This document shows, one piece after another, positions 1 to 64,000 of a stretch of DNA of 64,000 nt. The position numbers and the translations under genes are program-made. Origin of the DNA: Salmonirosea aquatica (GTDB lineage Bacteria > Bacteroidota > Bacteroidia > Cytophagales > Spirosomataceae); assembly GCF_009296315.1 (NCBI RefSeq), contig NZ_WHLY01000002.1:6050501-6114500 (forward strand). Reading direction: 5' to 3'. Position 1 is the first letter of the stretch. Each line of letters starts with the position of its first letter. The notes below the pieces were generated by a model. It saw nothing but the letters and a program-made list of their open reading frames with translations, did not search any database and was not told where the DNA came from.

Positions 1-121
1 CAACGCCCCCCCCTTGCAATTTCCGGTTGCAGGTCACCAGGTATCTGGCTCGGTGCTGGAGGGCGACAAGGAACTCAAACTTTTGCTGCCGATGTACACC
101 CCTGCTACTTGCAGCGCTCAC
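1..121 (-). pseudogene. Possible C-terminal fragment of a PIN-type toxin, runs off the left edge
   Basis: An open frame begins at a GTG overlapping the last 17 bases of the antitoxin-like gene and is still open at the window edge after 40 codons. Its residues 18-34 read FEFLVALQHRARYLVTC, followed by NRKL. This resembles the late part of PIN-domain RNases, where a 'DDFLLALAKxxxADYLVTGDxxL' segment carries the last active-site acid. The N-terminal half of a PIN protein, which should come first after an antitoxin, is missing, so this looks like a deletion remnant. The key acids are also replaced (Cys-Asn instead of Gly-Asp). The frame then enters a run of eight G. The call rests on a short resemblance and may be wrong. 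Confidence 0.25.
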
Positions 122-314
122 GCCTTACCATCCGAACCTCATTGACGGCATCCTGCCTGGTAAGGGAGTTATCAAGAACGGATGAATCGAGCCGTCTTGC
201 TTTCTTTAAAATCGACCACTTTTTCAAGTCAGCGAGCAGGGCATCTTGTTCTTTGCCAGACATCCTTTTAATCAGGTCGTTAATTTCCTGAACACTATTG
301 GTTATTGTAGGCAT
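105..314 (-). CDS. Small antitoxin-like protein of a type II toxin-antitoxin locus
   Basis: A 69-residue charged protein begins MPTITNSVQEINDLIKR and has a helical core followed by a basic tail (VRMVRRERCK). Short proteins of this build, with a segment like 'LLADLKKWSILKKARRLDSSV', sit upstream of PIN-domain toxins in many Bacteroidota, where they bind and block the toxin. An upstream in-frame ATG at 389 is less likely, because it would translate through the stem of a hairpin at 349-374. The expected partner toxin downstream seems to be reduced to a fragment at 1-121. The family assignment is inferred from size, composition and context and is not certain. Confidence 0.5.
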   Translation of the reverse strand: MPTITNSVQEINDLIKRMSGKEQDALLADLKKWSILKKARRLDSSVLDNSLTRQDAVNEVRMVRRERCK

Positions 315-348
315 AGGGCAAAAGTTTGGTATAATAAATCTACAACTA

Positions 349-384
349 CCCTGTTTCCATCCTTGGAAACAGGGTTTTCTTTTT
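349..384 (+). terminator. Strong hairpin with T-tract
   Basis: An 11-base perfect stem (349-359 with 364-374) with a four-base loop is followed on the + strand by a T-rich tract (375-384). It has the form of a rho-independent terminator for + strand transcription, but no + strand gene ends nearby in the window. On the - strand it lies in the leader of the antitoxin-like gene, so it could also act as an operator. The rest of 385-594 holds no gene that I can support. Confidence 0.6.
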
Positions 385-594
385 ATCAATTTTAACCATG
401 CCTGCCGTTCTTATATAAAGCGCATGCTGCGGTAAAATGTACTTTACGGAGGGCTTGAGGTACTCTAGGCAGGGGTACCCTTCAAACACAGCTTTATTTG
501 AAATTCCTAGACTAGATCAGTACTGACTCCGTGGGATTTCCCTATATTGGTGGAAATTTTATATGTTTTTTCCATTCATCAAAATCTGTGTGTT

Positions 595-1119
595 ATGATT
601 CGCAAACTACTTTTCCTGTGCCTGGTTGGGGCACTTCCTTTTTTAACGTCCTGTGATAAACTCAAAGGGGATCAAGGAGAAATCGGCCCACAGGGCGAAA
701 TCGGCCCCAAAGGCGATCCCGGTGAACCGGGCGACCCTGCTGGGGCCGTGCAGTTTTCGACCGATACGATCTCGACAGATGCCAACGGTTCACTGAGCTT
801 CGGCCTTACACTTACGCAGGATGTCGCCAGCAGTGTTGAAAATGGCGTGGTATTGGTGTATGCCAAAAGCTCCGGTTATTGGTTCCCGCTACCAGGCATA
901 GTACCCTTTGGCACTGAAATCTCCAACTTTACCTATGCGTATGGGGTAGAAAACCTCGACCTCAATTTTCTCATGTTCCAACTGGATGAAACGCCCAAAA
1001 AGCGATTTTTCAATAACATCCGGATCGTAGTCGTGCCTGCCCAAAATGCCCGACTCAACGGAAACATTGATTATAAGAATTACGAAGAAGTCAGAAAAGC
1101 CTTCAACCTGGCTCCCTGA
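595..1119 (+). CDS. Collagen-like lipoprotein
   Basis: A 174-residue exported protein. The start is the ATG at 595 (MIRKLLFLCLVGALPFLTSC), which gives a basic n-region, a hydrophobic core and a lipobox ending at Cys20. An upstream in-frame start at 547 would bury this signal. Right after the lipidated Cys come eight Gly-X-Y triplets (GDQ GEI GPQ GEI GPK GDP GEP GDP, about residues 25-48), the hallmark of a short collagen-like triple-helix region. A globular domain of about 125 residues of unknown function follows. Such proteins likely trimerise through the Gly-X-Y stalk and sit in the outer membrane. The gene stands alone and ends at a hairpin terminator. Confidence 0.8.
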   Translation: MIRKLLFLCLVGALPFLTSCDKLKGDQGEIGPQGEIGPKGDPGEPGDPAGAVQFSTDTISTDANGSLSFGLTLTQDVASSVENGVVLVYAKSSGYWFPLPGIVPFGTEISNFTYAYGVENLDLNFLMFQLDETPKKRFFNNIRIVVVPAQNARLNGNIDYKNYEEVRKAFNLAP

Positions 1120-1148
1120 CCCTAAGGTACATACATCGTTATGAAGCA

Positions 1149-1180
1149 GCAAAAGACCGGTTCCAGTTCCGGTCTTTTGC
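1149..1180 (+). terminator. Symmetric hairpin after the collagen-like lipoprotein gene
   Basis: A 12-base stem (1149-1160 with 1169-1180, core AAAAGACCGG/CCGGTCTTTT) with an eight-base loop lies 30 bases after the lipoprotein stop. The A-rich and T-rich ends make it usable in both directions. Confidence 0.75.
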
Positions 1181-1234
1181 TTGTCACCCCATATTATTCC
1201 TTACCTTTATTTCTCACTAACCTACCCTAAATCC

Positions 1235-2734
1235 GTGACGCTGAGCACTGAAAATGTAAAAATAGTTTTTGGTCTGAAACTAAAACAGTTACGGCTCGAT
1301 CAGGGGTTGTCGCTTAGCGAAGTATCGCAGAAATCGGGGCTGTCAATTTCCTACATCAATGAAATTGAAAAAGGCAAGAAATATCCCAAGTCCGACAAGA
1401 TCATTGCCCTGGCTGCGGCCTTGGGAGTGGAATACGATGCACTGGTTTCGCTGAAACTGAGCAAACGCCTCGAACCCATTTCGGAGCTCCTCAGCTCCAA
1501 CGTCCTTTCCGAACTACCCCTGGATCTCTTCGGAATCGATCAATCCACACTACTCGAAATGCTTTCGGACGCGCCCACGCGGGTGAGTGCCTTCATAGGT
1601 ACCCTCATCGAGATCGCCCGCAATTATAACATGTCGGTTGAGCAGTTTTATTTGTCGGCCCTGCGCACTTATCAAGAGATGAACGATAATTATTTTGAGG
1701 AAATAGAACATGCCGCCGAAGCCTACCTGGCCCAAAAGGGAATATCCGACGACCGGGTTCCGGACGAAAAGTACCTCGAGGAAATTCTGACGCAGGATTA
1801 TCAATACACCATCAAATCCATCAATGCTACCAAAAACCCTGAGCTGAAAAGCGTACGATCACTACTGGTACCCCACCCTGAGGGAAACATTCTGCTGATG
1901 AACGTCAATCTCACCAGTGTGCAGAAATCCTTTGTGTACGGCCGGGAAATTGGCTATCAGTTTATGAAATTGAAGAACCGGCTCTTCACAACTTCTCTGG
2001 TAGAAGTCGAATCCTTCGAGCAACTGCTCAATAACTACAAGGCCTCCTATTTTTCGAGCGCTATCATCATTCGGCGTTCGCTGCTCGTGCCCCGGTTGAA
2101 GGCCTTCTTTTCGCAAAAAACCTGGCAACCGGGCGAACTGCTGGAAATGATTGATACCTTTAACACAACGCCCGAATCCTTTTGTTACCGATTGAGCAAT
2201 ATCCTACCCAAACACTTCGGTATCAACCAGTTATTTTTTCTTCGCTTCAACAACTTCGCTGGTCGTAACCAATTCGAGCTCACCAAAGAGATGCATATTG
2301 CTCGCAAGCACATTCCCCATACGGTCAAAGACGAATACTACTGCCGCCGCTGGGTTTCTCTAACCATTCTGCTGGACCTGGCGGAAAAAATGAAAAGGGG
2401 CGAGAGTGGAAAAACCATCTGCCAGGCGCAGCTCTCCAGCTATGTAGGCACCAGTGAGCAGTACCTCATGATTAGCTTTGCCCAGCAAACCGCTTCCTCC
2501 CAGAACCAGAACGTCAGTGTTTCGATGGGGATTTTTGTGAATGAAGAATCGAGAAAAGTCATCGCGTTTCTGGATGATCCCGCGATCAGGCGACGGCTGG
2601 TAAATGAAACTTGCGAACGATGCTCACTTTTCGACTGCAAAGAGCGCATGGCCGCCCCATTGGTCCTTAACCGGAAACACCAACACGAAGAACTTCAGAA
2701 AACAATCAAGACCCTGTTACAACAGACCTCCTGA
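1235..2734 (+). CDS. XRE-family regulator with degenerate ImmA/IrrE-like domain (ScfR-like)
   Basis: About 499 residues. An N-terminal XRE helix-turn-helix (about 10-65, with LSEVSQKSGLSISYINEIEKG) is followed by a large sensor region. This matches the ScfR/DUF2083 layout known from short-chain acyl-CoA regulators. The peptidase-like HExxH site of ImmA/IrrE proteins is replaced here by REIGY (about 237-241), so the domain is probably a ligand sensor, not an enzyme. A C-terminal cluster CxxCx4C (about Cys460, 463, 468) resembles the metal-binding tail of the family. I chose the GTG at 1235 because the family starts just before 'STENVKI'. A CTG at 1241 and a TTG at 1181 are alternatives. The 3' end overlaps the convergent hydroxylase gene by 18 bases. 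Confidence 0.8.
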   Translation: MTLSTENVKIVFGLKLKQLRLDQGLSLSEVSQKSGLSISYINEIEKGKKYPKSDKIIALAAALGVEYDALVSLKLSKRLEPISELLSSNVLSELPLDLFGIDQSTLLEMLSDAPTRVSAFIGTLIEIARNYNMSVEQFYLSALRTYQEMNDNYFEEIEHAAEAYLAQKGISDDRVPDEKYLEEILTQDYQYTIKSINATKNPELKSVRSLLVPHPEGNILLMNVNLTSVQKSFVYGREIGYQFMKLKNRLFTTSLVEVESFEQLLNNYKASYFSSAIIIRRSLLVPRLKAFFSQKTWQPGELLEMIDTFNTTPESFCYRLSNILPKHFGINQLFFLRFNNFAGRNQFELTKEMHIARKHIPHTVKDEYYCRRWVSLTILLDLAEKMKRGESGKTICQAQLSSYVGTSEQYLMISFAQQTASSQNQNVSVSMGIFVNEESRKVIAFLDDPAIRRRLVNETCERCSLFDCKERMAAPLVLNRKHQHEELQKTIKTLLQQTS

Positions 2735-3634
2735 TTCTGAACTACCCTTTTTTTGGGACAAATACGCTTCACGCAGTTGTTCAGCCGTCAAGCGGCTACC
2801 GTCATGCGACCAGCCCGGGGGTTTCAGCAGGTAGCCCAATCGTAGTTTCCAGGTGGTCTGCTGTTTGACATCCTGCACAATCTCCTTCCATTCGTGAAAA
2901 ACGGTATTTTCAACCGAGGTATCATCCAGCGATTTGGTCAATCCAAACCGCAACTCCACTTCGTCCAGTTCTTCCTGGAAAGTACCAAAAAGCTTATCCC
3001 AGATGATCAGGCACATACCCATATTCCGATCAAGATACTCGATGTTGGAGGCATGGTGAACCCGGTGATGCGACGGCGTAACCAGTACTTTTTCCAACCA
3101 ACCGAGCCTATCTATGTACTTGGTATGGACCAGAATGCCATAGATCTGAGTAATCGAATACATCAGTACAATGTCAGCGGGTCGAAAACCCAACACAACC
3201 AGCGGCACGAAATAAACAAAACGGTACAGAGGTTGAAAAACCGACGAACGAAATCCAGTCGTCAAATTGAAATATTCGGATGAATGATGGGTGACATGGA
3301 TAGCCCAGAACAGTCGGCTTTTATGATCCACATAGTGAAGGATGTAAAAAATAAAATCCTCCGCCAGAAAGAGTGCGAACCAGTAAAGATAAGGGTTTTC
3401 AAGCGGCTCGAGAAATCGTATGTCGAAAAACCATGCCAGAATACCAATATATAAAATCCTGAATGACAGATCAATACCTGCATTCAACATCATCAGCAGA
3501 GCATTCATGAATGTATCTCGCCAACTATAATATACGCGATGCTGGGCGTGACTGAGAAATACTTCTGCTCCGATCAGAAGTAGATAAAGGGGGGTGGAAA
3601 ATTGAATGATCAGTTCCTCAAAAATGATCTCCAT
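2717..3634 (-). CDS. Sterol desaturase / fatty acid hydroxylase family membrane enzyme
   Basis: A 305-residue integral membrane protein with the di-iron histidine motifs of the family: HYVDH (100-104), HVTHH (113-117) and HHRVHH (189-194), set among hydrophobic segments. Members hydroxylate or desaturate lipid chains, or cleave ether lipids, at the membrane. The substrate cannot be read from the sequence. The C-terminal tail of about 70 residues is hydrophilic. A TAnnTTTG box lies 43 bases upstream of the ATG. The gene is convergent with, and overlaps, the acyl-CoA-type regulator gene and follows glutaryl-CoA dehydrogenase on the same strand. Confidence 0.85.
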   Translation of the reverse strand: MEIIFEELIIQFSTPLYLLLIGAEVFLSHAQHRVYYSWRDTFMNALLMMLNAGIDLSFRILYIGILAWFFDIRFLEPLENPYLYWFALFLAEDFIFYILHYVDHKSRLFWAIHVTHHSSEYFNLTTGFRSSVFQPLYRFVYFVPLVVLGFRPADIVLMYSITQIYGILVHTKYIDRLGWLEKVLVTPSHHRVHHASNIEYLDRNMGMCLIIWDKLFGTFQEELDEVELRFGLTKSLDDTSVENTVFHEWKEIVQDVKQQTTWKLRLGYLLKPPGWSHDGSRLTAEQLREAYLSQKKGSSESGGLL

Positions 3635-3676
3635 TTAATAGCGGCTATATGAATATTTCGGTAGAGCAGGGTACCT

Positions 3677-3684
3677 CAAAATTA
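3677..3684 (-). promoter_or_regulatory. Candidate -7 box (TAATTTTG) for the hydroxylase gene
   Basis: TAATTTTG on the - strand fits the Bacteroidota -7 consensus TAnnTTTG and lies 43 bases before the ATG at 3634. No clear -33 TTG is seen. Confidence 0.4.
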
Positions 3685-3736
3685 ATCAAAATGCTCACGT
3701 GTTGGTTCCTGAAACGGGCGTTTTTATCCACAATTT

Positions 3737-4894
3737 TCATTTAAAAGCAGGTAGTCCGGTTATATCCGCCCCGAGTATCAGCAGGTGAATGTCATGGGTA
3801 CCTTCATAGGTGACCACCGATTCTAAATTCATCAGATGCCGCATAATCGGGTACTGTCCTGTAATGCCCATCCCTCCCAGTATTTGGCGGGCTTCGCGGG
3901 CTACCTGCAGGGCCATAGCCACATTGTTCCGCTTAGCCAGCGAAATCTGCGCCGAGGTAGCTTTGCCGGCATTTTTTAGGGTACCCAGCCGCCAGGCAAC
4001 CAGCTGGGCCTTGGTTATTTCGGTCAGCATTTCGGCCAGTTTTTTTTGGGTGAGCTGAAAAGCTGCAATCGGTTTGTCAAACTGAATGCGTTCCAAAGCG
4101 TACTGCAAAGCAGTTTCGTAACAATCGATAGCCGCTCCCGCGGCTCCCCAGGCAATTCCGTAGCGGGCGTTGTCAAGACATCCCAGGGCGGCTCCTACCC
4201 CCACGGCACCGGGCAAAAGGTTTTCGTGGGGTACCTTCACCTGATCAAACACCAATTCGCCCGTAGCACTCGTCCGTAGCGACCATTTGTTCTTGATTTC
4301 AGGAGTCGAGAAACCTTCCATACCCCTTTCCAGAATCAATCCCTGTACTCTACCCTCCTGATTACGAGCCCACACCACCGCCACATCGGCCAATGGAGCA
4401 TTCGAAATCCAGGTTTTCGATCCATTCAGGATGTAGTGATCACCCACTGCAACCAAACGGGAAGCCATACCGGCAGGATTGGAACCAAAATCTGGTTCGG
4501 TTAGTCCAAAGCAACCCAGGTACTCGCCACTGGCCAGTTTAGGCAGGTACCGGCGTTTCTGAGCTTCGGTACCATATTGAAAAATCGGCCCCATCACCAA
4601 CGAGCTCTGCACCGAAATAGTGGAGCGCATCCCCGAATCACCGCGCTCGATCTCCTGGCACACCAGCCCGTAGCTTATGGAATCAGCACCCGCCCCGCCG
4701 TATTCAACGGGCAGCGTGGTACCAAATAGTCCTAACTCCCCAAACCGCCTCATCAAATGTCCGGGGAATTCGGCTTTCTGCGCGTACTGCTCTATGATCG
4801 GTTTGATTTCGGCGTCAGTGAAGTCGGCTACTGTTTTTTGAACTTGGCGGTTTTCATCAGTCAGCAAATCCGAGATGTCATAAAAATCAGTCAT
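3737..4894 (-). CDS. gcdH: Glutaryl-CoA dehydrogenase
   Basis: A 385-residue soluble acyl-CoA dehydrogenase. It oxidises and decarboxylates glutaryl-CoA to crotonyl-CoA using FAD, in lysine and tryptophan breakdown, passing electrons to electron-transfer flavoprotein. The FAD/substrate segment GCFGLTEPDFGSNPAG is near 128-142. The catalytic base is Glu364 in YEGTHDIHLLILGADITGL. This C-terminal signature and 'SLRTSATGELVFD' are typical of GcdH, not of short- or medium-chain enzymes. The electron acceptor genes etfB and etfA are in the same window at 28.9-30.6 kb. The start at 4894 gives the usual family length. Confidence 0.9.
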   Translation of the reverse strand: MTDFYDISDLLTDENRQVQKTVADFTDAEIKPIIEQYAQKAEFPGHLMRRFGELGLFGTTLPVEYGGAGADSISYGLVCQEIERGDSGMRSTISVQSSLVMGPIFQYGTEAQKRRYLPKLASGEYLGCFGLTEPDFGSNPAGMASRLVAVGDHYILNGSKTWISNAPLADVAVVWARNQEGRVQGLILERGMEGFSTPEIKNKWSLRTSATGELVFDQVKVPHENLLPGAVGVGAALGCLDNARYGIAWGAAGAAIDCYETALQYALERIQFDKPIAAFQLTQKKLAEMLTEITKAQLVAWRLGTLKNAGKATSAQISLAKRNNVAMALQVAREARQILGGMGITGQYPIMRHLMNLESVVTYEGTHDIHLLILGADITGLPAFK

Positions 4895-4963
4895 AGTTTA
4901 TTTTTTTCGCTACATTACAGAGCTTAACTTTTTATTTCTAAACGACCTTCATCCACCCGTCGT

Positions 4964-5305
4964 ATGATAGTGTACCTAATGGGATTGCTTTACATGACGG
5001 CCGGCATCGCCCACTTGGTAAGCCCCCGCTTCTTTCTCAAAATAGTACCGCCGTACCTACCCTTCCCCGATGTGTTGGTTTTGCTTTCAGGAATAGCCGA
5101 AATAGTACTGGGTACCCTGCTCTTCTTCCCTACCATCCGTCCCTGGGCAGCTTGGGGTATTATCATATTACTTATTGCGGTATTTCCCGCCAATCTCTAC
5201 ATGGCCTATGGCGCACCGTTTCAGGCTTTGTCCGCCTGGCTGAGGTGGGGTCGTTTGCCCTTACAGTTGGTGCTGATCTGGTGGGCCTATCAGTATACAA
5301 AGTAG
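4964..5305 (+). CDS. DoxX-like small membrane protein
   Basis: 113 residues with four predicted hydrophobic helices (about 3-20, 38-55, 60-80, 95-110). The pattern LLYMTAGIAHLVSP, then 'LVLLSGIAEIVLGTLL', then 'NLYMA' is that of DoxX/DUF4267-like membrane proteins, whose function is mostly unknown. It is divergent from gcdH and 49 bases before the flavoprotein gene. Confidence 0.7.
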   Translation: MIVYLMGLLYMTAGIAHLVSPRFFLKIVPPYLPFPDVLVLLSGIAEIVLGTLLFFPTIRPWAAWGIIILLIAVFPANLYMAYGAPFQALSAWLRWGRLPLQLVLIWWAYQYTK

Positions 5306-5318
5306 CATGGTTTTTGCG

Positions 5319-5326
5319 TAAATTTG
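5319..5326 (+). promoter_or_regulatory. Candidate -7 box (TAAATTTG)
   Basis: TAAATTTG matches TAnnTTTG and lies 28 bases before the ATG of the COG2509 flavoprotein gene at 5355. No good -33 TTG was found. Confidence 0.45.
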
Positions 5327-5354
5327 TTCTTTTTAAAGGATAAATCCCTTTCAA

Positions 5355-6929
5355 ATGCCCTTAACCAAGCAGTACATTCTTCCTCCCGAAATCGCATTGG
5401 AGGAAAATGCTTTCCGTACCTACGTTCTGTCCGATCTCCGCATCAAGGAGCCTTCCAGCGTCCTGATTCGTAAGGTACGGCAATCCATCGATGCCCGAGG
5501 CAGGCAGGTGAAAGTTAACGTGCAGGCGGATGTATTTATAGATGAAGTACCTACCGAAGTAATCGATTACCGCAAACCCTTGGTCGATGTCAGCCAAAGC
5601 GATGCGGTGATCATTGTAGGCTGCGGTCCGGCGGGTACCTTCGCCGCCCTGCGCCTCATCGAGGCCGGCCTAAAACCCATCATCCTGGAACGCGGGAAAG
5701 ATGTACGGTCCCGTCGCCGCGACCTGGCGGCCATTAATCGGCATCATACGGTAAATCCTGACTCAAATTATTGTTTCGGCGAAGGGGGCGCAGGTACCTA
5801 CTCGGATGGAAAACTGTACACCCGGTCGAACAAGCGGGGAAATATCCGGCGTATTCTGGAAATCTTTGTTGCCCATGGAGCCAGCGAAGACATTCTCATC
5901 GAGGCTCATCCGCATATCGGCACCAATAAACTACCCAAAATTGTGGCCGAAATGCGCGAAACCATCGAAAGCGCAGGAGGAGAAATTCATTTCGACAGCC
6001 GGGTGGTCGATTTGCTGATCGAGCAAAATGAAATAAAAGGGGTAGTAACCAGAGATGGAAATGAACATACAGGGTTGGGGGTGATTCTGGCGACCGGACA
6101 TTCCGCCCGTGATATATTCGACTTACTGCATACCCGAAACGTGACGATCGAAGAGAAACCCTTTGCGATGGGCGTACGGATTGAACATCCGCAACAAACG
6201 ATCGATCGGATTCAGTACCACTGTGGCACCGACCGGGGACCCTACCTACCTGCGGCCTCGTACAGCCTGGTGGCACAAACCCGCTACAAAGGTCTTCAGC
6301 GGGGGGTATTTTCTTTTTGCATGTGTCCTGGTGGATTTATAGTACCCTCGGCCACATCCCCCGGCGAGTTGGTAGTCAACGGTATGTCGCCCTCACGCCG
6401 GGATTCGCGCTTTGCTAATTCGGGCATCGTGGTAGCAACGCAACCGGCCGATACTAAGCAGTACCGGGAGTTCGGCCCCTTGGCAGGCCTGCATTTTCAG
6501 CGGGAAGTGGAGCAACGGGCCTGCCAAATGGCGGGCAATACCCAAACTGCCCCCGCCCAGCGAGTAAATGATTTTCTTTCCAAGAAAATTTCGTCGTCCT
6601 TAAACGATACGTCCTACCAGCCCGGCTTGCTGGCGGCTGACTTTTTTTCGGTTCTGCCCGAAACCATTGTTCACCCGCTGCAAAAGGGCCTGCAGGAATT
6701 CGGCCAAAAAATGAAAGGGTACACTACACAGGAAGCCCAACTGATCGGGGTGGAAAGCCGTACCTCATCGCCCGTCAGAATCCCGCGTGACCCGCACCTT
6801 TGCGAACACCCTTCGCTCAAACGCCTTTTTCCGTGCGGAGAGGGAGCCGGCTACGCGGGGGGCATCATGTCGGCTGCGATGGATGGGGAACGCTGCGCCG
6901 AACAATTGGTGGCGCGTTATCGGAAATAA
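5355..6929 (+). CDS. FAD-dependent dehydrogenase, COG2509 family
   Basis: 524 residues. An N-terminal region of about 80 residues precedes a Rossmann-type dinucleotide motif, VIIVGCGPAGTFAALRLIEAG (about 85-105). The family signature 'NYCFGEGGAGTYSDGKLYTR' follows, and a late FAD contact is in 'FPCGEGAGYAGGIMSAAMDG'. This is the uncharacterised COG2509 group of FAD-dependent dehydrogenases, cytoplasmic and widely kept in bacteria. The substrate is not known. The length is normal for the group. Confidence 0.85.
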   Translation: MPLTKQYILPPEIALEENAFRTYVLSDLRIKEPSSVLIRKVRQSIDARGRQVKVNVQADVFIDEVPTEVIDYRKPLVDVSQSDAVIIVGCGPAGTFAALRLIEAGLKPIILERGKDVRSRRRDLAAINRHHTVNPDSNYCFGEGGAGTYSDGKLYTRSNKRGNIRRILEIFVAHGASEDILIEAHPHIGTNKLPKIVAEMRETIESAGGEIHFDSRVVDLLIEQNEIKGVVTRDGNEHTGLGVILATGHSARDIFDLLHTRNVTIEEKPFAMGVRIEHPQQTIDRIQYHCGTDRGPYLPAASYSLVAQTRYKGLQRGVFSFCMCPGGFIVPSATSPGELVVNGMSPSRRDSRFANSGIVVATQPADTKQYREFGPLAGLHFQREVEQRACQMAGNTQTAPAQRVNDFLSKKISSSLNDTSYQPGLLAADFFSVLPETIVHPLQKGLQEFGQKMKGYTTQEAQLIGVESRTSSPVRIPRDPHLCEHPSLKRLFPCGEGAGYAGGIMSAAMDGERCAEQLVARYRK

Positions 6930-6932
6930 GCC

Positions 6933-6961
6933 TTTGACATTGAAAGTATCCTCTAATTTTA
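6933..6961 (+). promoter_or_regulatory. Candidate promoter for the Nudix gene
   Basis: TTTG (6933-6936), 17 bases, then TAATTTTA (6954-6961), one mismatch from TAnnTTTG. The spacing is close to the Bacteroidota -33/-7 pattern, and the ATG follows at 7005. Confidence 0.4.
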
Positions 6962-7004
6962 GTAAAATTGGCGATCTGGACTTGGTGTCCTTTTTACCAC
7001 ACTC

Positions 7005-7634
7005 ATGTCGCACCCTTTTTTTGAATCCTTTATTGGTGAGGTAACGCAAAAATTCCAGTCCCCCCTACCGGGCGAGCGGGCTCATGCCAGTATGCTGGCC
7101 AACTCGCCCCTCCGGATGAATGCCCGGCCCAATGCCCGCACCCGTAAGAGCGCCGTTCTGATTCTCTTTTATCCCTATCAGGGGGAGGTGTATCTACCCC
7201 TGATCCTGCGCCCTGCCTACGATGGTGTACATTCGGGGCAAATGGCATTTCCGGGAGGACGTTTTGAACCCACCGATGAAGACTTGATTCGAACCGCCAA
7301 GCGTGAAGCTCAGGAAGAAATCGGCCTGCGGCTCAACGATGTGCGGGTTTTGGGAGTCCTGAGCGAGTTGTTCATTCCTCCCAGTAATTTTTTTGTCCTG
7401 CCCGTAGTGGCCTACCTACCCTACCGCCCCGAGTTTTTTCCAGATCCCCGCGAGGTGGAAAAAGTCCTTGAGGTACCCTACCGGGAAATCAAGGACAAAT
7501 CGATCATTGGCCAGAGCGAAATCGAAGTGCGGGGCAAATTGATACAGGCTCCCCATTACCTCATTCAGACCTACAAGGTATGGGGCGCCACCGCCATGAT
7601 GATCAGTGAACTGCTCACCTTGCTGGAATCCTGA
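7005..7634 (+). CDS. Nudix hydrolase, CoA pyrophosphatase type
   Basis: 209 residues. The Nudix box spans about 84-108 and ends with REAQEEIGL, the metal-binding helix. The first conserved Glu of the GX5E part is Asp here. Just before the box, 'LILRPAYDGVHSGQMAFPGG' resembles the NuCoA motif of CoA pyrophosphatases (NudL/YeaB type), which split coenzyme A into phosphopantetheine and 3',5'-ADP. Predicted to be cytoplasmic and monocistronic. The substrate assignment follows from this motif and is probable, not proven. Confidence 0.8.
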   Translation: MSHPFFESFIGEVTQKFQSPLPGERAHASMLANSPLRMNARPNARTRKSAVLILFYPYQGEVYLPLILRPAYDGVHSGQMAFPGGRFEPTDEDLIRTAKREAQEEIGLRLNDVRVLGVLSELFIPPSNFFVLPVVAYLPYRPEFFPDPREVEKVLEVPYREIKDKSIIGQSEIEVRGKLIQAPHYLIQTYKVWGATAMMISELLTLLES

Positions 7635-7759
7635 ATTGTTGCGAAAAGGACTATAAAAATAATTACATACCTGTACCTTTTCCTTTCAACAGGCAGTGAA
7701 TTGTCTTAAAAAATTTGTATTTTTACTGATTACTAAAACCCTACGACCCTAATTCCTTT

Positions 7760-10419
7760 ATGGAAGAAAATAGTACCAATGTCCCCCTGGAAGACGGAGA
7801 ATTGCACGAAAAACTCCCCATCTCGGGTTTATACGAAAACTGGTTTCTGGAATATGCTTCCTATGTAATTCTGGAACGCGCGGTACCCGCTATCGAAGAT
7901 GGCCTGAAGCCCGTTCAGCGGCGCATCATGCACGCCCTGAACGAAATGGATGATGGGCGCTTCAACAAGGTAGCCAATGTGATTGGCTCCACCATGCAGT
8001 ACCACCCCCACGGCGATGCTTCCATCAACGATGCCATTGTCAATATCGGTCAAAAAGAACTCCTACTTGATACCCAGGGCAACTGGGGCGATGTAAGAAC
8101 GGGCGATAGTGCAGCCGCCCCGCGGTACATCGAAGTCCGCTTGTCGAAGTTTGGCCGGGAAGTCGTTTTTAATGGCGACACCACGGACTGGCAACTCTCT
8201 TACGATGGGCGCAAGCGTGAACCCGTCACCCTGCCGGTCAAATTTCCCTTGCTGCTGGCTCAGGGTGTCGAAGGAATTGCCGTAGGGCTATCCACCAAAA
8301 TCCTTCCGCATAATTTCTGTGAGCTGATCGAAGCTTCTATTGATATTCTGAAAGGGAAAAAGGTGGAGATTTACCCCGACTTCCAGACGGGTGGCTATGT
8401 GGATGTTTCGAACTATAACGATGGCCACCGGGGCGGTAAGGTACGGGTGCGGGCTCGAATCGAGGAAGAGGATAAGAAAATGCTGGTTGTCAAGGATATT
8501 CCCTATGGCACCACCACCACTTCCATCATTGATTCCATCATCAAAGCCAACGACAGTGGTAAAATCAAAGTAAAGAAAGTGGTGGACAACACCGCGGCAG
8601 ACGTAGAAATCCAGATCCACTTGGCACCCGGAGTCTCGCCCGACATTACGATGGATGCGCTCTATGCTTTCACGGAGTGTGAGGTTTCGATTTCGCCCAA
8701 TGCCTGCGTGATCATGGGAGATAAGCCTCATTTTCTGGGGTTACCAGTATTCTTCGGTACAATACCGAGAAAACCGTTGACTTGCTTCGTCAGGAACTGG
8801 AAATCAGAAAGGCCAATCTGCTGGAAAAAATTCTCTATGGTTCTCTTGAGAAAATCTTCATCGAGAACCGAATCTATCGGGATATTGAAGAATGCGAAAC
8901 ATTTGAGGCCGTACTCAAAACCATCGATAAAGGTCTAGAACCCTATAAATCACAATTTTATCGGACTATTACCGAAGAAGACATTCTTACCCTGACCGAG
9001 ATTCGGATCAAGCGTATTTCGAAGTACGACGGGTTCAAAGCCGAAGAGCAAATGCGCCGTTGGGAGCAAGATCTGGCCGAAACGGAGGACAATCTGGCCA
9101 ATATCACACGCTTTGCCATCGACTACTTCAAGGATATGCTGAAGAAGTATGGCAAAGGCCGCGAGCGCAAAACGATCCTCCGGACTTTCAATCAGATTTC
9201 GGCTACCATCGTTGCGGCCAATAACCAGAAACTCTACGTGAACCGGGCCGACGGGTTCATCGGCTACGGTCTGAAAAAGGACGAATACGTAATGGATTGC
9301 TCGGACATTGACGACATCATCGTTTTCCGGCGCGACGGCCGCTGCCTGGTTACCAAGATTCAGGATAAGATTTTTGTCGGGAAGGACATCATCCATTGTT
9401 CCGTGTTTGTTAAAAACGACGAGCGGAAGGTGTACAACATGGTTTATCTGGAAGGTAAGTCGGGGGTATCCTACATCAAGCGATTCCAGATTACGGCCGT
9501 GACCCGCGACCGGGAATATGATCTGACACAAGGTACCCCCCGCTCAAAAGTCACCTACTTTACGGCCAACGACAATGGCGAAGCGGAGGTGATTACCGTC
9601 AACCTCACCGCCCAGTGCAAAGCTAAAGTCAAGCAGTTTGACTTTAATTTTGCCGATCTGCTCATCAAAAACCGAAATGCCAACGGCAATATCCTGACCA
9701 AGTACCCCATCCGTAAAATAATGCTGAAACAAGCCGGTGTTTCCACCCTCGGTGGGGTGGATATCTGGTACGATACCACCATCGGCCGCCTCAACCGTGA
9801 TGAAAGAGGGGTGTACCTGGGTAACTTCGACGCTAAAGATTCCATTCTGGTTATTTATAAGGAGGGTTCTTACGAGCTCACCAATTTCGATCTGACCAAC
9901 CACTTCGAGCCAACAGAGATTTTGCTACTTACGAAGTTCGACCCCACCCGGGTCATCACAGCCGTATATTTCGACAACGGACAAAAAATTCATTACATTA
10001 AGCGTTTCCTGATTGAAACCACCACCGCCGATAAGAAATTTCTGTTCATCAGTGATGCGAAGGGAAGCAAACTACTTCTATCGTCCTTAGAGAAACGTCC
10101 CCGCCTGCTGCTGTCTGTACAGAAAACGCCAAAATCACCCGTAGAGGCCGAAGAAATCGTCGCCGAAGAGGCCGTGGACGTCCGGGGTTGGAAAGCGCTT
10201 GGCAACAAACTAACGGCCGATCGGGTAAAGGAGGTGCATTGGCTCGATCCGCTGCCAACGGAAGAAGCTCCCACTGACGAAGAATCCGAATTGGCCGAGC
10301 AATCATCCGAACTAGAAATTGAACCGGATACTGAATCAACCGAAGCCGAATTGATTCCTAATGTCCGTCAAATAGATTTGGCCGAAGCTAAAAAGAATCA
10401 ATTGGGATTATTTGAATAG
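7760..10419 (+). CDS. parC: DNA topoisomerase IV subunit A (frameshifted in this sequence)
   Basis: The reading frame breaks at the G-run 8737-8740 and continues in another frame. Adding one G gives a continuous protein of about 886 residues in which '...KPHFLG-VTSILRYNTEKTVDLL...' matches the family. The N-terminal part carries the DNA-cleaving Tyr123 (AAAPRYIEVRLSK) and the GyrA/ParC core. The second part is the coiled-coil gate and the C-terminal beta-pinwheel, ending in an acidic tail. Together with ParE (36.2-38.1 kb) it untangles replicated chromosomes using ATP. The protein is essential, so a sequencing error is more likely than a real null. The start at 7760 gives the usual N-terminus. 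Confidence 0.88.
8737..8740 (+). other. Frameshift point in parC (one G missing from a G-run)
   Basis: The run reads GGGG, and a fifth G restores the frame. Frame 1 continues to a stop at 8938, while the correct downstream frame is already open before 8782. No slippery heptamer is present, so programmed frameshifting is unlikely. Confidence 0.85.
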
Positions 10420-10443
10420 AAGTAGCTGTAAAGTACCCTCCTC

Positions 10444-11070
10444 GTGAAACGCCTTGTAAAAATATTTGTCGGTGTATCCTTCGGAAGTATCGTGTTCGTG
10501 CTTCTCTGCAATATGTGGGTGGTTATGACCACCCGTTCGCAGAGCTATTTCTCAGTTAAAAAACTGCCCACCAATGAGGTAGGTCTCGTACTGGGTACCA
10601 GCAAAGCCACCTCCGATGGCAAGGAGAACCTGTTTTTCAAGTACCGTATGGAGGCTGCGGCTCGGCTATTTAATGAAGGAAAAGTCAAGTACCTGATTTT
10701 GAGTGGCAATAACGACTCAAAATATTACAACGAGCCCCTGGATATGCAGAAGGCAATCATGGCTTTAGGGGTACCTCGCAGCGCCATGCAACTGGACTAT
10801 GCCGGGTACCGTACCTTCGATTCGGTAATTCGGTGTAAGGGAATTTTCAATGAGGACAACATCACGATAGTCTCCCAGGATTTTCAGAATGCCCGGGCCC
10901 TTTACATTGCCAAAAATGAGGGCATTAATGCCGTAGCCTTTGCGGCGCAGGATGTGCCAGCGGGCTACTCAGTCCGTACGCTGGTGCGGGAATACCTGGC
11001 GCGGCCTAAGGCAGTACTTGATGTACACTTTTATCGACCACCTACCCTGCCCCACAACAAAATGCGGTAG
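10444..11070 (+). CDS. SanA/YdcF-like DUF218 membrane protein
   Basis: 208 residues with one N-terminal membrane helix (about 7-28) and an extracytoplasmic DUF218 domain: 'EVGLVLGTSKA', 'RMEAAARLFNEGKVKYLILSGNN', 'DMQKAIMALGVP' and 'TIVSQDFQNARALYIAKN'. Proteins of this family (SanA, ElyC, YdcF) influence envelope barrier function and peptidoglycan precursor supply. The biochemical activity is unsettled. It starts at a GTG 24 bases after parC and may share its transcript. It is convergent with the ABC ATPase gene. Confidence 0.8.
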   Translation: MKRLVKIFVGVSFGSIVFVLLCNMWVVMTTRSQSYFSVKKLPTNEVGLVLGTSKATSDGKENLFFKYRMEAAARLFNEGKVKYLILSGNNDSKYYNEPLDMQKAIMALGVPRSAMQLDYAGYRTFDSVIRCKGIFNEDNITIVSQDFQNARALYIAKNEGINAVAFAAQDVPAGYSVRTLVREYLARPKAVLDVHFYRPPTLPHNKMR

Positions 11071-11112
11071 GTGGTATTCCTAATAAACAGCAGTTTAGTC
11101 GTTCATCCTGTA

Positions 11113-12087
11113 TTAGCGGGGCATATCTCTCAGATATTTCATGGCATGGTTGAGGAGTACTTCGTCACCAACCTTTTTATCCCTCCGGTTTCGGTAAAAA
11201 ATTAAATTTTGTCCCTCCGTAGTTTTACATACATACTCATAATGCCCCCCTTTAAAATGGATTTTTGTGATTGCAGCCTTCCATCGGGCTTTTCCTTCCT
11301 CTGTGACCAACCTTAGAAAATTCGGCCGAATCATCTGCCATTTCCCCGGAATAGAGCCCGGAATCAGATTGACTTGTCCCGTAAGCTCTGCCACGTACAC
11401 ACTGACGGGTTGTTCGTAAATTTCCCTGGGGGTACCTTCCTGAACGATTTTTCCTTCTTTTAATATAATCAACCGATCCGCCCAGGCCAGCGCCTCCCCG
11501 GCATCGTGGGTGACGAAGAGGCAGGTCAATTGGTGTGAGCTTTTCAAGTCCTCAATGGCTTCGGCCAGGTTTTGTTTATTACGCAAATCCAAGTGGGCAA
11601 AAGGTTCGTCGAGTAGCAGCAACTCAGGTACCTCGGCCACGGCCTGCGCCAGCGCAGTGCGCTGCTTTTCACCACCCGACAGCAACTTGGCCTTTTGGTG
11701 CTGAACGACCGAAAGTCGGGTCAATTCAACCAATTCATCGACTTTTCGTTCCCGATAGTCCCGTTCGTAGAAACGCAAGGCATACGAAATGTTTTCGCGC
11801 GCAGTCTGATTGGGAAACAGCTCGTAGTCCTGCTGTACCAATTTTATGGCTTTGTGGCCTTTGATTAGTTGATCCCGAACGGGCTGCAAAGGGGTACCTT
11901 TGAGATTGACCGAGCCCTGGTCCGCGTCGATAAAACGACCGATGATTTTCAGAAGGGTACTTTTCCCCGATCCGCTCTCTCCAACAATCCCTACCCATTC
12001 GCCCGGCTGGACGGTCAGGGAAAGGTCTGTAAGCACCATTTTATCATCAAATTGCTTGGATATGGCTGACAGTTGGAGTAGAGACAT
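11113..12087 (-). CDS. Orphan ABC transporter ATP-binding protein
   Basis: 324 residues from the ATG at 12087 (MSLLQLSAISKQF). Walker A is GESGSGKST (about 36-44), the signature is LLSGGEKQR, Walker B is LLLLDEPFAHLDL, and the switch His is in 'VTHDAGEAL'. The overall build, with a C-terminal extension after about 230, is that of importers of the PotA/FbpC/ModC class. No permease or binding protein lies next to it, so either its membrane partner is elsewhere or it serves another role. The C-terminal 90 residues do not show a clear TOBE motif. An upstream start at 12114 adds nine residues and is less likely. Confidence 0.8.
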   Translation of the reverse strand: MSLLQLSAISKQFDDKMVLTDLSLTVQPGEWVGIVGESGSGKSTLLKIIGRFIDADQGSVNLKGTPLQPVRDQLIKGHKAIKLVQQDYELFPNQTARENISYALRFYERDYRERKVDELVELTRLSVVQHQKAKLLSGGEKQRTALAQAVAEVPELLLLDEPFAHLDLRNKQNLAEAIEDLKSSHQLTCLFVTHDAGEALAWADRLIILKEGKIVQEGTPREIYEQPVSVYVAELTGQVNLIPGSIPGKWQMIRPNFLRLVTEEGKARWKAAITKIHFKGGHYEYVCKTTEGQNLIFYRNRRDKKVGDEVLLNHAMKYLRDMPR

Positions 12088-12224
12088 GCGGCTTTTGGGG
12101 AGAAGGTAGAGCAATTTTATAATAAATGTGATTTTTTTTCAGGATATACTGCCAAGAAGCGTCTCCTTTGGGTATACGATCCAGCTATCTAAGTTTTTAA
12201 TACCAATCAAGCGCTTTGAGTATA

Positions 12225-12854
12225 ATGGGCAAATCGAGCGGGGTAGTCCGAAGTACCGTTTCCACTGTACCCAGCCGAGTGTGGGATGACACAACGCTGT
12301 GGCAAAGCTTCCGAAAAGGTGACCGTACCGCGTTTGAACACATTCTGGAAAGCCACTATACATTACTGCTCAAATACGGAATTAGGATTTGCAATGACAA
12401 AGAGTTTGTAAAAGATTGCCTGCATGATTTGTTTGTGGATTTGTGGAACCGAAGGGAGCAGCTGGAGGAAATCCGGAACCTTAAATCCTACCTCCTGGTT
12501 TCGTTCCGCCGGAAAGTCCTGAAAGAATCCCATAAACTACGTTGGTTCAGGGAAGCCGGGGAAGTTACGGAAGACTACACGTTTGAGGTCCAGTTCACGA
12601 TAGAGGCGTACCTGATCAATAATGAGGTACAGCACGAATCGCTTTTGCGGCTTAAAAATAGTCTGGAGAAACTCACCAAACGACAGCGGGAGGTAATCTA
12701 TTTGCGTTTTTATCAGGAGATGGATTACGATGAAATCGCTGATTCGCTGGGAATAAACTACCACTCGGTGGTGAATCTGATGTACGAAGGAATGAAGCTA
12801 CTACGGAAAAACTGGTTCCTTGCCCTTCTGACTACCTGTACCTTCTTCTCCTGA
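12225..12854 (+). CDS. ECF sigma-70 factor, FecI-like
   Basis: About 209 residues. Region 2 (about 28-90, with 'FVKDCLHDLFVDLWNRREQL') and region 4 (about 140-195, with 'LTKRQREVIYLRFYQEMDYDEIADSLGINYHSVVNLMYEGMKLL') form a typical extracytoplasmic-function sigma factor. It directs RNA polymerase to the downstream SusC/SusD genes when released by the FecR protein that follows 24 bases later. I chose the ATG at 12225. A TTG at 12216 is also possible. Confidence 0.88.
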   Translation: MGKSSGVVRSTVSTVPSRVWDDTTLWQSFRKGDRTAFEHILESHYTLLLKYGIRICNDKEFVKDCLHDLFVDLWNRREQLEEIRNLKSYLLVSFRRKVLKESHKLRWFREAGEVTEDYTFEVQFTIEAYLINNEVQHESLLRLKNSLEKLTKRQREVIYLRFYQEMDYDEIADSLGINYHSVVNLMYEGMKLLRKNWFLALLTTCTFFS

Positions 12855-12877
12855 ATCATCCCGAACATGCTATTTTC

Positions 12878-13954
12878 ATGAAAAACTACTTAAATTATAA
12901 GGTAGATGATTTTTTTCAGGATTTGTATTTCCGAAAATGGGTTTTGGATTCCCTGCCTACCACGGATCATTTCTGGACCGCCTGGTACGTTGCTCATCCC
13001 GAACAGCGGGAGATCATCGAGGAAGCCAAAGCGCTGGTACTGGCCTTTCAATGTGAGGATGTTCCAGTCGATGCGGATGAAGTAAAGCAGTCGGTAGAGG
13101 CCATCATGCTTTTTACAGAATCTGGGTCTCCCGTTCCTTTGTACGGCCGGGTGTGGTTTCGAGTAGCAGCCTGTCTGCTGGTCGGGCTGGGTTTCACATT
13201 CTGGATAGCAAGCAGGTGGAATAGGTCGGCTACTGACGTCATTACCACCGCCCAACCCCACGAATCAGATACCCTTAAAATCACTTCCACAGCGAATTCG
13301 GAAGCCCAGATCCAGAACATAACCTTGCATGATGGATCAAAAATCACCCTGAAAGCCAACAGTACCCTCCGCATTGCCGAGGATTTCGATAAAACTTCCC
13401 GGGTGGTTTACCTCACAGGGGAGGCACTTTTCGAGGTGGCCAAAGATCCGCAAAAACCTTTCCTGGTATACACTGAGAATCTGGTGACTCGGGTACTGGG
13501 TACCAGCTTTGAAATCAGGGATTTTACGCAGGAAAAGGATGTTTCGGTTTCGGTAAAAACCGGCAAGGTAACGGTATTCAAAAATAAGTCGACTCCAGTA
13601 AGTACCCTCTCCGAAAATATCATACTCATGCCTAATCAGCAGGCGGTTTATGTAAAAGCCGACCGGAAATTGGTGAAAACAATTGTTGAAAACCCCGTTA
13701 AGCTGCACGAACCTATGCAGTTTCGAAATTTCGTGTACAACGAGGCTCCAATCCCCCAGGTACTTAGCGAGCTTGAGGACGCTTATGGAGTAAAAATCAT
13801 TTTCGATGAACAGCAATTAAAGCATTGCAACCTGACCGCCCGCATGACCAACGAGCCCCTTTTTGAGAAGTTGACGCTGATTTGTGAAACCATACAAGCC
13901 CGCTATGAGATCGTGGACGGTCAGATCGTGGTGGATAGCCGGGGTTGCCACTAA
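12878..13954 (+). CDS. FecR-type anti-sigma factor
   Basis: 358 residues. A cytoplasmic N-terminal part (about 1-85) binds the sigma factor, one membrane helix (about 90-110, 'VAACLLVGLGFTFWIAS') follows, then the periplasmic FecR domain ('ITLHDGSKITLKANSTLRI', 'VYLTGEALFEVAKDPQKPFLV', 'VLGTSFEI') and a C-terminal STN-like segment (about 280-350). It relays the signal from the N-terminal domain of the SusC receptor to the sigma factor. This is the standard three-part arrangement in Bacteroidota. Confidence 0.9.
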   Translation: MKNYLNYKVDDFFQDLYFRKWVLDSLPTTDHFWTAWYVAHPEQREIIEEAKALVLAFQCEDVPVDADEVKQSVEAIMLFTESGSPVPLYGRVWFRVAACLLVGLGFTFWIASRWNRSATDVITTAQPHESDTLKITSTANSEAQIQNITLHDGSKITLKANSTLRIAEDFDKTSRVVYLTGEALFEVAKDPQKPFLVYTENLVTRVLGTSFEIRDFTQEKDVSVSVKTGKVTVFKNKSTPVSTLSENIILMPNQQAVYVKADRKLVKTIVENPVKLHEPMQFRNFVYNEAPIPQVLSELEDAYGVKIIFDEQQLKHCNLTARMTNEPLFEKLTLICETIQARYEIVDGQIVVDSRGCH

Positions 13955-14154
13955 CGGCCAATGGGTACCCTTAAAGGATTTTTAGCAACAAACAGAACTC
14001 TGAATTCAATAAAAAAGGCCGGCCGTGCTGCGAACACGCCCGACCTGCTTTGCCCGGTACACTGCATGGCCAGACTGGTCAGAAGTGATTAATTTTTGTC
14101 TAACACGCGTCACGTATTAACCCAAAAACTGCTGCCAGGCAGCCTATCAAAACT

Positions 14155-17100
14155 ATGGAAAAACCTTTAGAACCGCAAGGCCGGTTTATCACATTCATGA
14201 GACTATCCATCGCACAACTTTTGTTGGCAGGCCTTTTTGTAAGCGTATCGTATGCAACGAGTGTTTCCGGTCAGGAGATTCTCGAAAAGAAAATCAGTTT
14301 GCGTCTGGAAAACAAATCCCTGAAAACGATTCTTTCCAGCATCGAATCCCAGGCCGAAGCCAGCTTCATGTATAGCCCCCGGGCTACCCGGGCTGACCGG
14401 ATCACTTCTGTCAATGCTACGGAAAAACCCCTTGGTGAAGTACTCACTACCTTATTTGAACCCCTGAACCTGCACTACCGGCTGGTAGGAAAAAAAATTG
14501 TTCTTAGCAATTCGCCCACCGAACGAATGACGGGAGTAGGCATCGATAGAAATCTCGAACAACTCGATTTGATTGACCGAACCATTACCGGAAAAGTGAG
14601 TGATGAAACCGGAGAACGCTTACCGGGCGTGAGCATTGTCGTAAAGGGTACCCAGCGCGGTACGGTCACCAACGAGCAGGGTACCTATAGTCTGTCGGTG
14701 CCTGAACAAGCTCCGAATGGCGGGCCCGTTACGCTAATCTTCTCCTTTGTAGGGTACCTTTCGCAGGAAATCCCGGTTTCCAATCAATCGACGATCGATG
14801 TAACACTCGCCACGGACACCAAATCGCTGGAAGAAGTCGTCGTGGTAGGCTATGGTTCCCAGCGCAAAAGCGATCTGACCGGTTCGGTGGCCTCCGTTAG
14901 TGAAAAAGATTTTACCCAGGGTGTCAACAACTCCGCCCTGCAACTGCTGAATGGCAAAGCATCAGGGGTTCAAATCAGCCAGTCCAGTTCGGCGCCGGGG
15001 GGTGGCATTGCGATTCGTATCCGGGGAGCGGGTTCCATCAATAGTAGCAACGAGCCTCTCATCGTGATCGACGGTCTGCCTGGTGCTACGACCACTTCCA
15101 TAAGCCCTGAGGATATTGCCTCTATTCAGATTCTGAAAGATGCGTCCGCGGCCGCCATTTACGGCTCACGCGCGGCCAATGGGGTGGTGCTTATCACTAC
15201 CAAGAAAGGTACCAAGGGAAAACCTCAGGTCAATTACAGTGCCTACCTGGGTGTACAGACCGTAGCCAAACGCATGGAGTATCTGACTACCCCACAGTAC
15301 ATCAAAGTCCTGAACGATCTGTCCGCCGATCAGGGCGGTGCGCCCAAATTTACCCCGGATCAGATTAGTGCCATTGGCAACGGCACCGATTGGCAGGATC
15401 AGATATTCCGCACGGCATTGGCCCAAAACCATCAGCTATCATTTTCGGGCGGCTCAGACAATAGCAATTACTACCTGGGTATCAATTATCTGGATCAGGA
15501 CGGAGTAGTACTGAGGTCGGGCTTAAAAAAGTATAATGTGCGGCTTAATTACCAAGTTTCGCCTTCCGACAAGTTTAAGGTCACCCTGAACCTGAATACC
15601 AACCGGACGTTGACGGACAATATCCTCACGACAAATTCAGGCAACGAAAACGCCGGGCCGATCAATACTGCCCTTCAATTCGACCCTACAATTGCCGCCG
15701 GGAAAGACGCTTCGGGCAACTACCCGTTCAATCCCGTAATTTCACTTGAAAATCCGCTAGCATTGCTATACGGGGTAGATCAAAAAAAGGTCGTGAACCG
15801 AACCTTCGGTACCCTGTCTGCTGATTATGAAATCCTGAAAGGCTGGACGACAACCCTACGCCTGGGTGGCGATATCGCCAATGAGCGCAACGACAATTAT
15901 AATAGTACCATTACACAAAAGGGTTTGTCTTCGGGTGGGATCGGAAGTGTGGGCACTGGGGAAGATACGCACTGGATTTCTGAATTGTTTACCACGTACA
16001 ACCATACCTTCAACGGCATCCATCAGCTTTCCATTCTGGGTGGAGCTACCCTGGAACGATACGATAGCAACGATCTCGGCGCCTCATCCATCGGCTTCCT
16101 ATCCGATGCCAGCCTTACAAACCTCCTCCAAAGTGGCGACGGTGATCGGGGCGACAACGTCAGCAGCGGTCGCTTATCGAACCAGCTTAACTCCTACCTG
16201 GGACGGGTCAACTATACTTTGAAAGACAAGTACCTATTGACCGCCTCCATTCGGACGGATGGTACCTCCCGCTTTTCGGACAAAAACAAGTACGCTGTTT
16301 TCCCCTCCTTTGCGTTGGGATGGCGGATTTCGGAAGAACCTTTCATGCAGCAGAATAACGTTTTTAGCGATCTGAAACTACGGCTGAGCTACGGGCAGAG
16401 CGGCAACCAGGCCATTGGCAACTTTCAGACTTTACAGACTTTCATCGCGGGTGGCAAGGCAGTGCTGGGAGGCGGACTAGTGCAGGGGGTAGAACCCGCC
16501 CGGATTCCCAACCCCGATCTCCGTTGGGAAACCACCGAAGAATTTGACATCGGAGTTGATTTTGGCTTGATCAAGGGGCGGCTCAGTGGCTCGCTGGAAT
16601 ACTACAGCAAGACTACCCGTGATCAACTTTTCAACAAACCCCTGCCCACAACTTCGGGATTTCAGAACATCCTCGTGAATTTTGGCGAAGTACAAAACAA
16701 AGGCCTCGATCTGATGCTGGAGAGCCGAAACCTGGTGGGTGATTTCAAATGGAATACTAACCTTACCCTCTCGACCCTGAAGAACACCGTGGTTGACCTG
16801 CCTGACTTCATCTCGCAGATTCTGACGGGCGGGGTGGGCTTTACCAGCAATTACGCCCTGGTGCAGGAGGGCTCGTCCATGCGGTCGTACTATGGCTATG
16901 CGATCGATGGTATCCTGCAGTCGAAAGAAGAGGTTGCCGCTTCGGCCCAACCTAACGCCCAGCCCGGACATCCCCGCTTTGTGGATCAGAATGGCGATGG
17001 GAAAATCAGTCCGGACGACCGGGTGATTTTGGGCAGTCCATTTCCCAAGCTCATCGTGGGGCTGACTAATGGTTTCTCCTACAAAGGATTCGATTTGAAT

Positions 17101-17538
17101 GTTCTGTTTACTGCGGTACAGGGTGTGAGCTCGCTGGACAATAATATTGTGGAATCGCTTTACCCGATCAATTTTGAACGAAACCGGATCGCAGAACATT
17201 ACCTCGATCGCTGGACGCCCGAAAATCCGGGAGCAAGGTACCCCTCGGGCGTAAACCCCAGTACCTACGGGGGGGCGCTGGCGGTCAATTCCCTTACCAT
17301 CAGTGATGCTTCCTTTATTCGTCTCAAAACAGCTTCACTCTCGTACGCCATTCCCCTGGCGGGCAAAAAAGTACGCTCCGCTTCGGTGTATGTGGCAGCA
17401 GACAACCTGCTCACTATTACCAAATTTCTGGGCTTCGATCCCGATGCCAATGCCTCGGGTAACGGCGTCGAACGGGCTAGCTACAACAGTTATCCGCTCA
17501 ATCGCACGGTTCGTTTTGGGATCAATGTGGGCTTTTAA
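14155..17538 (+). CDS. SusC-type TonB-dependent outer-membrane transporter with STN signalling domain
   Basis: 1127 residues. A signal peptide (about 15-41) leads into an STN domain (about 45-120), which contacts FecR, then a carboxypeptidase-regulatory-like domain (about 145-235, 'RTITGKVSDETGERLPGVSIVVKGT'). The plug has the SusC signature 'EEVVVVGYGSQRKSDLTGSV', and a 22-strand barrel follows. It imports oligosaccharides with the SusD partner, powered by TonB. The STN domain fits control by the sigma/FecR pair just upstream. The 200-base gap before it (13955-14154) holds a small GCTGC/GCAGC hairpin near 14131 but no gene. Confidence 0.93.
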   Translation: MEKPLEPQGRFITFMRLSIAQLLLAGLFVSVSYATSVSGQEILEKKISLRLENKSLKTILSSIESQAEASFMYSPRATRADRITSVNATEKPLGEVLTTLFEPLNLHYRLVGKKIVLSNSPTERMTGVGIDRNLEQLDLIDRTITGKVSDETGERLPGVSIVVKGTQRGTVTNEQGTYSLSVPEQAPNGGPVTLIFSFVGYLSQEIPVSNQSTIDVTLATDTKSLEEVVVVGYGSQRKSDLTGSVASVSEKDFTQGVNNSALQLLNGKASGVQISQSSSAPGGGIAIRIRGAGSINSSNEPLIVIDGLPGATTTSISPEDIASIQILKDASAAAIYGSRAANGVVLITTKKGTKGKPQVNYSAYLGVQTVAKRMEYLTTPQYIKVLNDLSADQGGAPKFTPDQISAIGNGTDWQDQIFRTALAQNHQLSFSGGSDNSNYYLGINYLDQDGVVLRSGLKKYNVRLNYQVSPSDKFKVTLNLNTNRTLTDNILTTNSGNENAGPINTALQFDPTIAAGKDASGNYPFNPVISLENPLALLYGVDQKKVVNRTFGTLSADYEILKGWTTTLRLGGDIANERNDNYNSTITQKGLSSGGIGSVGTGEDTHWISELFTTYNHTFNGIHQLSILGGATLERYDSNDLGASSIGFLSDASLTNLLQSGDGDRGDNVSSGRLSNQLNSYLGRVNYTLKDKYLLTASIRTDGTSRFSDKNKYAVFPSFALGWRISEEPFMQQNNVFSDLKLRLSYGQSGNQAIGNFQTLQTFIAGGKAVLGGGLVQGVEPARIPNPDLRWETTEEFDIGVDFGLIKGRLSGSLEYYSKTTRDQLFNKPLPTTSGFQNILVNFGEVQNKGLDLMLESRNLVGDFKWNTNLTLSTLKNTVVDLPDFISQILTGGVGFTSNYALVQEGSSMRSYYGYAIDGILQSKEEVAASAQPNAQPGHPRFVDQNGDGKISPDDRVILGSPFPKLIVGLTNGFSYKGFDLNVLFTAVQGVSSLDNNIVESLYPINFERNRIAEHYLDRWTPENPGARYPSGVNPSTYGGALAVNSLTISDASFIRLKTASLSYAIPLAGKKVRSASVYVAADNLLTITKFLGFDPDANASGNGVERASYNSYPLNRTVRFGINVGF

Positions 17539-17557
17539 TTCTTAAAAAGACTTTATT

Positions 17558-19011
17558 ATGAAAAAAATACAACATAAGATTTTATCACTGGCGTTGATAG
17601 CCATTTGTTTGATTCCAACGGGTTGTCAGGAATTTTTGGCCGAGGAAGTATACACCCAGTATTCTCCACAGGATTTCCTCAAGAATGAAGACGGTATCAA
17701 AAAGGTACTCTATGGAGCGTACAGCCGTCTTCAAGTAAACAACGGCATGCGCGAAGATCAGTGGACTCTGTCCGAATTTCCGACCGACATGACGCTGGAA
17801 AGTGGCGGGCAGTTTGAGAAAGACGCTCTACCCTTTATTAATTTTCAATGGGATGCCTCTTCTGCCTTTTTACGCTCAATCTGGGTGCAGATGTACACGG
17901 CGGTACGTGATGCGAATGTGTTGTTGGAAAACATCGACCAGATCACTTCCATACCTCCAGCCAAGCTGGCGCAGTACAAGGCGGAAGGTCAGTTCATCCG
18001 GGCCGAAGCATTTGCCCATCTACATCGCTATTTCGGTCCTGTACCCTTGGTTTTGACCACCAGTACGGACGACCTCCAGCCGGCCCGACCTACCAACGAA
18101 GATTTCATCGCCTTCGTGGCCAGCGAATTGACCCAGTCCGCTCAAAACCTTCCCGTGACGCAAGACTTGCGGGGCAAAGCCGACAAAGGTACCGCCCTGG
18201 CCGTGCTGACTAAGTTTTATCTCAACACCAAACAGTGGCAGAAAGCGGCCGATGCAGCCAAAGAACTTATGGATTTGAAAAAATACAAGCTGTATCCCGA
18301 GATTGAAAATCTGTTTGCCGTCCAGAATGAGATAAACGATGAGTTCATTTACATCTATCCCTGTTTGGCTCAGGGGCCGGGCAATCTATACATGCCTCAC
18401 GCTTTCCCCCCAATTACCCCATTCAGAGCAATTGGATCAATTACGGAGCGCAGTTCAGAACATATACAAGTTTTTATAAGACTTTCGACCCCGCTGACCG
18501 TCGCCTGCGGATGTTCGTGACCGAGTATACCGACACCAAAGGTGTCAAACAGAAATTACTGGAAGATGCCAATGGCAAACCCCTCGACAACGCCCGAAGC
18601 TTTAAGTACACACCCGATCCCAATGCGATTTCTCAGAACAATGGCAATGATATTCCCGAGATCCGCTATGCCGATATTCTTTTAAGTCGTGCCGAGGCTT
18701 TGAATGAACTGTCAGGTCCGACCCAGGAATCCATTGACCTCATCAATCAGGTACGTACCCGGGCCGCCGTTCCAGCTCTCTCGCTGGCGGACTTTTCTAC
18801 CAAAGAACAACTTCGGGACCATTTGTTGAAAGAGCGGGGCTGGGAATTTTTCACCGAGGGCAAACGACGTGAAGATATGATTCGGATGGGTACCTTCATC
18901 AGTAATGCCGTAGCCCGTGGTAAGAATGCCCAACCTTTTCATGTCCTCTACCCCCTACCCCAGTCCGAAATTGAAGCTAACCCTAACCTCAAGCAAAACG
19001 AGGGGTACTAA
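17558..19011 (+). CDS. SusD/RagB-type outer-membrane lipoprotein (frameshifted in this sequence)
   Basis: Restoring one C in the run 18406-18411 joins two frames into a protein of about 484 residues. The signal peptide ends in a lipobox (LIPTGCQEF). The SusD helical core includes 'WVQMYTAVRDANVLLENID', 'GQFIRAEAFAHLHRYFGPVPLVL', 'FIYIYPCLAQGPGNLYMP' and the C-terminal 'IRYADILLSRAEALNEL' and 'LRDHLLKERGWEFFTEGKRREDMIRMG'. It binds glycan at the cell surface and caps the SusC channel. It lies 20 bases downstream of susC in the same operon. Confidence 0.9.
18406..18411 (+). other. Frameshift point in the susD-like gene (one C missing)
   Basis: Six C are present and seven restore the frame, giving the segment 'PPNYPIQSNWINYGAQ' as expected for SusD proteins. 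Frame 1 stops at 18520. Confidence 0.85.
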
Positions 19012-19056
19012 ACTTCTACAGTATCTTGGGAAAAAATAGTCTTAAATTCAATATGC

Positions 19057-20549
19057 ATGGGTTTACTAGTTGATAAAAAAGCAGGTGTTTTTGGTTTCGT
19101 TTTGGCTTGTTGTGTCGTGGGGGTTCTGGGATTTTCCAATGATAAATCCCGGGTGCCCCCTGCCAAACCCAACATTCTATTCATTCTGGTGGATGATCTG
19201 GGTTGGACAGATATCGGGGCCTTTGGTAGTACTTTTTACGAAACGCCCAATATCGATGCGCTGACCCAAAAAGGCATGAAATTCACCAATGCCTATGCGG
19301 CTTGTCCGGTATGCTCGCCGACCCGAGCCAGCATCATGACGGGCAAGTACCCCGCGCGCCTGAATACGACGGATTGGTTCGGAGCCCCTCAACCAACTAC
19401 AGTCAGCAAGCATTGGACCAGGGATAAACCGCTTTTGCCGGCAGAGTACCTTGAGAATCTCCCCTTAACCGAAACAACCCTGGCCGAAGCTCTGAAAAAC
19501 AACGGATACGGTACCTTTTTCGCCGGAAAGTGGCACTTGGGCGAATCTCCGGAATTCTGGCCGGAACAGCAGGGATTCGATATCAATAAAGGAGGCTATT
19601 GGGCTGGCTCACCACGTGGCAACCACTACTTTACCCCTTATGACAATCCCCGGCTTACCGATGGCCCCCGGGTGAAAATCTAACCCTACGCCTGGCCGAC
19701 GAAACAGTTTCTTACATCGAGCAACACAAATCCGAACCCTTCTTGGCCTACCTATCTTTTTATGCGGTACATAATCCACTAGGGGCACCGAAGGAACTGG
19801 TGGACAAATACACCGAAAAAAGGAAACGGATGGGGCTGAATGACCAATATGGAAAGGAAGGGGAAAGCAAAGTCCGGCTGAACCAGAGTTTACCCGTCTA
19901 CGCGGCCCTGGTGGAAAACATGGATCGTGCGGTGGGTAAAGTGCTGACATCCCTGAAAAAAAATGGGCTGGACCGAAATACAATCGTCATATTCATGTCG
20001 GATAACGGCGGATTATCAACAGCAGAAGGCCAGCCTACCACCAACCTACCCCTTCGGGCTGGTAAAGGGTGGCTATATGAAGGAGGCATTCGTGAACCCA
20101 TGGTAGTCTACTGGCCGGGCGTGACAAAATCAGGATCGAGAAGCGATATGCCGGTCATTAGTACTGATTTTTACCCTTCACTTTTGGAAATGGCCGGATT
20201 GCCCACTTTGCCCAAGCAACACGTCGATGGCATGAGCATGGTACCCCTCCTGAAAGGAAAAACCATGAAGCGAGGTCCGATTTATTGGCATTATCCCCAC
20301 TACGGCAATCAGGGTGGGTCTCCGGGTTCGGCCGTACGGGATGGCGACTGGAAACTGATCGAATGGTTTGAGAAAGAGCGTGGTTTAGAGCTTTACAACC
20401 TTAAAAACGACATTGGCGAACACATTAACCTGGCGGCTAAAAATCCTGAAAAAACTCGAGTACTGCATGAAATGCTAAAAAAATGGCGTCAGGAAGTAGA
20501 CGCTCAAATGCCCAGTCGTAATCCTATGGCGGCCAAAGCGGGTAAATGA
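19057..20549 (+). CDS. Sulfatase, arylsulfatase type (frameshifted in this sequence)
   Basis: Adding one C at the run 19665-19669 gives a single protein of about 497 residues. A signal peptide (about 8-28) is followed by the metal-binding 'NILFILVDDLGWTD', the formylglycine site CSPTRAS (Cys about 87) inside 'AACPVCSPTRASIMTGKYP', 'FAGKWHLGE', and 'IVIFMSDNGG'. It hydrolyses sulfate esters in the periplasm or at the surface. Cys must be matured by a formylglycine-generating enzyme that is not in this window. It follows susCD by 45 bases, suggesting that the locus handles a sulfated glycan or sulfated host/algal sugar. Confidence 0.9.
19665..19669 (+). other. Frameshift point in the sulfatase gene (one C missing)
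   Basis: The sequence is CCCCC followed by GGG. A sixth C changes 'GPRVKI-stop' to 'GPPGENLTLRLADETV', which connects to the downstream frame. Confidence 0.85.
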
Positions 20550-20552
20550 AGT

Positions 20553-20579
20553 ACCTTAATTCTTTTCAAATATTAAGGT
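20553..20579 (+). terminator. Weak hairpin after the sulfatase gene
   Basis: An eight-base stem ACCTTAAT (20553-20560) / ATTAAGGT (20572-20579) lies four bases after the stop. It is AT-rich with only a short T-tract, so the call is tentative. Confidence 0.3.
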
Positions 20580-20679
20580 TTAAAAGTACGCGCGAGGTTG
20601 TAAACTGACAGTATTCTAAACGGATTCTATTCGCCTTTACCTGTTGCATTGAAGCAACAATCCTCATCACGACACAAAA

Positions 20680-20706
20680 AATCCCCAAGCAAATTGCTTG
20701 GGGATT
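20680..20706 (-). terminator. Terminator of the tRNA-Leu gene
   Basis: A perfect palindrome (AATCCCCAAGCAA and its complement around 20693) is followed on the - strand by a run of T (20674-20679 complement). It lies nine bases beyond the tRNA 3' end. Confidence 0.8.
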
Positions 20707-20714
20707 CGTCCCAG

Positions 20715-20798
20715 TACCCGGAGCCGGAGTCGAACCGGCACGAGTGTAACCTCATTGGTGTTTGAGACCAACGCGTCTACCAATTCCGCCATCCGGGC
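20715..20798 (-). tRNA. tRNA-Leu, anticodon CAA
   Basis: An 84-base tRNA. The acceptor stem is GCCCGGA with TCCGGGT (first pair G-U). The anticodon stem TTGGT/ACCAA encloses the loop CTCAAAC, so the anticodon is CAA, reading UUG. A variable arm of class II size and the T-arm GCCGG-TTCGACT-CCGGC are present. The discriminator is A, and CCA is not encoded. Confidence 0.95.
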
Positions 20799-20873
20799 AT
20801 CTTGTTTCTGCTTTGGGATTGCAAAATTAGCCAGATTGGGCTATTTCCCAATATCCTTTGAGAAATTATTTTG

Positions 20874-22117
20874 TTATTCGTACCGAAGTGCCTCGATGGG
20901 GTCCAATCGAGAGGCCTTAATGGCGGGATAAATTCCGGAAATAACCCCTACAAAAACACATACCAGAATTCCCAGGAACATCCAAAACCACGGGACAATG
21001 AATTGACTATCGGTGCTTATGGAGGTAGAAATGATATTGCCAATCCCAATGCCCAGCAGCAATCCCGCCAAACCACCTAAAATACAGATAACGATGGCTT
21101 CGATCAGGAACTGGAGTCGGATTACCCGGGGGTAGCCCCCAATGATTTCCTGATGCCAATTTCGCGCGTGCGTTCGGTAACTGAAACCATCATGATGTTC
21201 ATCAACGCGATAGACGCTCCTAACAAAGTAATAATTCCGATCCCGAAACCACCCATACGGAGATAACCAGTAATATTTTCAAAATCTTTGGCCAAGGCAT
21301 CGGCACGCTGAATTTCAAACGAATCCTGTTTTCCCAATTGATCACCTCTTACTCTTCGCATGAGGCCGCGGGCCTCCTCAATAATGTACTCGCCGTCGTT
21401 GGATTTGGGGGCTGAGGCAGTGATCTCAAAGGTCAAGGCTCGGTTAGCGGCCAGCGCTCTTCCCGTTTCCAAGGGAACAATGATGAGTCGATCGGCGTCG
21501 GTACCCCCACCAAGCGATCCCTTTTTTGCAAGGACTGCAATAATCTTAAATTGTCCACCCATAAAACTGATTTCTTTATTCAAAGGCTCCTCGCGATCAA
21601 ATAAACTGTTGACTACCTCCTGGCCTACGATCGCTACGTTCAATGAATTCTCTAAGTCCGATTTATTGAAATTTCTTCCCTTACTGACTGAATACCCTTT
21701 GATGGCAAGATAGTCCTGGTCTGCCCCAATAATGCGCACATTGGGATTTGTTTTCTTTGAAAGGTACTTGACCTGGACGGCCCCGCCTACATTGGTAGCC
21801 AGGGAAACATTGGCATCGAAATCCTGTCGGAAATGGTTAGCAAACTGCGTTGCTTCATGGTAATTGATATCTTCAAACTGCTTCCTTCGCCGTCCACCAG
21901 ACCGCCTCTGATCCTGAGAGTAATTGGAAACGCTGAATGTATTAGCCCCCAGATCGGCAAAACTACTGTTGACCGAACTCTGAATCCCATCAATGGCCGT
22001 CAGGATTCCTACCAGAGAAGTAATACCGATGGCGATGATCAGTGCTGTCAGTACTGTCCTAAGCATGTTGGATTGAATAGAGCGCAGACTCTCACTAATG
22101 TTTTCTCGTATATTCAT
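20874..22117 (-). CDS. MacB/FtsX-type ABC transporter permease (frameshifted in this sequence)
   Basis: Two frames on the - strand join into about 414 residues when one base is added at the run 21128-21132. An N-terminal helix (about 15-38, 'LRTVLTALIIAIGITSLVGIL') is followed by a MacB_PCD periplasmic domain of about 220 residues, and then the FtsX-like domain with three helices, including 'NIMMVSVTERTREIGIRKSLGATP' and a C-terminal 'GIYPAIKASRLDPIEALRYE'. Such permeases work with a LolD/MacB-like ATPase in lipoprotein release or mechanotransmission at the inner membrane. No ATPase is adjacent. The gene is divergent from the exported protein at 22204. Confidence 0.88.
21128..21132 (-). other. 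Frameshift point in the macB-type permease gene
   Basis: On the + strand the run is CCC followed by GGGGG. One more base in the G-run turns 'GATPG-stop' into 'GATPRVIRLQFLIEAIVI', which leads straight into the downstream frame. Confidence 0.85.
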
Positions 22118-22203
22118 GGGCCAAACCGTGCATTTTGCACAATATTTGTATAAATTTCGTTATGGAAGATATCAAAAAGTTTAATAAGGTAAAGCTGCAC
22201 AGG

Positions 22204-23487
22204 ATGCGACAAAGATTCAAACCGATGGTACGGCTGTTTGTTCCGCTTATCATTTTTTTAGGCATATCTGCCCATTCCATGGCCAATCGGTTGCTGATTC
22301 CGATGGATGCTACCCAAAAAAACCATTTGAAAGCGTATGGAGTTGCCTTCTGGATTTTAAAAGCCTATAATACTGAACTTGACTGGCTGCTCAACTACCG
22401 CGGAGGTAGTTTTATGGTGACCTACACCCAGAAATTTGCTACCGAAATGACTATCCGTGGCGTTAGTTTTGACGTGATTTCAGAAGGTCAGGCCAGTCAG
22501 ATTTTGAGCGAAATTTCTGCGCCCGACGCCAACATGGACGCCGTTAAACTTCAAAAAGCCCCCCGCATTGCGGTATACTCGCCCAAGTCGAAACAACCCT
22601 GGGACGATGCCGTTACCATGGTACTTACCTATGCCGAAATTCCTTACGACGTGGTGTTTGATGAGGAAGTACTGAAAGGCAAATTGCCCGAGTACGATTG
22701 GCTGCACCTCCACCACGAGGATTTTACGGGCCAATACGGCAAATTTTACACCTTTAAAGATTACCCCTGGTACCGCGAGCAAAAACGGGAAGCAGAGCAG
22801 ATTGCCGAAAAATTTAATTTTTCTAAAGTTTCGCTAATGAAGCTGGCCGTTGTGAAAAAAATCCAGGAATTCGTTGCAGGCGGTGGATTTATGTTCGCGA
22901 TGTGCAACGCTACCGACACATTCGATCTGGCCATTGCGGCTGCAGGAGTTGACATTGTGGAGACACCCTATGATGGTGATCCGGCGGACCCAGCCGCCAA
23001 TAACAAGCTCAATTTCGAGAACACTTTTGCATTTAAGGATTTCAAAACCTACACCGATCCTTATATCATCGAATTCTCGACCATCGATAACCAACCGCAG
23101 GAGCGTGAAATGAGTGAAGATAACGACTATTTTACGCTCTTCCAGTTTTCAGCCAAATGGGATCCCATCCCAACGATGTTGACGCAGAACCACCAGACTT
23201 TGATCAAAGGTTTTTTGGGGCAAACTACCGCCTTCAAAAATCAGTACATCAAGCCCGATGTGGTGATTATGGCCGAAACCAAACAAGCCGGAGAAGCTCG
23301 CTACATTCATGGTACCTACGGAAAGGGATTCTTTACATTTTACGGAGGCCATGACCCCGAAGACTACCAACATCGCATTGGCGAAGAACCTACCGATCTT
23401 AATCTGCACCCCAACTCAGCAGGGTACCGCCTTATCTTGAACAACATTCTGTTCCCGGCCGCCAAGAAGAAAAAACTAAAAACCTAA
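22204..23487 (+). CDS. Exported GATase-like protein of the Bacteroidota 'asparagine synthetase B' annotation group
   Basis: About 427 residues. The chosen ATG (22204) gives a signal peptide, with a hydrophobic core 'LFVPLIIFLGISAHSMA'. ATGs at 22162 and 22225 are alternatives. Residues about 120-400 have the look of a class I glutamine amidotransferase/ThuA-like fold: 'RIAVYSPKSKQPWDDAVTMVL', 'YDWLHLHHEDFTGQYG', 'VAGGGFMFAMCNATDTFDLA' (candidate nucleophile Cys) and 'GKGFFTFYGGHDPEDYQH'. Related Bacteroidota proteins are often labelled asparagine synthetase B, but no synthetase domain is visible and the export signal argues against that role. The true function is unknown. Confidence 0.65.
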   Translation: MRQRFKPMVRLFVPLIIFLGISAHSMANRLLIPMDATQKNHLKAYGVAFWILKAYNTELDWLLNYRGGSFMVTYTQKFATEMTIRGVSFDVISEGQASQILSEISAPDANMDAVKLQKAPRIAVYSPKSKQPWDDAVTMVLTYAEIPYDVVFDEEVLKGKLPEYDWLHLHHEDFTGQYGKFYTFKDYPWYREQKREAEQIAEKFNFSKVSLMKLAVVKKIQEFVAGGGFMFAMCNATDTFDLAIAAAGVDIVETPYDGDPADPAANNKLNFENTFAFKDFKTYTDPYIIEFSTIDNQPQEREMSEDNDYFTLFQFSAKWDPIPTMLTQNHQTLIKGFLGQTTAFKNQYIKPDVVIMAETKQAGEARYIHGTYGKGFFTFYGGHDPEDYQHRIGEEPTDLNLHPNSAGYRLILNNILFPAAKKKKLKT

Positions 23488-23537
23488 TAGCCCAAGCTTC
23501 TTATATTCTATAAAATAAAGGCAGGGTACCCTCCACA

Positions 23538-24578
23538 TTATTCAAGCCGGTACCACTCGCGCGCATTGCTTTTGGACTCTACATTCCGTTCGATCGAGTC
23601 GGGAAGCCTTGGAAAAAAGTCGATTCCAGTTATTTTTTCGATAGAATCTATGGGTACTACGAAGCTGCTCAAAGGGGCTTTGGAGGGCTCGTTATTGAGT
23701 AAAAATCCAATTCCTTTCACGTAGGGAGGATTTACATAGAGAATCACTTTATAAAATTGTTGTGGTACGGAAACCTTATTCAGACGCCCAATGGTTGGGA
23801 GTCCCGGTTTGAGAACCGGACCCGTCACTACATAGATCCGCTGATATTTAACGGCCCAGACACGCACCATTTTTTCTAGTTCCAGCCAGATTCCCCGGTT
23901 GAATTGCGGTTCCTGTGGACTAATATTGCTCATATAAAAGGTTTCCTTCATTACCTGATAGGAATTTTTAAAATCGGCGGCAGGAGCCAGATGGCCACGG
24001 TCGTACCCACTGCGGGTGTAGTCAGCTGTGACCGCAGTACCACTTTGAACCACCGGATCGGGCATGAATTGGTTGTCACGCTCCTCTCCCCCCTGAATCT
24101 GATCGGCCTGCAAGACATAGGCCACCCAGGCGGCTTGCTCGTATTGTTCTACATACCGAAGAGTATACCCTACCCGCCTTACCAATTGATCGTTGGAACT
24201 AATGGCTGGGAGAAAAAAATCGCGTTGGTTAACAATCCGGTTCAATTCCGCGTCCGAGACAGGTAGCTCCTGAGTTTTAGATTTTTCCTTGATCCCAGGG
24301 GTCGGCTTTTGAGCAGATGCACTTGGTGATGCAGGTATCTGCCGATCTACGGCCAGGGTATCCGGTAAAGTAGTTTTGCTCGAGGGTTCAGGTACCTTGT
24401 AGGGATTTTCAGGAGAATGCTCATCGGTGGTGAAAGCCGACTTAATCGTTTCCCAAAACTTTACCACCGGTTGCGATTTCCCTCCATAATGCAAGAACAA
24501 GCCTACTGTGAAAAACAGGATAAGTAGTAAAAGGGTATTGTTCGGCATTCGAAAACCACGACGCTTGTAGCTGGCCAT
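23538..24578 (-). CDS. DNA/RNA non-specific endonuclease (NUC1 family), membrane-anchored or secreted
   Basis: 346 residues. An N-terminal hydrophobic helix (about 13-30) and a Pro/Ser-rich linker of about 80 residues precede the nuclease domain. The active-site motif DRGH lies in 'RSGYDRGHLAPAADFK', and the metal-binding Asn region is 'NISPQEPQFNRGIWLELE'. Family members degrade DNA and RNA outside the cytoplasm with a divalent metal. The helix could be a signal anchor or an uncleaved signal peptide. The gene stands alone. Confidence 0.88.
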   Translation of the reverse strand: MASYKRRGFRMPNNTLLLLILFFTVGLFLHYGGKSQPVVKFWETIKSAFTTDEHSPENPYKVPEPSSKTTLPDTLAVDRQIPASPSASAQKPTPGIKEKSKTQELPVSDAELNRIVNQRDFFLPAISSNDQLVRRVGYTLRYVEQYEQAAWVAYVLQADQIQGGEERDNQFMPDPVVQSGTAVTADYTRSGYDRGHLAPAADFKNSYQVMKETFYMSNISPQEPQFNRGIWLELEKMVRVWAVKYQRIYVVTGPVLKPGLPTIGRLNKVSVPQQFYKVILYVNPPYVKGIGFLLNNEPSKAPLSSFVVPIDSIEKITGIDFFPRLPDSIERNVESKSNAREWYRLE

Positions 24579-24682
24579 CCTACTGATATTGAGTATAGGG
24601 GTTGAATGAAATTAGGGACAAATTCACCTACAAATGTAATGCAATTTACCACGAAGACCGCCCGGCCTAAGCCTGGGTAGTC

Positions 24683-24690
24683 TATCTTTG
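24683..24690 (+). promoter_or_regulatory. -7 box (TATCTTTG) that helps set the start of the next gene
   Basis: TATCTTTG matches TAnnTTTG exactly. Transcription should begin about seven bases downstream, near 24697, so the ATG at 24718 is a better start than those at or before 24697. Confidence 0.55.
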
Positions 24691-24717
24691 TCGCGAATGG
24701 CAGTAAGTTATCAATCC

Positions 24718-25998
24718 ATGCGCTTAGTAATCATTGGTGGAGGGGCGGCTGGTTTCATGGCGGCCGTTACGGCAGCACAAACCAATCCCGAGGCCCAAAT
24801 AACAATTCTTGAAAAGAACCGGACGGTACTCAATAAAGTCCGGATTTCGGGCGGTGGACGTTGCAATGTCACCCATGCCTGTTACGATCATCGCGCCCTG
24901 GCATCCCAGTATCCGCGGGGCGAATCACTACTTCGAAAACTTCTACCGCTTTTTGACGTTCGATCCACGATTTTCTGGTTCGAATCCAAAGGGGTACCTC
25001 TTAAAGTAGAGTCCGATGGTCGTATGTTTCCCGAAAGCAATTCATCGGAAACAATCATCACTTGCCTCCTCGCTCAAGCCGCTACACACCATATTCAGGT
25101 TCGCACCAGCACAGGAGTTCAATCATTCACATATTCTTTTCAGGAAGAAACGGAAAATACGTTCAATCTACTTCTCCAAAACGGAGAGACAATAACCGCC
25201 GATCGTTTGCTGATCGCTACCGGGGGACACCCCCAACGCAAAGGATTTGACTGGGTAGCGGAGCACGGGCACCGGATCGAAACACCTCTTCCTTCTTTGT
25301 TTACATTCAATGTGCCCCAAAATTATTTAAAACCTTTGTCGGGCGTTTCAATGCAGGATACCGCATTGAAAATCATGGGTACCCCATTAGAATGGCGTGG
25401 CCCCTTGCTCATCACACATTGGGGTTTCAGCGGACCGGCAGTTCTGAAACTTTCGGCCTGGGGCGCGCGCGAACTTGCTGCCAGGAATTACGACTTTGTA
25501 CTTCGCATCAACTGGTTGCCTGCGCTCACGCAACAGGAGATACGTCAGGAACTTCTGGCCCAAAAGGGTACCTCACCGAAACAAATGGCAGCTACCCAGG
25601 CCCGCTTCGGAGTCCCGCACCGTCTGTGGAAAGCCCTGCTAGAGAAAGCGGACATCGAGCCAACGCTCCGTTGGCTCGATGTCTCGAATAAAGGTATCAA
25701 TAGATTGGTCGATTTGTTGACCAATAGTCAGTTCAACATTCAGGGAAAAAGTACTTACAAAGAAGAATTCGTTACGGCAGGAGGAGTGAGTCTGTCAGAG
25801 GTAAATCCTATGACATTGGAAAGCGTAAGGGTACCTGGACTTTATTTTGCCGGGGAAATTCTGGATGTAGATGGAATAACGGGAGGATTTAATTTTCAGA
25901 ATGCCTGGACTACGGGCTATATTGCAGGAAAAATGATAGGCACATCCCAAGACCCCATTCTTACGCGAAACTCGACAGATGACTCTACAACAGATTGA
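24718..25998 (+). CDS. HI0933/YhiN-family flavoprotein (NAD(P)/FAD-dependent oxidoreductase)
   Basis: About 426 residues from the ATG at 24718, with the FAD-binding motif [17 protein letters not shown] at the very N-terminus, '[15 protein letters not shown]' (about 45-60), '[22 protein letters not shown]' and the C-terminal '[31 protein letters not shown]'. This is the BaiN/RdsA family, where characterised members act as flavin oxidoreductases. The substrate here is unknown. The 3' end overlaps the next gene by 20 bases, so the two are probably co-transcribed. Confidence 0.87.
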
Positions 25999-26800
25999 AG
26001 AAACCGCCACCTACCTTTCCCAGGCTACCCAGGGTTTCAAACCCGAAATCGGCATCATTCTGGGAACGGGTTTGGGTTCACTGGTTGGTGACATCGAGGT
26101 GGAATATGCGATAGATTATTCCGACATCCCCCACTTTCCAGTTGCCACCGTTGAGTTCCATTCCGGGAAATTGTTTTTCGGTACGCTCTCCGGAAAAAAA
26201 GTGATTTGCATGCAGGGAAGATTCCACTACTATGAGGGGTATAGCATGCCACAAGTCGTTTTTCCAGTGAGGGTTATGAAAGTATTGGGGGTACATACTC
26301 TTCTGGTATCCAATGCCGCTGGCGGGCTGAACTCCCTTTACAAACTCAGTGACCTGATGATCATCAGGGATCACATTAGTCTTTTTTTACCCAACAATCC
26401 CCTGATTGGTAAGAATATCGACGAGTTGGGAGATCGTTTTCCCGACATGTGCGATCCCTACGATCCGGCCCTCGTGGCCATGGCCCTTGGTATCGCCCGG
26501 GAACAGGAAATCAAAGCTCATGCCGGAGTATATGTAAGCGTACCGGGCCCTCACCTCGAGACACGGGCTGAATACCGATTACTCCGGATGCTGGGAGCCG
26601 ATGCGGTAGGCATGAGTACTGTACCTGAGATCATTGCCGCCCGCCAGATGAACCTACGCTGTTTTGGGCTATCAGTAATCACTGATTTGGGAATTCCCGA
26701 AACCCTCGAGAAAACGGACATTGCTAAGATTATTCAGGCTGCCGAAGCCGCTGAGCCAAACATGACCCTCCTGATCCGGGAAATGATCGCCCGGTTGTAG
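25979..26800 (+). CDS. punA: Purine nucleoside phosphorylase
   Basis: 273 residues, a trimeric type PNP. Phosphate and purine contacts are visible in '[17 protein letters not shown]', '[29 protein letters not shown]', '[11 protein letters not shown]' and '[19 protein letters not shown]'. It splits inosine and guanosine with phosphate into base and ribose-1-phosphate in the cytoplasm. The length and the late Asn/Asp segment 'SVITDLG' fit the guanosine/inosine-specific group. It overlaps the flavoprotein gene by 20 bases. Confidence 0.93.
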
Positions 26801-26853
26801 GGAATCCTTGGGCTGGTGTTGGTGAGAGGATTGAATACACTCAACGCAAAAAA

Positions 26854-26882
26854 GACAGGTAGAGAAATTTTCTCTACCTGTC
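26854..26882 (-). terminator. Terminator of the 127-residue protein gene
   Basis: A 13-base stem GACAGGTAGAGAA (26854-26866) with TTCTCTACCTGTC (26870-26882) is followed on the - strand by a T-run (26848-26853 complement). It can also end punA read-through from the + strand, but the T-run faces the - strand gene. Confidence 0.8.
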
Positions 26883-26910
26883 AGATATAGGTTGGATAGT
26901 ATAGGGTACC

Positions 26911-27294
26911 TCAGCTGATTTTGACTACTTCAGCGGGAATATTATGCTGGCTCACGATATCACGGGTGTACCGTACATGACCACGCGGAGCCATCAAGTA
27001 AAGTTTGCCACCTTTCATGCTGGCTAGCTCGCTTAGCAGTTTCCACTTGGAAATATCCTTCATCAACTTGTCGGTTTTCATGGATACTTCCAAATAGTGC
27101 TTATTAAACATATTCACCCCCGTAACATCGGGTGTAAACACTTGATTGTCTTGGGTACGCTCATAGGATTTGGGAGTTTCGTAGCCTTCGATGTTAGCCC
27201 TAATTTCTTTAAATCCGTGAGATTGAGCCCACTTGACAACATTTTCAATGAATCCGTCTTTTTCCATAAACACGCGAATATTTGTACCTTCCAT
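26911..27294 (-). CDS. Conserved hypothetical protein, possible degenerate PD-(D/E)xK fold
   Basis: 127 residues, soluble, basic, no signal peptide. The middle part reads 'TPDVTGVNMFNKHYLEVSMKTD' in two halves around residue 60: a Pro-Asp, then 12 residues later an Glu-Val-Ser-Met-Lys strand. That spacing recalls PD-(D/E)xK nuclease cores, but the second site is ExxxK instead of (D/E)xK. The C-terminal 'GGKLYLMAPRGHVRYTRDIV' would fit the next strand and helix. I do not recognise a named family. It has its own terminator and no linked gene. Confidence 0.6.
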   Translation of the reverse strand: MEGTNIRVFMEKDGFIENVVKWAQSHGFKEIRANIEGYETPKSYERTQDNQVFTPDVTGVNMFNKHYLEVSMKTDKLMKDISKWKLLSELASMKGGKLYLMAPRGHVRYTRDIVSQHNIPAEVVKIS

Positions 27295-27469
27295 TCTTGC
27301 AGGAAAGTGGTTAAATGATGATTTGAATCGGAGGAAATGAATGAGTTGAAAGTTGATCCGTCCTGAAATATCAGATCAAATTATTCAGATATTCTGCAAT
27401 TTACGAAGAATATCTCTGAATTCCAATTTATTAGCCTTTTTTCTCTACTTCCGGTCAACAACCAATTGC

Positions 27470-28372
27470 TTATTTTTCCTTTTCAGCCACCATTTTTATG
27501 ATTTTTACAGCATGTGGAGAAGGCATGATATGGGTACCATCGGAATTGGCATAAACCTTGGTGAACTCAGCACCAAAATACAGTATGATTGAAGAATAGT
27601 AGACCCACGAAAGCAGAATAATGATGGAAGCAGAAGCTCCATAAGTGGCGCCCAAGTCAGACTGCCCGATGTAGAAACTGATTAGAAACTTACCCAGCGC
27701 AAATAGTACCGCGGTGAATCCTGCTCCCACAAAGCACTCCTTCCAGCGAATTTTTCCATCGGGAAGTACCTTGAAAATCACAGCAAACAAAAGTGTAATA
27801 ATACCCAGTGCTATGGCCGTATTCAATATGTAGAAGAATATGATTGAAGCCTCGGAAAAATATTTTTCAAGACGGGCACTGAGCAGATCCACCAATGCAT
27901 TCACCCCAAGCGTAACGATGAGCAGAAATCCCAATGTTAAAATCAGCGAGAACGAAATCAACCTGGTTTTGAGGTATTTAAGCCATCCTTTTTCAGGCCG
28001 GGCTTCGATAGACCAGATATAATTGATAGAGCTCTGGATTTCGGCAAATACTCCGGTCGCTCCGATTAACAAGGTACCTACCCCAATCGCTGCCGCTACG
28101 CCCGATTTGTTGGATAGCTCCGCGTTTTTGAGGATATCCTGCAGCTGGGTGGCCGCTTCGTTACCTACCAACCCACTGATTTGTTCGAATACCTGGCCCT
28201 GGATGGCGTCTCTTCCAAAAAAGACGCTTAGCACCGTAATCATAACCAGTAGCATGGGAGCTAGGGAAAAAATGGTATAGTAAGATAGAGCCGCACTTAA
28301 TTTCATACCCTGATCGTTCATGAAATCAGTGGCGGCCGTTTTGAGAATGGTAAAATATTCAGAAATTTTCAT
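27470..28372 (-). CDS. YihY/BrkB-family membrane protein
   Basis: 300 residues with about six membrane helices. Family marks are 'LSAALSYYTIFSLAPMLLVM' near 25-45, 'NYIWSIEARPEKGWLKYLKTR' near 118-138, and the late 'GATYGASASIIILLSWVYYSSIILYFGAEFTKVYA'. YihY proteins are inner-membrane proteins once misnamed RNase BN. Their role is uncertain. The stop lies 176 bases from the next gene upstream on the opposite side, with no other coding signal between. Confidence 0.87.
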   Translation of the reverse strand: MKISEYFTILKTAATDFMNDQGMKLSAALSYYTIFSLAPMLLVMITVLSVFFGRDAIQGQVFEQISGLVGNEAATQLQDILKNAELSNKSGVAAAIGVGTLLIGATGVFAEIQSSINYIWSIEARPEKGWLKYLKTRLISFSLILTLGFLLIVTLGVNALVDLLSARLEKYFSEASIIFFYILNTAIALGIITLLFAVIFKVLPDGKIRWKECFVGAGFTAVLFALGKFLISFYIGQSDLGATYGASASIIILLSWVYYSSIILYFGAEFTKVYANSDGTHIMPSPHAVKIIKMVAEKEK

Positions 28373-28427
28373 GGTTCATGATTAAATCAAAATAGAAAAA
28401 TGTGGTGCGGCAAGACGGATTAGATAC

Positions 28428-28757
28428 TTATTCATCCAATTGATCGTCTTCGAAAGCCCGATATGCCCGTAGTAACTCCTGCTGTGCCTTGGTGTTTTTC
28501 TGTTCGGCAGCGATTTGTATCCCCTTTTCGAATATTATGCGTGCTTTGTCGATCTCTCCAATAAGGATAAAAAATTGTGCCGCGTGATAGTAGGTAGGCA
28601 GATAATCAGGGAAATCGCTTAACAAACGCTCAAAATGCTCGGAGGCCACGCTGGCATCATGTTTTTGATACTCGAGGGCAAGAGCGTACAGATTGAAAGG
28701 GTCTCTTGGATCCTCCTCGTAAAAAACCAACAATTTTTCCAGCAGGGTTGTTTTCAT
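28428..28757 (-). CDS. Small tetratricopeptide-repeat protein
   Basis: 109 residues, all helical. Two to three TPR units are visible: 'PFNLYALALEYQKHDASVASEHFERLLSDFP', 'LPTYYHAAQFFILIGEIDKARIIFEKGI', and a capping helix 'AQQELLRAYRAFEDDQ'. Such proteins mediate protein-protein contacts, and the partner is unknown. It lies 55 bases upstream of yihY on the same strand and may be its operon partner. Confidence 0.75.
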   Translation of the reverse strand: MKTTLLEKLLVFYEEDPRDPFNLYALALEYQKHDASVASEHFERLLSDFPDYLPTYYHAAQFFILIGEIDKARIIFEKGIQIAAEQKNTKAQQELLRAYRAFEDDQLDE

Positions 28758-28858
28758 CCAAAAATATTATGCTTGCATACTATTATTTTAATTCCGTATA
28801 TTCGCAACAACAAGCCTAGAAGCAGAAAAGTTATTTTCCTTTATCCTTTTAGTACCCT

Positions 28859-29596
28859 ATGAAGATACTCGTGTGTATTACCAATGTGCCCGATACTACG
28901 GCCAAAATATCCTTTACAGATAACGATACCAGGTTCAATAAAAATGGTGTGCAATACATCATCGGCCCCTACGACGACTACGCCTTGGCCCGAGGTGTTG
29001 AGCTGAGGGAAGCTAGCGGGGGTAGCCTTACGGTACTTAATGTGGGCGAAAGCGACAGTGAACCTCAAATTAGAAAGGCACTGGCCATTGGGGCCGACGA
29101 GGCCATTCGGGTTAATGCAGAGCCCACAGACTCTTATTTTGTAGCATCGCAGATCGCCCACATTGCTAGCCAAAATAAGTATGATTTAATTCTCATGGGC
29201 CGTGAATCACTTGACTTCAACAGTGGCGTGGTACATGGACTGGTAGGAGAAATGCTGGGAATTCCTTCTTACTCCCCCGTAATGCAACTGGATGTAACGG
29301 AAGGTAAAGCAGAATTTGCCCGCGAAATTGACGGAGGAAAAGAACACCTAGTGGCCAGCCTCCCCTTGGTTTTGGGTTGCCAAGAGCCCATTGCTGAATG
29401 GAAAATTCCCAATATGCGGGGAATAATGACCGCCCGAACCAAGCCACTCACGGTCGTAGAGCCCGTCGATGTGGACACAATGGTCACTCTTGAAAAATAT
29501 ATTCAACCTGCCCCTAAGGGAGCCTGTAAAATGATTCCTGCTGATGAGGCAGAGCAGCTTATTACGCTGCTGAAAACAGAGGCTAAAGTACTTTAA
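28859..29596 (+). CDS. etfB: Electron transfer flavoprotein beta subunit
   Basis: 245 residues. The N-terminal 'KILVCITNVPDTTAKISF' and the central 'DLILMGRESLDFNSGVVHGLVGEMLGIPSY' are typical of EtfB, which binds AMP and, with EtfA, carries electrons from acyl-CoA dehydrogenases to the quinone pool. GcdH at 3.7-4.9 kb is a likely electron donor. A near-match to the -7 box (TATATTCG) lies about 60 bases upstream. etfA follows after 30 bases. Confidence 0.93.
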   Translation: MKILVCITNVPDTTAKISFTDNDTRFNKNGVQYIIGPYDDYALARGVELREASGGSLTVLNVGESDSEPQIRKALAIGADEAIRVNAEPTDSYFVASQIAHIASQNKYDLILMGRESLDFNSGVVHGLVGEMLGIPSYSPVMQLDVTEGKAEFAREIDGGKEHLVASLPLVLGCQEPIAEWKIPNMRGIMTARTKPLTVVEPVDVDTMVTLEKYIQPAPKGACKMIPADEAEQLITLLKTEAKVL

Positions 29597-29626
29597 TGAT
29601 TTTGTATTATAATATCCGTTGAAAAT

Positions 29627-30592
29627 ATGTCCGTATTGATTTTTGTAGAACTGGATCAGGGATCGATCAAGAAAACCTCCCAGGAAGCCATATACTATGG
29701 CGGCAAAGTTGCCGAATCGTTAAATACCGGAGCTACGGTTTTAGCCATTGGCAACGCCGACGAGATAAACTTACAGGTAGCCGGACATTTCGGAGCACAA
29801 AAGGTTCTCCATGTCACGGAATCCAAACTTAGTCATGAAAATAGCCTAGCCTATGCGGATACACTTGTGCAGGCTGTCCAACAGGAAGGAAGTACTGTAA
29901 TCGTAATGGCCAAATCGGGGCTGGGCGACGCCGTTGCTGCTCGCGCAGCAGCCAAACTCAAAGCCAGCGTGGTTTCAGGAGTCACCAGCTTGCCTGATCT
30001 CTCCAATGGATTTAAGGTGGAGCGCAGTATTTACACCGGAAAAGCCTTTGCCATAGTCGACATAAAATCTGATATAAAGATTCTTGCCATAAAGAAAAAT
30101 GCCCTGGAAGTAGTTGAAACCGACCAAATAGCTTTGGTAGAATCCTTTGCTCCTACCCTGCGCGATTCTGATTTTGCCGCTACAGTTACGAATACGGAAA
30201 AAGCTTCCTCCGAGCTTTCCCTTAATGAAGCCGACATTATTGTATCGGGAGGACGTGGAATGAAAGGACCTGAAAACTGGGATCCCCTCCTCGAACTTGC
30301 CCATGCGCTGGGAGCCGCTACGGGATGCTCCAAACCGGTTTCCGATCTGGACTGGCGCCCCCACCATGAACACATTGGCCAAACGGGCATCAAGGTTGCT
30401 CCCAACCTTTATATTGCCTGTGGTATTTCGGGAGCCATTCAGCATTTAGCGGGCGTCAATGGCTCCAAGTGCATCGTGGTGATAAACAAAGACCCCGAAG
30501 CCCCTTTCTTTAAAGCGGCGGATTACGGAATTGTGGGGGATGTTTTTGATATTTTACCTCGTCTGACTCAAGCTGTAGAGGCATCCAAATAA
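29627..30592 (+). CDS. etfA: Electron transfer flavoprotein alpha subunit
   Basis: 321 residues. The N-terminal alpha/beta domain (1-190) is followed by the FAD-binding domain with 'IIVSGGRGMKGPENW' and 'YIACGISGAIQHLAGVNGSKCIVVINKDPEAPFFKAADYGIVGD'. It forms the EtfAB dimer with the upstream gene. The operon ends at a strong terminator at 30610-30644. Confidence 0.94.
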   Translation: MSVLIFVELDQGSIKKTSQEAIYYGGKVAESLNTGATVLAIGNADEINLQVAGHFGAQKVLHVTESKLSHENSLAYADTLVQAVQQEGSTVIVMAKSGLGDAVAARAAAKLKASVVSGVTSLPDLSNGFKVERSIYTGKAFAIVDIKSDIKILAIKKNALEVVETDQIALVESFAPTLRDSDFAATVTNTEKASSELSLNEADIIVSGGRGMKGPENWDPLLELAHALGAATGCSKPVSDLDWRPHHEHIGQTGIKVAPNLYIACGISGAIQHLAGVNGSKCIVVINKDPEAPFFKAADYGIVGDVFDILPRLTQAVEASK

Positions 30593-30609
30593 ACAAAAGA
30601 GCTGGTTTG

Positions 30610-30644
30610 ACCCGTCGGGCATTTTTTAATGCCCGACGGGTTTT
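30610..30644 (+). terminator. Rho-independent terminator of etfBA
   Basis: A 14-base stem ACCCGTCGGGCATT / AATGCCCGACGGGT with a TTTT loop is followed by TTT. It is immediately followed by a candidate promoter for the next gene. Confidence 0.9.
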
Positions 30645-30645
30645 C

Positions 30646-30653
30646 TATTTTTG
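30646..30653 (+). promoter_or_regulatory. Candidate -7 box (TATTTTTG) directly after the etf terminator
   Basis: TATTTTTG fits TAnnTTTG and lies 87 bases before the GTG of the DUF151 gene. A compact terminator-promoter junction is plausible. Confidence 0.4.
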
Positions 30654-30740
30654 CGTTTTTATTTCTCTTCGCAGGAAAATAAATTTTGATCAAATCCAAC
30701 TAAACCAGCCGTATCTCAACTGTAACAGGTAGCGTATCCA

Positions 30741-31340
30741 GTGAAAAAGATAAAATTAGAAATTTTGGGACTTTCTCCCAGCCAAGCCCAGTCCGGCTCC
30801 TTTGCCCTCATTTTGGGAGAGGAAATGGGCAACCGTCGGCTTCCCATCATCATCGGTGTTTTTGAAGCCCAGGCTATTGCCGTACAAATTGAAAACATTG
30901 TTCCGAATCGTCCTATGACCCATGACTTGTTCAAGTCTTTTGCCGACTCGCTCAACTACTCTTTGAAAGAAATCATCATTTCGGAACTCAGTGAAGGAAT
31001 ATTCTATGCCAAAATCGTGTGTGGTGACGATATGCGGCAGGTAGAAATCGACTCGCGCCCTTCCGATGCCATTGCGATCGGCATACGGTTCGGTGCTCCT
31101 ATTTATACCTATGAATCTATTTTATCGGAGGCGGGTATCGTGTCAAGCGACCTCACCGAAGACTTTGACGAAGGCGACCAGGAACGCGTTCGCGAACCCT
31201 TGCGCACCCGGGGATCGTTCAGCGAGCAACTGCGGGAAATGGGTAATGACGAATTGCAAAAAATGCTGGACGAAGCACTTACCAAAGAGGAATACGAAAA
31301 AGCGGCAAAGATTAGGGACGAGCTCGAAAAAAGAAATTAG
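30741..31340 (+). CDS. Bifunctional nuclease domain (DUF151) protein with UVR motif
   Basis: 199 residues. The BFN domain (about 1-135) has 'LPIIIGVFEAQAIAVQIENI', 'RPMTHDLFKSFADSLNYSLKEIIISEL' and 'IDSRPSDAIAIGIRFGAPIY'. A charged linker leads to a C-terminal UVR motif (about 165-198, 'LQKMLDEALTKEEYEKAAKIRDELEKR'), the coiled hairpin that in UvrB/UvrC mediates contact. BFN proteins have been described with nuclease activity, and the UVR fusion is common in Bacteroidota. The start is GTG. The TAG stop overlaps a GGTACC site. Confidence 0.87.
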   Translation: MKKIKLEILGLSPSQAQSGSFALILGEEMGNRRLPIIIGVFEAQAIAVQIENIVPNRPMTHDLFKSFADSLNYSLKEIIISELSEGIFYAKIVCGDDMRQVEIDSRPSDAIAIGIRFGAPIYTYESILSEAGIVSSDLTEDFDEGDQERVREPLRTRGSFSEQLREMGNDELQKMLDEALTKEEYEKAAKIRDELEKRN

Positions 31341-31454
31341 GTACCCTCCCGTTCGGTAGGTTTTAGTTAAAAATCGTTAAGTCACTCTACCTACCCCTCA
31401 GAATTGGCTATTAATGCCTATTATTGCATCTTATAAGTACTTTGAATTGTATAC

Positions 31455-32333
31455 ATGGCCCAAAAGAAAAAGATCGGGAGCTACCCCAACACTATGATTG
31501 TAATCAGCCTGACGGCTGCCCTTTTTCTGATCGGCTTTTGTGGAATCCTGGTGGTCCAGTCCAAAAAGCTGGTGTCGATCATACGCCAGAATATCGAGGT
31601 TCGAGTATTTATTGACAAAGGTACCACCTCAGCCGGCCAGGACTCACTTTTGGTCAAACTTCAGCAAAAACCTTACGTGCAGACTGCCGGTGATAGCCTT
31701 TCGATTCTTTATGTGTCGAAAGAACAAGCCGCCGAAGAATTTATGGAAGGTACCAAAGAGGATTTTACGGCTTTTCTGGGCGAAAATCCCTTGCGGAACA
31801 GCTATCGGGTGAAAGTTCAGGAAGACTACTTTGAAGAAGCCAAGTTAAAAGCGATCAAGTCAGATTTGGAACAGCTGCCCGGAGTCTACGAAGTAGTGTA
31901 TCAGGAAAACCTGGCCGATGCCATAAATAAGAATATTACCAAACTATACATCGTACTGGCCTCTTTCGCCCTCATCATGCTGGTGATCATCGTGTTGCTC
32001 ATCAACAATACCATAAAACTTGCCATTTATTCACAGCGTTTTCTGATACGCAGCATGCAACTGGTGGGAGCTACCAATGGCTTCATTCAGAGACCCTTCC
32101 TGATGCGGGGCATTACGCAGGGATTGATCAGTGCTTTGATCGCCGGTTTCTTTCTGGTTATTTTACAGCAAGTGGCCATACGTAACGTTGAGGGACTTTC
32201 ACAACTTCAGGAACCTCAGAAATTGGTTTTTTTGCTCGCTTTGCTGTTGATTTTGGGTATCCTAATTGGGATCGTTAGTACTACCCAGTCACTTTCCCGA
32301 TATCTCAAAATGTCGCTTGACGATCTTTACTGA
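31455..32333 (+). CDS. ftsX: Cell division protein FtsX
   Basis: 292 residues with four membrane helices (about 18-38, 170-190, 220-240, 260-280) and a large extracytoplasmic loop after the first. Family marks include 'SIIRQNIEVRVFIDKG', 'FLGENPLRNSYRVKV' and 'YSQRFLIRSMQLVGATNGFIQRPFLMRGITQGLISALIAG'. With the ATPase FtsE it controls peptidoglycan hydrolases at the division site. ftsE is not in this window. It heads a row of closely spaced envelope and translation genes through ribF. Confidence 0.9.
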   Translation: MAQKKKIGSYPNTMIVISLTAALFLIGFCGILVVQSKKLVSIIRQNIEVRVFIDKGTTSAGQDSLLVKLQQKPYVQTAGDSLSILYVSKEQAAEEFMEGTKEDFTAFLGENPLRNSYRVKVQEDYFEEAKLKAIKSDLEQLPGVYEVVYQENLADAINKNITKLYIVLASFALIMLVIIVLLINNTIKLAIYSQRFLIRSMQLVGATNGFIQRPFLMRGITQGLISALIAGFFLVILQQVAIRNVEGLSQLQEPQKLVFLLALLLILGILIGIVSTTQSLSRYLKMSLDDLY

Positions 32334-32375
32334 CCGCCTAAACTTATTTTTTCATAACTTTTTCTCAAGCCTTCT

Positions 32376-32591
32376 ATGGACGCCAATAAAAACCATCTTC
32401 CTTTTCACGCTCCCAACTACCGACTGATGCTTATTGGCCTGGGAGTTATCCTGCTGGGCTTTATCATTATGAGCCTGGATACCGCTGAATTCGGTTTTGG
32501 AGTTCTGGGCCTTACCGTTGGGCCACTGGTTACGGTGGCTGGCTTTGTGGTTGAGTTTTGGGCCATTCTGCGCAAACCCTCCCATTCATGA
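32376..32591 (+). CDS. DUF3098 small membrane protein
   Basis: 71 residues, two membrane helices (about 17-35 and 43-65). The segments '[20 protein letters not shown]' and '[22 protein letters not shown]' match DUF3098, a Bacteroidota protein of unknown function that regularly sits between ftsX and uppP. Its ATGA overlap with uppP suggests translational coupling. Confidence 0.85.
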
Positions 32592-33367
32592 CCATTTGGC
32601 AAGCGCTTCTTCTTGCGATTATCGAGGGAATCACTGAGTTTCTGCCGGTTTCCTCCACGGGCCACATGATCATTGCCTCTTCCTTTATGGGAATCAGCCA
32701 TGATGAGTTCACGAAAATGTACACGGTCAATATCCAGTTCGGAGCCATAATATCCGTGCTGGTACTCTACACCCGGCGATTTCTTCAAACCACCGATTTT
32801 TACTACAAGCTTTTTGTTGCTTTCCTACCCGCAGCGGTCATTGGATTTTTATTAAATGATTACATCGATGCCCTGCTCGAAAATGTGGTGGTCGTTGCCA
32901 TTTCCCTACTGGTGGGGGGGATTATTCTGGTATTCATCGACCGCATTGCTCAGGAACATCCTAAAGATCGGGAAATTACCTATCCTGAAGCACTAAAAAT
33001 TGGGTTCTACCAATGTATCGCCATGATTCCGGGGGTATCTCGTTCGGCTGCCACTATTATTGGGGGAATGTTTCAGGGACTTACCCGTCGGCAGTCTGCC
33101 GAATTTTCGTTTTTTCTGGCAGTACCTACCATGGCTGCAGCGGCCGGCTACAAGTTCCTGAAGACGTATGAAAGCATTCAGGCAGCCGACATCAAAATCC
33201 TTCTCTTTGGAAATGCCATCGCCTTTATAGTGGCCATGCTGGCTATCCGTTTTTTTATTAATTTTCTTACCCGCTACGGCTTCAAGGTATTTGGTTACTA
33301 CCGTATCATACTGGGTATCATATTGCTGGCTCTATTGGCAATGGGCTATGAACTGGATATTGTTTGA
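32588..33367 (+). CDS. uppP: Undecaprenyl-diphosphatase
   Basis: 259 residues, about eight membrane helices. The active-site motifs are '[18 protein letters not shown]' near the start and '[36 protein letters not shown]' in the middle. It recycles the undecaprenyl lipid carrier used for peptidoglycan and for the polysaccharide cluster at 38-63 kb. The start at 32588 overlaps the DUF3098 stop as ATGA. An upstream start at 32558 would add ten non-conserved residues. A run of seven G at 32934-32940 is intact here. Confidence 0.93.
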
Positions 33368-33369
33368 AA

Positions 33370-34077
33370 ATGAGTGAGGTACCCCAGCCTGATCATGCAC
33401 CCGATGAAGGCGAGTTGATTCTAATCGACAAGCCATTAACCTGGACTTCATTCGATGTAGTGAAAAAATTGAAGTGGGCCTGTAAATTCAAAAAAATAGG
33501 GCATGCAGGTACCCTCGATCCTCTGGCTACCGGATTGCTTATTTTGTGTACCGGAAAAAAGACCAAACAAATCGATTCCTACCAGGCTCAGGAAAAAGAG
33601 TACGAGGGTACCCTGGTATTAGGAAAGACGACCCCATCTGTGGATCTGGAAACTGAATTCGATAGGGATTTTCCAGTCGATCATATAACCCAGGAAGCCC
33701 TGGAAAGAACGGCTCTGCAACTCTCGGGTACGCTTCAGCAGCTTCCTCCCATTTACTCGGCCGTGCGTTTGAATGGTGAACGACTCTATAAAAAGGCCAG
33801 GCGGGGCGAGACCGTCGAAATCAAACCGCGGGAAGTTACAGTCCATACCTTTGAAATAGATTCCCAAGACTTCCCTACTGTTCATTTCCGGATTGTATGC
33901 AGCAAAGGTACCTACATCCGCAGCCTGGTACGTGATTTTGGACAAATACTGGAAAGTGGTGCCTATTTATCAGCTTTACGGCGAACCCGAATTGGTGATT
34001 TTTCGGTTTCTGATTCAGTACCGATGGAGCGATATATCAATGACAAACGGACTGAATTGAATCTTACCAACGATTGA
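33370..34077 (+). CDS. truB: tRNA pseudouridine(55) synthase
   Basis: 235 residues from the ATG at 33370 (TTG at 33364 is possible). The catalytic Asp50 lies in 'GHAGTLDPLATGLL', with 'LILCTGKKTKQI', 'YSAVRLNGERLYKKARRGE' and 'FRIVCSKGTYIRSLVRDFG' as further family marks. It converts U55 to pseudouridine in the T-loop of tRNAs. The stop overlaps the ribF start (ATGA type). Confidence 0.94.
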   Translation: MSEVPQPDHAPDEGELILIDKPLTWTSFDVVKKLKWACKFKKIGHAGTLDPLATGLLILCTGKKTKQIDSYQAQEKEYEGTLVLGKTTPSVDLETEFDRDFPVDHITQEALERTALQLSGTLQQLPPIYSAVRLNGERLYKKARRGETVEIKPREVTVHTFEIDSQDFPTVHFRIVCSKGTYIRSLVRDFGQILESGAYLSALRRTRIGDFSVSDSVPMERYINDKRTELNLTND

Positions 34078-35009
34078 TGAACGTTTACCATAGTCTCGAA
34101 TCATTTCAAAAACGTCTTTACGCCGTCGTTACGAGCGGTACCTTCGATGGGGTCCATCGGGGGCACCAAAAGATTCTGAGCCGTTTGCGGGAGCTAAGTA
34201 TCCAACTTCAGGGTGAATCCGTAGTGCTCACCTTTTGGCCACATCCTCGAATGATCGTTTCAAACGACAGCCAGAACTTGCAACTTCTATCTACTATCGA
34301 GGAGAAAGTCGCATTGTTCAGTCAGCTGGGGATCGACCATCTTATCATTACTCCTTTCACAAGGGCATTTTCTGAACTCTCTTCCGAAGAATTCATTCAA
34401 CAGGTTCTGGTAGATCGCATCGGTACTAAGAAATTCGTGATAGGCTACGACCATCGCTTTGGCCGGAATCGAGAAGGAAGTTTTGAATATTTACAGGAAA
34501 AGGCTCCGTCCTATGGTTTTGAAGTTGAGGAAATCCCCCGACAGGACATTGACGCTCTGGCTGTAAGCTCCACTCGTATTAGAAATGCCCTTTCGCGGGG
34601 TGAAGTATCCACGGCAAATGAGTTGTTAGGAAGGCCTTATGCCTTTTCAGGTACCGTGGTGAAAGGCCAGCAACTGGGTCGCACCCTGGGGTACCCTACG
34701 GCAAACATCGAGGTGCGGGAAACCTATAAATTGATACCGGCCAACGGGGTGTACGCCGTGCATGTCCGGAAGGGAGAACAACTGCTCAGCGGTATGCTGA
34801 ACATTGGTGTAAGGCCTACCGTAGATGGCAGTACGCGTACCATTGAAGTACACCTCTTCAACTTCAAAGAGGATATCTACGGTGAACATCTAGAAATCCA
34901 GATCAGGCACTACCTCCGACCCGAATTGAAATTTGAAAGTATCCAAGCTCTGGTACAACAACTACACCTGGATAAGGAATCTGCACTTCAATATTTACCA
35001 GTTCATTAG
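34077..35009 (+). CDS. ribF: Bifunctional riboflavin kinase / FAD synthetase
   Basis: 310 residues. The N-terminal FAD synthetase domain (about 1-180) has the nucleotide-binding 'TSGTFDGVHRGHQKIL' and 'VIGYDHRFGRNREG', and 'AVSSTRIRNAL' near 165-175. The C-terminal riboflavin kinase domain has 'RTLGYPTANIEVRE' and 'ANGVYAVHV'. It makes FMN and FAD, the cofactors of the several flavoproteins in this window. It is translationally coupled to truB. Confidence 0.94.
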   Translation: MNVYHSLESFQKRLYAVVTSGTFDGVHRGHQKILSRLRELSIQLQGESVVLTFWPHPRMIVSNDSQNLQLLSTIEEKVALFSQLGIDHLIITPFTRAFSELSSEEFIQQVLVDRIGTKKFVIGYDHRFGRNREGSFEYLQEKAPSYGFEVEEIPRQDIDALAVSSTRIRNALSRGEVSTANELLGRPYAFSGTVVKGQQLGRTLGYPTANIEVRETYKLIPANGVYAVHVRKGEQLLSGMLNIGVRPTVDGSTRTIEVHLFNFKEDIYGEHLEIQIRHYLRPELKFESIQALVQQLHLDKESALQYLPVH

Positions 35010-35033
35010 TGTCTTCATACCTGTCCTGTCGGG

Positions 35034-36107
35034 CTAGGCGGTCCGCACATAGCTTCCCAGCACTTTGAGATTATTACCGTACTTGGCCAGAATTTCCCGG
35101 ATCGCCTCATCCTCGTAGTGTCCCTCGAATTCAACCAGAAACCAGTAACGAAACGATGATCCCTGGCGAAGAGGGCGGCTTTCTATTTTGGTCAGATTAA
35201 TTCCCCGATCATAGAAATCCTTTAAAAAATCGAAAAGTACCCCTGGTTTATGGGTATTGGGTAGGTTGGCAATGATTGTGGTCTTATCCGCCTGACTTTT
35301 CTGATTGGTGAAGTTCTTAGAGATGATCAAAAACCGGGTTCGGTTCTGGTCACTGTCACCAATGTTGTCGAATAGCACCGGCACTCCGTAAAGCCTTGCG
35401 GCAATATGCGAGCAGATCGCCGCCGAGTCGGGCTCGTTGAAAGCCAGTTTGGCGGCTTTTGACGTCGATTCCACAGGGATTAGTTCAATGCGATTATCTT
35501 CGAAGTACTCTCTCAAAAACTTGCTACACTGCCGGAAAGCGATATCCTTAGAATAGATTCGACGGATTTGGGTCAATGAATCAAATTGGGAAGCGAAGGC
35601 AAAATGTATGGAAAGGTAGGCTTCGGCAGCAATATGGAGCTCTTTTTCACGGAGTAAATCTACCGTCTCACCCACCATACCTTCCTGATTATTCTCGATC
35701 GGTACTACGCCAAAGCGCGCACGCCCTGTTTCCACACTGTCAAAAATTGAATGTATGGTAGGGAGCACCAGATATTCGCTCATACCACCAAAACGGCTTT
35801 CTGCCGCCTGATGGGTAAAGCTACCCTCTGGTCCGAGGTAGGCAATGCGTTCGGGCAATTCAAGATTGCGCGACACGGCAAATATTTCCAAAAAAATGGC
35901 CTCAATGGCCGACCGCGACAGCAAGCCATTATTTTGTCTGGTGAGCCGATCCAGTATCTGTTTCTCGCGCTCGGGGCGATATATGATTGCTTTTTGGGCT
36001 CGTTTTACCTCGCCTACGGCTTTGACATGCTCCATGCGCTCATTGAGTAAAAGCAGGAGTTGGTCATCCAGGGCATCAATCCGTTGTCTGAGTTCTGATA
36101 AATCCAA
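35034..36107 (-). CDS. pheA: Bifunctional chorismate mutase / prephenate dehydratase
   Basis: About 357 residues if started at the TTG at 36107 (LDLSELRQRIDALDDQLLLL). Chorismate mutase spans about 1-85. Prephenate dehydratase follows ('IAYLGPEGSFTHQAA', 'FGVVPIENNQEGMVGETVDLL', 'NRTRFLII'), then an ACT regulatory domain with 'KPGVLFDFLKDFYDRGINLTKIESRP' for phenylalanine feedback. It catalyses two steps of phenylalanine synthesis. A GTG at 36152 would add 15 residues but lies in the loop of the upstream hairpin, so I prefer 36107. Confidence 0.9.
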   Translation of the reverse strand: MDLSELRQRIDALDDQLLLLLNERMEHVKAVGEVKRAQKAIIYRPEREKQILDRLTRQNNGLLSRSAIEAIFLEIFAVSRNLELPERIAYLGPEGSFTHQAAESRFGGMSEYLVLPTIHSIFDSVETGRARFGVVPIENNQEGMVGETVDLLREKELHIAAEAYLSIHFAFASQFDSLTQIRRIYSKDIAFRQCSKFLREYFEDNRIELIPVESTSKAAKLAFNEPDSAAICSHIAARLYGVPVLFDNIGDSDQNRTRFLIISKNFTNQKSQADKTTIIANLPNTHKPGVLFDFLKDFYDRGINLTKIESRPLRQGSSFRYWFLVEFEGHYEDEAIREILAKYGNNLKVLGSYVRTA

Positions 36108-36130
36108 GAGAGGGTATGCGTAGAATGAAT

Positions 36131-36172
36131 GAAAGAACCGGGGAGCGGGCACTAAGCTACCCCGGTTCTTTC
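36131..36172 (-). terminator. Large hairpin between parE and pheA
   Basis: A 13-base stem GAAAGAACCGGGG / CCCCGGTTCTTTC (36131-36143 with 36160-36172), extended inward by AGC/GCT. It lies ten bases after the parE stop. The T-tract is interrupted, so it may be a terminator or an attenuator for pheA. Confidence 0.6.
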
Positions 36173-36181
36173 GGAATTAAT

Positions 36182-38050
36182 TTAAGCTGCTAATTCTTCA
36201 ATATTTTTTTCCACTTTCAAATTATCAATGATAAATTTCTGACGATCCGGCGAGTTTTTCCCCATGAAGTAGGTCAATAACTTCTGGATAGAGGTTTCTT
36301 TTTGCAGGATTATGGGTTCAAGATGCATCTCCTCGCCAATAAAGGTACCAAACTCTTCCGGCGAGATCTCACCCAAGCCCTTAAAACGCGTTATTTCAGG
36401 TTTGTTGCCCAGGCGTTGCACGGCCTGCTGCTTTTCTTCTTCCGAGTAGCAATACACGGTTTCTTTTTTATTACGAACCCGGAAAAGGGGGGTTTCCAAA
36501 ATGTAAAGATGGCCATTCCGTACCAAATCCGGGAAAAATTGCAGAAAAAATGTCATAATTAGCAATCGGATGTGCATACCGTCCACATCCGCATCCGTAG
36601 CAATCACGATCCGGTTGAAGCGCAGGTTTTCGATCCCATTTTCAATATCGAGAGCATGCTGAAGAAGGTTAAACTCCTCATTTTCATACACGATTTTTTT
36701 GGTAAGCCCAAAGCAATTGAGTGGCTTACCCCGCAGACTGAACACCGCCTGGGTCTGCACGTTACGTGATTTTGTAATGGATCCACTGGCGGAGTCACCC
36801 TCTGTTATGAAAAGTGTGGTATTGAATCGTTCTTCCAATTTGGCATCGGTCAGGTGCTGACGGCAATCGCGAAGCTTCTTATTGTGGAGGTTTGCTTTTT
36901 TGGCCCGCTCGTTGGCGAGTTTCTTAATTCCTGCCAATTCCTTTCGCTCCTTCTCGGACTGTTCGATCCTTTTCTTAATGGCATCCCTGGTTTCGGGATG
37001 CATGTGCAGGTAATTGTCAATGCGCTCCTTGACGAAATCGTTCATAAACGAGCGTACCGACTGGCTGTTCGGATCAGGTGAAAGCGTGTTTGAGCCAAGC
37101 TTAGTCTTCGTTTGGGACTCAAAAATGGGCTCTTGTACCCGAATTGCAATGGCGGCCACAATGGAACTTCGCACATCTTCGGTGGCGTATTCCTTGTTAA
37201 AGTGTTCACGTATAACCTTTACAATCGATTCCCGAAATGCCGTCAGGTGGGTACCTCCCTGCGTAGTGTACTGGCCGTTTACAAACGAATAATATTCTTC
37301 ACCGTACTGGTTATTGTGGGTCATGGCCAACTCAATATCCTCTCCTTTCAAATGGATAATCGGATATCGAAGCGAATCTTCGTCCGTTTTGTCACGTAAA
37401 AGGTCCAGCAAGCCATTCTGGGAGAAATATTTCTGCCCATTGAAGTTGATCGTAAGGCCTGCATTCAGGTAGCAGTAGTTCCGAATCATGGAATCCAGAT
37501 ACTGCGGAATATATTTGAAGTTTTTAAAGATAAGGTTGTCAGGCTCGAAAGCTATGAATGTCCCGTTTCGTTGGCTCGATGGTTCTTCGCCCGATTCATT
37601 TGTCAGTTCCCCTTGTTCAAATTCGGCCCATTTGGTCTTTCCATCCCGAAACGACTGGACCCTGAAATAATTAGAAAGTGCATTGACGGCTTTGGTACCC
37701 ACACCGTTTAGACCCACGGACTTCTGAAAGGCCCCGGAATCGTATTTTCCTCCCGTATTGATCTTGGAGACGCAATCTATCACTTTCCCCAGGGGTATGC
37801 CCCGTCCATAGTCCCGCACTTCAACCCTGTGTTCGGAAATTTTTATTTCGATGGTTTTACCGTTTCCCATCATGTGCTCATCGATAGAGTTATCGACTAT
37901 TTCCTTCACCAGCACGTATATTCCGTCGTCCACGGATGCTCCATCCCCTAGTTTCCCGATATACATCCCCGGTCTTAGCCGGATATGTTCTTTCCAGTCA
38001 AGTGATCGGATACTGCTTTCATCATATTGTACTGGATTAGTTTCTGCCAT
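36182..38050 (-). CDS. parE: DNA topoisomerase IV subunit B
   Basis: 622 residues. GHKL ATPase marks: '[17 protein letters not shown]', 'YGRGIPLG' and '[14 protein letters not shown]'. The TOPRIM metal sites are in '[12 protein letters not shown]' and '[14 protein letters not shown]'. The length is that of ParE, shorter than many GyrB. It supplies ATP-driven strand passage to the ParC subunit, encoded at 7.8-10.4 kb and not beside it. It is divergent from the polysaccharide export gene. The start at 38050 fits the family ([18 protein letters not shown]). Confidence 0.9.
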
Positions 38051-38181
38051 TGCACTACTAAGTTATGATATTAATAAAATAAGAACAGATACGTATGATA
38101 ATTCAAATAACGTTACCTTATGGAAATGCAGCTGTAAATTTCCGATAAATAGGAATTCTTTAAAAATAGGAAAAATCTGCT

Positions 38182-38189
38182 TTACTTTG
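38182..38189 (+). promoter_or_regulatory. Weak -7-like box in the 257-base divergent region before the polysaccharide cluster
   Basis: TTACTTTG has one mismatch to TAnnTTTG. The region 38051-38307 is AT-rich and must hold the promoters of parE and of the polysaccharide cluster. I see no gene in it. Confidence 0.25.
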
Positions 38190-38307
38190 CCCTTTCAAAT
38201 ATTTGAACAAGATTTGCACTTTTAAAAGACACACTTCTTTATTTCTTAACGTTTCGTTTCGATAAAACGTCAACATTCCCAACGAACAATTCATAGCCAG
38301 CCAACTA

Positions 38308-40809
38308 ATGATCCTGAATAGTCCTGCAATTTATCAGAAAAACCTTCTGCTCGCACTTGTGGTTTTCTGCATTGCTCTTTCACCCGTTTTTTCCCAAGTA
38401 ACTACTCCTGCTCCTACCGGTGCTCCTTCCACATCGGGCACAGGGGCCAGCACTACCAGTAGGCCTGGAAACGCCTCTAGTCAAAGTAATACGAATACTC
38501 CCACGAATCCCAATGCACCCCAAACGTCCGCCAATACGCCTCAAACGACCGCTAATGCTCAGACGGATGTAAATCCCCAGGATGCCAAGTCTCAAGCCGA
38601 GGCAGCTTTGAAAGCCGCTGACCAGGAAAAAACAGAAAACGAAAAAAATGCAGCTTCGGTCGTTGACCAGAAGAAACAGGAGCTTCGCGATAAAATATTT
38701 GGCTTTGATGTATTCGCCAATAAACAGTACGAGCCTATTTCCGGGAAAAGTATAGCCACACCCTCTGACTATACCATAGGTCCAGGTGACGCCTTAACAC
38801 TTTATATTAACGGCTATGCCGAATTGCCGACGCAGGATTTGATCGTAAACCGAGACGGCTTTATCTCATTGATACGGGTCGGCAATGTGAATGTGGGAGG
38901 CAAGTCCATCGAAGAAGCTCAGAAAATCCTGCTGAGCCGTTATTCCAAATACATTCCCAGTCTACTAGGTTCGGGGGGGAATTCGGCCCCTACCAAACTT
39001 ACCCTTACTCTTAGCCAGACGCGTGAAGTAAATGTTTTCGTGACTGGTGAGGTTATCAACCCGGGTAGTTATTCGCTCACCTCGCTCTCATCAGCCTTCG
39101 ACGCGCTGTACCAGTCAGGCGGCCCCAACGAAATAGGTACCTTTCGGGAAGTCAAAGTAATCCGGAATAATAAAGTGGTTTCCACTTTTGACATTTATCC
39201 TTTCCTTACCTCTGGTACTCTGGAAGGCGCAATCCGGGTACAGGATAATGACCGAATTACGGTAGGTTATTACAAAAAGCGTGTTGAGCTCATCGGTAAT
39301 GTCAAAAGACCGGGTCTGTATGAACCCAAGGAAGGTGAAGTGCTTAGCGATATCATCGGCTACGCCGGAGGATTCACAGACATTGCGTATCGGGGTCAAG
39401 TAAAAGTCTATCGGATAACGCCGCGTGAACGCCGCATATTAGATGTTTACAGCGATCAGTTTGACAAGTTCGTTTTGGAAACCGGGGATGAAATTGAGGT
39501 TGAAACAGTTCTGGACCGGTTTGAAAATATTGTTACGATTGAAGGTGCAGTCATGCGACCCGGCGAATATTCCATCGATAATAATCCCTCACTGAAAGTT
39601 CTGATTGAGCACGCGCAGGGACTACGGGAAGATGCTTTTACGGGACGTATCTATGTTTCGCGCACTCGGGCTGACCAGTCGGTAGAAAACATCCCCTTGA
39701 ATCTGGCGGATATCATCAATGGTACCGCAGAAGATTTGCTCCTTACCCGTCTTGATAAAGTCACCATTCCATCCCGGTTCGACCTTGCTGAGCAATCTTC
39801 AGTACATATTCAGGGAGAAGTGAATAATCCTAAAATTGGAGATAACGGAGGAAATTTCGCCTACATGACTAATATGACTCTTGAAGACGTCATATTGATG
39901 GCGGGTGGTTTCAAGGAATCGGCCAAGGCCTCCCAGGTTGAAGTGGTGCGTCGGGTACGCAACTCTGATCCCCAGGCCTCGGACGCAAGTATTTCCCAAA
40001 CGTTTCGCTTTGATGTCAATCGGGATCTGAGTTTAAACGGAAAAGATAGCGGATTTCCGTTGATGCCTTTTGATGAAATCATTGTCCGTAAATCCCCAAA
40101 TTATCAGGAGCAGCAGTTCATCACACTAGATGGTGAATTTCTTAATCCCGGAGAATATGGGATCGAAAGTAAAAATGAGAAAATTACGGACCTTATTGAC
40201 CGCTCGGGTGGGCTCACCAACTTGGCCTATGTAAAGGGAGCCACCCTAATCCGTAGAACTCCGGTTTCAGATTTTGAGACCCAGCAAACCGCTACGGCCC
40301 TGAACCAAATTCAAAACGACCTTAAAAAGGGAGCCGTTACGACAAACGCGGAAGCCGGTGTGCGGCAGGAATACATTAACATTCGGTTGGACAAAATTTT
40401 GAAAAACCCGAATTCCAACGACAATATCATCGTTCAGCAAGGTGATATTTTGCGCGTACCCAAGCGGCTCGAAACGGTTCAGGTAAAAGGGGAGCTTTTG
40501 TATCCTACTACCGTGAAGTATGATGAATCAATGTCTTTTCTTGATTTTATTTCGCAATCAGGAGGATTCACACGGCAATCCCTTAAACGAAGTTCTTTTG
40601 TTAAATATCCCAATGGCTCGGTTGATCGCACTAGGAAGTTCCTGGTATTCAACGTATACCCAAAGGTAGAGCCGGGTTCGGAAATATACGTACCTTCGAA
40701 AGTTGGAAATGAACTTACTACCCAGCAGATTTTGCAACAGGGTATTTCGATTACTTCTACGTTGTTCACCCTTATTCTATCCGTATTGGCATTCCGCACA
40801 ATCCGGTAA
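38308..40809 (+). CDS. SLBB-domain outer-membrane polysaccharide export protein (Wza-like)
   Basis: 833 residues, more than twice the length of E. coli Wza. Signal peptide (about 11-30), a Thr/Pro/Asn/Ser-rich low-complexity stretch (about 31-95), a coiled Gln/Glu/Lys segment, then the polysaccharide export domain ('YTIGPGDALTLYINGYAELPTQDLIVNRDGF', about 152-215). Several SLBB-type repeats follow ('VNVFVTGEVINPGSYSL', 'VELIGNVKRPGLYEP', 'VTIEGAVMRPGEYSI', 'VHIQGEVNNPKIG', 'ITLDGEFLNPGEYGI', 'VQVKGELLYPTTV'), and there is a C-terminal hydrophobic helix. It likely forms the outer-membrane channel for the polymer. It is the first gene of the cluster. Confidence 0.9.
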   Translation: MILNSPAIYQKNLLLALVVFCIALSPVFSQVTTPAPTGAPSTSGTGASTTSRPGNASSQSNTNTPTNPNAPQTSANTPQTTANAQTDVNPQDAKSQAEAALKAADQEKTENEKNAASVVDQKKQELRDKIFGFDVFANKQYEPISGKSIATPSDYTIGPGDALTLYINGYAELPTQDLIVNRDGFISLIRVGNVNVGGKSIEEAQKILLSRYSKYIPSLLGSGGNSAPTKLTLTLSQTREVNVFVTGEVINPGSYSLTSLSSAFDALYQSGGPNEIGTFREVKVIRNNKVVSTFDIYPFLTSGTLEGAIRVQDNDRITVGYYKKRVELIGNVKRPGLYEPKEGEVLSDIIGYAGGFTDIAYRGQVKVYRITPRERRILDVYSDQFDKFVLETGDEIEVETVLDRFENIVTIEGAVMRPGEYSIDNNPSLKVLIEHAQGLREDAFTGRIYVSRTRADQSVENIPLNLADIINGTAEDLLLTRLDKVTIPSRFDLAEQSSVHIQGEVNNPKIGDNGGNFAYMTNMTLEDVILMAGGFKESAKASQVEVVRRVRNSDPQASDASISQTFRFDVNRDLSLNGKDSGFPLMPFDEIIVRKSPNYQEQQFITLDGEFLNPGEYGIESKNEKITDLIDRSGGLTNLAYVKGATLIRRTPVSDFETQQTATALNQIQNDLKKGAVTTNAEAGVRQEYINIRLDKILKNPNSNDNIIVQQGDILRVPKRLETVQVKGELLYPTTVKYDESMSFLDFISQSGGFTRQSLKRSSFVKYPNGSVDRTRKFLVFNVYPKVEPGSEIYVPSKVGNELTTQQILQQGISITSTLFTLILSVLAFRTIR

Positions 40810-40824
40810 TAATCCATCTCCATT

Positions 40825-41904
40825 ATGGCACAGATAGTAAATGAAAACCTGCCCGAAGATCAGATTTCACCTAAGGTGGTGATACTAAAAATGGCGTCCG
40901 CCAAAGACGCCATTTTTAGAAACTGGAAGCTAATTGTACTCTTCTCCCTCATCGGCTATGGGATAGGTTATGCACTTGACATATATCTAAAGAAGCCCGA
41001 TCAATTCCAGGCTACCATTCTGTTCAATTTGGGTGCTGGTGGTAGCTCCTCCCCACAGGGATTTGGCGATGTTGCTGGTTTATTGGGTCTTAACAGTACC
41101 CCTGATGCTAACATTTTTACAGGTGAGAACTTTTTCCATTTCGTTGAATCCCGACCAGTTGTGCAAAGGGCCTTGATGAAAGAAGTCGAGGTCAATAATA
41201 AAAAAATGCTTCTTGCCAATTTTTATATTGATTCAAGTGGAATACTGGAACGCGAATGGGAAAACGTACCCAAATATCAGAAATTCCATTTTACCAAAAA
41301 AGACCCAGAAAAATTCACCCCTCAGGAGCAAATGGCCCTGAACGATGTGGTGGATGGCATGAGGATAGCAACGGATGTGTACCAACCTGATCGCAAATCT
41401 TCTTTTATTATGATTCAGGTAGGTATGGAAGACCCCTTGTTGGCCGAGCTTTGGGCTAATACCCTACTGGAAACTGTGGAAGAAGTATACACCGAAAACC
41501 TGACCTCCAAAACCCGTAAAACCCTCACTCTGCTTAAGAACCGGGCTGATTCGCTTTCGAGAATACTGGGAGGGACTGAAAATCGGTTGGCACGTCAGGT
41601 GGACTACAGTTCCATTATTACCGATCCCATGGGAAAAGTCCAGGTCAATAAGCTCCAAAGAAGTTCCGAGTTTGTTCAACAGCTTTATGTTGAGGCCATG
41701 CGAAACGTCGAAGCTATGAAGGTTTCTCTCGTGCGCGAGGCACCCCTTTTTACGATAATCGAACCCGTGAAAAAGCCCATTGACCGCAAAGCCGACGATG
41801 CAAAAAGAGCGCAAATTGGTTTGTTAATTGGCCTGGCGCTTGCTTTTGTATTTGTATATTTTAAGGGTGTTTATTCTACGATCATGGAGGATACCCGCGT
41901 ATAA
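40825..41904 (+). CDS. Wzz-type chain-length determinant protein
   Basis: 359 residues with two membrane helices (about 33-52 and 330-350) flanking a periplasmic helical domain, the standard Wzz/PCP build. No tyrosine-kinase domain is fused. It starts 15 bases after the export protein and likely sets polymer length or links the inner-membrane exporter to the outer-membrane channel. Confidence 0.82.
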   Translation: MAQIVNENLPEDQISPKVVILKMASAKDAIFRNWKLIVLFSLIGYGIGYALDIYLKKPDQFQATILFNLGAGGSSSPQGFGDVAGLLGLNSTPDANIFTGENFFHFVESRPVVQRALMKEVEVNNKKMLLANFYIDSSGILEREWENVPKYQKFHFTKKDPEKFTPQEQMALNDVVDGMRIATDVYQPDRKSSFIMIQVGMEDPLLAELWANTLLETVEEVYTENLTSKTRKTLTLLKNRADSLSRILGGTENRLARQVDYSSIITDPMGKVQVNKLQRSSEFVQQLYVEAMRNVEAMKVSLVREAPLFTIIEPVKKPIDRKADDAKRAQIGLLIGLALAFVFVYFKGVYSTIMEDTRV

Positions 41905-41913
41905 ATATTTTCA

Positions 41914-42747
41914 ATGGCACACAGGATTACAATCAAAGCGGGAGGATCAGAAAAAGATTACTGGCGCGATCTGTGGATGAATCGGCAGTTGCTGTGGATT
42001 TTATCCAAACGCGACATTTCGGTCCGCTACAAACAAACGTTGCTTGGAATAGCGTGGAGCGTAATACGTCCCATGATGACGATGATCATTATGGCTGTCG
42101 TATTTAGCTTGATCGCTAAACTACCGCCTGATCCCGGCATCAAGTACCCCCACATGATTTTGGGTGCGCTCACCATCTGGACTTTTTTTGCCGGTTCTTT
42201 TACGCAGATCAGCAACAGTATTGTTCTGAATTCCAATTTGGTATCGAAGGTCTATTTTCCTAGACTTCTTATGCCTCTCAGTGCGGTATCGGTAGGATTT
42301 ATTGACTTTCTGATCTCCCTGGTTCTCTTTATGGGGCTCAGTGTATACTATGGTCAGCCACCGAGTATCAATATCGTGTTTCTGCCCTTATTCGTAATCC
42401 TTACTTTTCTTTGTTCCTTGGGATTTGGACTATTTTTTGCGGTAGTCAATGTACGTTTTCGGGATATAGGTCAGCTTATTCCGTTCATCGTTCAAATCGG
42501 CATGTACATCTGTCCGATTGCCTACAGTACCCGACTTGTGCTGCAGGATCACCCTACATTATATAAATATTACATTATGAACCCCGTAGTTGGCATTATC
42601 GACGGCTTCAAATGGTGTCTATTGGGTGATAATTCCTACTTTGATCCCCAAAGTCTTTATTCTACATTAATTGTTTCATCAATAGCTTTGTTCCTGTCTG
42701 TTCTGTACTTTCGTAAGAAGGAAAATACATTCGTAGATCATATCTGA
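41914..42747 (+). CDS. wzm: ABC-2 type polysaccharide transporter permease (Wzm-like)
   Basis: 277 residues, six membrane helices, beginning with the cytoplasmic 'DLWMNRQLLWILSKRDISVRYKQTLLGIAWSVIRPM' that marks O-antigen and teichoic-acid exporters (Wzm/TagG/RfbA). Late marks are 'VRFRDIGQLIPFIVQIGMYICPIAYS' and 'YKYYIMNPVVGIIDGFKW'. It moves lipid-linked polysaccharide across the inner membrane together with the ATPase encoded next. Confidence 0.92.
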   Translation: MAHRITIKAGGSEKDYWRDLWMNRQLLWILSKRDISVRYKQTLLGIAWSVIRPMMTMIIMAVVFSLIAKLPPDPGIKYPHMILGALTIWTFFAGSFTQISNSIVLNSNLVSKVYFPRLLMPLSAVSVGFIDFLISLVLFMGLSVYYGQPPSINIVFLPLFVILTFLCSLGFGLFFAVVNVRFRDIGQLIPFIVQIGMYICPIAYSTRLVLQDHPTLYKYYIMNPVVGIIDGFKWCLLGDNSYFDPQSLYSTLIVSSIALFLSVLYFRKKENTFVDHI

Positions 42748-42764
42748 TAGCAGAGTACCTGCCC

Positions 42765-44030
42765 ATGCATGTAATATCAGCCGAAAATATAAGTAAGAAA
42801 TATATAATCAATCACCAGGGCATTCGGAAATCGTCCACACTGCGCGATGTGGTATCCGACACCATGGACGGTTTGTTTTCCCGGAAAAAGAAAGAAAAAT
42901 TCCCTCAGGAAAAAGAAAAGGAGGAATTCTGGGCCTTAAAAGATGTGAGCTTTACCATCGACCAGGGCGATCGCATTGGCATTGTGGGCCATAACGGGGC
43001 TGGCAAATCCACCCTTCTTAAAATCCTGAGCCGTATTACCGATCCTACTACCGGCCAGGTAAGCATCAACGGCCGGGTGGCTAGCCTGCTAGAGGTAGGT
43101 ACCGGTTTTCATCCTGAGTTGACTGGTCGAGAGAATATTTTTCTGAATGGAGCAATTCTGGGTATGGATAAAGGTGAAATCAAGAAATCATTCGATGCCA
43201 TCGTGGATTTCGCCGGAGTGGAGAAATTCCTTGATACACCCGTGAAGCGCTATTCTTCAGGGATGTATGTACGCCTGGGTTTTGCCATCGCCGCTCACCT
43301 CGAGCCTGAAATCATGATCATCGATGAGGTTTTGGCCGTAGGTGACGCTGAGTTCCAGAAGAAGTGCCTGGGCAAGATGCGTGACGTATCGGAAAGCGGA
43401 CGTACCTTGCTTTTTGTCAGTCATAACCTCACGGCGATTCAGGCACTTTGCAACAAATCATTTTATTTCGAAAAGGGACGTTTGATCGATCAGGGTGAAA
43501 CTTCCCACATTGTAACTACCTACCTGAGTCGCGTTTCTCAGAAACAATTGGAACGTTCGTGGGAAAATCCCAACTCAGCCCCAGGAAATGATGAGATCCG
43601 TGTCAAAAGTTTCCGACTTGTCCCCGAATATCTAAATAACCTGACTCACATCGACGTCAGGACCCCTATGCAGGTGCAGTTTGAATTCTGGAATATGGTG
43701 GAGGATGCCCAACTCAACCTGAGTCTTCACTTGTATTCATATACGGGCGAGTGCATTTTTAATGTAGGTACCCCCTCGCAACCCTACGGAAAGGGTATTA
43801 TGGTTGGAACACTCGAAATTCCAGGTCATTTCCTCAATGATGGTTCATACATGATTTCCATCATGGTGGTTAAGGATACAAGTAGCGTCATATACAATAT
43901 GGAGGAGGCCCTTTCTTTCGATATTGAGGACTACCGCGAGAACGTCACATGGTATGGCAAGTGGCCGGGTTATATCCGCCCCCAGTTAAATTTCACCTTG
44001 TGCCAAACCGAATCCGTAGTGAATGATTAA
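42765..44030 (+). CDS. wzt: ABC polysaccharide transporter ATPase with C-terminal glycan-binding domain (Wzt-like)
   Basis: 421 residues. ATPase domain (about 1-250): Walker A GHNGAGKST, signature 'RYSSGMYVRLGFAIAAHL', Walker B 'IMIIDEVLAVGDAEFQKK', His in 'FVSHNLTAI'. The H-loop and the N-terminal insertion of about 40 charged residues are typical of Wzt. A C-terminal beta-rich domain (about 265-415) resembles the Wzt carbohydrate-binding domain that reads the end cap of the chain before export. The 3' end overlaps the aminotransferase gene by eight bases. Confidence 0.93.
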   Translation: MHVISAENISKKYIINHQGIRKSSTLRDVVSDTMDGLFSRKKKEKFPQEKEKEEFWALKDVSFTIDQGDRIGIVGHNGAGKSTLLKILSRITDPTTGQVSINGRVASLLEVGTGFHPELTGRENIFLNGAILGMDKGEIKKSFDAIVDFAGVEKFLDTPVKRYSSGMYVRLGFAIAAHLEPEIMIIDEVLAVGDAEFQKKCLGKMRDVSESGRTLLFVSHNLTAIQALCNKSFYFEKGRLIDQGETSHIVTTYLSRVSQKQLERSWENPNSAPGNDEIRVKSFRLVPEYLNNLTHIDVRTPMQVQFEFWNMVEDAQLNLSLHLYSYTGECIFNVGTPSQPYGKGIMVGTLEIPGHFLNDGSYMISIMVVKDTSSVIYNMEEALSFDIEDYRENVTWYGKWPGYIRPQLNFTLCQTESVVND

Positions 44031-45099
44031 CGTAACAAAAGCATTTCTTCCTGACCGGGAAGAATATATCCGCTATATCCACCAAATATGGGATAATGTC
44101 CAGCTTACCAACAACGGCCCACTTCTACAGACACTAGAAGAACAGTTAAAAGCCTACTTGGGAGTGGATCAGCTGTACTTCTGTGGCAATGGTACCATTG
44201 TTCTACAGATTGCCCTTAAGGCACTGGAAATCAAAAAGGAAGTTATCACAACGCCTTTTTCCTATTGCGCCACTACCAATTCTATTTTGTGGGAGAACTG
44301 TACTCCTGTGTTTGTGGACATTGATCCCGATACCTTCAATATCAATCCTGATCTAATCGAGGCAGCCATTACTCCGGATACGGAAGCCATCATGGCCACT
44401 CACGTATACGGGAATCCCTGCGCGGTGGAAGAAATCGAAAAGATTGCTCGTCAATATTCACTCCGGGTTATATATGATAGCGCCCATGGTTTTGGTGTAA
44501 CGCTCAACGGTCGATCCCTTCTCTCTTACGGTGATTTAAGTACCTGTAGTTTTCATGCTACTAAGGTTTTTCATACCATAGAGGGTGGTGCGATAATATC
44601 CAATCATCCAGAACTGCACGAAAAGTTGCAGCTGTTGCGGGCATTTGGCCATCGGGGTGATGAAGAGTACAAGTTTGCCGGCATTAACGGCAAAAACTCG
44701 GAATTCCATGCTGCTATGGGGCTATGTAATTTACCACAGGTACCCGCCATTATTGCGGCCCGGAAAGAGGTATTCGACGTCTATGATGCAATACTGGACT
44801 GGGAACGCCTGCGGAAGCCCTATATCAACCCCACCATTGAATACAACTACGCCTACTACCCCGTAGTATTTGAGTCGGAAGCTACCATGCGCCGGGTTCA
44901 GGCGGCTTTACTGCAAAATGAAATTGCTCCCCGCCGTTATTTTTATCCTTCCCTTAACACCCTACCTTTTATGCCTCGCACTTATTCCTGCCCGGTTTCA
45001 GAAGATATTGCTCTGCGCGTGTTGAGTCTGCCCCTTTATGTAGGCCTCGAATCCAAAGAAATAGAACGTATCAGCCAAATCATTAATAAAAACCTATGA
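44023..45099 (+). CDS. DegT/DnrJ/EryC1-family sugar aminotransferase
   Basis: 358 residues. The PLP-binding Lys lies in 'FHATKVFHTIEGGAII' (about 183-198), with the Asp of 'VIYDSAHGFG' about 30 residues earlier and the 'TTPFSYCATTNSILW' segment. Such enzymes add an amino group to a nucleotide-linked keto-sugar. A 3- or 4-amino-6-deoxy sugar is likely, but the exact product cannot be told. It is the only clear sugar-nucleotide enzyme in the cluster, so other precursors must be made elsewhere. Confidence 0.88.
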   Translation: MINVTKAFLPDREEYIRYIHQIWDNVQLTNNGPLLQTLEEQLKAYLGVDQLYFCGNGTIVLQIALKALEIKKEVITTPFSYCATTNSILWENCTPVFVDIDPDTFNINPDLIEAAITPDTEAIMATHVYGNPCAVEEIEKIARQYSLRVIYDSAHGFGVTLNGRSLLSYGDLSTCSFHATKVFHTIEGGAIISNHPELHEKLQLLRAFGHRGDEEYKFAGINGKNSEFHAAMGLCNLPQVPAIIAARKEVFDVYDAILDWERLRKPYINPTIEYNYAYYPVVFESEATMRRVQAALLQNEIAPRRYFYPSLNTLPFMPRTYSCPVSEDIALRVLSLPLYVGLESKEIERISQIINKNL

Positions 45100-45109
45100 C
45101 CTTTACGTC

Positions 45110-47140
45110 ATGGAGCTAATGTTTGGATTCTTCTTTTTTGCATTCATTGCGGCGGTGGGCCTGGTCGCGAAGGTCATTAGCCAGCCCTCTCTGGTCGAGT
45201 GGATTCTGTGTACGTTCGTCCTTTTTGTCGGTAGCGTCATACCCACGGGCTTTATTCTTTCAGCACTGGATTTGACCGCCAGCGCACTGGCCTGGATAGT
45301 GGGTACTTTCCTGATACTCGGGGCTCATTTCTTGATATGGCGCCGTTTGGTTCCTTCTGCTTCCCCCTTCTCAGTGCGGAAGTTACTCCAAAACAGAGCA
45401 GGTACCTTTCGTGAATGGTTTCTGGAACTTTCCCCTTATCTCAAAGTTCTTTTCAGCTTGATGATGGGTACCCTGCTGATCATCGGTATCACCAATCTGC
45501 TGTTGGTACTATTCACGGTACCCAATGAATGGGATAGCATGACGGGACATCTGAACCGGGCCATACGATACATTCAGCGAGGTACTATGGAGCATTTCGG
45601 GGGTACCAACTGGAATATGGACACCTACCCCAAGAGTGTTACGGCCATCCAGATTTACAGCTACCTGATTTTCGGGAAAACCGAGAATGCTTTCAAACTT
45701 ATTCATCATAGCGCCTACTGGATCACTCTGGTTGCCGTTTTTGGAATTTCGCAACGGATCGGCCGCAATTTGTCGGCAAGTTTTTTCTGCGCCCTGGCCT
45801 TTAGCCTGTTTCTGGATTTCCTAATGCAGGCCATCACCACCGAAACAGACATCGTTCTGACTGCCTATTTGAGTTGTCTGCTCTATTTCCTGTATACTTA
45901 CCATGCCACCCGGCTCAATAAATACCTATATCTTTCGGGGCTTGTCTTTGGCATTGTACTTGGTCATAAGGTGACTTTCGTCCTGCTTTTGCCTTCGGTT
46001 TTCGTCATCATGCTGTACACAGTTTTCATTGCTTCCTCTTTCCGAATCACTCTGGAACGGATGCTTCGACTGGGTATCGCTATCATCCTGGCGATTCTGA
46101 TTTACACCCTACCCACCGGTTATGTGAAAAATATTCAGGTCTTCGGGCATCCCATTGGTCCTCCGACAGCGTTACGACATCAGTCGGTCGAAAGGGCGGG
46201 TGGGTTAAGGAATCTGGCCGAACAGGGTAGCCGCAATCTGGTCCGGTATAGCTACGATTTTTTTAATCTGGATGGCCTGAGAAACGCCCAATGGGGCTAT
46301 GATTTGAATCAATGGATTCGTAAGCCCCTCGTGTTCATGGAAGATAAGCTTCACATGAGGCTTGACGAAGAAACCGATTTCTCCATAGTACCTTTTACTT
46401 TTCAGGGGCGCTTTGAATCATACAATGCCAATCCGTATTGGGGTATTTTCGGATTTGCGATGGTATTACCGCTGGTTCTCCTTACCCTGTTGCGCATTTT
46501 CCGATCCCGTCCGCATTGGTTTCTTGCGGCAGCCATTAGCCTCCATTTTATTGCAATCGCTTATTCGGCTCCGTATGATACTTTCAAGGGCCGGTATTTT
46601 ATCGAAACGGGTCTACTGGGCTCCCTGTTCTTACTCATGCTGTTTTCCAACCACCGGCTATCTATTCTCAAACCCCGCCGCTGGGTCTGGAAAATGTATG
46701 TGGGAATGGTCGTGCTGCTGGGTTGTGTATCAGCCATCATGTCGGTTTATCTGAACATCCGTGCCCTACCCTTGCCGGCCTACGGATACGAATCGGCCTT
46801 CACCGCCGATCGGATTAAATTTCAAACTTTTGCCCGCCCTGACACTTACCCAGCCTACCAACGGTTCGATTCTATCGTACCCCAAGACGCTACAGTGGCA
46901 CTAGGGACCATCAATGACGATTTCGAGTACCCCCTGTATGGGAAGAACCTTAGCCGGCGGCTTATTTCCATAAATCCGTTCGAGAAGGGGTTGCAACCTA
47001 TACCTCCCGAGGCCGATTATCTATTTTTTGATCGCAGCGTACTGAATCCCCAGCCCGGCGACCTGCGCCTTGGTACCGATACTACCATGCAAGGCCTTAT
47101 GGTAAAAGGGGAAGATTACTACCTGCGAAAACTAAAATAA
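45110..47140 (+). CDS. Large multi-helix membrane protein, GT-C glycosyltransferase-like
   Basis: 676 residues with about 11-12 membrane helices in the first 570 and a periplasmic C-terminal part. An early loop reads 'NEWDSMTGHLNRAIRYIQRG', where an Asp after the first helices resembles the metal-binding acid of GT-C transferases, which use polyprenyl-phosphate sugars. No named family is recognised. The start at 45110 is 11 bases after the aminotransferase. A similar build is seen in the gene at 54.7-56.4 kb. Confidence 0.6.
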   Translation: MELMFGFFFFAFIAAVGLVAKVISQPSLVEWILCTFVLFVGSVIPTGFILSALDLTASALAWIVGTFLILGAHFLIWRRLVPSASPFSVRKLLQNRAGTFREWFLELSPYLKVLFSLMMGTLLIIGITNLLLVLFTVPNEWDSMTGHLNRAIRYIQRGTMEHFGGTNWNMDTYPKSVTAIQIYSYLIFGKTENAFKLIHHSAYWITLVAVFGISQRIGRNLSASFFCALAFSLFLDFLMQAITTETDIVLTAYLSCLLYFLYTYHATRLNKYLYLSGLVFGIVLGHKVTFVLLLPSVFVIMLYTVFIASSFRITLERMLRLGIAIILAILIYTLPTGYVKNIQVFGHPIGPPTALRHQSVERAGGLRNLAEQGSRNLVRYSYDFFNLDGLRNAQWGYDLNQWIRKPLVFMEDKLHMRLDEETDFSIVPFTFQGRFESYNANPYWGIFGFAMVLPLVLLTLLRIFRSRPHWFLAAAISLHFIAIAYSAPYDTFKGRYFIETGLLGSLFLLMLFSNHRLSILKPRRWVWKMYVGMVVLLGCVSAIMSVYLNIRALPLPAYGYESAFTADRIKFQTFARPDTYPAYQRFDSIVPQDATVALGTINDDFEYPLYGKNLSRRLISINPFEKGLQPIPPEADYLFFDRSVLNPQPGDLRLGTDTTMQGLMVKGEDYYLRKLK

Positions 47141-47153
47141 CCTTCTTCACGAG

Positions 47154-47852
47154 ATGACTGTTGCGATCATGCAGCCTTATTTTCTACCCTACATCGGCTA
47201 TTTTCAATTGCTGAATACGGTGGACAAATTCGTATTGTACGACGATGTGAATTTTATCAATCGGGGTTGGGTGAACCGTAATAGTATTTTGCTTGGTGGA
47301 AAACCACATTTGTTCACTGTACCCCTGGACAACGCCAGTCAGAATAAACTAATCCATGAAGTAAAGATGACGGGCGAGGCCTCCTGGCGGAAAAAGCTTA
47401 TCAAAACCGTACAGCAGGCCTACCAGAAAGCGCCCTACTTCCCGACCGTTTTCCCCATCTTTGAAGAAATACTACATCTTGAAGCCACGGATATTGCTGA
47501 CCTGGTTTATCGGTCGTTGCTAATTCTGAAGGGGTACATGGGCATCGAAACCGAACTCGTGAGATCGTCTCGCATCTATGAAAACTCGTCGCTTAAAGGA
47601 CAGGCGCGCATTCTGGACATTTGTAATAAAGAGGGTGCAACCCAGTATATCAATCCCATTGGAGGACAGGAGTTATACGGTCGAGCGCATTTTGAAGCAC
47701 AGGGGATCCAACTGAATTTTATTAAAAGCAATCCTCACCCCTACCCGCAATTTAAAAATGCTTTCGTACCTTGGCTGTCCATCCTGGACGTGTTGATGTT
47801 CAATGACATGACCAACACTCAGGAGCTTTTACTTGACTTTGAACTCGTTTGA
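47154..47852 (+). CDS. WbqC-family protein
   Basis: 232 residues. The N-terminal 'VAIMQPYFLPYIGYFQLLNTVDKFVLYDDVNFINRGWVNRN' is the hallmark of WbqC. These proteins lie in O-antigen and capsule clusters. Some have been proposed to act in transfer onto amino-sugars, but the activity is not well established. It is 13 bases after the membrane protein gene. Confidence 0.88.
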   Translation: MTVAIMQPYFLPYIGYFQLLNTVDKFVLYDDVNFINRGWVNRNSILLGGKPHLFTVPLDNASQNKLIHEVKMTGEASWRKKLIKTVQQAYQKAPYFPTVFPIFEEILHLEATDIADLVYRSLLILKGYMGIETELVRSSRIYENSSLKGQARILDICNKEGATQYINPIGGQELYGRAHFEAQGIQLNFIKSNPHPYPQFKNAFVPWLSILDVLMFNDMTNTQELLLDFELV

Positions 47853-47854
47853 TT

Positions 47855-48514
47855 ATGGCAAAAGTGGTACTTTTTGGAGTTTTAGATACGGCAGAATTAG
47901 CTCATTTTTATCTGGAACATGATTCGGAGCATGAGGTCGTGGCTTTTACCGTAAACCGGGAATATCTGAAAGAAGAGTCGTTCCGCGGTTTACCCCTGGT
48001 GGCCTTCGAAGATGTGGAAACTCTGTTTCCTCCCCAGGAATATGCTTTTTTTGCCCCACTGACGGCTCGTAATATGAACCGAAACCGTGAGAAAGTGTAT
48101 CAGGAAGCCAAAGCCAAAGGGTATTCATTCATTTCATATATCAGTTCAAAAGCCACGCTCTTGAATCGGGGATTGATCGGGGAGAACTGTTTCATTTTGG
48201 AAGACAATACTATTCAGCCCTTCACCACCATCGGCAACAATGTCGTACTCTGGAGTGGCAACCACATCGGTCACCACGGACAGATTCACGATCATGTTTT
48301 CTTTACCTCCCACGTGGTACTGTCAGGCCACTGCCAGGTAGAGTCGTATTCGTTTTTCGGTGTCAACGCCACCATCCGCGATTACACCCGCATCGCCCAG
48401 GGTACCCTGGTGGGAATGGCTTCGGCGATTACCAAAGAAACCGAGGAATGGGGTATCTACATCGGAAACCCGGCCAAGAAGGTTCCAGGCAAGAAAAGTT
48501 TTGAAGCTTATTGA
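47855..48514 (+). CDS. NeuD-like sugar O/N-acetyltransferase (left-handed beta helix)
   Basis: About 219 residues from the ATG at 47855. An N-terminal nucleotide-fold part ('KVVLFGVLDTAELAHFYLE') is followed by hexapeptide repeats (about 105-200, 'FTTIGNNVVLWSGNHIGHHGQI', with His-rich catalytic loop). This is the NeuD/PglD build, which acetylates amino-sugars such as the product of the DegT aminotransferase three genes upstream. It follows wbqC with a two-base gap. Confidence 0.85.
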   Translation: MAKVVLFGVLDTAELAHFYLEHDSEHEVVAFTVNREYLKEESFRGLPLVAFEDVETLFPPQEYAFFAPLTARNMNRNREKVYQEAKAKGYSFISYISSKATLLNRGLIGENCFILEDNTIQPFTTIGNNVVLWSGNHIGHHGQIHDHVFFTSHVVLSGHCQVESYSFFGVNATIRDYTRIAQGTLVGMASAITKETEEWGIYIGNPAKKVPGKKSFEAY

Positions 48515-48558
48515 ACATACCTACCTTTGTCGGGAGGTTTCTTAGCAAAAAACGATTG

Positions 48559-49785
48559 ATGCACTCTAAGCGGGTTTTATTTATTTCCCACGACGCCAAC
48601 CGGGCGGGCAGCCAGCTGTTGCTACTCCAACTCATCAAGCTGTTAAAGGCTCAGGGCATTTCCTCCCATTTGCTGCTCTGCGATGGGGGCGATCTGGTGG
48701 AGGACTTCAAAGCGGTTACCTCCTGTACCCTCCTCGAATCCCCTCCATCATCTCCGTTGCTGAGTAAAATCAAAAAAGGGGTTGAGAAGATACCTTTTCT
48801 TCGCCTTCCCTCGGCTGGCACCAATGCAAAGGTACACCTCCGTCTTGAAACCGAATTGTCGCAGCTGAATATTGGGCTGGTATTTGTCAATTCAGTGGCC
48901 AATGCCGCTTTTTACCAGCAGAACCTCGTTTTCCTGCATGCGCTTCCGGTAGTCCTTTTTGCCCACGAACTCGAAATGTCCGTGGCTACCTACACGGCAC
49001 CCGAGTCCCTTCGGTTCCTGCTCCAAAAGTGCGATCACCTGATTGCCGTCTCGAAGGCCGTGGCTGATTTCTACATACGTGACTATGGGTATCCTACGTC
49101 CCGCGTGAGTACATTTACGTTAATCAATTCAGGGGAAATACTGAATAACCTTGCTTCCCTGGATCCACACTACACTCACCCTGCCCTTCCTACCGAGGCC
49201 GATGCTATTATAATCGGGGGCTGCGGGAATGCCGAATGGCGCAAAGGAAACGATATTTTTAATCTCATTGCCCGCCAGGTGATCGAAACCATGCCGACGC
49301 GTCCCATCTACTTTGTGTGGGTAGGTGCCGGTCCTATGCATGCCTTCTACGAACAAATAAAGTTCGACATCGAACGTTTCGGCCTTTCCCGGCAAATCAT
49401 TCTAATCCCCCCTACGCCGGAAGCGTTGAATATTATGAATCGGTTCGACCTTTTTTTATTGAGTTCGCGGGAAGACCCCTACCCGTTGGTTGTTCTGGAA
49501 GCAGCTCTACTTCAGAAACCGATCATCTGTTTTGAGAAAGCGGGTGGTGCGCCTGAACTGGTCGAGCAGGATGCCGGTGAGGTCGTGGGGTATCTTGATG
49601 TTGCTGCCGCCTCCCAAGCTATCATTACCCTGATCAATGATCCGGTGTTACGTAAAAAAAAGGGCAAAGCTGCTCACCACAAGGTACTTGAGCGTCATAA
49701 CACCGAACAAAGTATTCAAAAAATCCTGACGATTATCCATGATCTCATGCCTGTTCCGGTTTCCGAAAACGTACCTCTGGCATGA
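48559..49785 (+). CDS. Family 4 glycosyltransferase
   Basis: About 408 residues from the ATG at 48559 (MHSKRVLFISHDANRAGSQ). The GT-B fold shows in 'LFISHDANRAGSQLLLLQLIK' and the nucleotide-binding end 'LFLLSSREDPYPLVVLEAALLQKPIICFEKAGG', a variant of the EX7E motif. It is a cytoplasmic transferase of unknown donor. A TTG start at 48511 is possible but adds 16 non-conserved residues. The stop overlaps the next ATG. Confidence 0.85.
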   Translation: MHSKRVLFISHDANRAGSQLLLLQLIKLLKAQGISSHLLLCDGGDLVEDFKAVTSCTLLESPPSSPLLSKIKKGVEKIPFLRLPSAGTNAKVHLRLETELSQLNIGLVFVNSVANAAFYQQNLVFLHALPVVLFAHELEMSVATYTAPESLRFLLQKCDHLIAVSKAVADFYIRDYGYPTSRVSTFTLINSGEILNNLASLDPHYTHPALPTEADAIIIGGCGNAEWRKGNDIFNLIARQVIETMPTRPIYFVWVGAGPMHAFYEQIKFDIERFGLSRQIILIPPTPEALNIMNRFDLFLLSSREDPYPLVVLEAALLQKPIICFEKAGGAPELVEQDAGEVVGYLDVAAASQAIITLINDPVLRKKKGKAAHHKVLERHNTEQSIQKILTIIHDLMPVPVSENVPLA

Positions 49786-50765
49786 CCATCGCTTTCACAA
49801 TCTGTTCCATCAATTACCTGGCGCAAGCCCGTACTTTGGGCGAGTCTCTGCGCAGGACTAATCCAGATATCACCTATTTCGTGGGGTTGGTGGATCGGTT
49901 GGAAAATATAACGTTTGCACCTGGTTACGAGCCCGATTGCACGCTGGTAGAAGTTCATACCATCGGCATCGAGGCTTTCGATGATTTGTGCGAGCGATAC
50001 AATATCACCGAACTCAACACCGCGGTCAAGCCTTTCTATTTTCAGTATTTTTATGAAACATATCCCGGGGCGGACAAAATCTTGTACCTGGATCCCGACA
50101 TCATCGTTTTCCAGCCTCTGACCGCTCTGCTTGCTACCCTCGATACCCACGAGGCGGTTCTGACTCCCCACCTTACCGTACCCATTGCCGATACGAAAAA
50201 ACCCAGTGAGCTGGATCATCTCAACACGGGCTTGTATAACCTGGGTTTCTGTGGGTTCCGAAGAAGCGAATCTACCCGGAAGTTCCTGGCCTGGTGGGCC
50301 GAAAAACTACGCTACGAATGCCTCATAGCCCTGTGTGACGGTTTGTTCGTGGATCAGAACTGGATGAATTTCCTACCTCTTTTTGTGGAAAATACTTGTA
50401 TTGAAAGCAATCCTGGCTACAATGCGGCTTATTGGAATCTACATGAACGCACGTTCACAAAGCAGAAGGGTACCTTCATGGTAAATGAGGGGTATCCGCT
50501 CCAGTTTTTCCATTTCAGTGGTTATGATCCCGCCCGACCGGACGTAGTTTCCAAGTACCAGAACCGTTATGACTTCCACCAACGACCCGACTTGACCGAG
50601 CTTTTCGAACTGTACCGTGAACGGCTAATGGCCCACGGCAATTCCTACTACCGAAATTTTACCTGCGTGTACATCAAGCCCGAAAAAATTTATAAGTATA
50701 GCCGAATCCGTAAAGGACTGACAACCCCCCTCCGTACTTTGATGCGGCTCATCGATTCCCACTAA
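49782..50765 (+). CDS. GT8-like glycosyltransferase with intact DxD motif
   Basis: 327 residues. 'MTIAFTICSINYLAQARTLGESLRRTNPD' at the N-terminus and a DxD-type metal site, 'KILYLDPDIIVF' (Asp104, Asp106), point to a GT-A fold close to family 8. 'LNTGLYNLGFCGFRRSESTRKFLAWW' is the acceptor region. It is the first of three consecutive related genes: it overlaps the upstream gene by four bases and the downstream gene by one, so all are coupled. Confidence 0.82.
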   Translation: MTIAFTICSINYLAQARTLGESLRRTNPDITYFVGLVDRLENITFAPGYEPDCTLVEVHTIGIEAFDDLCERYNITELNTAVKPFYFQYFYETYPGADKILYLDPDIIVFQPLTALLATLDTHEAVLTPHLTVPIADTKKPSELDHLNTGLYNLGFCGFRRSESTRKFLAWWAEKLRYECLIALCDGLFVDQNWMNFLPLFVENTCIESNPGYNAAYWNLHERTFTKQKGTFMVNEGYPLQFFHFSGYDPARPDVVSKYQNRYDFHQRPDLTELFELYRERLMAHGNSYYRNFTCVYIKPEKIYKYSRIRKGLTTPLRTLMRLIDSH

Positions 50766-51514
50766 TGACCGAATTAGTCACCGTCCTTGTCCCGCTTTTC
50801 GGATTGCCCCTTACTCCTCTCGAAACCTATTCGCTTCAAACATGTCAGAGGCACTTGGGTGACTTTCCGATTACCTTTCTAAAAAGTGATTCCCTCACAC
50901 TGTCGGATGAAGTCCGGTCCATTTGTCCCACGGCCGATTCTGTTTCTTTCGACCCGAGGTACCTTGCCAACCGCACCGGGTACACGAAGCTGTTGCTTGG
51001 CGAAAATTTGTACGAACAGTTTAGCTGGAGCAGGTACCTTTTGATTCTGGAATTGAACACTGTGGTTACCAAAAATGAACTGGCCTACTGGTGTCGCCAG
51101 GGATATGATTTAATTCAGGCGTTCCCTACATTCGATGAGAAGGTTTCTCCGGTTCGGTCGATGGTACGGCGATTTAGCCCTACGGCTCATCTTGCTCCAC
51201 AATCCTACGAAAGGCAAACTTTTGAACGGAGCGCGGGGATATCTTTACGGCGGGTAAAATCATTTCAGAAGCTGGTGAGGCGAAAAAAACGTTCTATGAA
51301 TCGTTTTCTGACGGATTACCCGGATCCGCAGAATGATTCGTTATTTTGGGAATATTTTGTCAATCGGTGGCGCCCTGAACTCATAACGCCCAATGCGCTG
51401 GCCCGCCGTCATTTTGCCCAAAATCAGGCCTCATTCAATAGGGTACCTGCGCCAAATCTAATACCTTTCAGTATCACTGACTTCGATGATTTCCCCCTTT
51501 GGGATCGTTACTAA
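50765..51514 (+). CDS. DUF5672-like glycosyltransferase-related protein
   Basis: 249 residues. The central 'TKLLLGENLYEQFSWSRYLLILELNTVV' and 'ELAYWCRQGYDLIQAFP' match the DUF5672 pattern, where the usual '-QLDA-' acid is Asn here (Asn98). The C-terminus 'NDSLFWEYFVNRW' and 'DFDDFPLW' also fit. DUF5672 proteins are found in surface-glycan clusters and probably are GT-A enzymes. With the acid lost it may be inactive or act with its neighbours. Confidence 0.7.
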   Translation: MTELVTVLVPLFGLPLTPLETYSLQTCQRHLGDFPITFLKSDSLTLSDEVRSICPTADSVSFDPRYLANRTGYTKLLLGENLYEQFSWSRYLLILELNTVVTKNELAYWCRQGYDLIQAFPTFDEKVSPVRSMVRRFSPTAHLAPQSYERQTFERSAGISLRRVKSFQKLVRRKKRSMNRFLTDYPDPQNDSLFWEYFVNRWRPELITPNALARRHFAQNQASFNRVPAPNLIPFSITDFDDFPLWDRY

Positions 51515-51517
51515 ACC

Positions 51518-52489
51518 ATGAAAATTGTCTTTACCGTTTGCAATCGACACCAACTCCGCCAAGCCCTGACTCTGGGCGAATCGTTACTTCTTCATAATCC
51601 CGACTATTTATTTGTAATCGGCTGGATGGATGAAGCTCCGTTAGTTAATTTACCTGAATGGGTGCGCGTGATTCGATTCCATGAGCTAGAGGTACCTGAT
51701 GCGAAAGCCATGTGTCTTCGGTACTACGATTTTGAATTAAACGCTGCCTGCAAACCTTTTTTTGCCCGGAAAATACTCGAGATTTATCCCCGTTGTACCC
51801 GATTGATGTACCTGGCTCCCTCGATCTGGGTGCTGGATTCGCTGGAATCGGTTCTTAATTCAAAGTACTTCCTGCAAATCACGCCACACCGTCTGCATCC
51901 AATAGTCCCCGGCAGCCACCTGGATGACAAGGCTATTTTGAACATCGGAATGTACCATGCCGGAAGCTGGGTTCTACATCCAGATGGTCAGGAAAATAAA
52001 TTGCTGGATTGGTGGTGCGAACGTACAATGGATCGTGCCTATTTCAACCTGTGCGAGGGCATGTGCATGGATCAGTTATGGATGAATTACCTACCCCTGC
52101 TGTACAGTAACGTGCAGGCGGTGCGTCGCCCTAGTTGGCATTTTGGCCTTCATGCCCAAGTTGATCAAAACCTTGAGCAGGATAAGGAAGGTACCTTTTG
52201 GGTAAAGCAGCATTCGCTGATCTCCATAGATTTTGCAGGGATCGAAGTCTACCATCCTATCTGGACTGATCATGCAAACCTGATTTCTAGGAAGGCGCCT
52301 TGGCAAGAAATCTGCCGTCTCTACCAAGAAAGGGTCATTGCGCAAAAGGTACATTCATTCGAATCGGGAAGCAATCCGTACGGACGGGCATCGATCATCA
52401 AACCTTTTCGGAAGCAAAGGAAACAAGTGATTGGCCTGCTGGAAACCCTGGTAAACCGAATTGAAACGTACGATCTTACCCATAATTGA
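51518..52489 (+). CDS. GT8-like glycosyltransferase paralogue with altered DxD motif
   Basis: 323 residues, clearly related over its length to the protein at 49782 (same N-terminus '..FTxCxRxxLxQAxTLGESL', same 'LNIGMYHAGSW', 'LCEGMCMDQLWMNYLPLLYSN'). At the place of the DPD site it reads 'MYLAPSIWVL' (Ala100-Pro-Ser102), so both metal-binding acids are gone. Either it is a non-catalytic partner or it uses other residues. It lies three bases after the DUF5672 gene. Confidence 0.8.
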   Translation: MKIVFTVCNRHQLRQALTLGESLLLHNPDYLFVIGWMDEAPLVNLPEWVRVIRFHELEVPDAKAMCLRYYDFELNAACKPFFARKILEIYPRCTRLMYLAPSIWVLDSLESVLNSKYFLQITPHRLHPIVPGSHLDDKAILNIGMYHAGSWVLHPDGQENKLLDWWCERTMDRAYFNLCEGMCMDQLWMNYLPLLYSNVQAVRRPSWHFGLHAQVDQNLEQDKEGTFWVKQHSLISIDFAGIEVYHPIWTDHANLISRKAPWQEICRLYQERVIAQKVHSFESGSNPYGRASIIKPFRKQRKQVIGLLETLVNRIETYDLTHN

Positions 52490-52499
52490 GCTATTGCCC

Positions 52500-53387
52500 A
52501 TGAAATCACTGGAAACGTACGCCTCCGAACTACAGTCCTTCTTACAGAAACCTGCTGGTTTGGTTAAGCAGGACAGTACCTACCCGAAACTATCGATAAT
52601 AACACCTTCTTTTAATCAGGGAAAATACCTTGAACGGACCATCCTTAGTGTACTGAACCAGCAGTACCCCAATCTGGAGTATATCATCATCGACGGCGGT
52701 TCGACGGATGAAAGTCTGGACGTAATCAAGAAATATGAAAAATACCTGGCCTATTGGGTGAGTGAACCCGATAAAGGCCAGGTAGATGCCCTGAATAAGG
52801 GTTTTATTAAAGCCACTGGCGACTGGATCGGGTTTCAGAATTCTGATGATGTATATTTCCCCGGTACATTTGATCGTTTTGGCATTGAGGCACGTCGGAG
52901 CGCGAACGTAGATTTGTTATATGGAGACCTATTTATGATAACCCCCGACGACCGGGTCACGGAACTACTTAAGACCTTACCCTATAGCCTGACTTGCCAA
53001 CTGATTGAAGGGATGCAGATTCATAACCAGTCTTTGTTTTTCAAAAAAAGCCTGCTTGATCAGTATGGCTCATTTGACCCAGAGTATCGATTTGCCTTTG
53101 ATTATGAATTCATAACCCGCTTTACTACCCAATCGGGCGTGCGGGCTAAACGAATAAACGGATTGGCCGGTGCCCTACGGATTCATGACGAAGCCAAATC
53201 TTCAACCATCGCGCAGATAGGTCGACAGGAACACGAGCAAATACAAATCGCCTTCGGAAAATACAATACTTCCTTTTTGCCTGAGAAAATGCAGTACCTT
53301 TACTGCCGACTACGAAAATTGGCGTATTTGTTCGGTCAAAACGATTGGAATTACATCGCCCACAGAAAGAGTTTACGAAAGACATGA
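52500..53387 (+). CDS. Family 2 glycosyltransferase
   Basis: About 295 residues from the ATG at 52500. GT2 marks: 'LSIITPSFNQGKYLERTILSVLNQQYPNLEYIIIDGGSTDES' and the acid pair in 'WIGFQNSDDVYFPG'. A late 'HNQSLFFKKSLLDQYGSFDPEYRFAFDYEFI' is typical. Predicted to be cytoplasmic or membrane-associated. Overlaps the next gene by four bases (ATGA). Confidence 0.9.
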   Translation: MKSLETYASELQSFLQKPAGLVKQDSTYPKLSIITPSFNQGKYLERTILSVLNQQYPNLEYIIIDGGSTDESLDVIKKYEKYLAYWVSEPDKGQVDALNKGFIKATGDWIGFQNSDDVYFPGTFDRFGIEARRSANVDLLYGDLFMITPDDRVTELLKTLPYSLTCQLIEGMQIHNQSLFFKKSLLDQYGSFDPEYRFAFDYEFITRFTTQSGVRAKRINGLAGALRIHDEAKSSTIAQIGRQEHEQIQIAFGKYNTSFLPEKMQYLYCRLRKLAYLFGQNDWNYIAHRKSLRKT

Positions 53388-54709
53388 GTACCAAATCCCT
53401 AATTAGGCTATTCCACTTCCTGCGTTACTCGGCGGGTATCGCTATGATGTTTAATGGATTTCCTCTGGTATTTTTTATCCGGGATACCCTGCACATCGGA
53501 CCTGCCTCTAATGTATTTACCGCCTATTTTTTCGGATTGGCGCTGATTCTCATGTTCCCAACGCATCTTTTTACCCGCCTCTACAAACCTAATTTCACGC
53601 TACTTAAGTACGCGGTGCTTTTCCTGGCAATTGCACTTTACCATTTCTTTGTTTTCAACAACTCGGGCTTCGACTGGTTCGTTGAAATCGGGAATTTCGC
53701 GTTTACTTTTGCTTTCCTCTTTTTACTCATTCATGTACCCAATGAAGTAAAAGACACGCTGGTACCTATCCTATTTCTGTTTGCTTTTTTCTCCAACCTC
53801 ACGCTGATTTACTCCCTGCTTACCGATCCGAACTGGAAAATAGGGATGCGGGCGGCGGTGACGTTTGAGAATGCCGGGGCTCAGGAAGGAGGAAATCCTC
53901 ATATTGCCGCCCGGAATGGCCTGGTCTGTATGCTGACCGGTGCTGTTTTAGCTTGGCGGTATAACCATCTACTAATCAAGCTTTTCCTGATTGTATCCAT
54001 CATTTTTAGTCTTGCCGTAATAATCCTGGCTCAGGTAAAATCGAGCCTGCTGGCCATCGGGCTAATGGTCTGCTTTTTTCTATTTTTCAATGCCCGATTT
54101 TCCAATATAGCAAAAATCGGTCGGAGTATTTTCCGGGTAAGGAATATTGTTATTCTGGCGCTCCTGATCGTGGGACTTAATGTTTTTCTAAGCCGATATA
54201 GTGATCTTTACAGTCTACTGTACGGTTATTGGTTCGGTTTTCAAACCAAGCTCATGGATGTGATTTTCACGGCTTCCGGCGTAAAGGTTTCCAGTACTGC
54301 TGTTGTGGATGCCTCAGCCATGGGACGAGTAACAAGCATCACATACTTTATGAATTCCTTTGGTAATCCGGCTCTGCTTATCATTGGGGCCGGCTATAAG
54401 AACGTTTTTATGGATGTTCCCATTCTTGAGTCAATCATTAACCACGGCATTTTTGGCTTTATTTTCTTCTTCGGCTTCAACTACCACCTATTCATGTGCA
54501 CTGTCAGGGAACTACGCAAACCTACCAATCCGCTGACCCTATTCCTTGCCTACTTCTTCGTTTACTTTCTGGTTCTGCTCATTTCAAATGGCCGTCCTTA
54601 TGACGTATCCTTCTGGTTTCCTTATGCCGTGATGATCCGCTTTCTGGGCATCAAATACCTGGATGCTGAAAAAGAAGTTAGGCCTGAACCCATGGCCCAA
54701 CTGGCTTAA
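53384..54709 (+). CDS. O-antigen polymerase/ligase-like membrane protein
   Basis: About 441 residues with about 11-12 membrane helices and a large periplasmic loop (about 285-325), the layout of Wzy polymerases and WaaL ligases. A short soluble N-terminus precedes the helices. Its role (joining repeat units or attaching the chain to a carrier) cannot be decided from sequence. It starts four bases before the end of the GT2 gene, and a GGTACC lies two bases past its stop. Confidence 0.75.
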   Translation: MSTKSLIRLFHFLRYSAGIAMMFNGFPLVFFIRDTLHIGPASNVFTAYFFGLALILMFPTHLFTRLYKPNFTLLKYAVLFLAIALYHFFVFNNSGFDWFVEIGNFAFTFAFLFLLIHVPNEVKDTLVPILFLFAFFSNLTLIYSLLTDPNWKIGMRAAVTFENAGAQEGGNPHIAARNGLVCMLTGAVLAWRYNHLLIKLFLIVSIIFSLAVIILAQVKSSLLAIGLMVCFFLFFNARFSNIAKIGRSIFRVRNIVILALLIVGLNVFLSRYSDLYSLLYGYWFGFQTKLMDVIFTASGVKVSSTAVVDASAMGRVTSITYFMNSFGNPALLIIGAGYKNVFMDVPILESIINHGIFGFIFFFGFNYHLFMCTVRELRKPTNPLTLFLAYFFVYFLVLLISNGRPYDVSFWFPYAVMIRFLGIKYLDAEKEVRPEPMAQLA

Positions 54710-54729
54710 AGGTACCCCCTCAGTTCGAT

Positions 54730-56435
54730 TTATTTTTCGGATTTGTAGCAATAAATGGGCTCGTGCAGATTATTTGCAAAGGTCTTGATGGGTTGCCGAT
54801 CATCCAGGCGAATTTCGGTAACCAGGTAGTCGTACAATCCGGCTCGGAAGTCGGCTAAAGCATCCTCCGTTTTTACGCTGTGGCTTGCAAGCACTACATC
54901 GTCCAGATACACATCATAGTTGAATTTCTTTGTGGCCGTTCGGTCATTATATTTGATCAATAACTGGTATTGAATTTCGTTGAGGCGCTCATCTTCGAAT
55001 GCAAACGACCGGGTCACCAGCGGTACCCCATCCGCGGTGGTAGGACCGCTCTTGTTTCCCAACAGAAAATTGAGCTTTCGAATCATAAGCTTCGGGTCCT
55101 GATTAATAGCCAAAGCCTTTTCTAGATTCTCTTTCGTCTTGGGAAGGTAGAATTGCAAAGCAGGGTGCACCAACAGGCGAGAATTTGCCGGAAGAGTTTG
55201 GATCCAATAGTAAGCGGACTCGATCGTGGAGGGCGTATGGCTACGTCTCTGGAATTGTACGTACTCATACAAATTGGAAATTATCACCACAAAGGACAAT
55301 CCCGCTACCACCCAGTCACGACGGTTACCTGCCTTTTCGGCCAGAAATGCTACGCCCAGGCCTACTGTAAAAAGTGTAATAATACCGGCAGGTAAAACGT
55401 GGGTGTCATAAATCTTAGCCGATCGCAAGACCAGGAAAAGAAAAAAGATCCAGTTGCCGATCAGGATATAATAAAACCCTGACCTCTGCCTAAGCAATAC
55501 CCATCCCCCAGAACACTCAGAAAAAGGACCAGATAATTAACCGGATTTTGAAGGTACAGACCAATAAACTCATAATTGAACAGTGTGGCCATGGGTTTGT
55601 CGTTCATCTTGGCCATGATTCCCCCAATAAACGATTTAAGAACCACGAGCGGGTCTGTAAGTATGAATGGGCAACATACGACGAAGACCGCCAGTGTGAG
55701 CAGAATAAATCGAAAGATCATCCTCCAGTGGTTTCTCTCGGACCGATAGAATACCCCTCCAAGCAACATGGGTACCACAAATACAAAAAGAAGCCGCTCG
55801 GCCAGCACTATCCCGAAGAGCACCGCAAGCCAATAAATCTGCTGGTTGCTCAGTCGATCGGTAAAAAGCAACCTGGCCAAAATATAAAAAAACAGGCTGC
55901 CCGACAGGGCCTCTGGCCGAAGTACGGGTGCATTGAACCAAACAACGTAGGAAGTTATGATAATAAAAGTCAGGGCAGGCCTACTTAACTCGGTTAGTAA
56001 AGTGTGGTTCTGTCGGTAAAGAAATCGTATCAGTATCACGAGTACGATGCCTACTTCCAGCAGTTGTACGGTACGGCCGACCACCAGGAAGCTTTCACGG
56101 TTTGTAAAATATTGGTACGCTTGCAAATCAAACTGTTCGAAGACATCCAATAATCCGTGGATTTGACCGCGGTTCGTCACGATGCTTCCAGCTACCGCCA
56201 GTCCAAACATCAAAAAGAAAGTTAACAGGCTGGGAGTAGCAGGCCAGTCGAGGCAGCGGGGTGTATTTCCGTACCACAGGAAAATGCCCGAATCGGCAAT
56301 AAAATTTTCATCGACAGTGAAGTAGCCAAAAAAGGGGGGAGTTAAAATACTGACGTAAAAGGTATAAACCCAAATCAGTGTGAGTACCAAAAAGGCGCTG
56401 TTGGGCGACGATTTGGCACTTTTCAAAACAGTCAT
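54730..56435 (-). CDS. Multi-helix membrane protein, possible GT-C/dolichyl-phosphate-mannose-type transferase (frameshifted in this sequence)
   Basis: Two - strand frames join into about 568 residues when one G is added at the run 55505-55509 (+ strand C). About 10 membrane helices fill the first 390 residues, with 'FFGYFTVDENFIADSGIFLWYGNTPR' in an early loop carrying an acid pair and 'NAPVLRPEALSGSLFFYIL' later, a pattern seen in GT39-like transferases. The last 190 residues are soluble. It is the only - strand gene inside the + strand cluster, which suggests a separate insertion. Confidence 0.65.
55505..55509 (-). other. Frameshift point in the 54.7-56.4 kb membrane protein gene
   Basis: Five C on the + strand (five G on the coding strand). 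A sixth restores 'VLGGWVLLRQRSGFYYILIGNW', a continuous membrane helix, where the current frame runs to a stop after 'GFIIS'. Confidence 0.8.
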
Positions 56436-56470
56436 TTTGGGAAAAGTGAAGTCTTAATGGAAAGTAATTT

Positions 56471-56478
56471 TAAATTTG
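56471..56478 (+). promoter_or_regulatory. -7 box (TAAATTTG) before the SGNH gene
   Basis: TAAATTTG matches TAnnTTTG exactly and lies 33 bases before the ATG at 56512. It fits a separate transcript starting after the inverted gene. Confidence 0.5.
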
Positions 56479-56511
56479 CAGACCTTTGACCTACAAATTT
56501 AGGAAAGATTC

Positions 56512-57471
56512 ATGCTGAAAACCTTTTTGAAGATTTTTATTTTCCTTGTTTTGATACTCGGGGCAGCGGAAGTCTTTCTGCGCTACAAATACGGTTTTCT
56601 TAACGCTCCCCTCTATATTTCTGATCCGGACTTCGAGTATATCTACGCCCCCAACCAGGAGGTGTATCGCTTTGGGAACCGAATCCAGACCAACGAATTC
56701 TCGATGCGCAACGATCCCATCCTACCTACGGATACGACCGTTATTTTGCTGGTAGGCGACTCCGTAGTCTTGGGCGGCAGCCTTACCGACAATGACAGTC
56801 TGGCCTCTACGTTGCTGGAAAAACGCCTGTTCCGAACCCTAAACCGCCGGGTACGGGTTTTGAATATTGCGGCAGGTTCCTGGGGCCCCGACAATGTGGC
56901 GGCTTACCTGAAAAAGTTCGGCCTCTTTAACGCTGATCTGATCTGTCTTGTGGCCAGTAGCCACGATGTCCACGATATCATGACCCATGCCGACGTAGTA
57001 GGTAAAGACCTCAACCTTCCCGATAAGCAGTACGACTGGGCGCTGCAAGAACTTTGGGTCAAGTACATCTACCCTATCTTTCTTAGAGAACACCTTGAAA
57101 GCCATGCATCGTTTGCTCCCCGCGCCGCGCCCGCCCAGGGACCAACCACCATCCATAAGAACGGAGTAGGCTTCAATCCGGGCTTCGGAGAGTTGGCTAC
57201 GATGGCCAAGCAGGCAGGGATTCCTTTTTTCATTCTCCTGCATCCCGAAATTTCGGAGGTAGAGTTTGGAAACTACGATGGCGAGGGTAGGCAAATCATT
57301 CAGTTTGCGCAACGCGATAGTATCAGGCTGATTAAGGAATTGGATTTGGGAATTTCGACTGCCTACTATCGTAAGCACGATACGATCCATTACAATTCGG
57401 AAGGCCAGCTATTCCTGACCAATAAGCTGTATCCCATTTTCCTCGAATATCTAACCTCACGACAGCCCTAA
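56512..57471 (+). CDS. SGNH-hydrolase-like protein with N-terminal membrane anchor
   Basis: 319 residues. One N-terminal helix (about 4-22), then a domain with 'VILLVGDSVVLGGSLTDNDS' (block I, Ser in GDSV), 'VRVLNIAAGSWGPDNVAAYLKKFG' (block II Gly/Asn area) and a C-terminal 'YYRKHDTIHYNSEGQLFLTNKLY' with an Asp/His pair. Fits an SGNH enzyme acting outside the cytoplasm, perhaps adding or removing acyl groups on the polysaccharide. Overlaps the following gene by one base. Confidence 0.75.
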   Translation: MLKTFLKIFIFLVLILGAAEVFLRYKYGFLNAPLYISDPDFEYIYAPNQEVYRFGNRIQTNEFSMRNDPILPTDTTVILLVGDSVVLGGSLTDNDSLASTLLEKRLFRTLNRRVRVLNIAAGSWGPDNVAAYLKKFGLFNADLICLVASSHDVHDIMTHADVVGKDLNLPDKQYDWALQELWVKYIYPIFLREHLESHASFAPRAAPAQGPTTIHKNGVGFNPGFGELATMAKQAGIPFFILLHPEISEVEFGNYDGEGRQIIQFAQRDSIRLIKELDLGISTAYYRKHDTIHYNSEGQLFLTNKLYPIFLEYLTSRQP

Positions 57472-58619
57472 TGAGGATTTTGGTGATTCATAACCAATTG
57501 TGGGCACATTACAAATCGATCCTTTTTGAGGAAATCCACCGTGAGCTTCGTTCGAAGTACCCGGATAGCGAATTCCTGGTGGCCCAAATCGCCCTTTATG
57601 AGTCTACCCGGGCAAGCATGGTGGCTCAGGGGTCAGAACCTGATTTTGCCTATCCCTATCGGGTACTTTTCGAAAGAAGCCTGGATACCGTTACCCTTTC
57701 GGAACGGATCCAGGGACTTTTCCGGGTGTTCCATTCGTTTCGACCCGATGTGCTGAATATTACCGGGTATTACGATTGGGCACAGGTACTGCTCTTGTTT
57801 TATGCAAAAACAAGGGGGCTCAAAGTCGTGATCTCCAGCGAATCTTCCATGGCCGACCGGACACGCTCTACAGCCAAGGAATTCTTAAAGAAAATGATTT
57901 TTAAATGTACCGACGCATTCTTTTGTTTTGGGCAGTCAACCGTATCTTATTTGCGGGCGCTTGGGGTACCTGAGAGCAAAATAGCAGTGCGCCGTGGCGC
58001 GGTAGTGGACAATGATCGGGTTCAGGCGCGCTTTGAAAATGCAAACCAACGTTCAAAAAAAACCGAGTCAGGGAATCGAAATTTTATCTACGTAGGCCGC
58101 CTGGCGCCCGAAAAAAATGTAAAAATGCTTTTGGAGGCCTACCAGGATTGCATCCAGTCGGACAAAAGTCCGAATTGGGGACTGATTGTGGTTGGTGACG
58201 GTCCCCTACTCGAAGTGTTTCGCGAATACGCCGTTCGAAACGGACTATCCCAGGTACAGTTCACAGGGGGGATACCCTGGGCTGAGGTACCTGATTACCT
58301 GGCCCAAGCCAGCGTATTGGTATTGCCCAGTCTTTCCGAACCCTGGGGGCTCGTGGTAAACGAAGCACTGGTTTGTGGTATGCCCGTAATCGTTTCCGAG
58401 AAGTGCGGGTGCGCGGAGGATTTGGTTAGTCCCAATCAAAATGGATTTGTCTTTGATCCCACGGATAAGGTAGGTTTGGTCAGGGCTTTGCAATATTATC
58501 GGGACAATCCCGGAGCGATCGAGCGGCATGGTACCTCTTCTAAAAAAATAATCGCACCCTTCTCTCCCGGAAATGTAGCCCGTGAAATGGTGCAGCAATA
58601 CCGGGTTTTGGTTCAATAA
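57471..58619 (+). CDS. Family 4 glycosyltransferase
   Basis: 382 residues, GT-B fold. 'FIYVGRLAPEKNVKMLLEAYQ' and 'PSLSEPWGLVVNEALVCGMPVIVSEKCG' (EX7E motif) are the donor-binding marks of GT4. The N-terminal half begins 'RILVIHNQLWAHYKSILFEEI'. Predicted to be cytoplasmic. It is coupled to the SGNH gene and 12 bases before the next transferase. Confidence 0.9.
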   Translation: MRILVIHNQLWAHYKSILFEEIHRELRSKYPDSEFLVAQIALYESTRASMVAQGSEPDFAYPYRVLFERSLDTVTLSERIQGLFRVFHSFRPDVLNITGYYDWAQVLLLFYAKTRGLKVVISSESSMADRTRSTAKEFLKKMIFKCTDAFFCFGQSTVSYLRALGVPESKIAVRRGAVVDNDRVQARFENANQRSKKTESGNRNFIYVGRLAPEKNVKMLLEAYQDCIQSDKSPNWGLIVVGDGPLLEVFREYAVRNGLSQVQFTGGIPWAEVPDYLAQASVLVLPSLSEPWGLVVNEALVCGMPVIVSEKCGCAEDLVSPNQNGFVFDPTDKVGLVRALQYYRDNPGAIERHGTSSKKIIAPFSPGNVAREMVQQYRVLVQ

Positions 58620-58631
58620 GTTGATGACACA

Positions 58632-59779
58632 ATGCGAATCCTGAATATATGTGCGTACACCTGGGCGATCGGCGGCCCGGCCCGGATTATCTACGATCAT
58701 ACGACCGAAGCCCTCAAGCGTGGGCATAGCGTTACTATCCTGAGCCCGATGACGCCCGGAGAAAAAATGTATGAGGTACCCCGGGTGCCATTCTGATTCC
58801 CTGCCGCCGCACTACCCCCATCAGTTATATATACCGTGAGTTTTCGCTTGATCTGTACTCCTACCTGAAAAAGCATATTCAGGAGTATGACATTATCCAT
58901 ATTCACGGCATCTGGCATTTTGGAAGCCTTGCTCCTTTTATGATTGCCAACCAGGTACCCAAGGTGATCACCATCCACGGCTTACTGGACCGATGGGCCA
59001 TCCGGCACCACCAATGGAAAAAGCAAATTGTCAGCTTCCTGTACCAGAAAAAAGTATTAGCCAAGGCCGACTTGGTGCAGGTGAATAATCTGGATGAGCA
59101 GGAGGACGTTGCCCGATACCTGGGATTTGAGCCTAAAAATCTGGTCATAATTCCCAATGGCATGCGGATGGAAGAATTTGCTCACCTCCCGAAGAAAGGT
59201 TTTTTTCGTAAGGAGCACGGTATTACGGAAGAAATCAACATGGTGCTTTTTATGGGGCGCCTGAATATCAAAAAAGGGCTTGACCTGCTCCTGCCTGCTT
59301 TTGCAGAATACTACTCACAATATCCTGACGCCGTACTTGTGTTGGCGGGGCCAGACGATGGCTACCAGGAAGAAACAGAGGCTTTCATTGAGGCACACGA
59401 ATTGAAGTCCCGTATTCTTTTGGTAGGTCTGCTCACGGATGAAGTAAAAAAATCCGCCCTGGCTGATGCGGATCTTTTCGTACTTCCTTCCTACTCGGAA
59501 GGATTTTCAATCGCGGTGCTTGAGGCGATGGCCGCGGGGGTACCTACGTTGGTCTCTAGCCGGGTTGGTTTTGGTGATTATATTGAAAGGTACGCGGCCG
59601 CATATCTGGCTGGGTTGAACACGAAAGATGTGCTTGCCGGGCTGGTTTCGATGTTGCAGGATGAAATCTTGCGTAAGCGCACTAAACAAAACGCCTTTCG
59701 CATGTTGAAGGAAAATTTCGAAATTCACGAAGTTGCCCGGCAAATGCTTGAGGCTTACGGTTCGGTACTAAAAACCTAA
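58632..59779 (+). CDS. Family 4 glycosyltransferase (frameshifted in this sequence)
   Basis: The ATG at 58632 opens 'MRILNICAYTWAIGGPARIIYDHTTEAL' but stops at 58796. Adding one C at 58779-58782 continues through 'PGAILIPCRRTTPISYIYREF' and 'DIIHIHGIWHFGSLAPFMI' into the frame seen from 58940 to 59779, giving about 382 residues. Donor-binding marks are 'LFMGRLNIKKGLDLLLPAF' and 'PSYSEGFSIAVLEAMAAGVPTLVS' (EX7E). Without repair the N-terminal acceptor domain would be lost. Confidence 0.88.
58779..58782 (+). other. Frameshift point in the second GT4 gene (one C missing)
   Basis: The sequence is TA-CCCC-GGG, inside a GGTACC site. A fifth C restores the frame as 'VPPGAILIP'. Confidence 0.85.
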
Positions 59780-59806
59780 GGACGTAAAGCCTGTGACCAT
59801 TTTGCT

Positions 59807-59814
59807 TACTTTTG
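59807..59814 (+). promoter_or_regulatory. -7 box (TACTTTTG) before the GT2 gene
   Basis: TACTTTTG followed by CGG matches TAnnTTTG exactly and lies 23 bases before the ATG at 59838. It argues against the earlier in-frame start at 59793, which is upstream of it. Confidence 0.55.
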
Positions 59815-59837
59815 CGGACCTACGCTGCCTTTGTAAC

Positions 59838-60764
59838 ATGACTGACTTATCTGTTATCATACTTACCCACAATGAAGCCCTGCACATCGAGCGATGCCTG
59901 CGCAGTGTCAAAATGGTTACAGATAAGATATTTATCATAGACTCCTATTCTACCGACAATACCGTAGCGCTGGCCCGTGGATTGGGAGCCGAAGTAGTGC
60001 AAAACCCCTGGGTGTCCTATGCCTTTCAGCTCAATTATGGAATTTCGCATAATCCCTTCTCCACGGCCTGGGTTATGCGCCTGGATGCTGACGAATATAT
60101 TACCCCTGAGCTGGCCACTGAAATAAACGAAGTTCTGCCGGGTATGGCTACCGGGATAGCGGGGCTGTACCTCAAACGCCGGGTATTTTTTTTAAATAAG
60201 TGGATCAAGAATGGCGGATACTACCCCATCTGGTTATTACGGCTTTGGCGGCACGGACAGGGCTTCTGCGAGGAACTTTGGATGGACGAACACATTAAGG
60301 TAAAAGGAGGTACTATCAGTCGGCTAACCTACGATATAGTGGATCATAATCTAAATAATCTGACCTGGTGGACCCAAAAGCATAATAATTACGCAATTCG
60401 GGAAGTCATTGACTTGCTGAATATTACCTACAACTTCGATGATAAAGAAACCGTTACGCCCTCGTTCTGGGGTACCCAGGAGCAGCGTACCCGCTATTTA
60501 AAGATCAGATATGCCAGCCTGCCCCTTTTCACCAGACCCTTTATATATTTCATTTATCGCTATTTTATAAAACTGGGATTTCTTGACGGTACCAAAGGTT
60601 TGATATGGCACACCTTACAGGGCTTTTGGTACCGTTTCCTGGTGGATGCGAAACTGTACGAATTGTACCAAACAGTGGGTACTGACAAAAAAGACATTAT
60701 GGATCATTTCCTGAAAACGTATGGAAAAAACCTCGGGTCCCCAAACCGACCTGTCAGCGTATGA
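59838..60764 (+). CDS. Family 2 glycosyltransferase, WaaE/KdtX-like
   Basis: About 308 residues. 'LSVIILTHNEALHIERCLRSVKMVTDKIFIIDSYSTDNTVALARGLGAEVVQNPW' and the DxD 'MRLDADEYIT' are the GT2 marks, close to beta-1,4-glucosyltransferases that act on lipopolysaccharide core. A C-terminal amphipathic region with 'RPFIYFIYRYFIKLGFLDGTKGLIWHTLQGFWYRF' probably docks on the membrane. The 3' end overlaps the next gene by 44 bases. Confidence 0.88.
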   Translation: MTDLSVIILTHNEALHIERCLRSVKMVTDKIFIIDSYSTDNTVALARGLGAEVVQNPWVSYAFQLNYGISHNPFSTAWVMRLDADEYITPELATEINEVLPGMATGIAGLYLKRRVFFLNKWIKNGGYYPIWLLRLWRHGQGFCEELWMDEHIKVKGGTISRLTYDIVDHNLNNLTWWTQKHNNYAIREVIDLLNITYNFDDKETVTPSFWGTQEQRTRYLKIRYASLPLFTRPFIYFIYRYFIKLGFLDGTKGLIWHTLQGFWYRFLVDAKLYELYQTVGTDKKDIMDHFLKTYGKNLGSPNRPVSV

Positions 60765-61293
60765 CAATTCCTGGTATAAGCCTGGTGGGTTGGTCAGGCG
60801 GTATGCCTGGTTCTTATTGGGCCGTCTTTTCATTCATACCTACCTACCTCTACCCGTGGGATTTAAGCGAATGCTATTACGGGCTTTTGGGGCAAAAATA
60901 GGTAAGAATGTTATGATTAAACCTAAGGTCAATATTAAGTACCCCTGGTTTTTAAGCATTGGCGAAAACACCTGGATCGGAGAAAACGTGTGGATTGATA
61001 ATCTTGCTCAGGTTAACATCGGCCCTAACTGTTGTCTATCGCAGGGAGCACTACTCCTTACCGGCAATCATAACTACAAAAGTACCCGCTTTGACCTGAG
61101 TGTCTCTCCCATTATTTTGGAAGCCGGAGTTTGGATTGGTGCTAGGGCTATTGTTGGCCCGGGTGTAATTTGCCAATCTCATGCCGTACTTGCGGTCAAT
61201 TCAGTGGCTTCAAAAAATCTTGATGCGTATACAATTTATGGGGGGAATCCTGCCCAATGGATCAGAAACCGGGAATTCGACTGTGAAAATTAG
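60721..61293 (+). CDS. WcaF-family acetyltransferase
   Basis: 190 residues, hexapeptide-repeat acyltransferase. 'LLRAFGAKIGKNVMIKPKVNIKYPWFLSIGENTWIGENVWIDNLAQVNIG' and 'LLTGNHNYKSTRFDL' with the catalytic His match the putative colanic acid acetyltransferase WcaF group. It is likely to O-acetylate a sugar of the polymer using acetyl-CoA. The overlap with the upstream gene is long (44 bases) but the start is well conserved in type. Confidence 0.88.
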   Translation: MEKTSGPQTDLSAYDNSWYKPGGLVRRYAWFLLGRLFIHTYLPLPVGFKRMLLRAFGAKIGKNVMIKPKVNIKYPWFLSIGENTWIGENVWIDNLAQVNIGPNCCLSQGALLLTGNHNYKSTRFDLSVSPIILEAGVWIGARAIVGPGVICQSHAVLAVNSVASKNLDAYTIYGGNPAQWIRNREFDCEN

Positions 61294-62029
61294 TATAATT
61301 ACGGTTGTTTATAACGGAGAAAGGACCATTCGTGATACAATAGAATCGGTGTTGGCCCAGACCCATCCGGACGTGGAGTATATTATAATCGACGGAAATT
61401 CGAAGGATTCCACACTTGAAATTATCAAGAATTATGGAGAAAGAATTCATACCGTATTATCAGAACCTGATAAGGGCATTTATGATGCGATGAATAAAGG
61501 CATTAAAATTGCTACAGGAGAAGTGGTTGGATTATTGAACGCCGATGACGTCTATGCTTCGTCCGATGTACTGGCCGAGGTAGCTCGCAGAATTGTCGAA
61601 AACCACGCAGATGCCGTGTATGGTGATCTTTTGTATGTAGCGGCCAATGACCCTGAAAAAGTCACGCGAACCTGGAAAGCAGGTGCTTACGCCCCGGGCG
61701 ATTTTTTGTGGGGTTGGATGCCACCCCATCCAACATTTTTTTTAAAAAGGAATTGCTACCAGAAATATGGAGATTTTCGCCTTGACATGGGTTCTGCGGC
61801 GGACTATGAATTGATGCTTCGCATGATTCATAAAAATGAAGTAAAACTGAGTTATATCCAAAAAACACTTGTGCGAATGCGGGTAGGAGGAGCCAGCAAT
61901 TCAACCTTCAAAAACAGGCTGATTGCCAATAGGAATGACCAGAAAGCCTGGAAAGTTAATGGACTAAAACCCTATGTAATTACGGTACTGTTAAAGCCTA
62001 TTCGCAAAATTTTACAATTTTTTCCTTAA
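61283..62029 (+). CDS. Family 2 glycosyltransferase
   Basis: About 248 residues from a GTG at 61283 (VKISIITVVYNGERTIRDTIESVLAQ), overlapping the acetyltransferase by 11 bases. GT2 marks are 'VEYIIIDGNSKDSTLEIIKNY', 'YDAMNKGIKIATGEVVGLLNADDVYAS' and 'PPHPTFFLKRNCYQKYGDFRLDMGSAADYELML', typical of WcaA/WbbD-like transferases. An ATG at 61238 would add 15 residues that belong to the other frame. The 174 bases after it (62030-62203) hold no gene. Confidence 0.9.
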   Translation: MKISIITVVYNGERTIRDTIESVLAQTHPDVEYIIIDGNSKDSTLEIIKNYGERIHTVLSEPDKGIYDAMNKGIKIATGEVVGLLNADDVYASSDVLAEVARRIVENHADAVYGDLLYVAANDPEKVTRTWKAGAYAPGDFLWGWMPPHPTFFLKRNCYQKYGDFRLDMGSAADYELMLRMIHKNEVKLSYIQKTLVRMRVGGASNSTFKNRLIANRNDQKAWKVNGLKPYVITVLLKPIRKILQFFP

Positions 62030-62203
62030 CTTGCCTCCCAAATAACCACACAATTCCAACCATTTACTAAGTTTTACGATCCGTTAACGTAATGAGTGAA
62101 GGTTCTTCCAAATAAAAATTTCATATTTGAGTACAGAACCCTTTATGAGTGAGTTGATTGAATTATTCGTAATTCAGATTAGTGACCATCTTCCACTAGT
62201 GTT

Positions 62204-63412
62204 ATGGAACAAACTGTACTGAACGAAATAGTTGCGGGCGGGTACTTTAAAGGACTTGCCGATCGGGAAGTGTATCAGTGTGCGCTTTCATTACTGGTGG
62301 CTTGTTTTTTATCCATCATCTCTATTCCCATTATTATCAACTTGTCCAATCTTCTGAACCTGACCGCAAAACCGGGTTTCAGAAGTTCGCACGATACCGA
62401 CACTCCCACTTTGGGGGGGATAGCCTTGTTTGCCGCCACGCTTATTGCCTTTTTTCTCTGGCCGCACTCCCAGGAAGCTACTGATTCAAACCTCACCAGT
62501 CTTTCCATGGTAGGTCTGACCATCCTATTCTTCCTGGGACTAAAAGACGATATTCTGGCCCTCGATTCGGCCAAGAAGCTGATTATCCAAATTATAGCTA
62601 CCCTCACTCTCGTGGTCATGGGAGACTTCAAGGTGGATTATCTCTACGGGATTTTCGGGTGGTATTATATTTCAGATATCTGGAGCATCCCACTGACGCT
62701 TTTCATCTTTATTTCTTTAATCAACGCCATCAACCTCATTGATGGTATCGATGGACTTGCCGGTGGAATAAGTCTCATAGCGTGCATGTGGTTTGGGTTT
62801 TGGTTTCTGCTGAACCAACATTTTACATTTGCCTGCCTTGCTTTCTCACTCTCAGGTGCATTATTGGGCTTTCTGCGGTTCAATTTTTCTAAAACCAGCA
62901 AGATATTCATGGGTGATACAGGTTCGCTGATTGCCGGGTTCCTGCTGTCTTTTTTCACGATTGAGTTTCTGCGTTTGAACGTAAGTTTCCGAAATGATCC
63001 CAATGCTTTTTTCAATGCCCCAATCATTGTAATGATTGTACTCATTGTCCCGATTTTCGATACCCTGCGAGTGTTCATCGTGCGGATACTCAATGGAAAA
63101 TCTCCTTTTGTAGCCGATCGGAACCATGTACACCACATCCTGCTCGATAATGGCTTCAGTCATTTGGGTGTTTCTTTGATTCTCTGGTCGGTTACGATCA
63201 TAAACACCTCGCTTTTTTTCGCTTTCCACGGCGGTGTATCCAACACCACTTCTCTGACAATTTATGTATGCATGTTCGTACTTTATTTGATTGCTGCATA
63301 TTTTCTGAAAAAGAGGGCGAATTTTGTAAAAAAGCGTAAAGGCCTTCGCAAGGAGGCCGCATTGTCACATGACTCCCAATCTTGGACTAAGAAATTCCTT
63401 GAAGACCTCTAA
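62204..63412 (+). CDS. WecA/TagO-type undecaprenyl-phosphate sugar-1-phosphate transferase
   Basis: 402 residues, about 11 membrane helices. Catalytic acids are in 'LGLKDDILALDSAKKL' (Asp-Asp), 'NAINLIDGIDGLAGGI', 'FMGDTGSLIAGF' and the C-terminal 'FVADRNHVHHILLDNGFSH', all signatures of the MraY/WecA family. It loads the first sugar onto the undecaprenyl carrier to start the polysaccharide, linking the cluster to UppP recycling at 32.6 kb. A C-terminal tail of about 45 residues is basic. A run of seven G at 62413-62419 is intact. Confidence 0.93.
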   Translation: MEQTVLNEIVAGGYFKGLADREVYQCALSLLVACFLSIISIPIIINLSNLLNLTAKPGFRSSHDTDTPTLGGIALFAATLIAFFLWPHSQEATDSNLTSLSMVGLTILFFLGLKDDILALDSAKKLIIQIIATLTLVVMGDFKVDYLYGIFGWYYISDIWSIPLTLFIFISLINAINLIDGIDGLAGGISLIACMWFGFWFLLNQHFTFACLAFSLSGALLGFLRFNFSKTSKIFMGDTGSLIAGFLLSFFTIEFLRLNVSFRNDPNAFFNAPIIVMIVLIVPIFDTLRVFIVRILNGKSPFVADRNHVHHILLDNGFSHLGVSLILWSVTIINTSLFFAFHGGVSNTTSLTIYVCMFVLYLIAAYFLKKRANFVKKRKGLRKEAALSHDSQSWTKKFLEDL

Positions 63413-63417
63413 TATAT

Positions 63418-63445
63418 GAGGTAACAGCTTTCACATACCTCTTTT
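63418..63445 (+). terminator. Short hairpin at the end of the polysaccharide cluster
   Basis: A six-base stem GAGGTA (63418-63423) / TACCTC (63436-63441) followed by TTTT, five bases after the stop. Modest strength. Confidence 0.45.
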
Positions 63446-63518
63446 CGATCCTGCCCGGTTTTTATTTACTGTTTAGTTTGTTCGTACCTTCGTGGGGAAG
63501 TACCATCTCCTATGCTCT

Positions 63519-64000
63519 ATGAACCAAAAAATCAGAAAAGAAGACTCGCTCCATTACCATGCCAAAGGACGCCCCGGCAAAATTCAGGTAATTCCCACCA
63601 AAGAAACCAATACGCAGCGTGACCTTTCGCTGGCCTACTCGCCGGGAGTGGCCGATCCTTGTCTGGAAATTGCGGCAAACGTCGAAAATGTGTATGCCTA
63701 TACCGCCAAAGGAAATCTAGTGGCGGTGATCAGTAATGGTACGGCGGTACTTGGTTTGGGTGACATTGGCCCTGAAGCCTCTAAACCCGTAATGGAAGGG
63801 AAAGGACTTCTCTTTAAAATTTATGCCGATATCGACGTTTTTGATATCGAGCTGAATACCAAAGACGTCGATGAGTTTGTAAATACCGTCCGGATTATGG
63901 AGCCAACTTTTGGCGGTGTAAACCTGGAAGACATTAAATCTCCGGAATGTTTTGAAATCGAAACCCGGCTTAAAAAAGAATTGAATATTCCGGTCATGCA
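63519..64000 (+). CDS. maeB: NADP-dependent malic enzyme (start only, cut by the window edge)
   Basis: 160 codons are visible from the ATG at 63519 ([24 protein letters not shown]). '[19 protein letters not shown]', '[35 protein letters not shown]' and '[22 protein letters not shown]' are hallmarks of the MaeB-type malic enzyme, which decarboxylates malate to pyruvate. Long forms carry a C-terminal phosphotransacetylase-like domain, which cannot be checked here. A near -7 element (TACCTTCG, 63486-63493) lies about 25 bases upstream. Confidence 0.9.

Follow-up and report, generated by a model that had tools for sequence, protein, structure and literature searches.

Why would a bacterium keep two transferase-like proteins that lack the acidic metal site directly behind a glycosyltransferase in which that site is intact? 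The question is raised by three adjacent genes in a 64,000-nucleotide window (the whole stretch of DNA analysed) of Salmonirosea aquatica (NZ_WHLY01000002.1), a Dyadobacter relative in which these genes lie within a surface-sugar or polysaccharide gene cluster. The first gene is called A and the third B, and together with the DUF5672 gene between them they form what we call the block.

The block and its locus

The features of the locus, by position in the window, are as follows.

38308-54709, + strand: polysaccharide locus around the block (Pfam matches and synteny in relatives)
48511-49785, + strand: GT4-family glycosyltransferase upstream of A (PF13692/PF00534; 4-base overlap with A)
49782-50765, + strand: A, GT8-like glycosyltransferase (PF01501, weak PDB match 3tzt, key residues in 132/132 distinct A sequences)
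50091-50099, + strand: DPD metal-site codons of A (residues 104-106, placed from the translation; 132/132 conserved)
50765-51514, + strand: DUF5672 gene, predicted GT-A fold (PF18922, AF2 model, VIA match, motif counts)
51518-52489, + strand: B, predicted GT-A fold, paralogue of A (hhalign, AF2 model, VIA matches)
52500-53387, + strand: GT2-family glycosyltransferase downstream of B (PF00535, 88.3 bits over 52497-53384)

The three open reading frames of the first-pass annotation were recovered with their positions and strand, encoding proteins of 327 (A), 249 (DUF5672) and 323 (B) amino acids. Their tight head-to-tail spacing also stands, with A and the DUF5672 gene overlapping in TAATG and 3 bases separating the latter from B. 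For the GT2 gene we use the ATG at 52500, where the open reading frame list has a TTG start at 52461. Fusions of any two of the three genes were not found among the scanned reading frames. The locus comprises an SLBB export protein, ABC-2 and ABC_tran components, a DegT aminotransferase and a PMT-like protein, followed by WbqC, a NeuD-like acetyltransferase (154.0 bits to the NeuD/PglB profile, under its cut-off of 160.8), GT4, A, DUF5672, B, GT2 and a final reading frame (53345-54709) for which no Pfam match was found. The head-to-tail run thus extends past the three genes to their neighbours within 38308-54709, including the 4-base overlap of GT4 and A. Since coupling spans most of the locus, it is no specific sign of a complex of these three proteins.

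Protein A and its paralogue B

Protein A matches PF01501 (GT8) marginally (24.6 bits against a cut-off of 24.3) and has a weak match among PDB sequences to the GT8 protein 3tzt (E 0.0062), which is also the only match of its profile to solved structures (E 0.074). D104-P-D106, D191-Q192, the C-terminal H244, N153 and N214, a residue pattern which we take to be LgtC-like, are kept in every distinct A sequence. A is probably active and metal-dependent.

The proposed paralogy of A and B was borne out (29% identity, E 3.1e-36; hhalign profile-profile probability 100, E 2.8e-46), as was the acid loss in B, where A100-P-S102 aligns with the D104-P-D106 of A. The loss exceeds the DxD, since B has D238 at the place of the C-terminal His; D185-Q186 (DQ) is retained. 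Compared with A, B is therefore a homologue without the catalytic motifs, whereas the DUF5672 protein has the predicted GT-A fold in common with A and a weak link in sequence. No Pfam family matched the B of the window at E <= 1, hence not PF01501 (GT8) either, and a sequence search of the B profile against solved structures gave nothing better than E 1.8. Its AF2 model (pLDDT 86.3) resembles UGGT, glycogenin and LgtC with VIA Z of about 17, and B is predicted to have a GT-A fold homologous to that of the GT8-like A. An amphipathic C-terminal helix common to A and B was considered and rejected, as its score was reached by 1 of 1000 shuffles for the A of the window and by 234 of 1000 for the B.

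These features of B recur in eight genera, Dyadobacter and its relatives, which we term the block genera. At the DxD place, B reads [A/S]P[S/T] in 52/52 sequences, and DxD together with the C-terminal His ligand occurs in 0/52; the place of A's H244 is taken by Asp (47), Glu (3) or Asn (2). Moreover, B of the block genera has a near-invariant set of its own, consisting of R10, H147, H208, D238 and W249.

The DUF5672 protein and conservation across relatives

The middle protein belongs to DUF5672 (PF18922, 84.3 bits against a cut-off of 24.4), and the Asn noted at its expected acid was confirmed as N98; the 53 distinct sequences sampled outside the block genera all have Asp there. It reads ELN, not QLD, has D191-S192 for the family's E-D and lacks GCHAW or CHAW. 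Within the block genera the acid place holds Asn in 44, Asp in 1, His in 1 and Ser in 1 of 47 sequences, and the sole sequence with Asp still has D-L at the ED pair. This pair, presumably equivalent to A's DQ or to the GT-A xED base, is present in 53/53 sequences outside; inside, its second acid is lost in 47/47, with Asp or Glu remaining at the first place in all 47. The CHAW His is likewise found in 53/53 outside versus 0/47 inside. A second DUF5672 copy elsewhere in the S. aquatica genome retains HQLDAY, NGG and NED.

The AF2 model of the DUF5672 protein (pLDDT 88.1) matches the UGGT catalytic domain with VIA Z 14.1, so that a GT-A fold is predicted for this member of a functionally uncharacterised family. 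Its profile searched against solved structures returned a terpene synthase at best (E 0.064), and these matches were taken for chance. The profile alignment of A with DUF5672 is weak (probability 3.7, E 0.011); it pairs the DUF5672 Asp with A's D106, a hint only.

The block is present in all 56 searched genomes of the eight block genera, and in 44 of the 45 named loci A, DUF5672 and B directly follow one another. The first-pass annotation had asked whether the block and its substitutions recur elsewhere; they do, and because the pattern recurs in eight genera it is more than chance. A lineage-private mutation is ruled out by the same recurrence, and a pseudogene or frameshift artefact by uninterrupted reading frames together with dN/dS values far below 1. 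Median dN/dS is 0.047 for A, 0.114 for DUF5672 and 0.117 for B, so none of the three genes is decaying. Block members are monophyletic in the B tree and in the DUF5672 tree (support 1.0 each); in the A tree they group together with a support of only 0.23.

Outside the block genera, 42 loci have the three genes in order with other genes interspersed. Extra GT9 and GT2 genes lie among the three in some of these relatives. As a control, we took the charged, amide and His columns at least 98% invariant outside the block genera. The block keeps 24 of 25 such columns in A and 0 of 12 in DUF5672, where 8 of the 12 are nearly absent; among 10 outside-invariant charged columns of B, taken from these 42 loci, 3 are nearly absent in the block and 5 kept. 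The contrast between inside and outside is thus much weaker for B than for DUF5672. Acids at both places occur in 8 of 73 B-like proteins from outside (3 DxD, 5 ExE), and the second Asp and the His are mostly lost there already, so part of the degeneration of B predates the block. Relatives with the acids in the same gene order, which had been named as evidence against inactive partners, are divided: none is found for B (0/52) and one for the DUF5672 acid (1/47) inside the block genera, whereas outside them the acids are kept in 53/53 DUF5672 sequences, including the 42 same-order loci, and in the 8/73 B-like proteins. We read these outside relatives as probably representing the older state.

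Explanations and known systems

The earlier reading of a catalytic subunit with two inactive partners, or a heteromeric transferase, holds in that one transferase-like protein is intact and two are degenerate, with loss common to both neighbours of A across eight genera. Beyond the gene order, motif loss, conservation and purifying selection documented here, we give about even weight to a single active transferase accompanied by two pseudo-glycosyltransferases, an arrangement of the CHPF or COSMC type. The functional enzyme of the block would be A, a glycosyltransferase that depends on metal. Both B and the DUF5672 protein would be of glycosyltransferase descent, their donor- or metal-binding and catalytic residues lost, and would be retained as non-catalytic scaffold, chaperone or acceptor-positioning subunits serving A or a wider transferase assembly of the locus. 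The motif losses would abolish activity in both proteins, both would bind A, and translational coupling would lead to joint production of all three. A more specific proposal is tentative: two neighbouring transferases from different GT-A families would have become catalytically inactive along one lineage, and both would have been kept beside the fully intact transferase as obligate pseudo-glycosyltransferase subunits of a three-protein synthase.

The main rival is that B, the DUF5672 protein or both are active metal-independent transferases, each adding its own sugar, which we regard as a possible but clearly less probable explanation. In the excerpt of PMC3961637, GT6a of Bacteroides ovatus (BoGT6a) has NXN for DXD, with Lys231/Arg243, and proven activity, so that loss of DXD can mean metal independence. 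B and the DUF5672 protein resemble it as GT-A proteins without DXD from the same phylum. However, NXN itself does not occur in either, with A-P-S in B ([AS]P[ST], no Lys at the K258 place) and E-L-N in DUF5672. BoGT6a chains come first by Foldseek E-value for both models; by VIA order, they rank lower for DUF5672 (Z 12.1) and are absent from the best 50 rows for B. The DQ in 52/52 block B sequences and the conserved Asn of DUF5672 (44/47) fit such an activity, as does Lys or Arg at the place of A's S246, a possible basic substitute, in 53 of 73 B sequences from outside. In B of the block genera, however, the S246 place holds Ala in 51 and Thr in 1 of 52, and the K258 place lacks Lys throughout (Asp 39, Asn 11, Glu 2), so these places give no evident sign of basic contacts simply replacing the metal. 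Furthermore, DUF5672 has lost several separate family-invariant motifs besides the acid. An alternative metal site may exist in either protein, as DUF5672 gained Glu or Asp two residues before the Asn in 44/47 block sequences. Given the conserved pockets of both proteins (DQ and the near-invariant set of B, the gained acid of DUF5672 and its acid at the first ED place), a changed activity fits too.

A rebuilt pocket in B, with H147, H208, D238 and H252 forming a new metal or ligand site, perhaps used to bind glycan, to control length or for a different chemistry, is unlikely in our view: the places of A's N153, N214, H244 and Y259 hold His in 52/52, His in 50/52, Asp in 47/52 and His in 47/52, but this enrichment is possibly incidental. 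That both proteins are leftovers decaying after simplification of the polysaccharide is very improbable and largely refuted by purifying selection (dN/dS 0.11-0.12, block in all searched genomes), even though their median dN/dS is about 2.4-2.5 times that of A and the extra GT9/GT2 genes of some outside relatives mean that the glycan may differ.

By the listings of the open-licence literature, the block is not described in work on DUF5672, a family that turns up there in a type VII secretion context, or on Dyadobacter exopolysaccharide gene clusters; nor is it among the matches listed for DXD loss or inactive GT8, and none of those listed for bacterial pseudo-glycosyltransferases in capsule loci was apt by title. 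Since cultured Dyadobacter species carry the block, whether a polysaccharide assembly retains dead subunits, and with what role, is open to experiment. One bacterial family moreover offers a natural series, with intact DUF5672 and half-degenerate B outside the block genera, both degenerate inside, and A constant.

Among known systems, B is closest in fold to the GT8 proteins LgtC and glycogenin (best chains VIA Z 16.7-17.3, rmsd 3.6-3.9, 222-230 residues) but lacks their metal ligands. GtfA-GtfB and EryCIII-EryCII are bacterial transferases that require a homologous non-catalytic partner; they have the GT-B fold, in contrast to GT-A here. The pseudo-glycosyltransferase partners described in the papers cited here, CHPF and COSMC, are eukaryotic. 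In human CHSY3-CHPF chondroitin polymerase, an active GT-A enzyme is joined by a homologous structural partner without DxD and most donor contacts (excerpt of PMC12748766), a two-domain GT31/GT7 system that differs from three separate bacterial proteins in a putative complex. COSMC, a homologue of T-synthase (GT31) without DxD and xED, serves as scaffold and chaperone (PMC7185993, in part); it is a single partner, whereas the block has two unlike degenerate neighbours of putative function. In GAUT1:GAUT7 pectin synthase, a GT8 homologue holds a GT8 transferase in place, and in the excerpted parts of these sources GAUT7 carries the DxD and HxxGxxKPW family motifs that B lacks (PMC7533613, PMC11820401).

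Gene block and surrounding locus

Open reading frames occupy exactly the places (49782, 50765 and 51518) at which the first-pass annotation had put three coupled genes:

A: 49782-50765, + strand, GT8-like glycosyltransferase gene
DUF5672 gene: 50765-51514, + strand, middle gene, family PF18922
B: 51518-52489, + strand, paralogue of A

A meets the DUF5672 gene in a TAATG overlap, a 3-base gap precedes B, and a GT4 gene upstream overlaps A by 4 bases. Around the block lies a long locus with SLBB export, ABC-2 and ABC_tran genes, a DegT aminotransferase, a PMT-like protein, WbqC, a NeuD-like acetyltransferase and several GT4/GT2 genes. From this combination of export, ABC, aminotransferase, acetyltransferase and glycosyltransferase genes we infer a surface or secreted polysaccharide locus. 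Two overlapping ORFs at 54730-56435 (- strand) correspond to one gene of 572-575 aa in two relatives (loci L092 and L096), and the frame change near 55506-55524 is either a frameshift or a sequencing error. At 58632-59779 (+ strand), the first 51 codons of a GT4-family gene are out of frame with the rest (break near 58784); its L092 counterpart is a single open frame of 384 aa.

Distribution and history of the block

Of 45 named loci, 44 have A, DUF5672 and B contiguous, and Emticicia has only A and a second A-like gene. The contiguous block is also present in 56 of 56 genomes of the eight block genera, counted by genome handle (44 from named loci, the window and 11 from match coordinates). 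Named carriers are Dyadobacter (a member of Spirosomataceae), Persicitalea, Arundinibacter, Telluribacter, Rhabdobacter and one Cytophagaceae metagenome genome. Family-level matches among 222 genomes (B 205, A 206, DUF5672 188) take in paralogues, and the A and B queries find each other. In a sample of the order, the B profile matched 33 of 194 genomes, 17 of them in the same family; the B family is therefore patchy outside Spirosomataceae.

Outside the block genera gene order is looser: A is followed by a GT9 gene (Pfam) in all three cases tested and DUF5672 by a GT2 gene in the one tested, A and DUF5672 are still adjacent in some genera (loci L112, L113 and L126), and DUF5672 is absent from several loci. 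Block B and block DUF5672 are each monophyletic (support 1.0), and the block grouping in the A tree has support 0.23. The simplest reading is that, toward the block genera, interleaved genes dropped out and the sites in A's two neighbours were lost.

Motif loss and constraint

The DPD (D104-P-D106), DQ (D191-Q192), H244, N153 and N214 of A are invariant in 132 distinct sequences, in line with the annotation's contrast between an intact DPD in A and Ala-Pro-Ser in B. That triplet (A100-P-S102) proved one of four variants among 52 block-genus B sequences (APT 25, SPT 17, APS 6, SPS 4), all of which keep DQ; the His place holds D in 47, E in 3 and N in 2. Most of the 73 other distinct B-like sequences (125 in all) read D-P-N/T/S with Asn at the His place. 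Their first motif place is A or S in 4, E in 7 and H in 1; DxD occurs in 3 and ExE in 5, and His is retained in 9, namely these and one HPE. B thus eroded in two stages, the later of which alone is particular to the block genera.

Two residues past the lost His, at the place of S246 of A, 53 of the 73 outside sequences carry K or R, which could substitute for the metal there. In these proteins (loci L112-L131 and L177-L235), metal independence of GT8-like enzymes could be tested separately. Second A-like genes with both DxD acids and the His, at L110 (11311-12303), L131 (5853-6887) and L230 (7965-8966), may approximate the ancestral form of B.

The Asn reported at the expected acid of the middle gene (N98) is typical of the block: 44 of 47 distinct block DUF5672 sequences have N (D, H and S once each), against D in 53 of 53 outside, where the ED pair and the CHAW His are equally universal. 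The second ED acid and the CHAW His are lost in 47 of 47; the sole block sequence with D (L106) reads D-L at the ED pair. However, an acid (D or E) is retained at the first ED place in all 47 and an E or D is gained two residues ahead of the Asn in 44, which counts against simple inactivity. Elsewhere in the window genome, a second DUF5672 gene (locus L237, 1477-2226) has intact motifs; it sits downstream of an ORF that by eye resembles a GT2 transferase.

As controls we took charged, amide or His columns with at least 98% invariance outside the block genera. In block members, A keeps 24 of 25 such columns, DUF5672 none of 12 (8 nearly absent) and B 5 of 10 (3 nearly absent), the reference for B being 42 outside loci with A, DUF5672 and B in that order. 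Median pairwise Nei-Gojobori dN/dS, for pairs drawn from the named loci and the window, is 0.047 for A (46 pairs), 0.114 for DUF5672 (46) and 0.117 for B (30), with 0.037-0.086 for five neighbour genes; thus all three are constrained, DUF5672 and B less so.

Fold and possible roles

A narrowly exceeds the PF01501 cut-off in Pfam and weakly matches a solved GT8 structure in sequence; B matched no Pfam family and is a clear homologue of A by profile-profile alignment. AlphaFold2 models of B (pLDDT 86.3) and DUF5672 (88.1), built from the window protein aligned with proteins of the named loci (46 and 43 rows), match GT-A glycosyltransferases. By VIA, the B model matches the UGGT catalytic domain (Z 17.8, rmsd 3.5, 238 residues) and glycogenin and LgtC (Z about 17), and the DUF5672 model matches UGGT (Z 14.1, rmsd 3.7, 220 residues) and LARGE1, LgtC and GT6 (Z 12.1-13.6). 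By Foldseek E-value, BoGT6a ranks first for both models.

The annotation had given a catalytic subunit with two inactive partners, or a heteromeric transferase, as one possible reading. The motif loss it noted in DUF5672 and B stands, as does the intact DPD of A; inactivity and a complex are what we infer. We favour, at roughly even odds and by analogy, that the DUF5672 protein and B would be pseudo-glycosyltransferase partners of A. A less probable alternative is that one or both catalyse metal-independently, for which BoGT6a (PMC3961637) is a precedent. Precedents for pseudo-glycosyltransferase partners are CHPF, which is without DxD and has a structural role (PMC12748766), and COSMC, in which DxD and xED are both lost (PMC7185993). 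GAUT7 (PMC7533613, PMC11820401) is a GT8 anchor that, unlike B, carries the family motifs.
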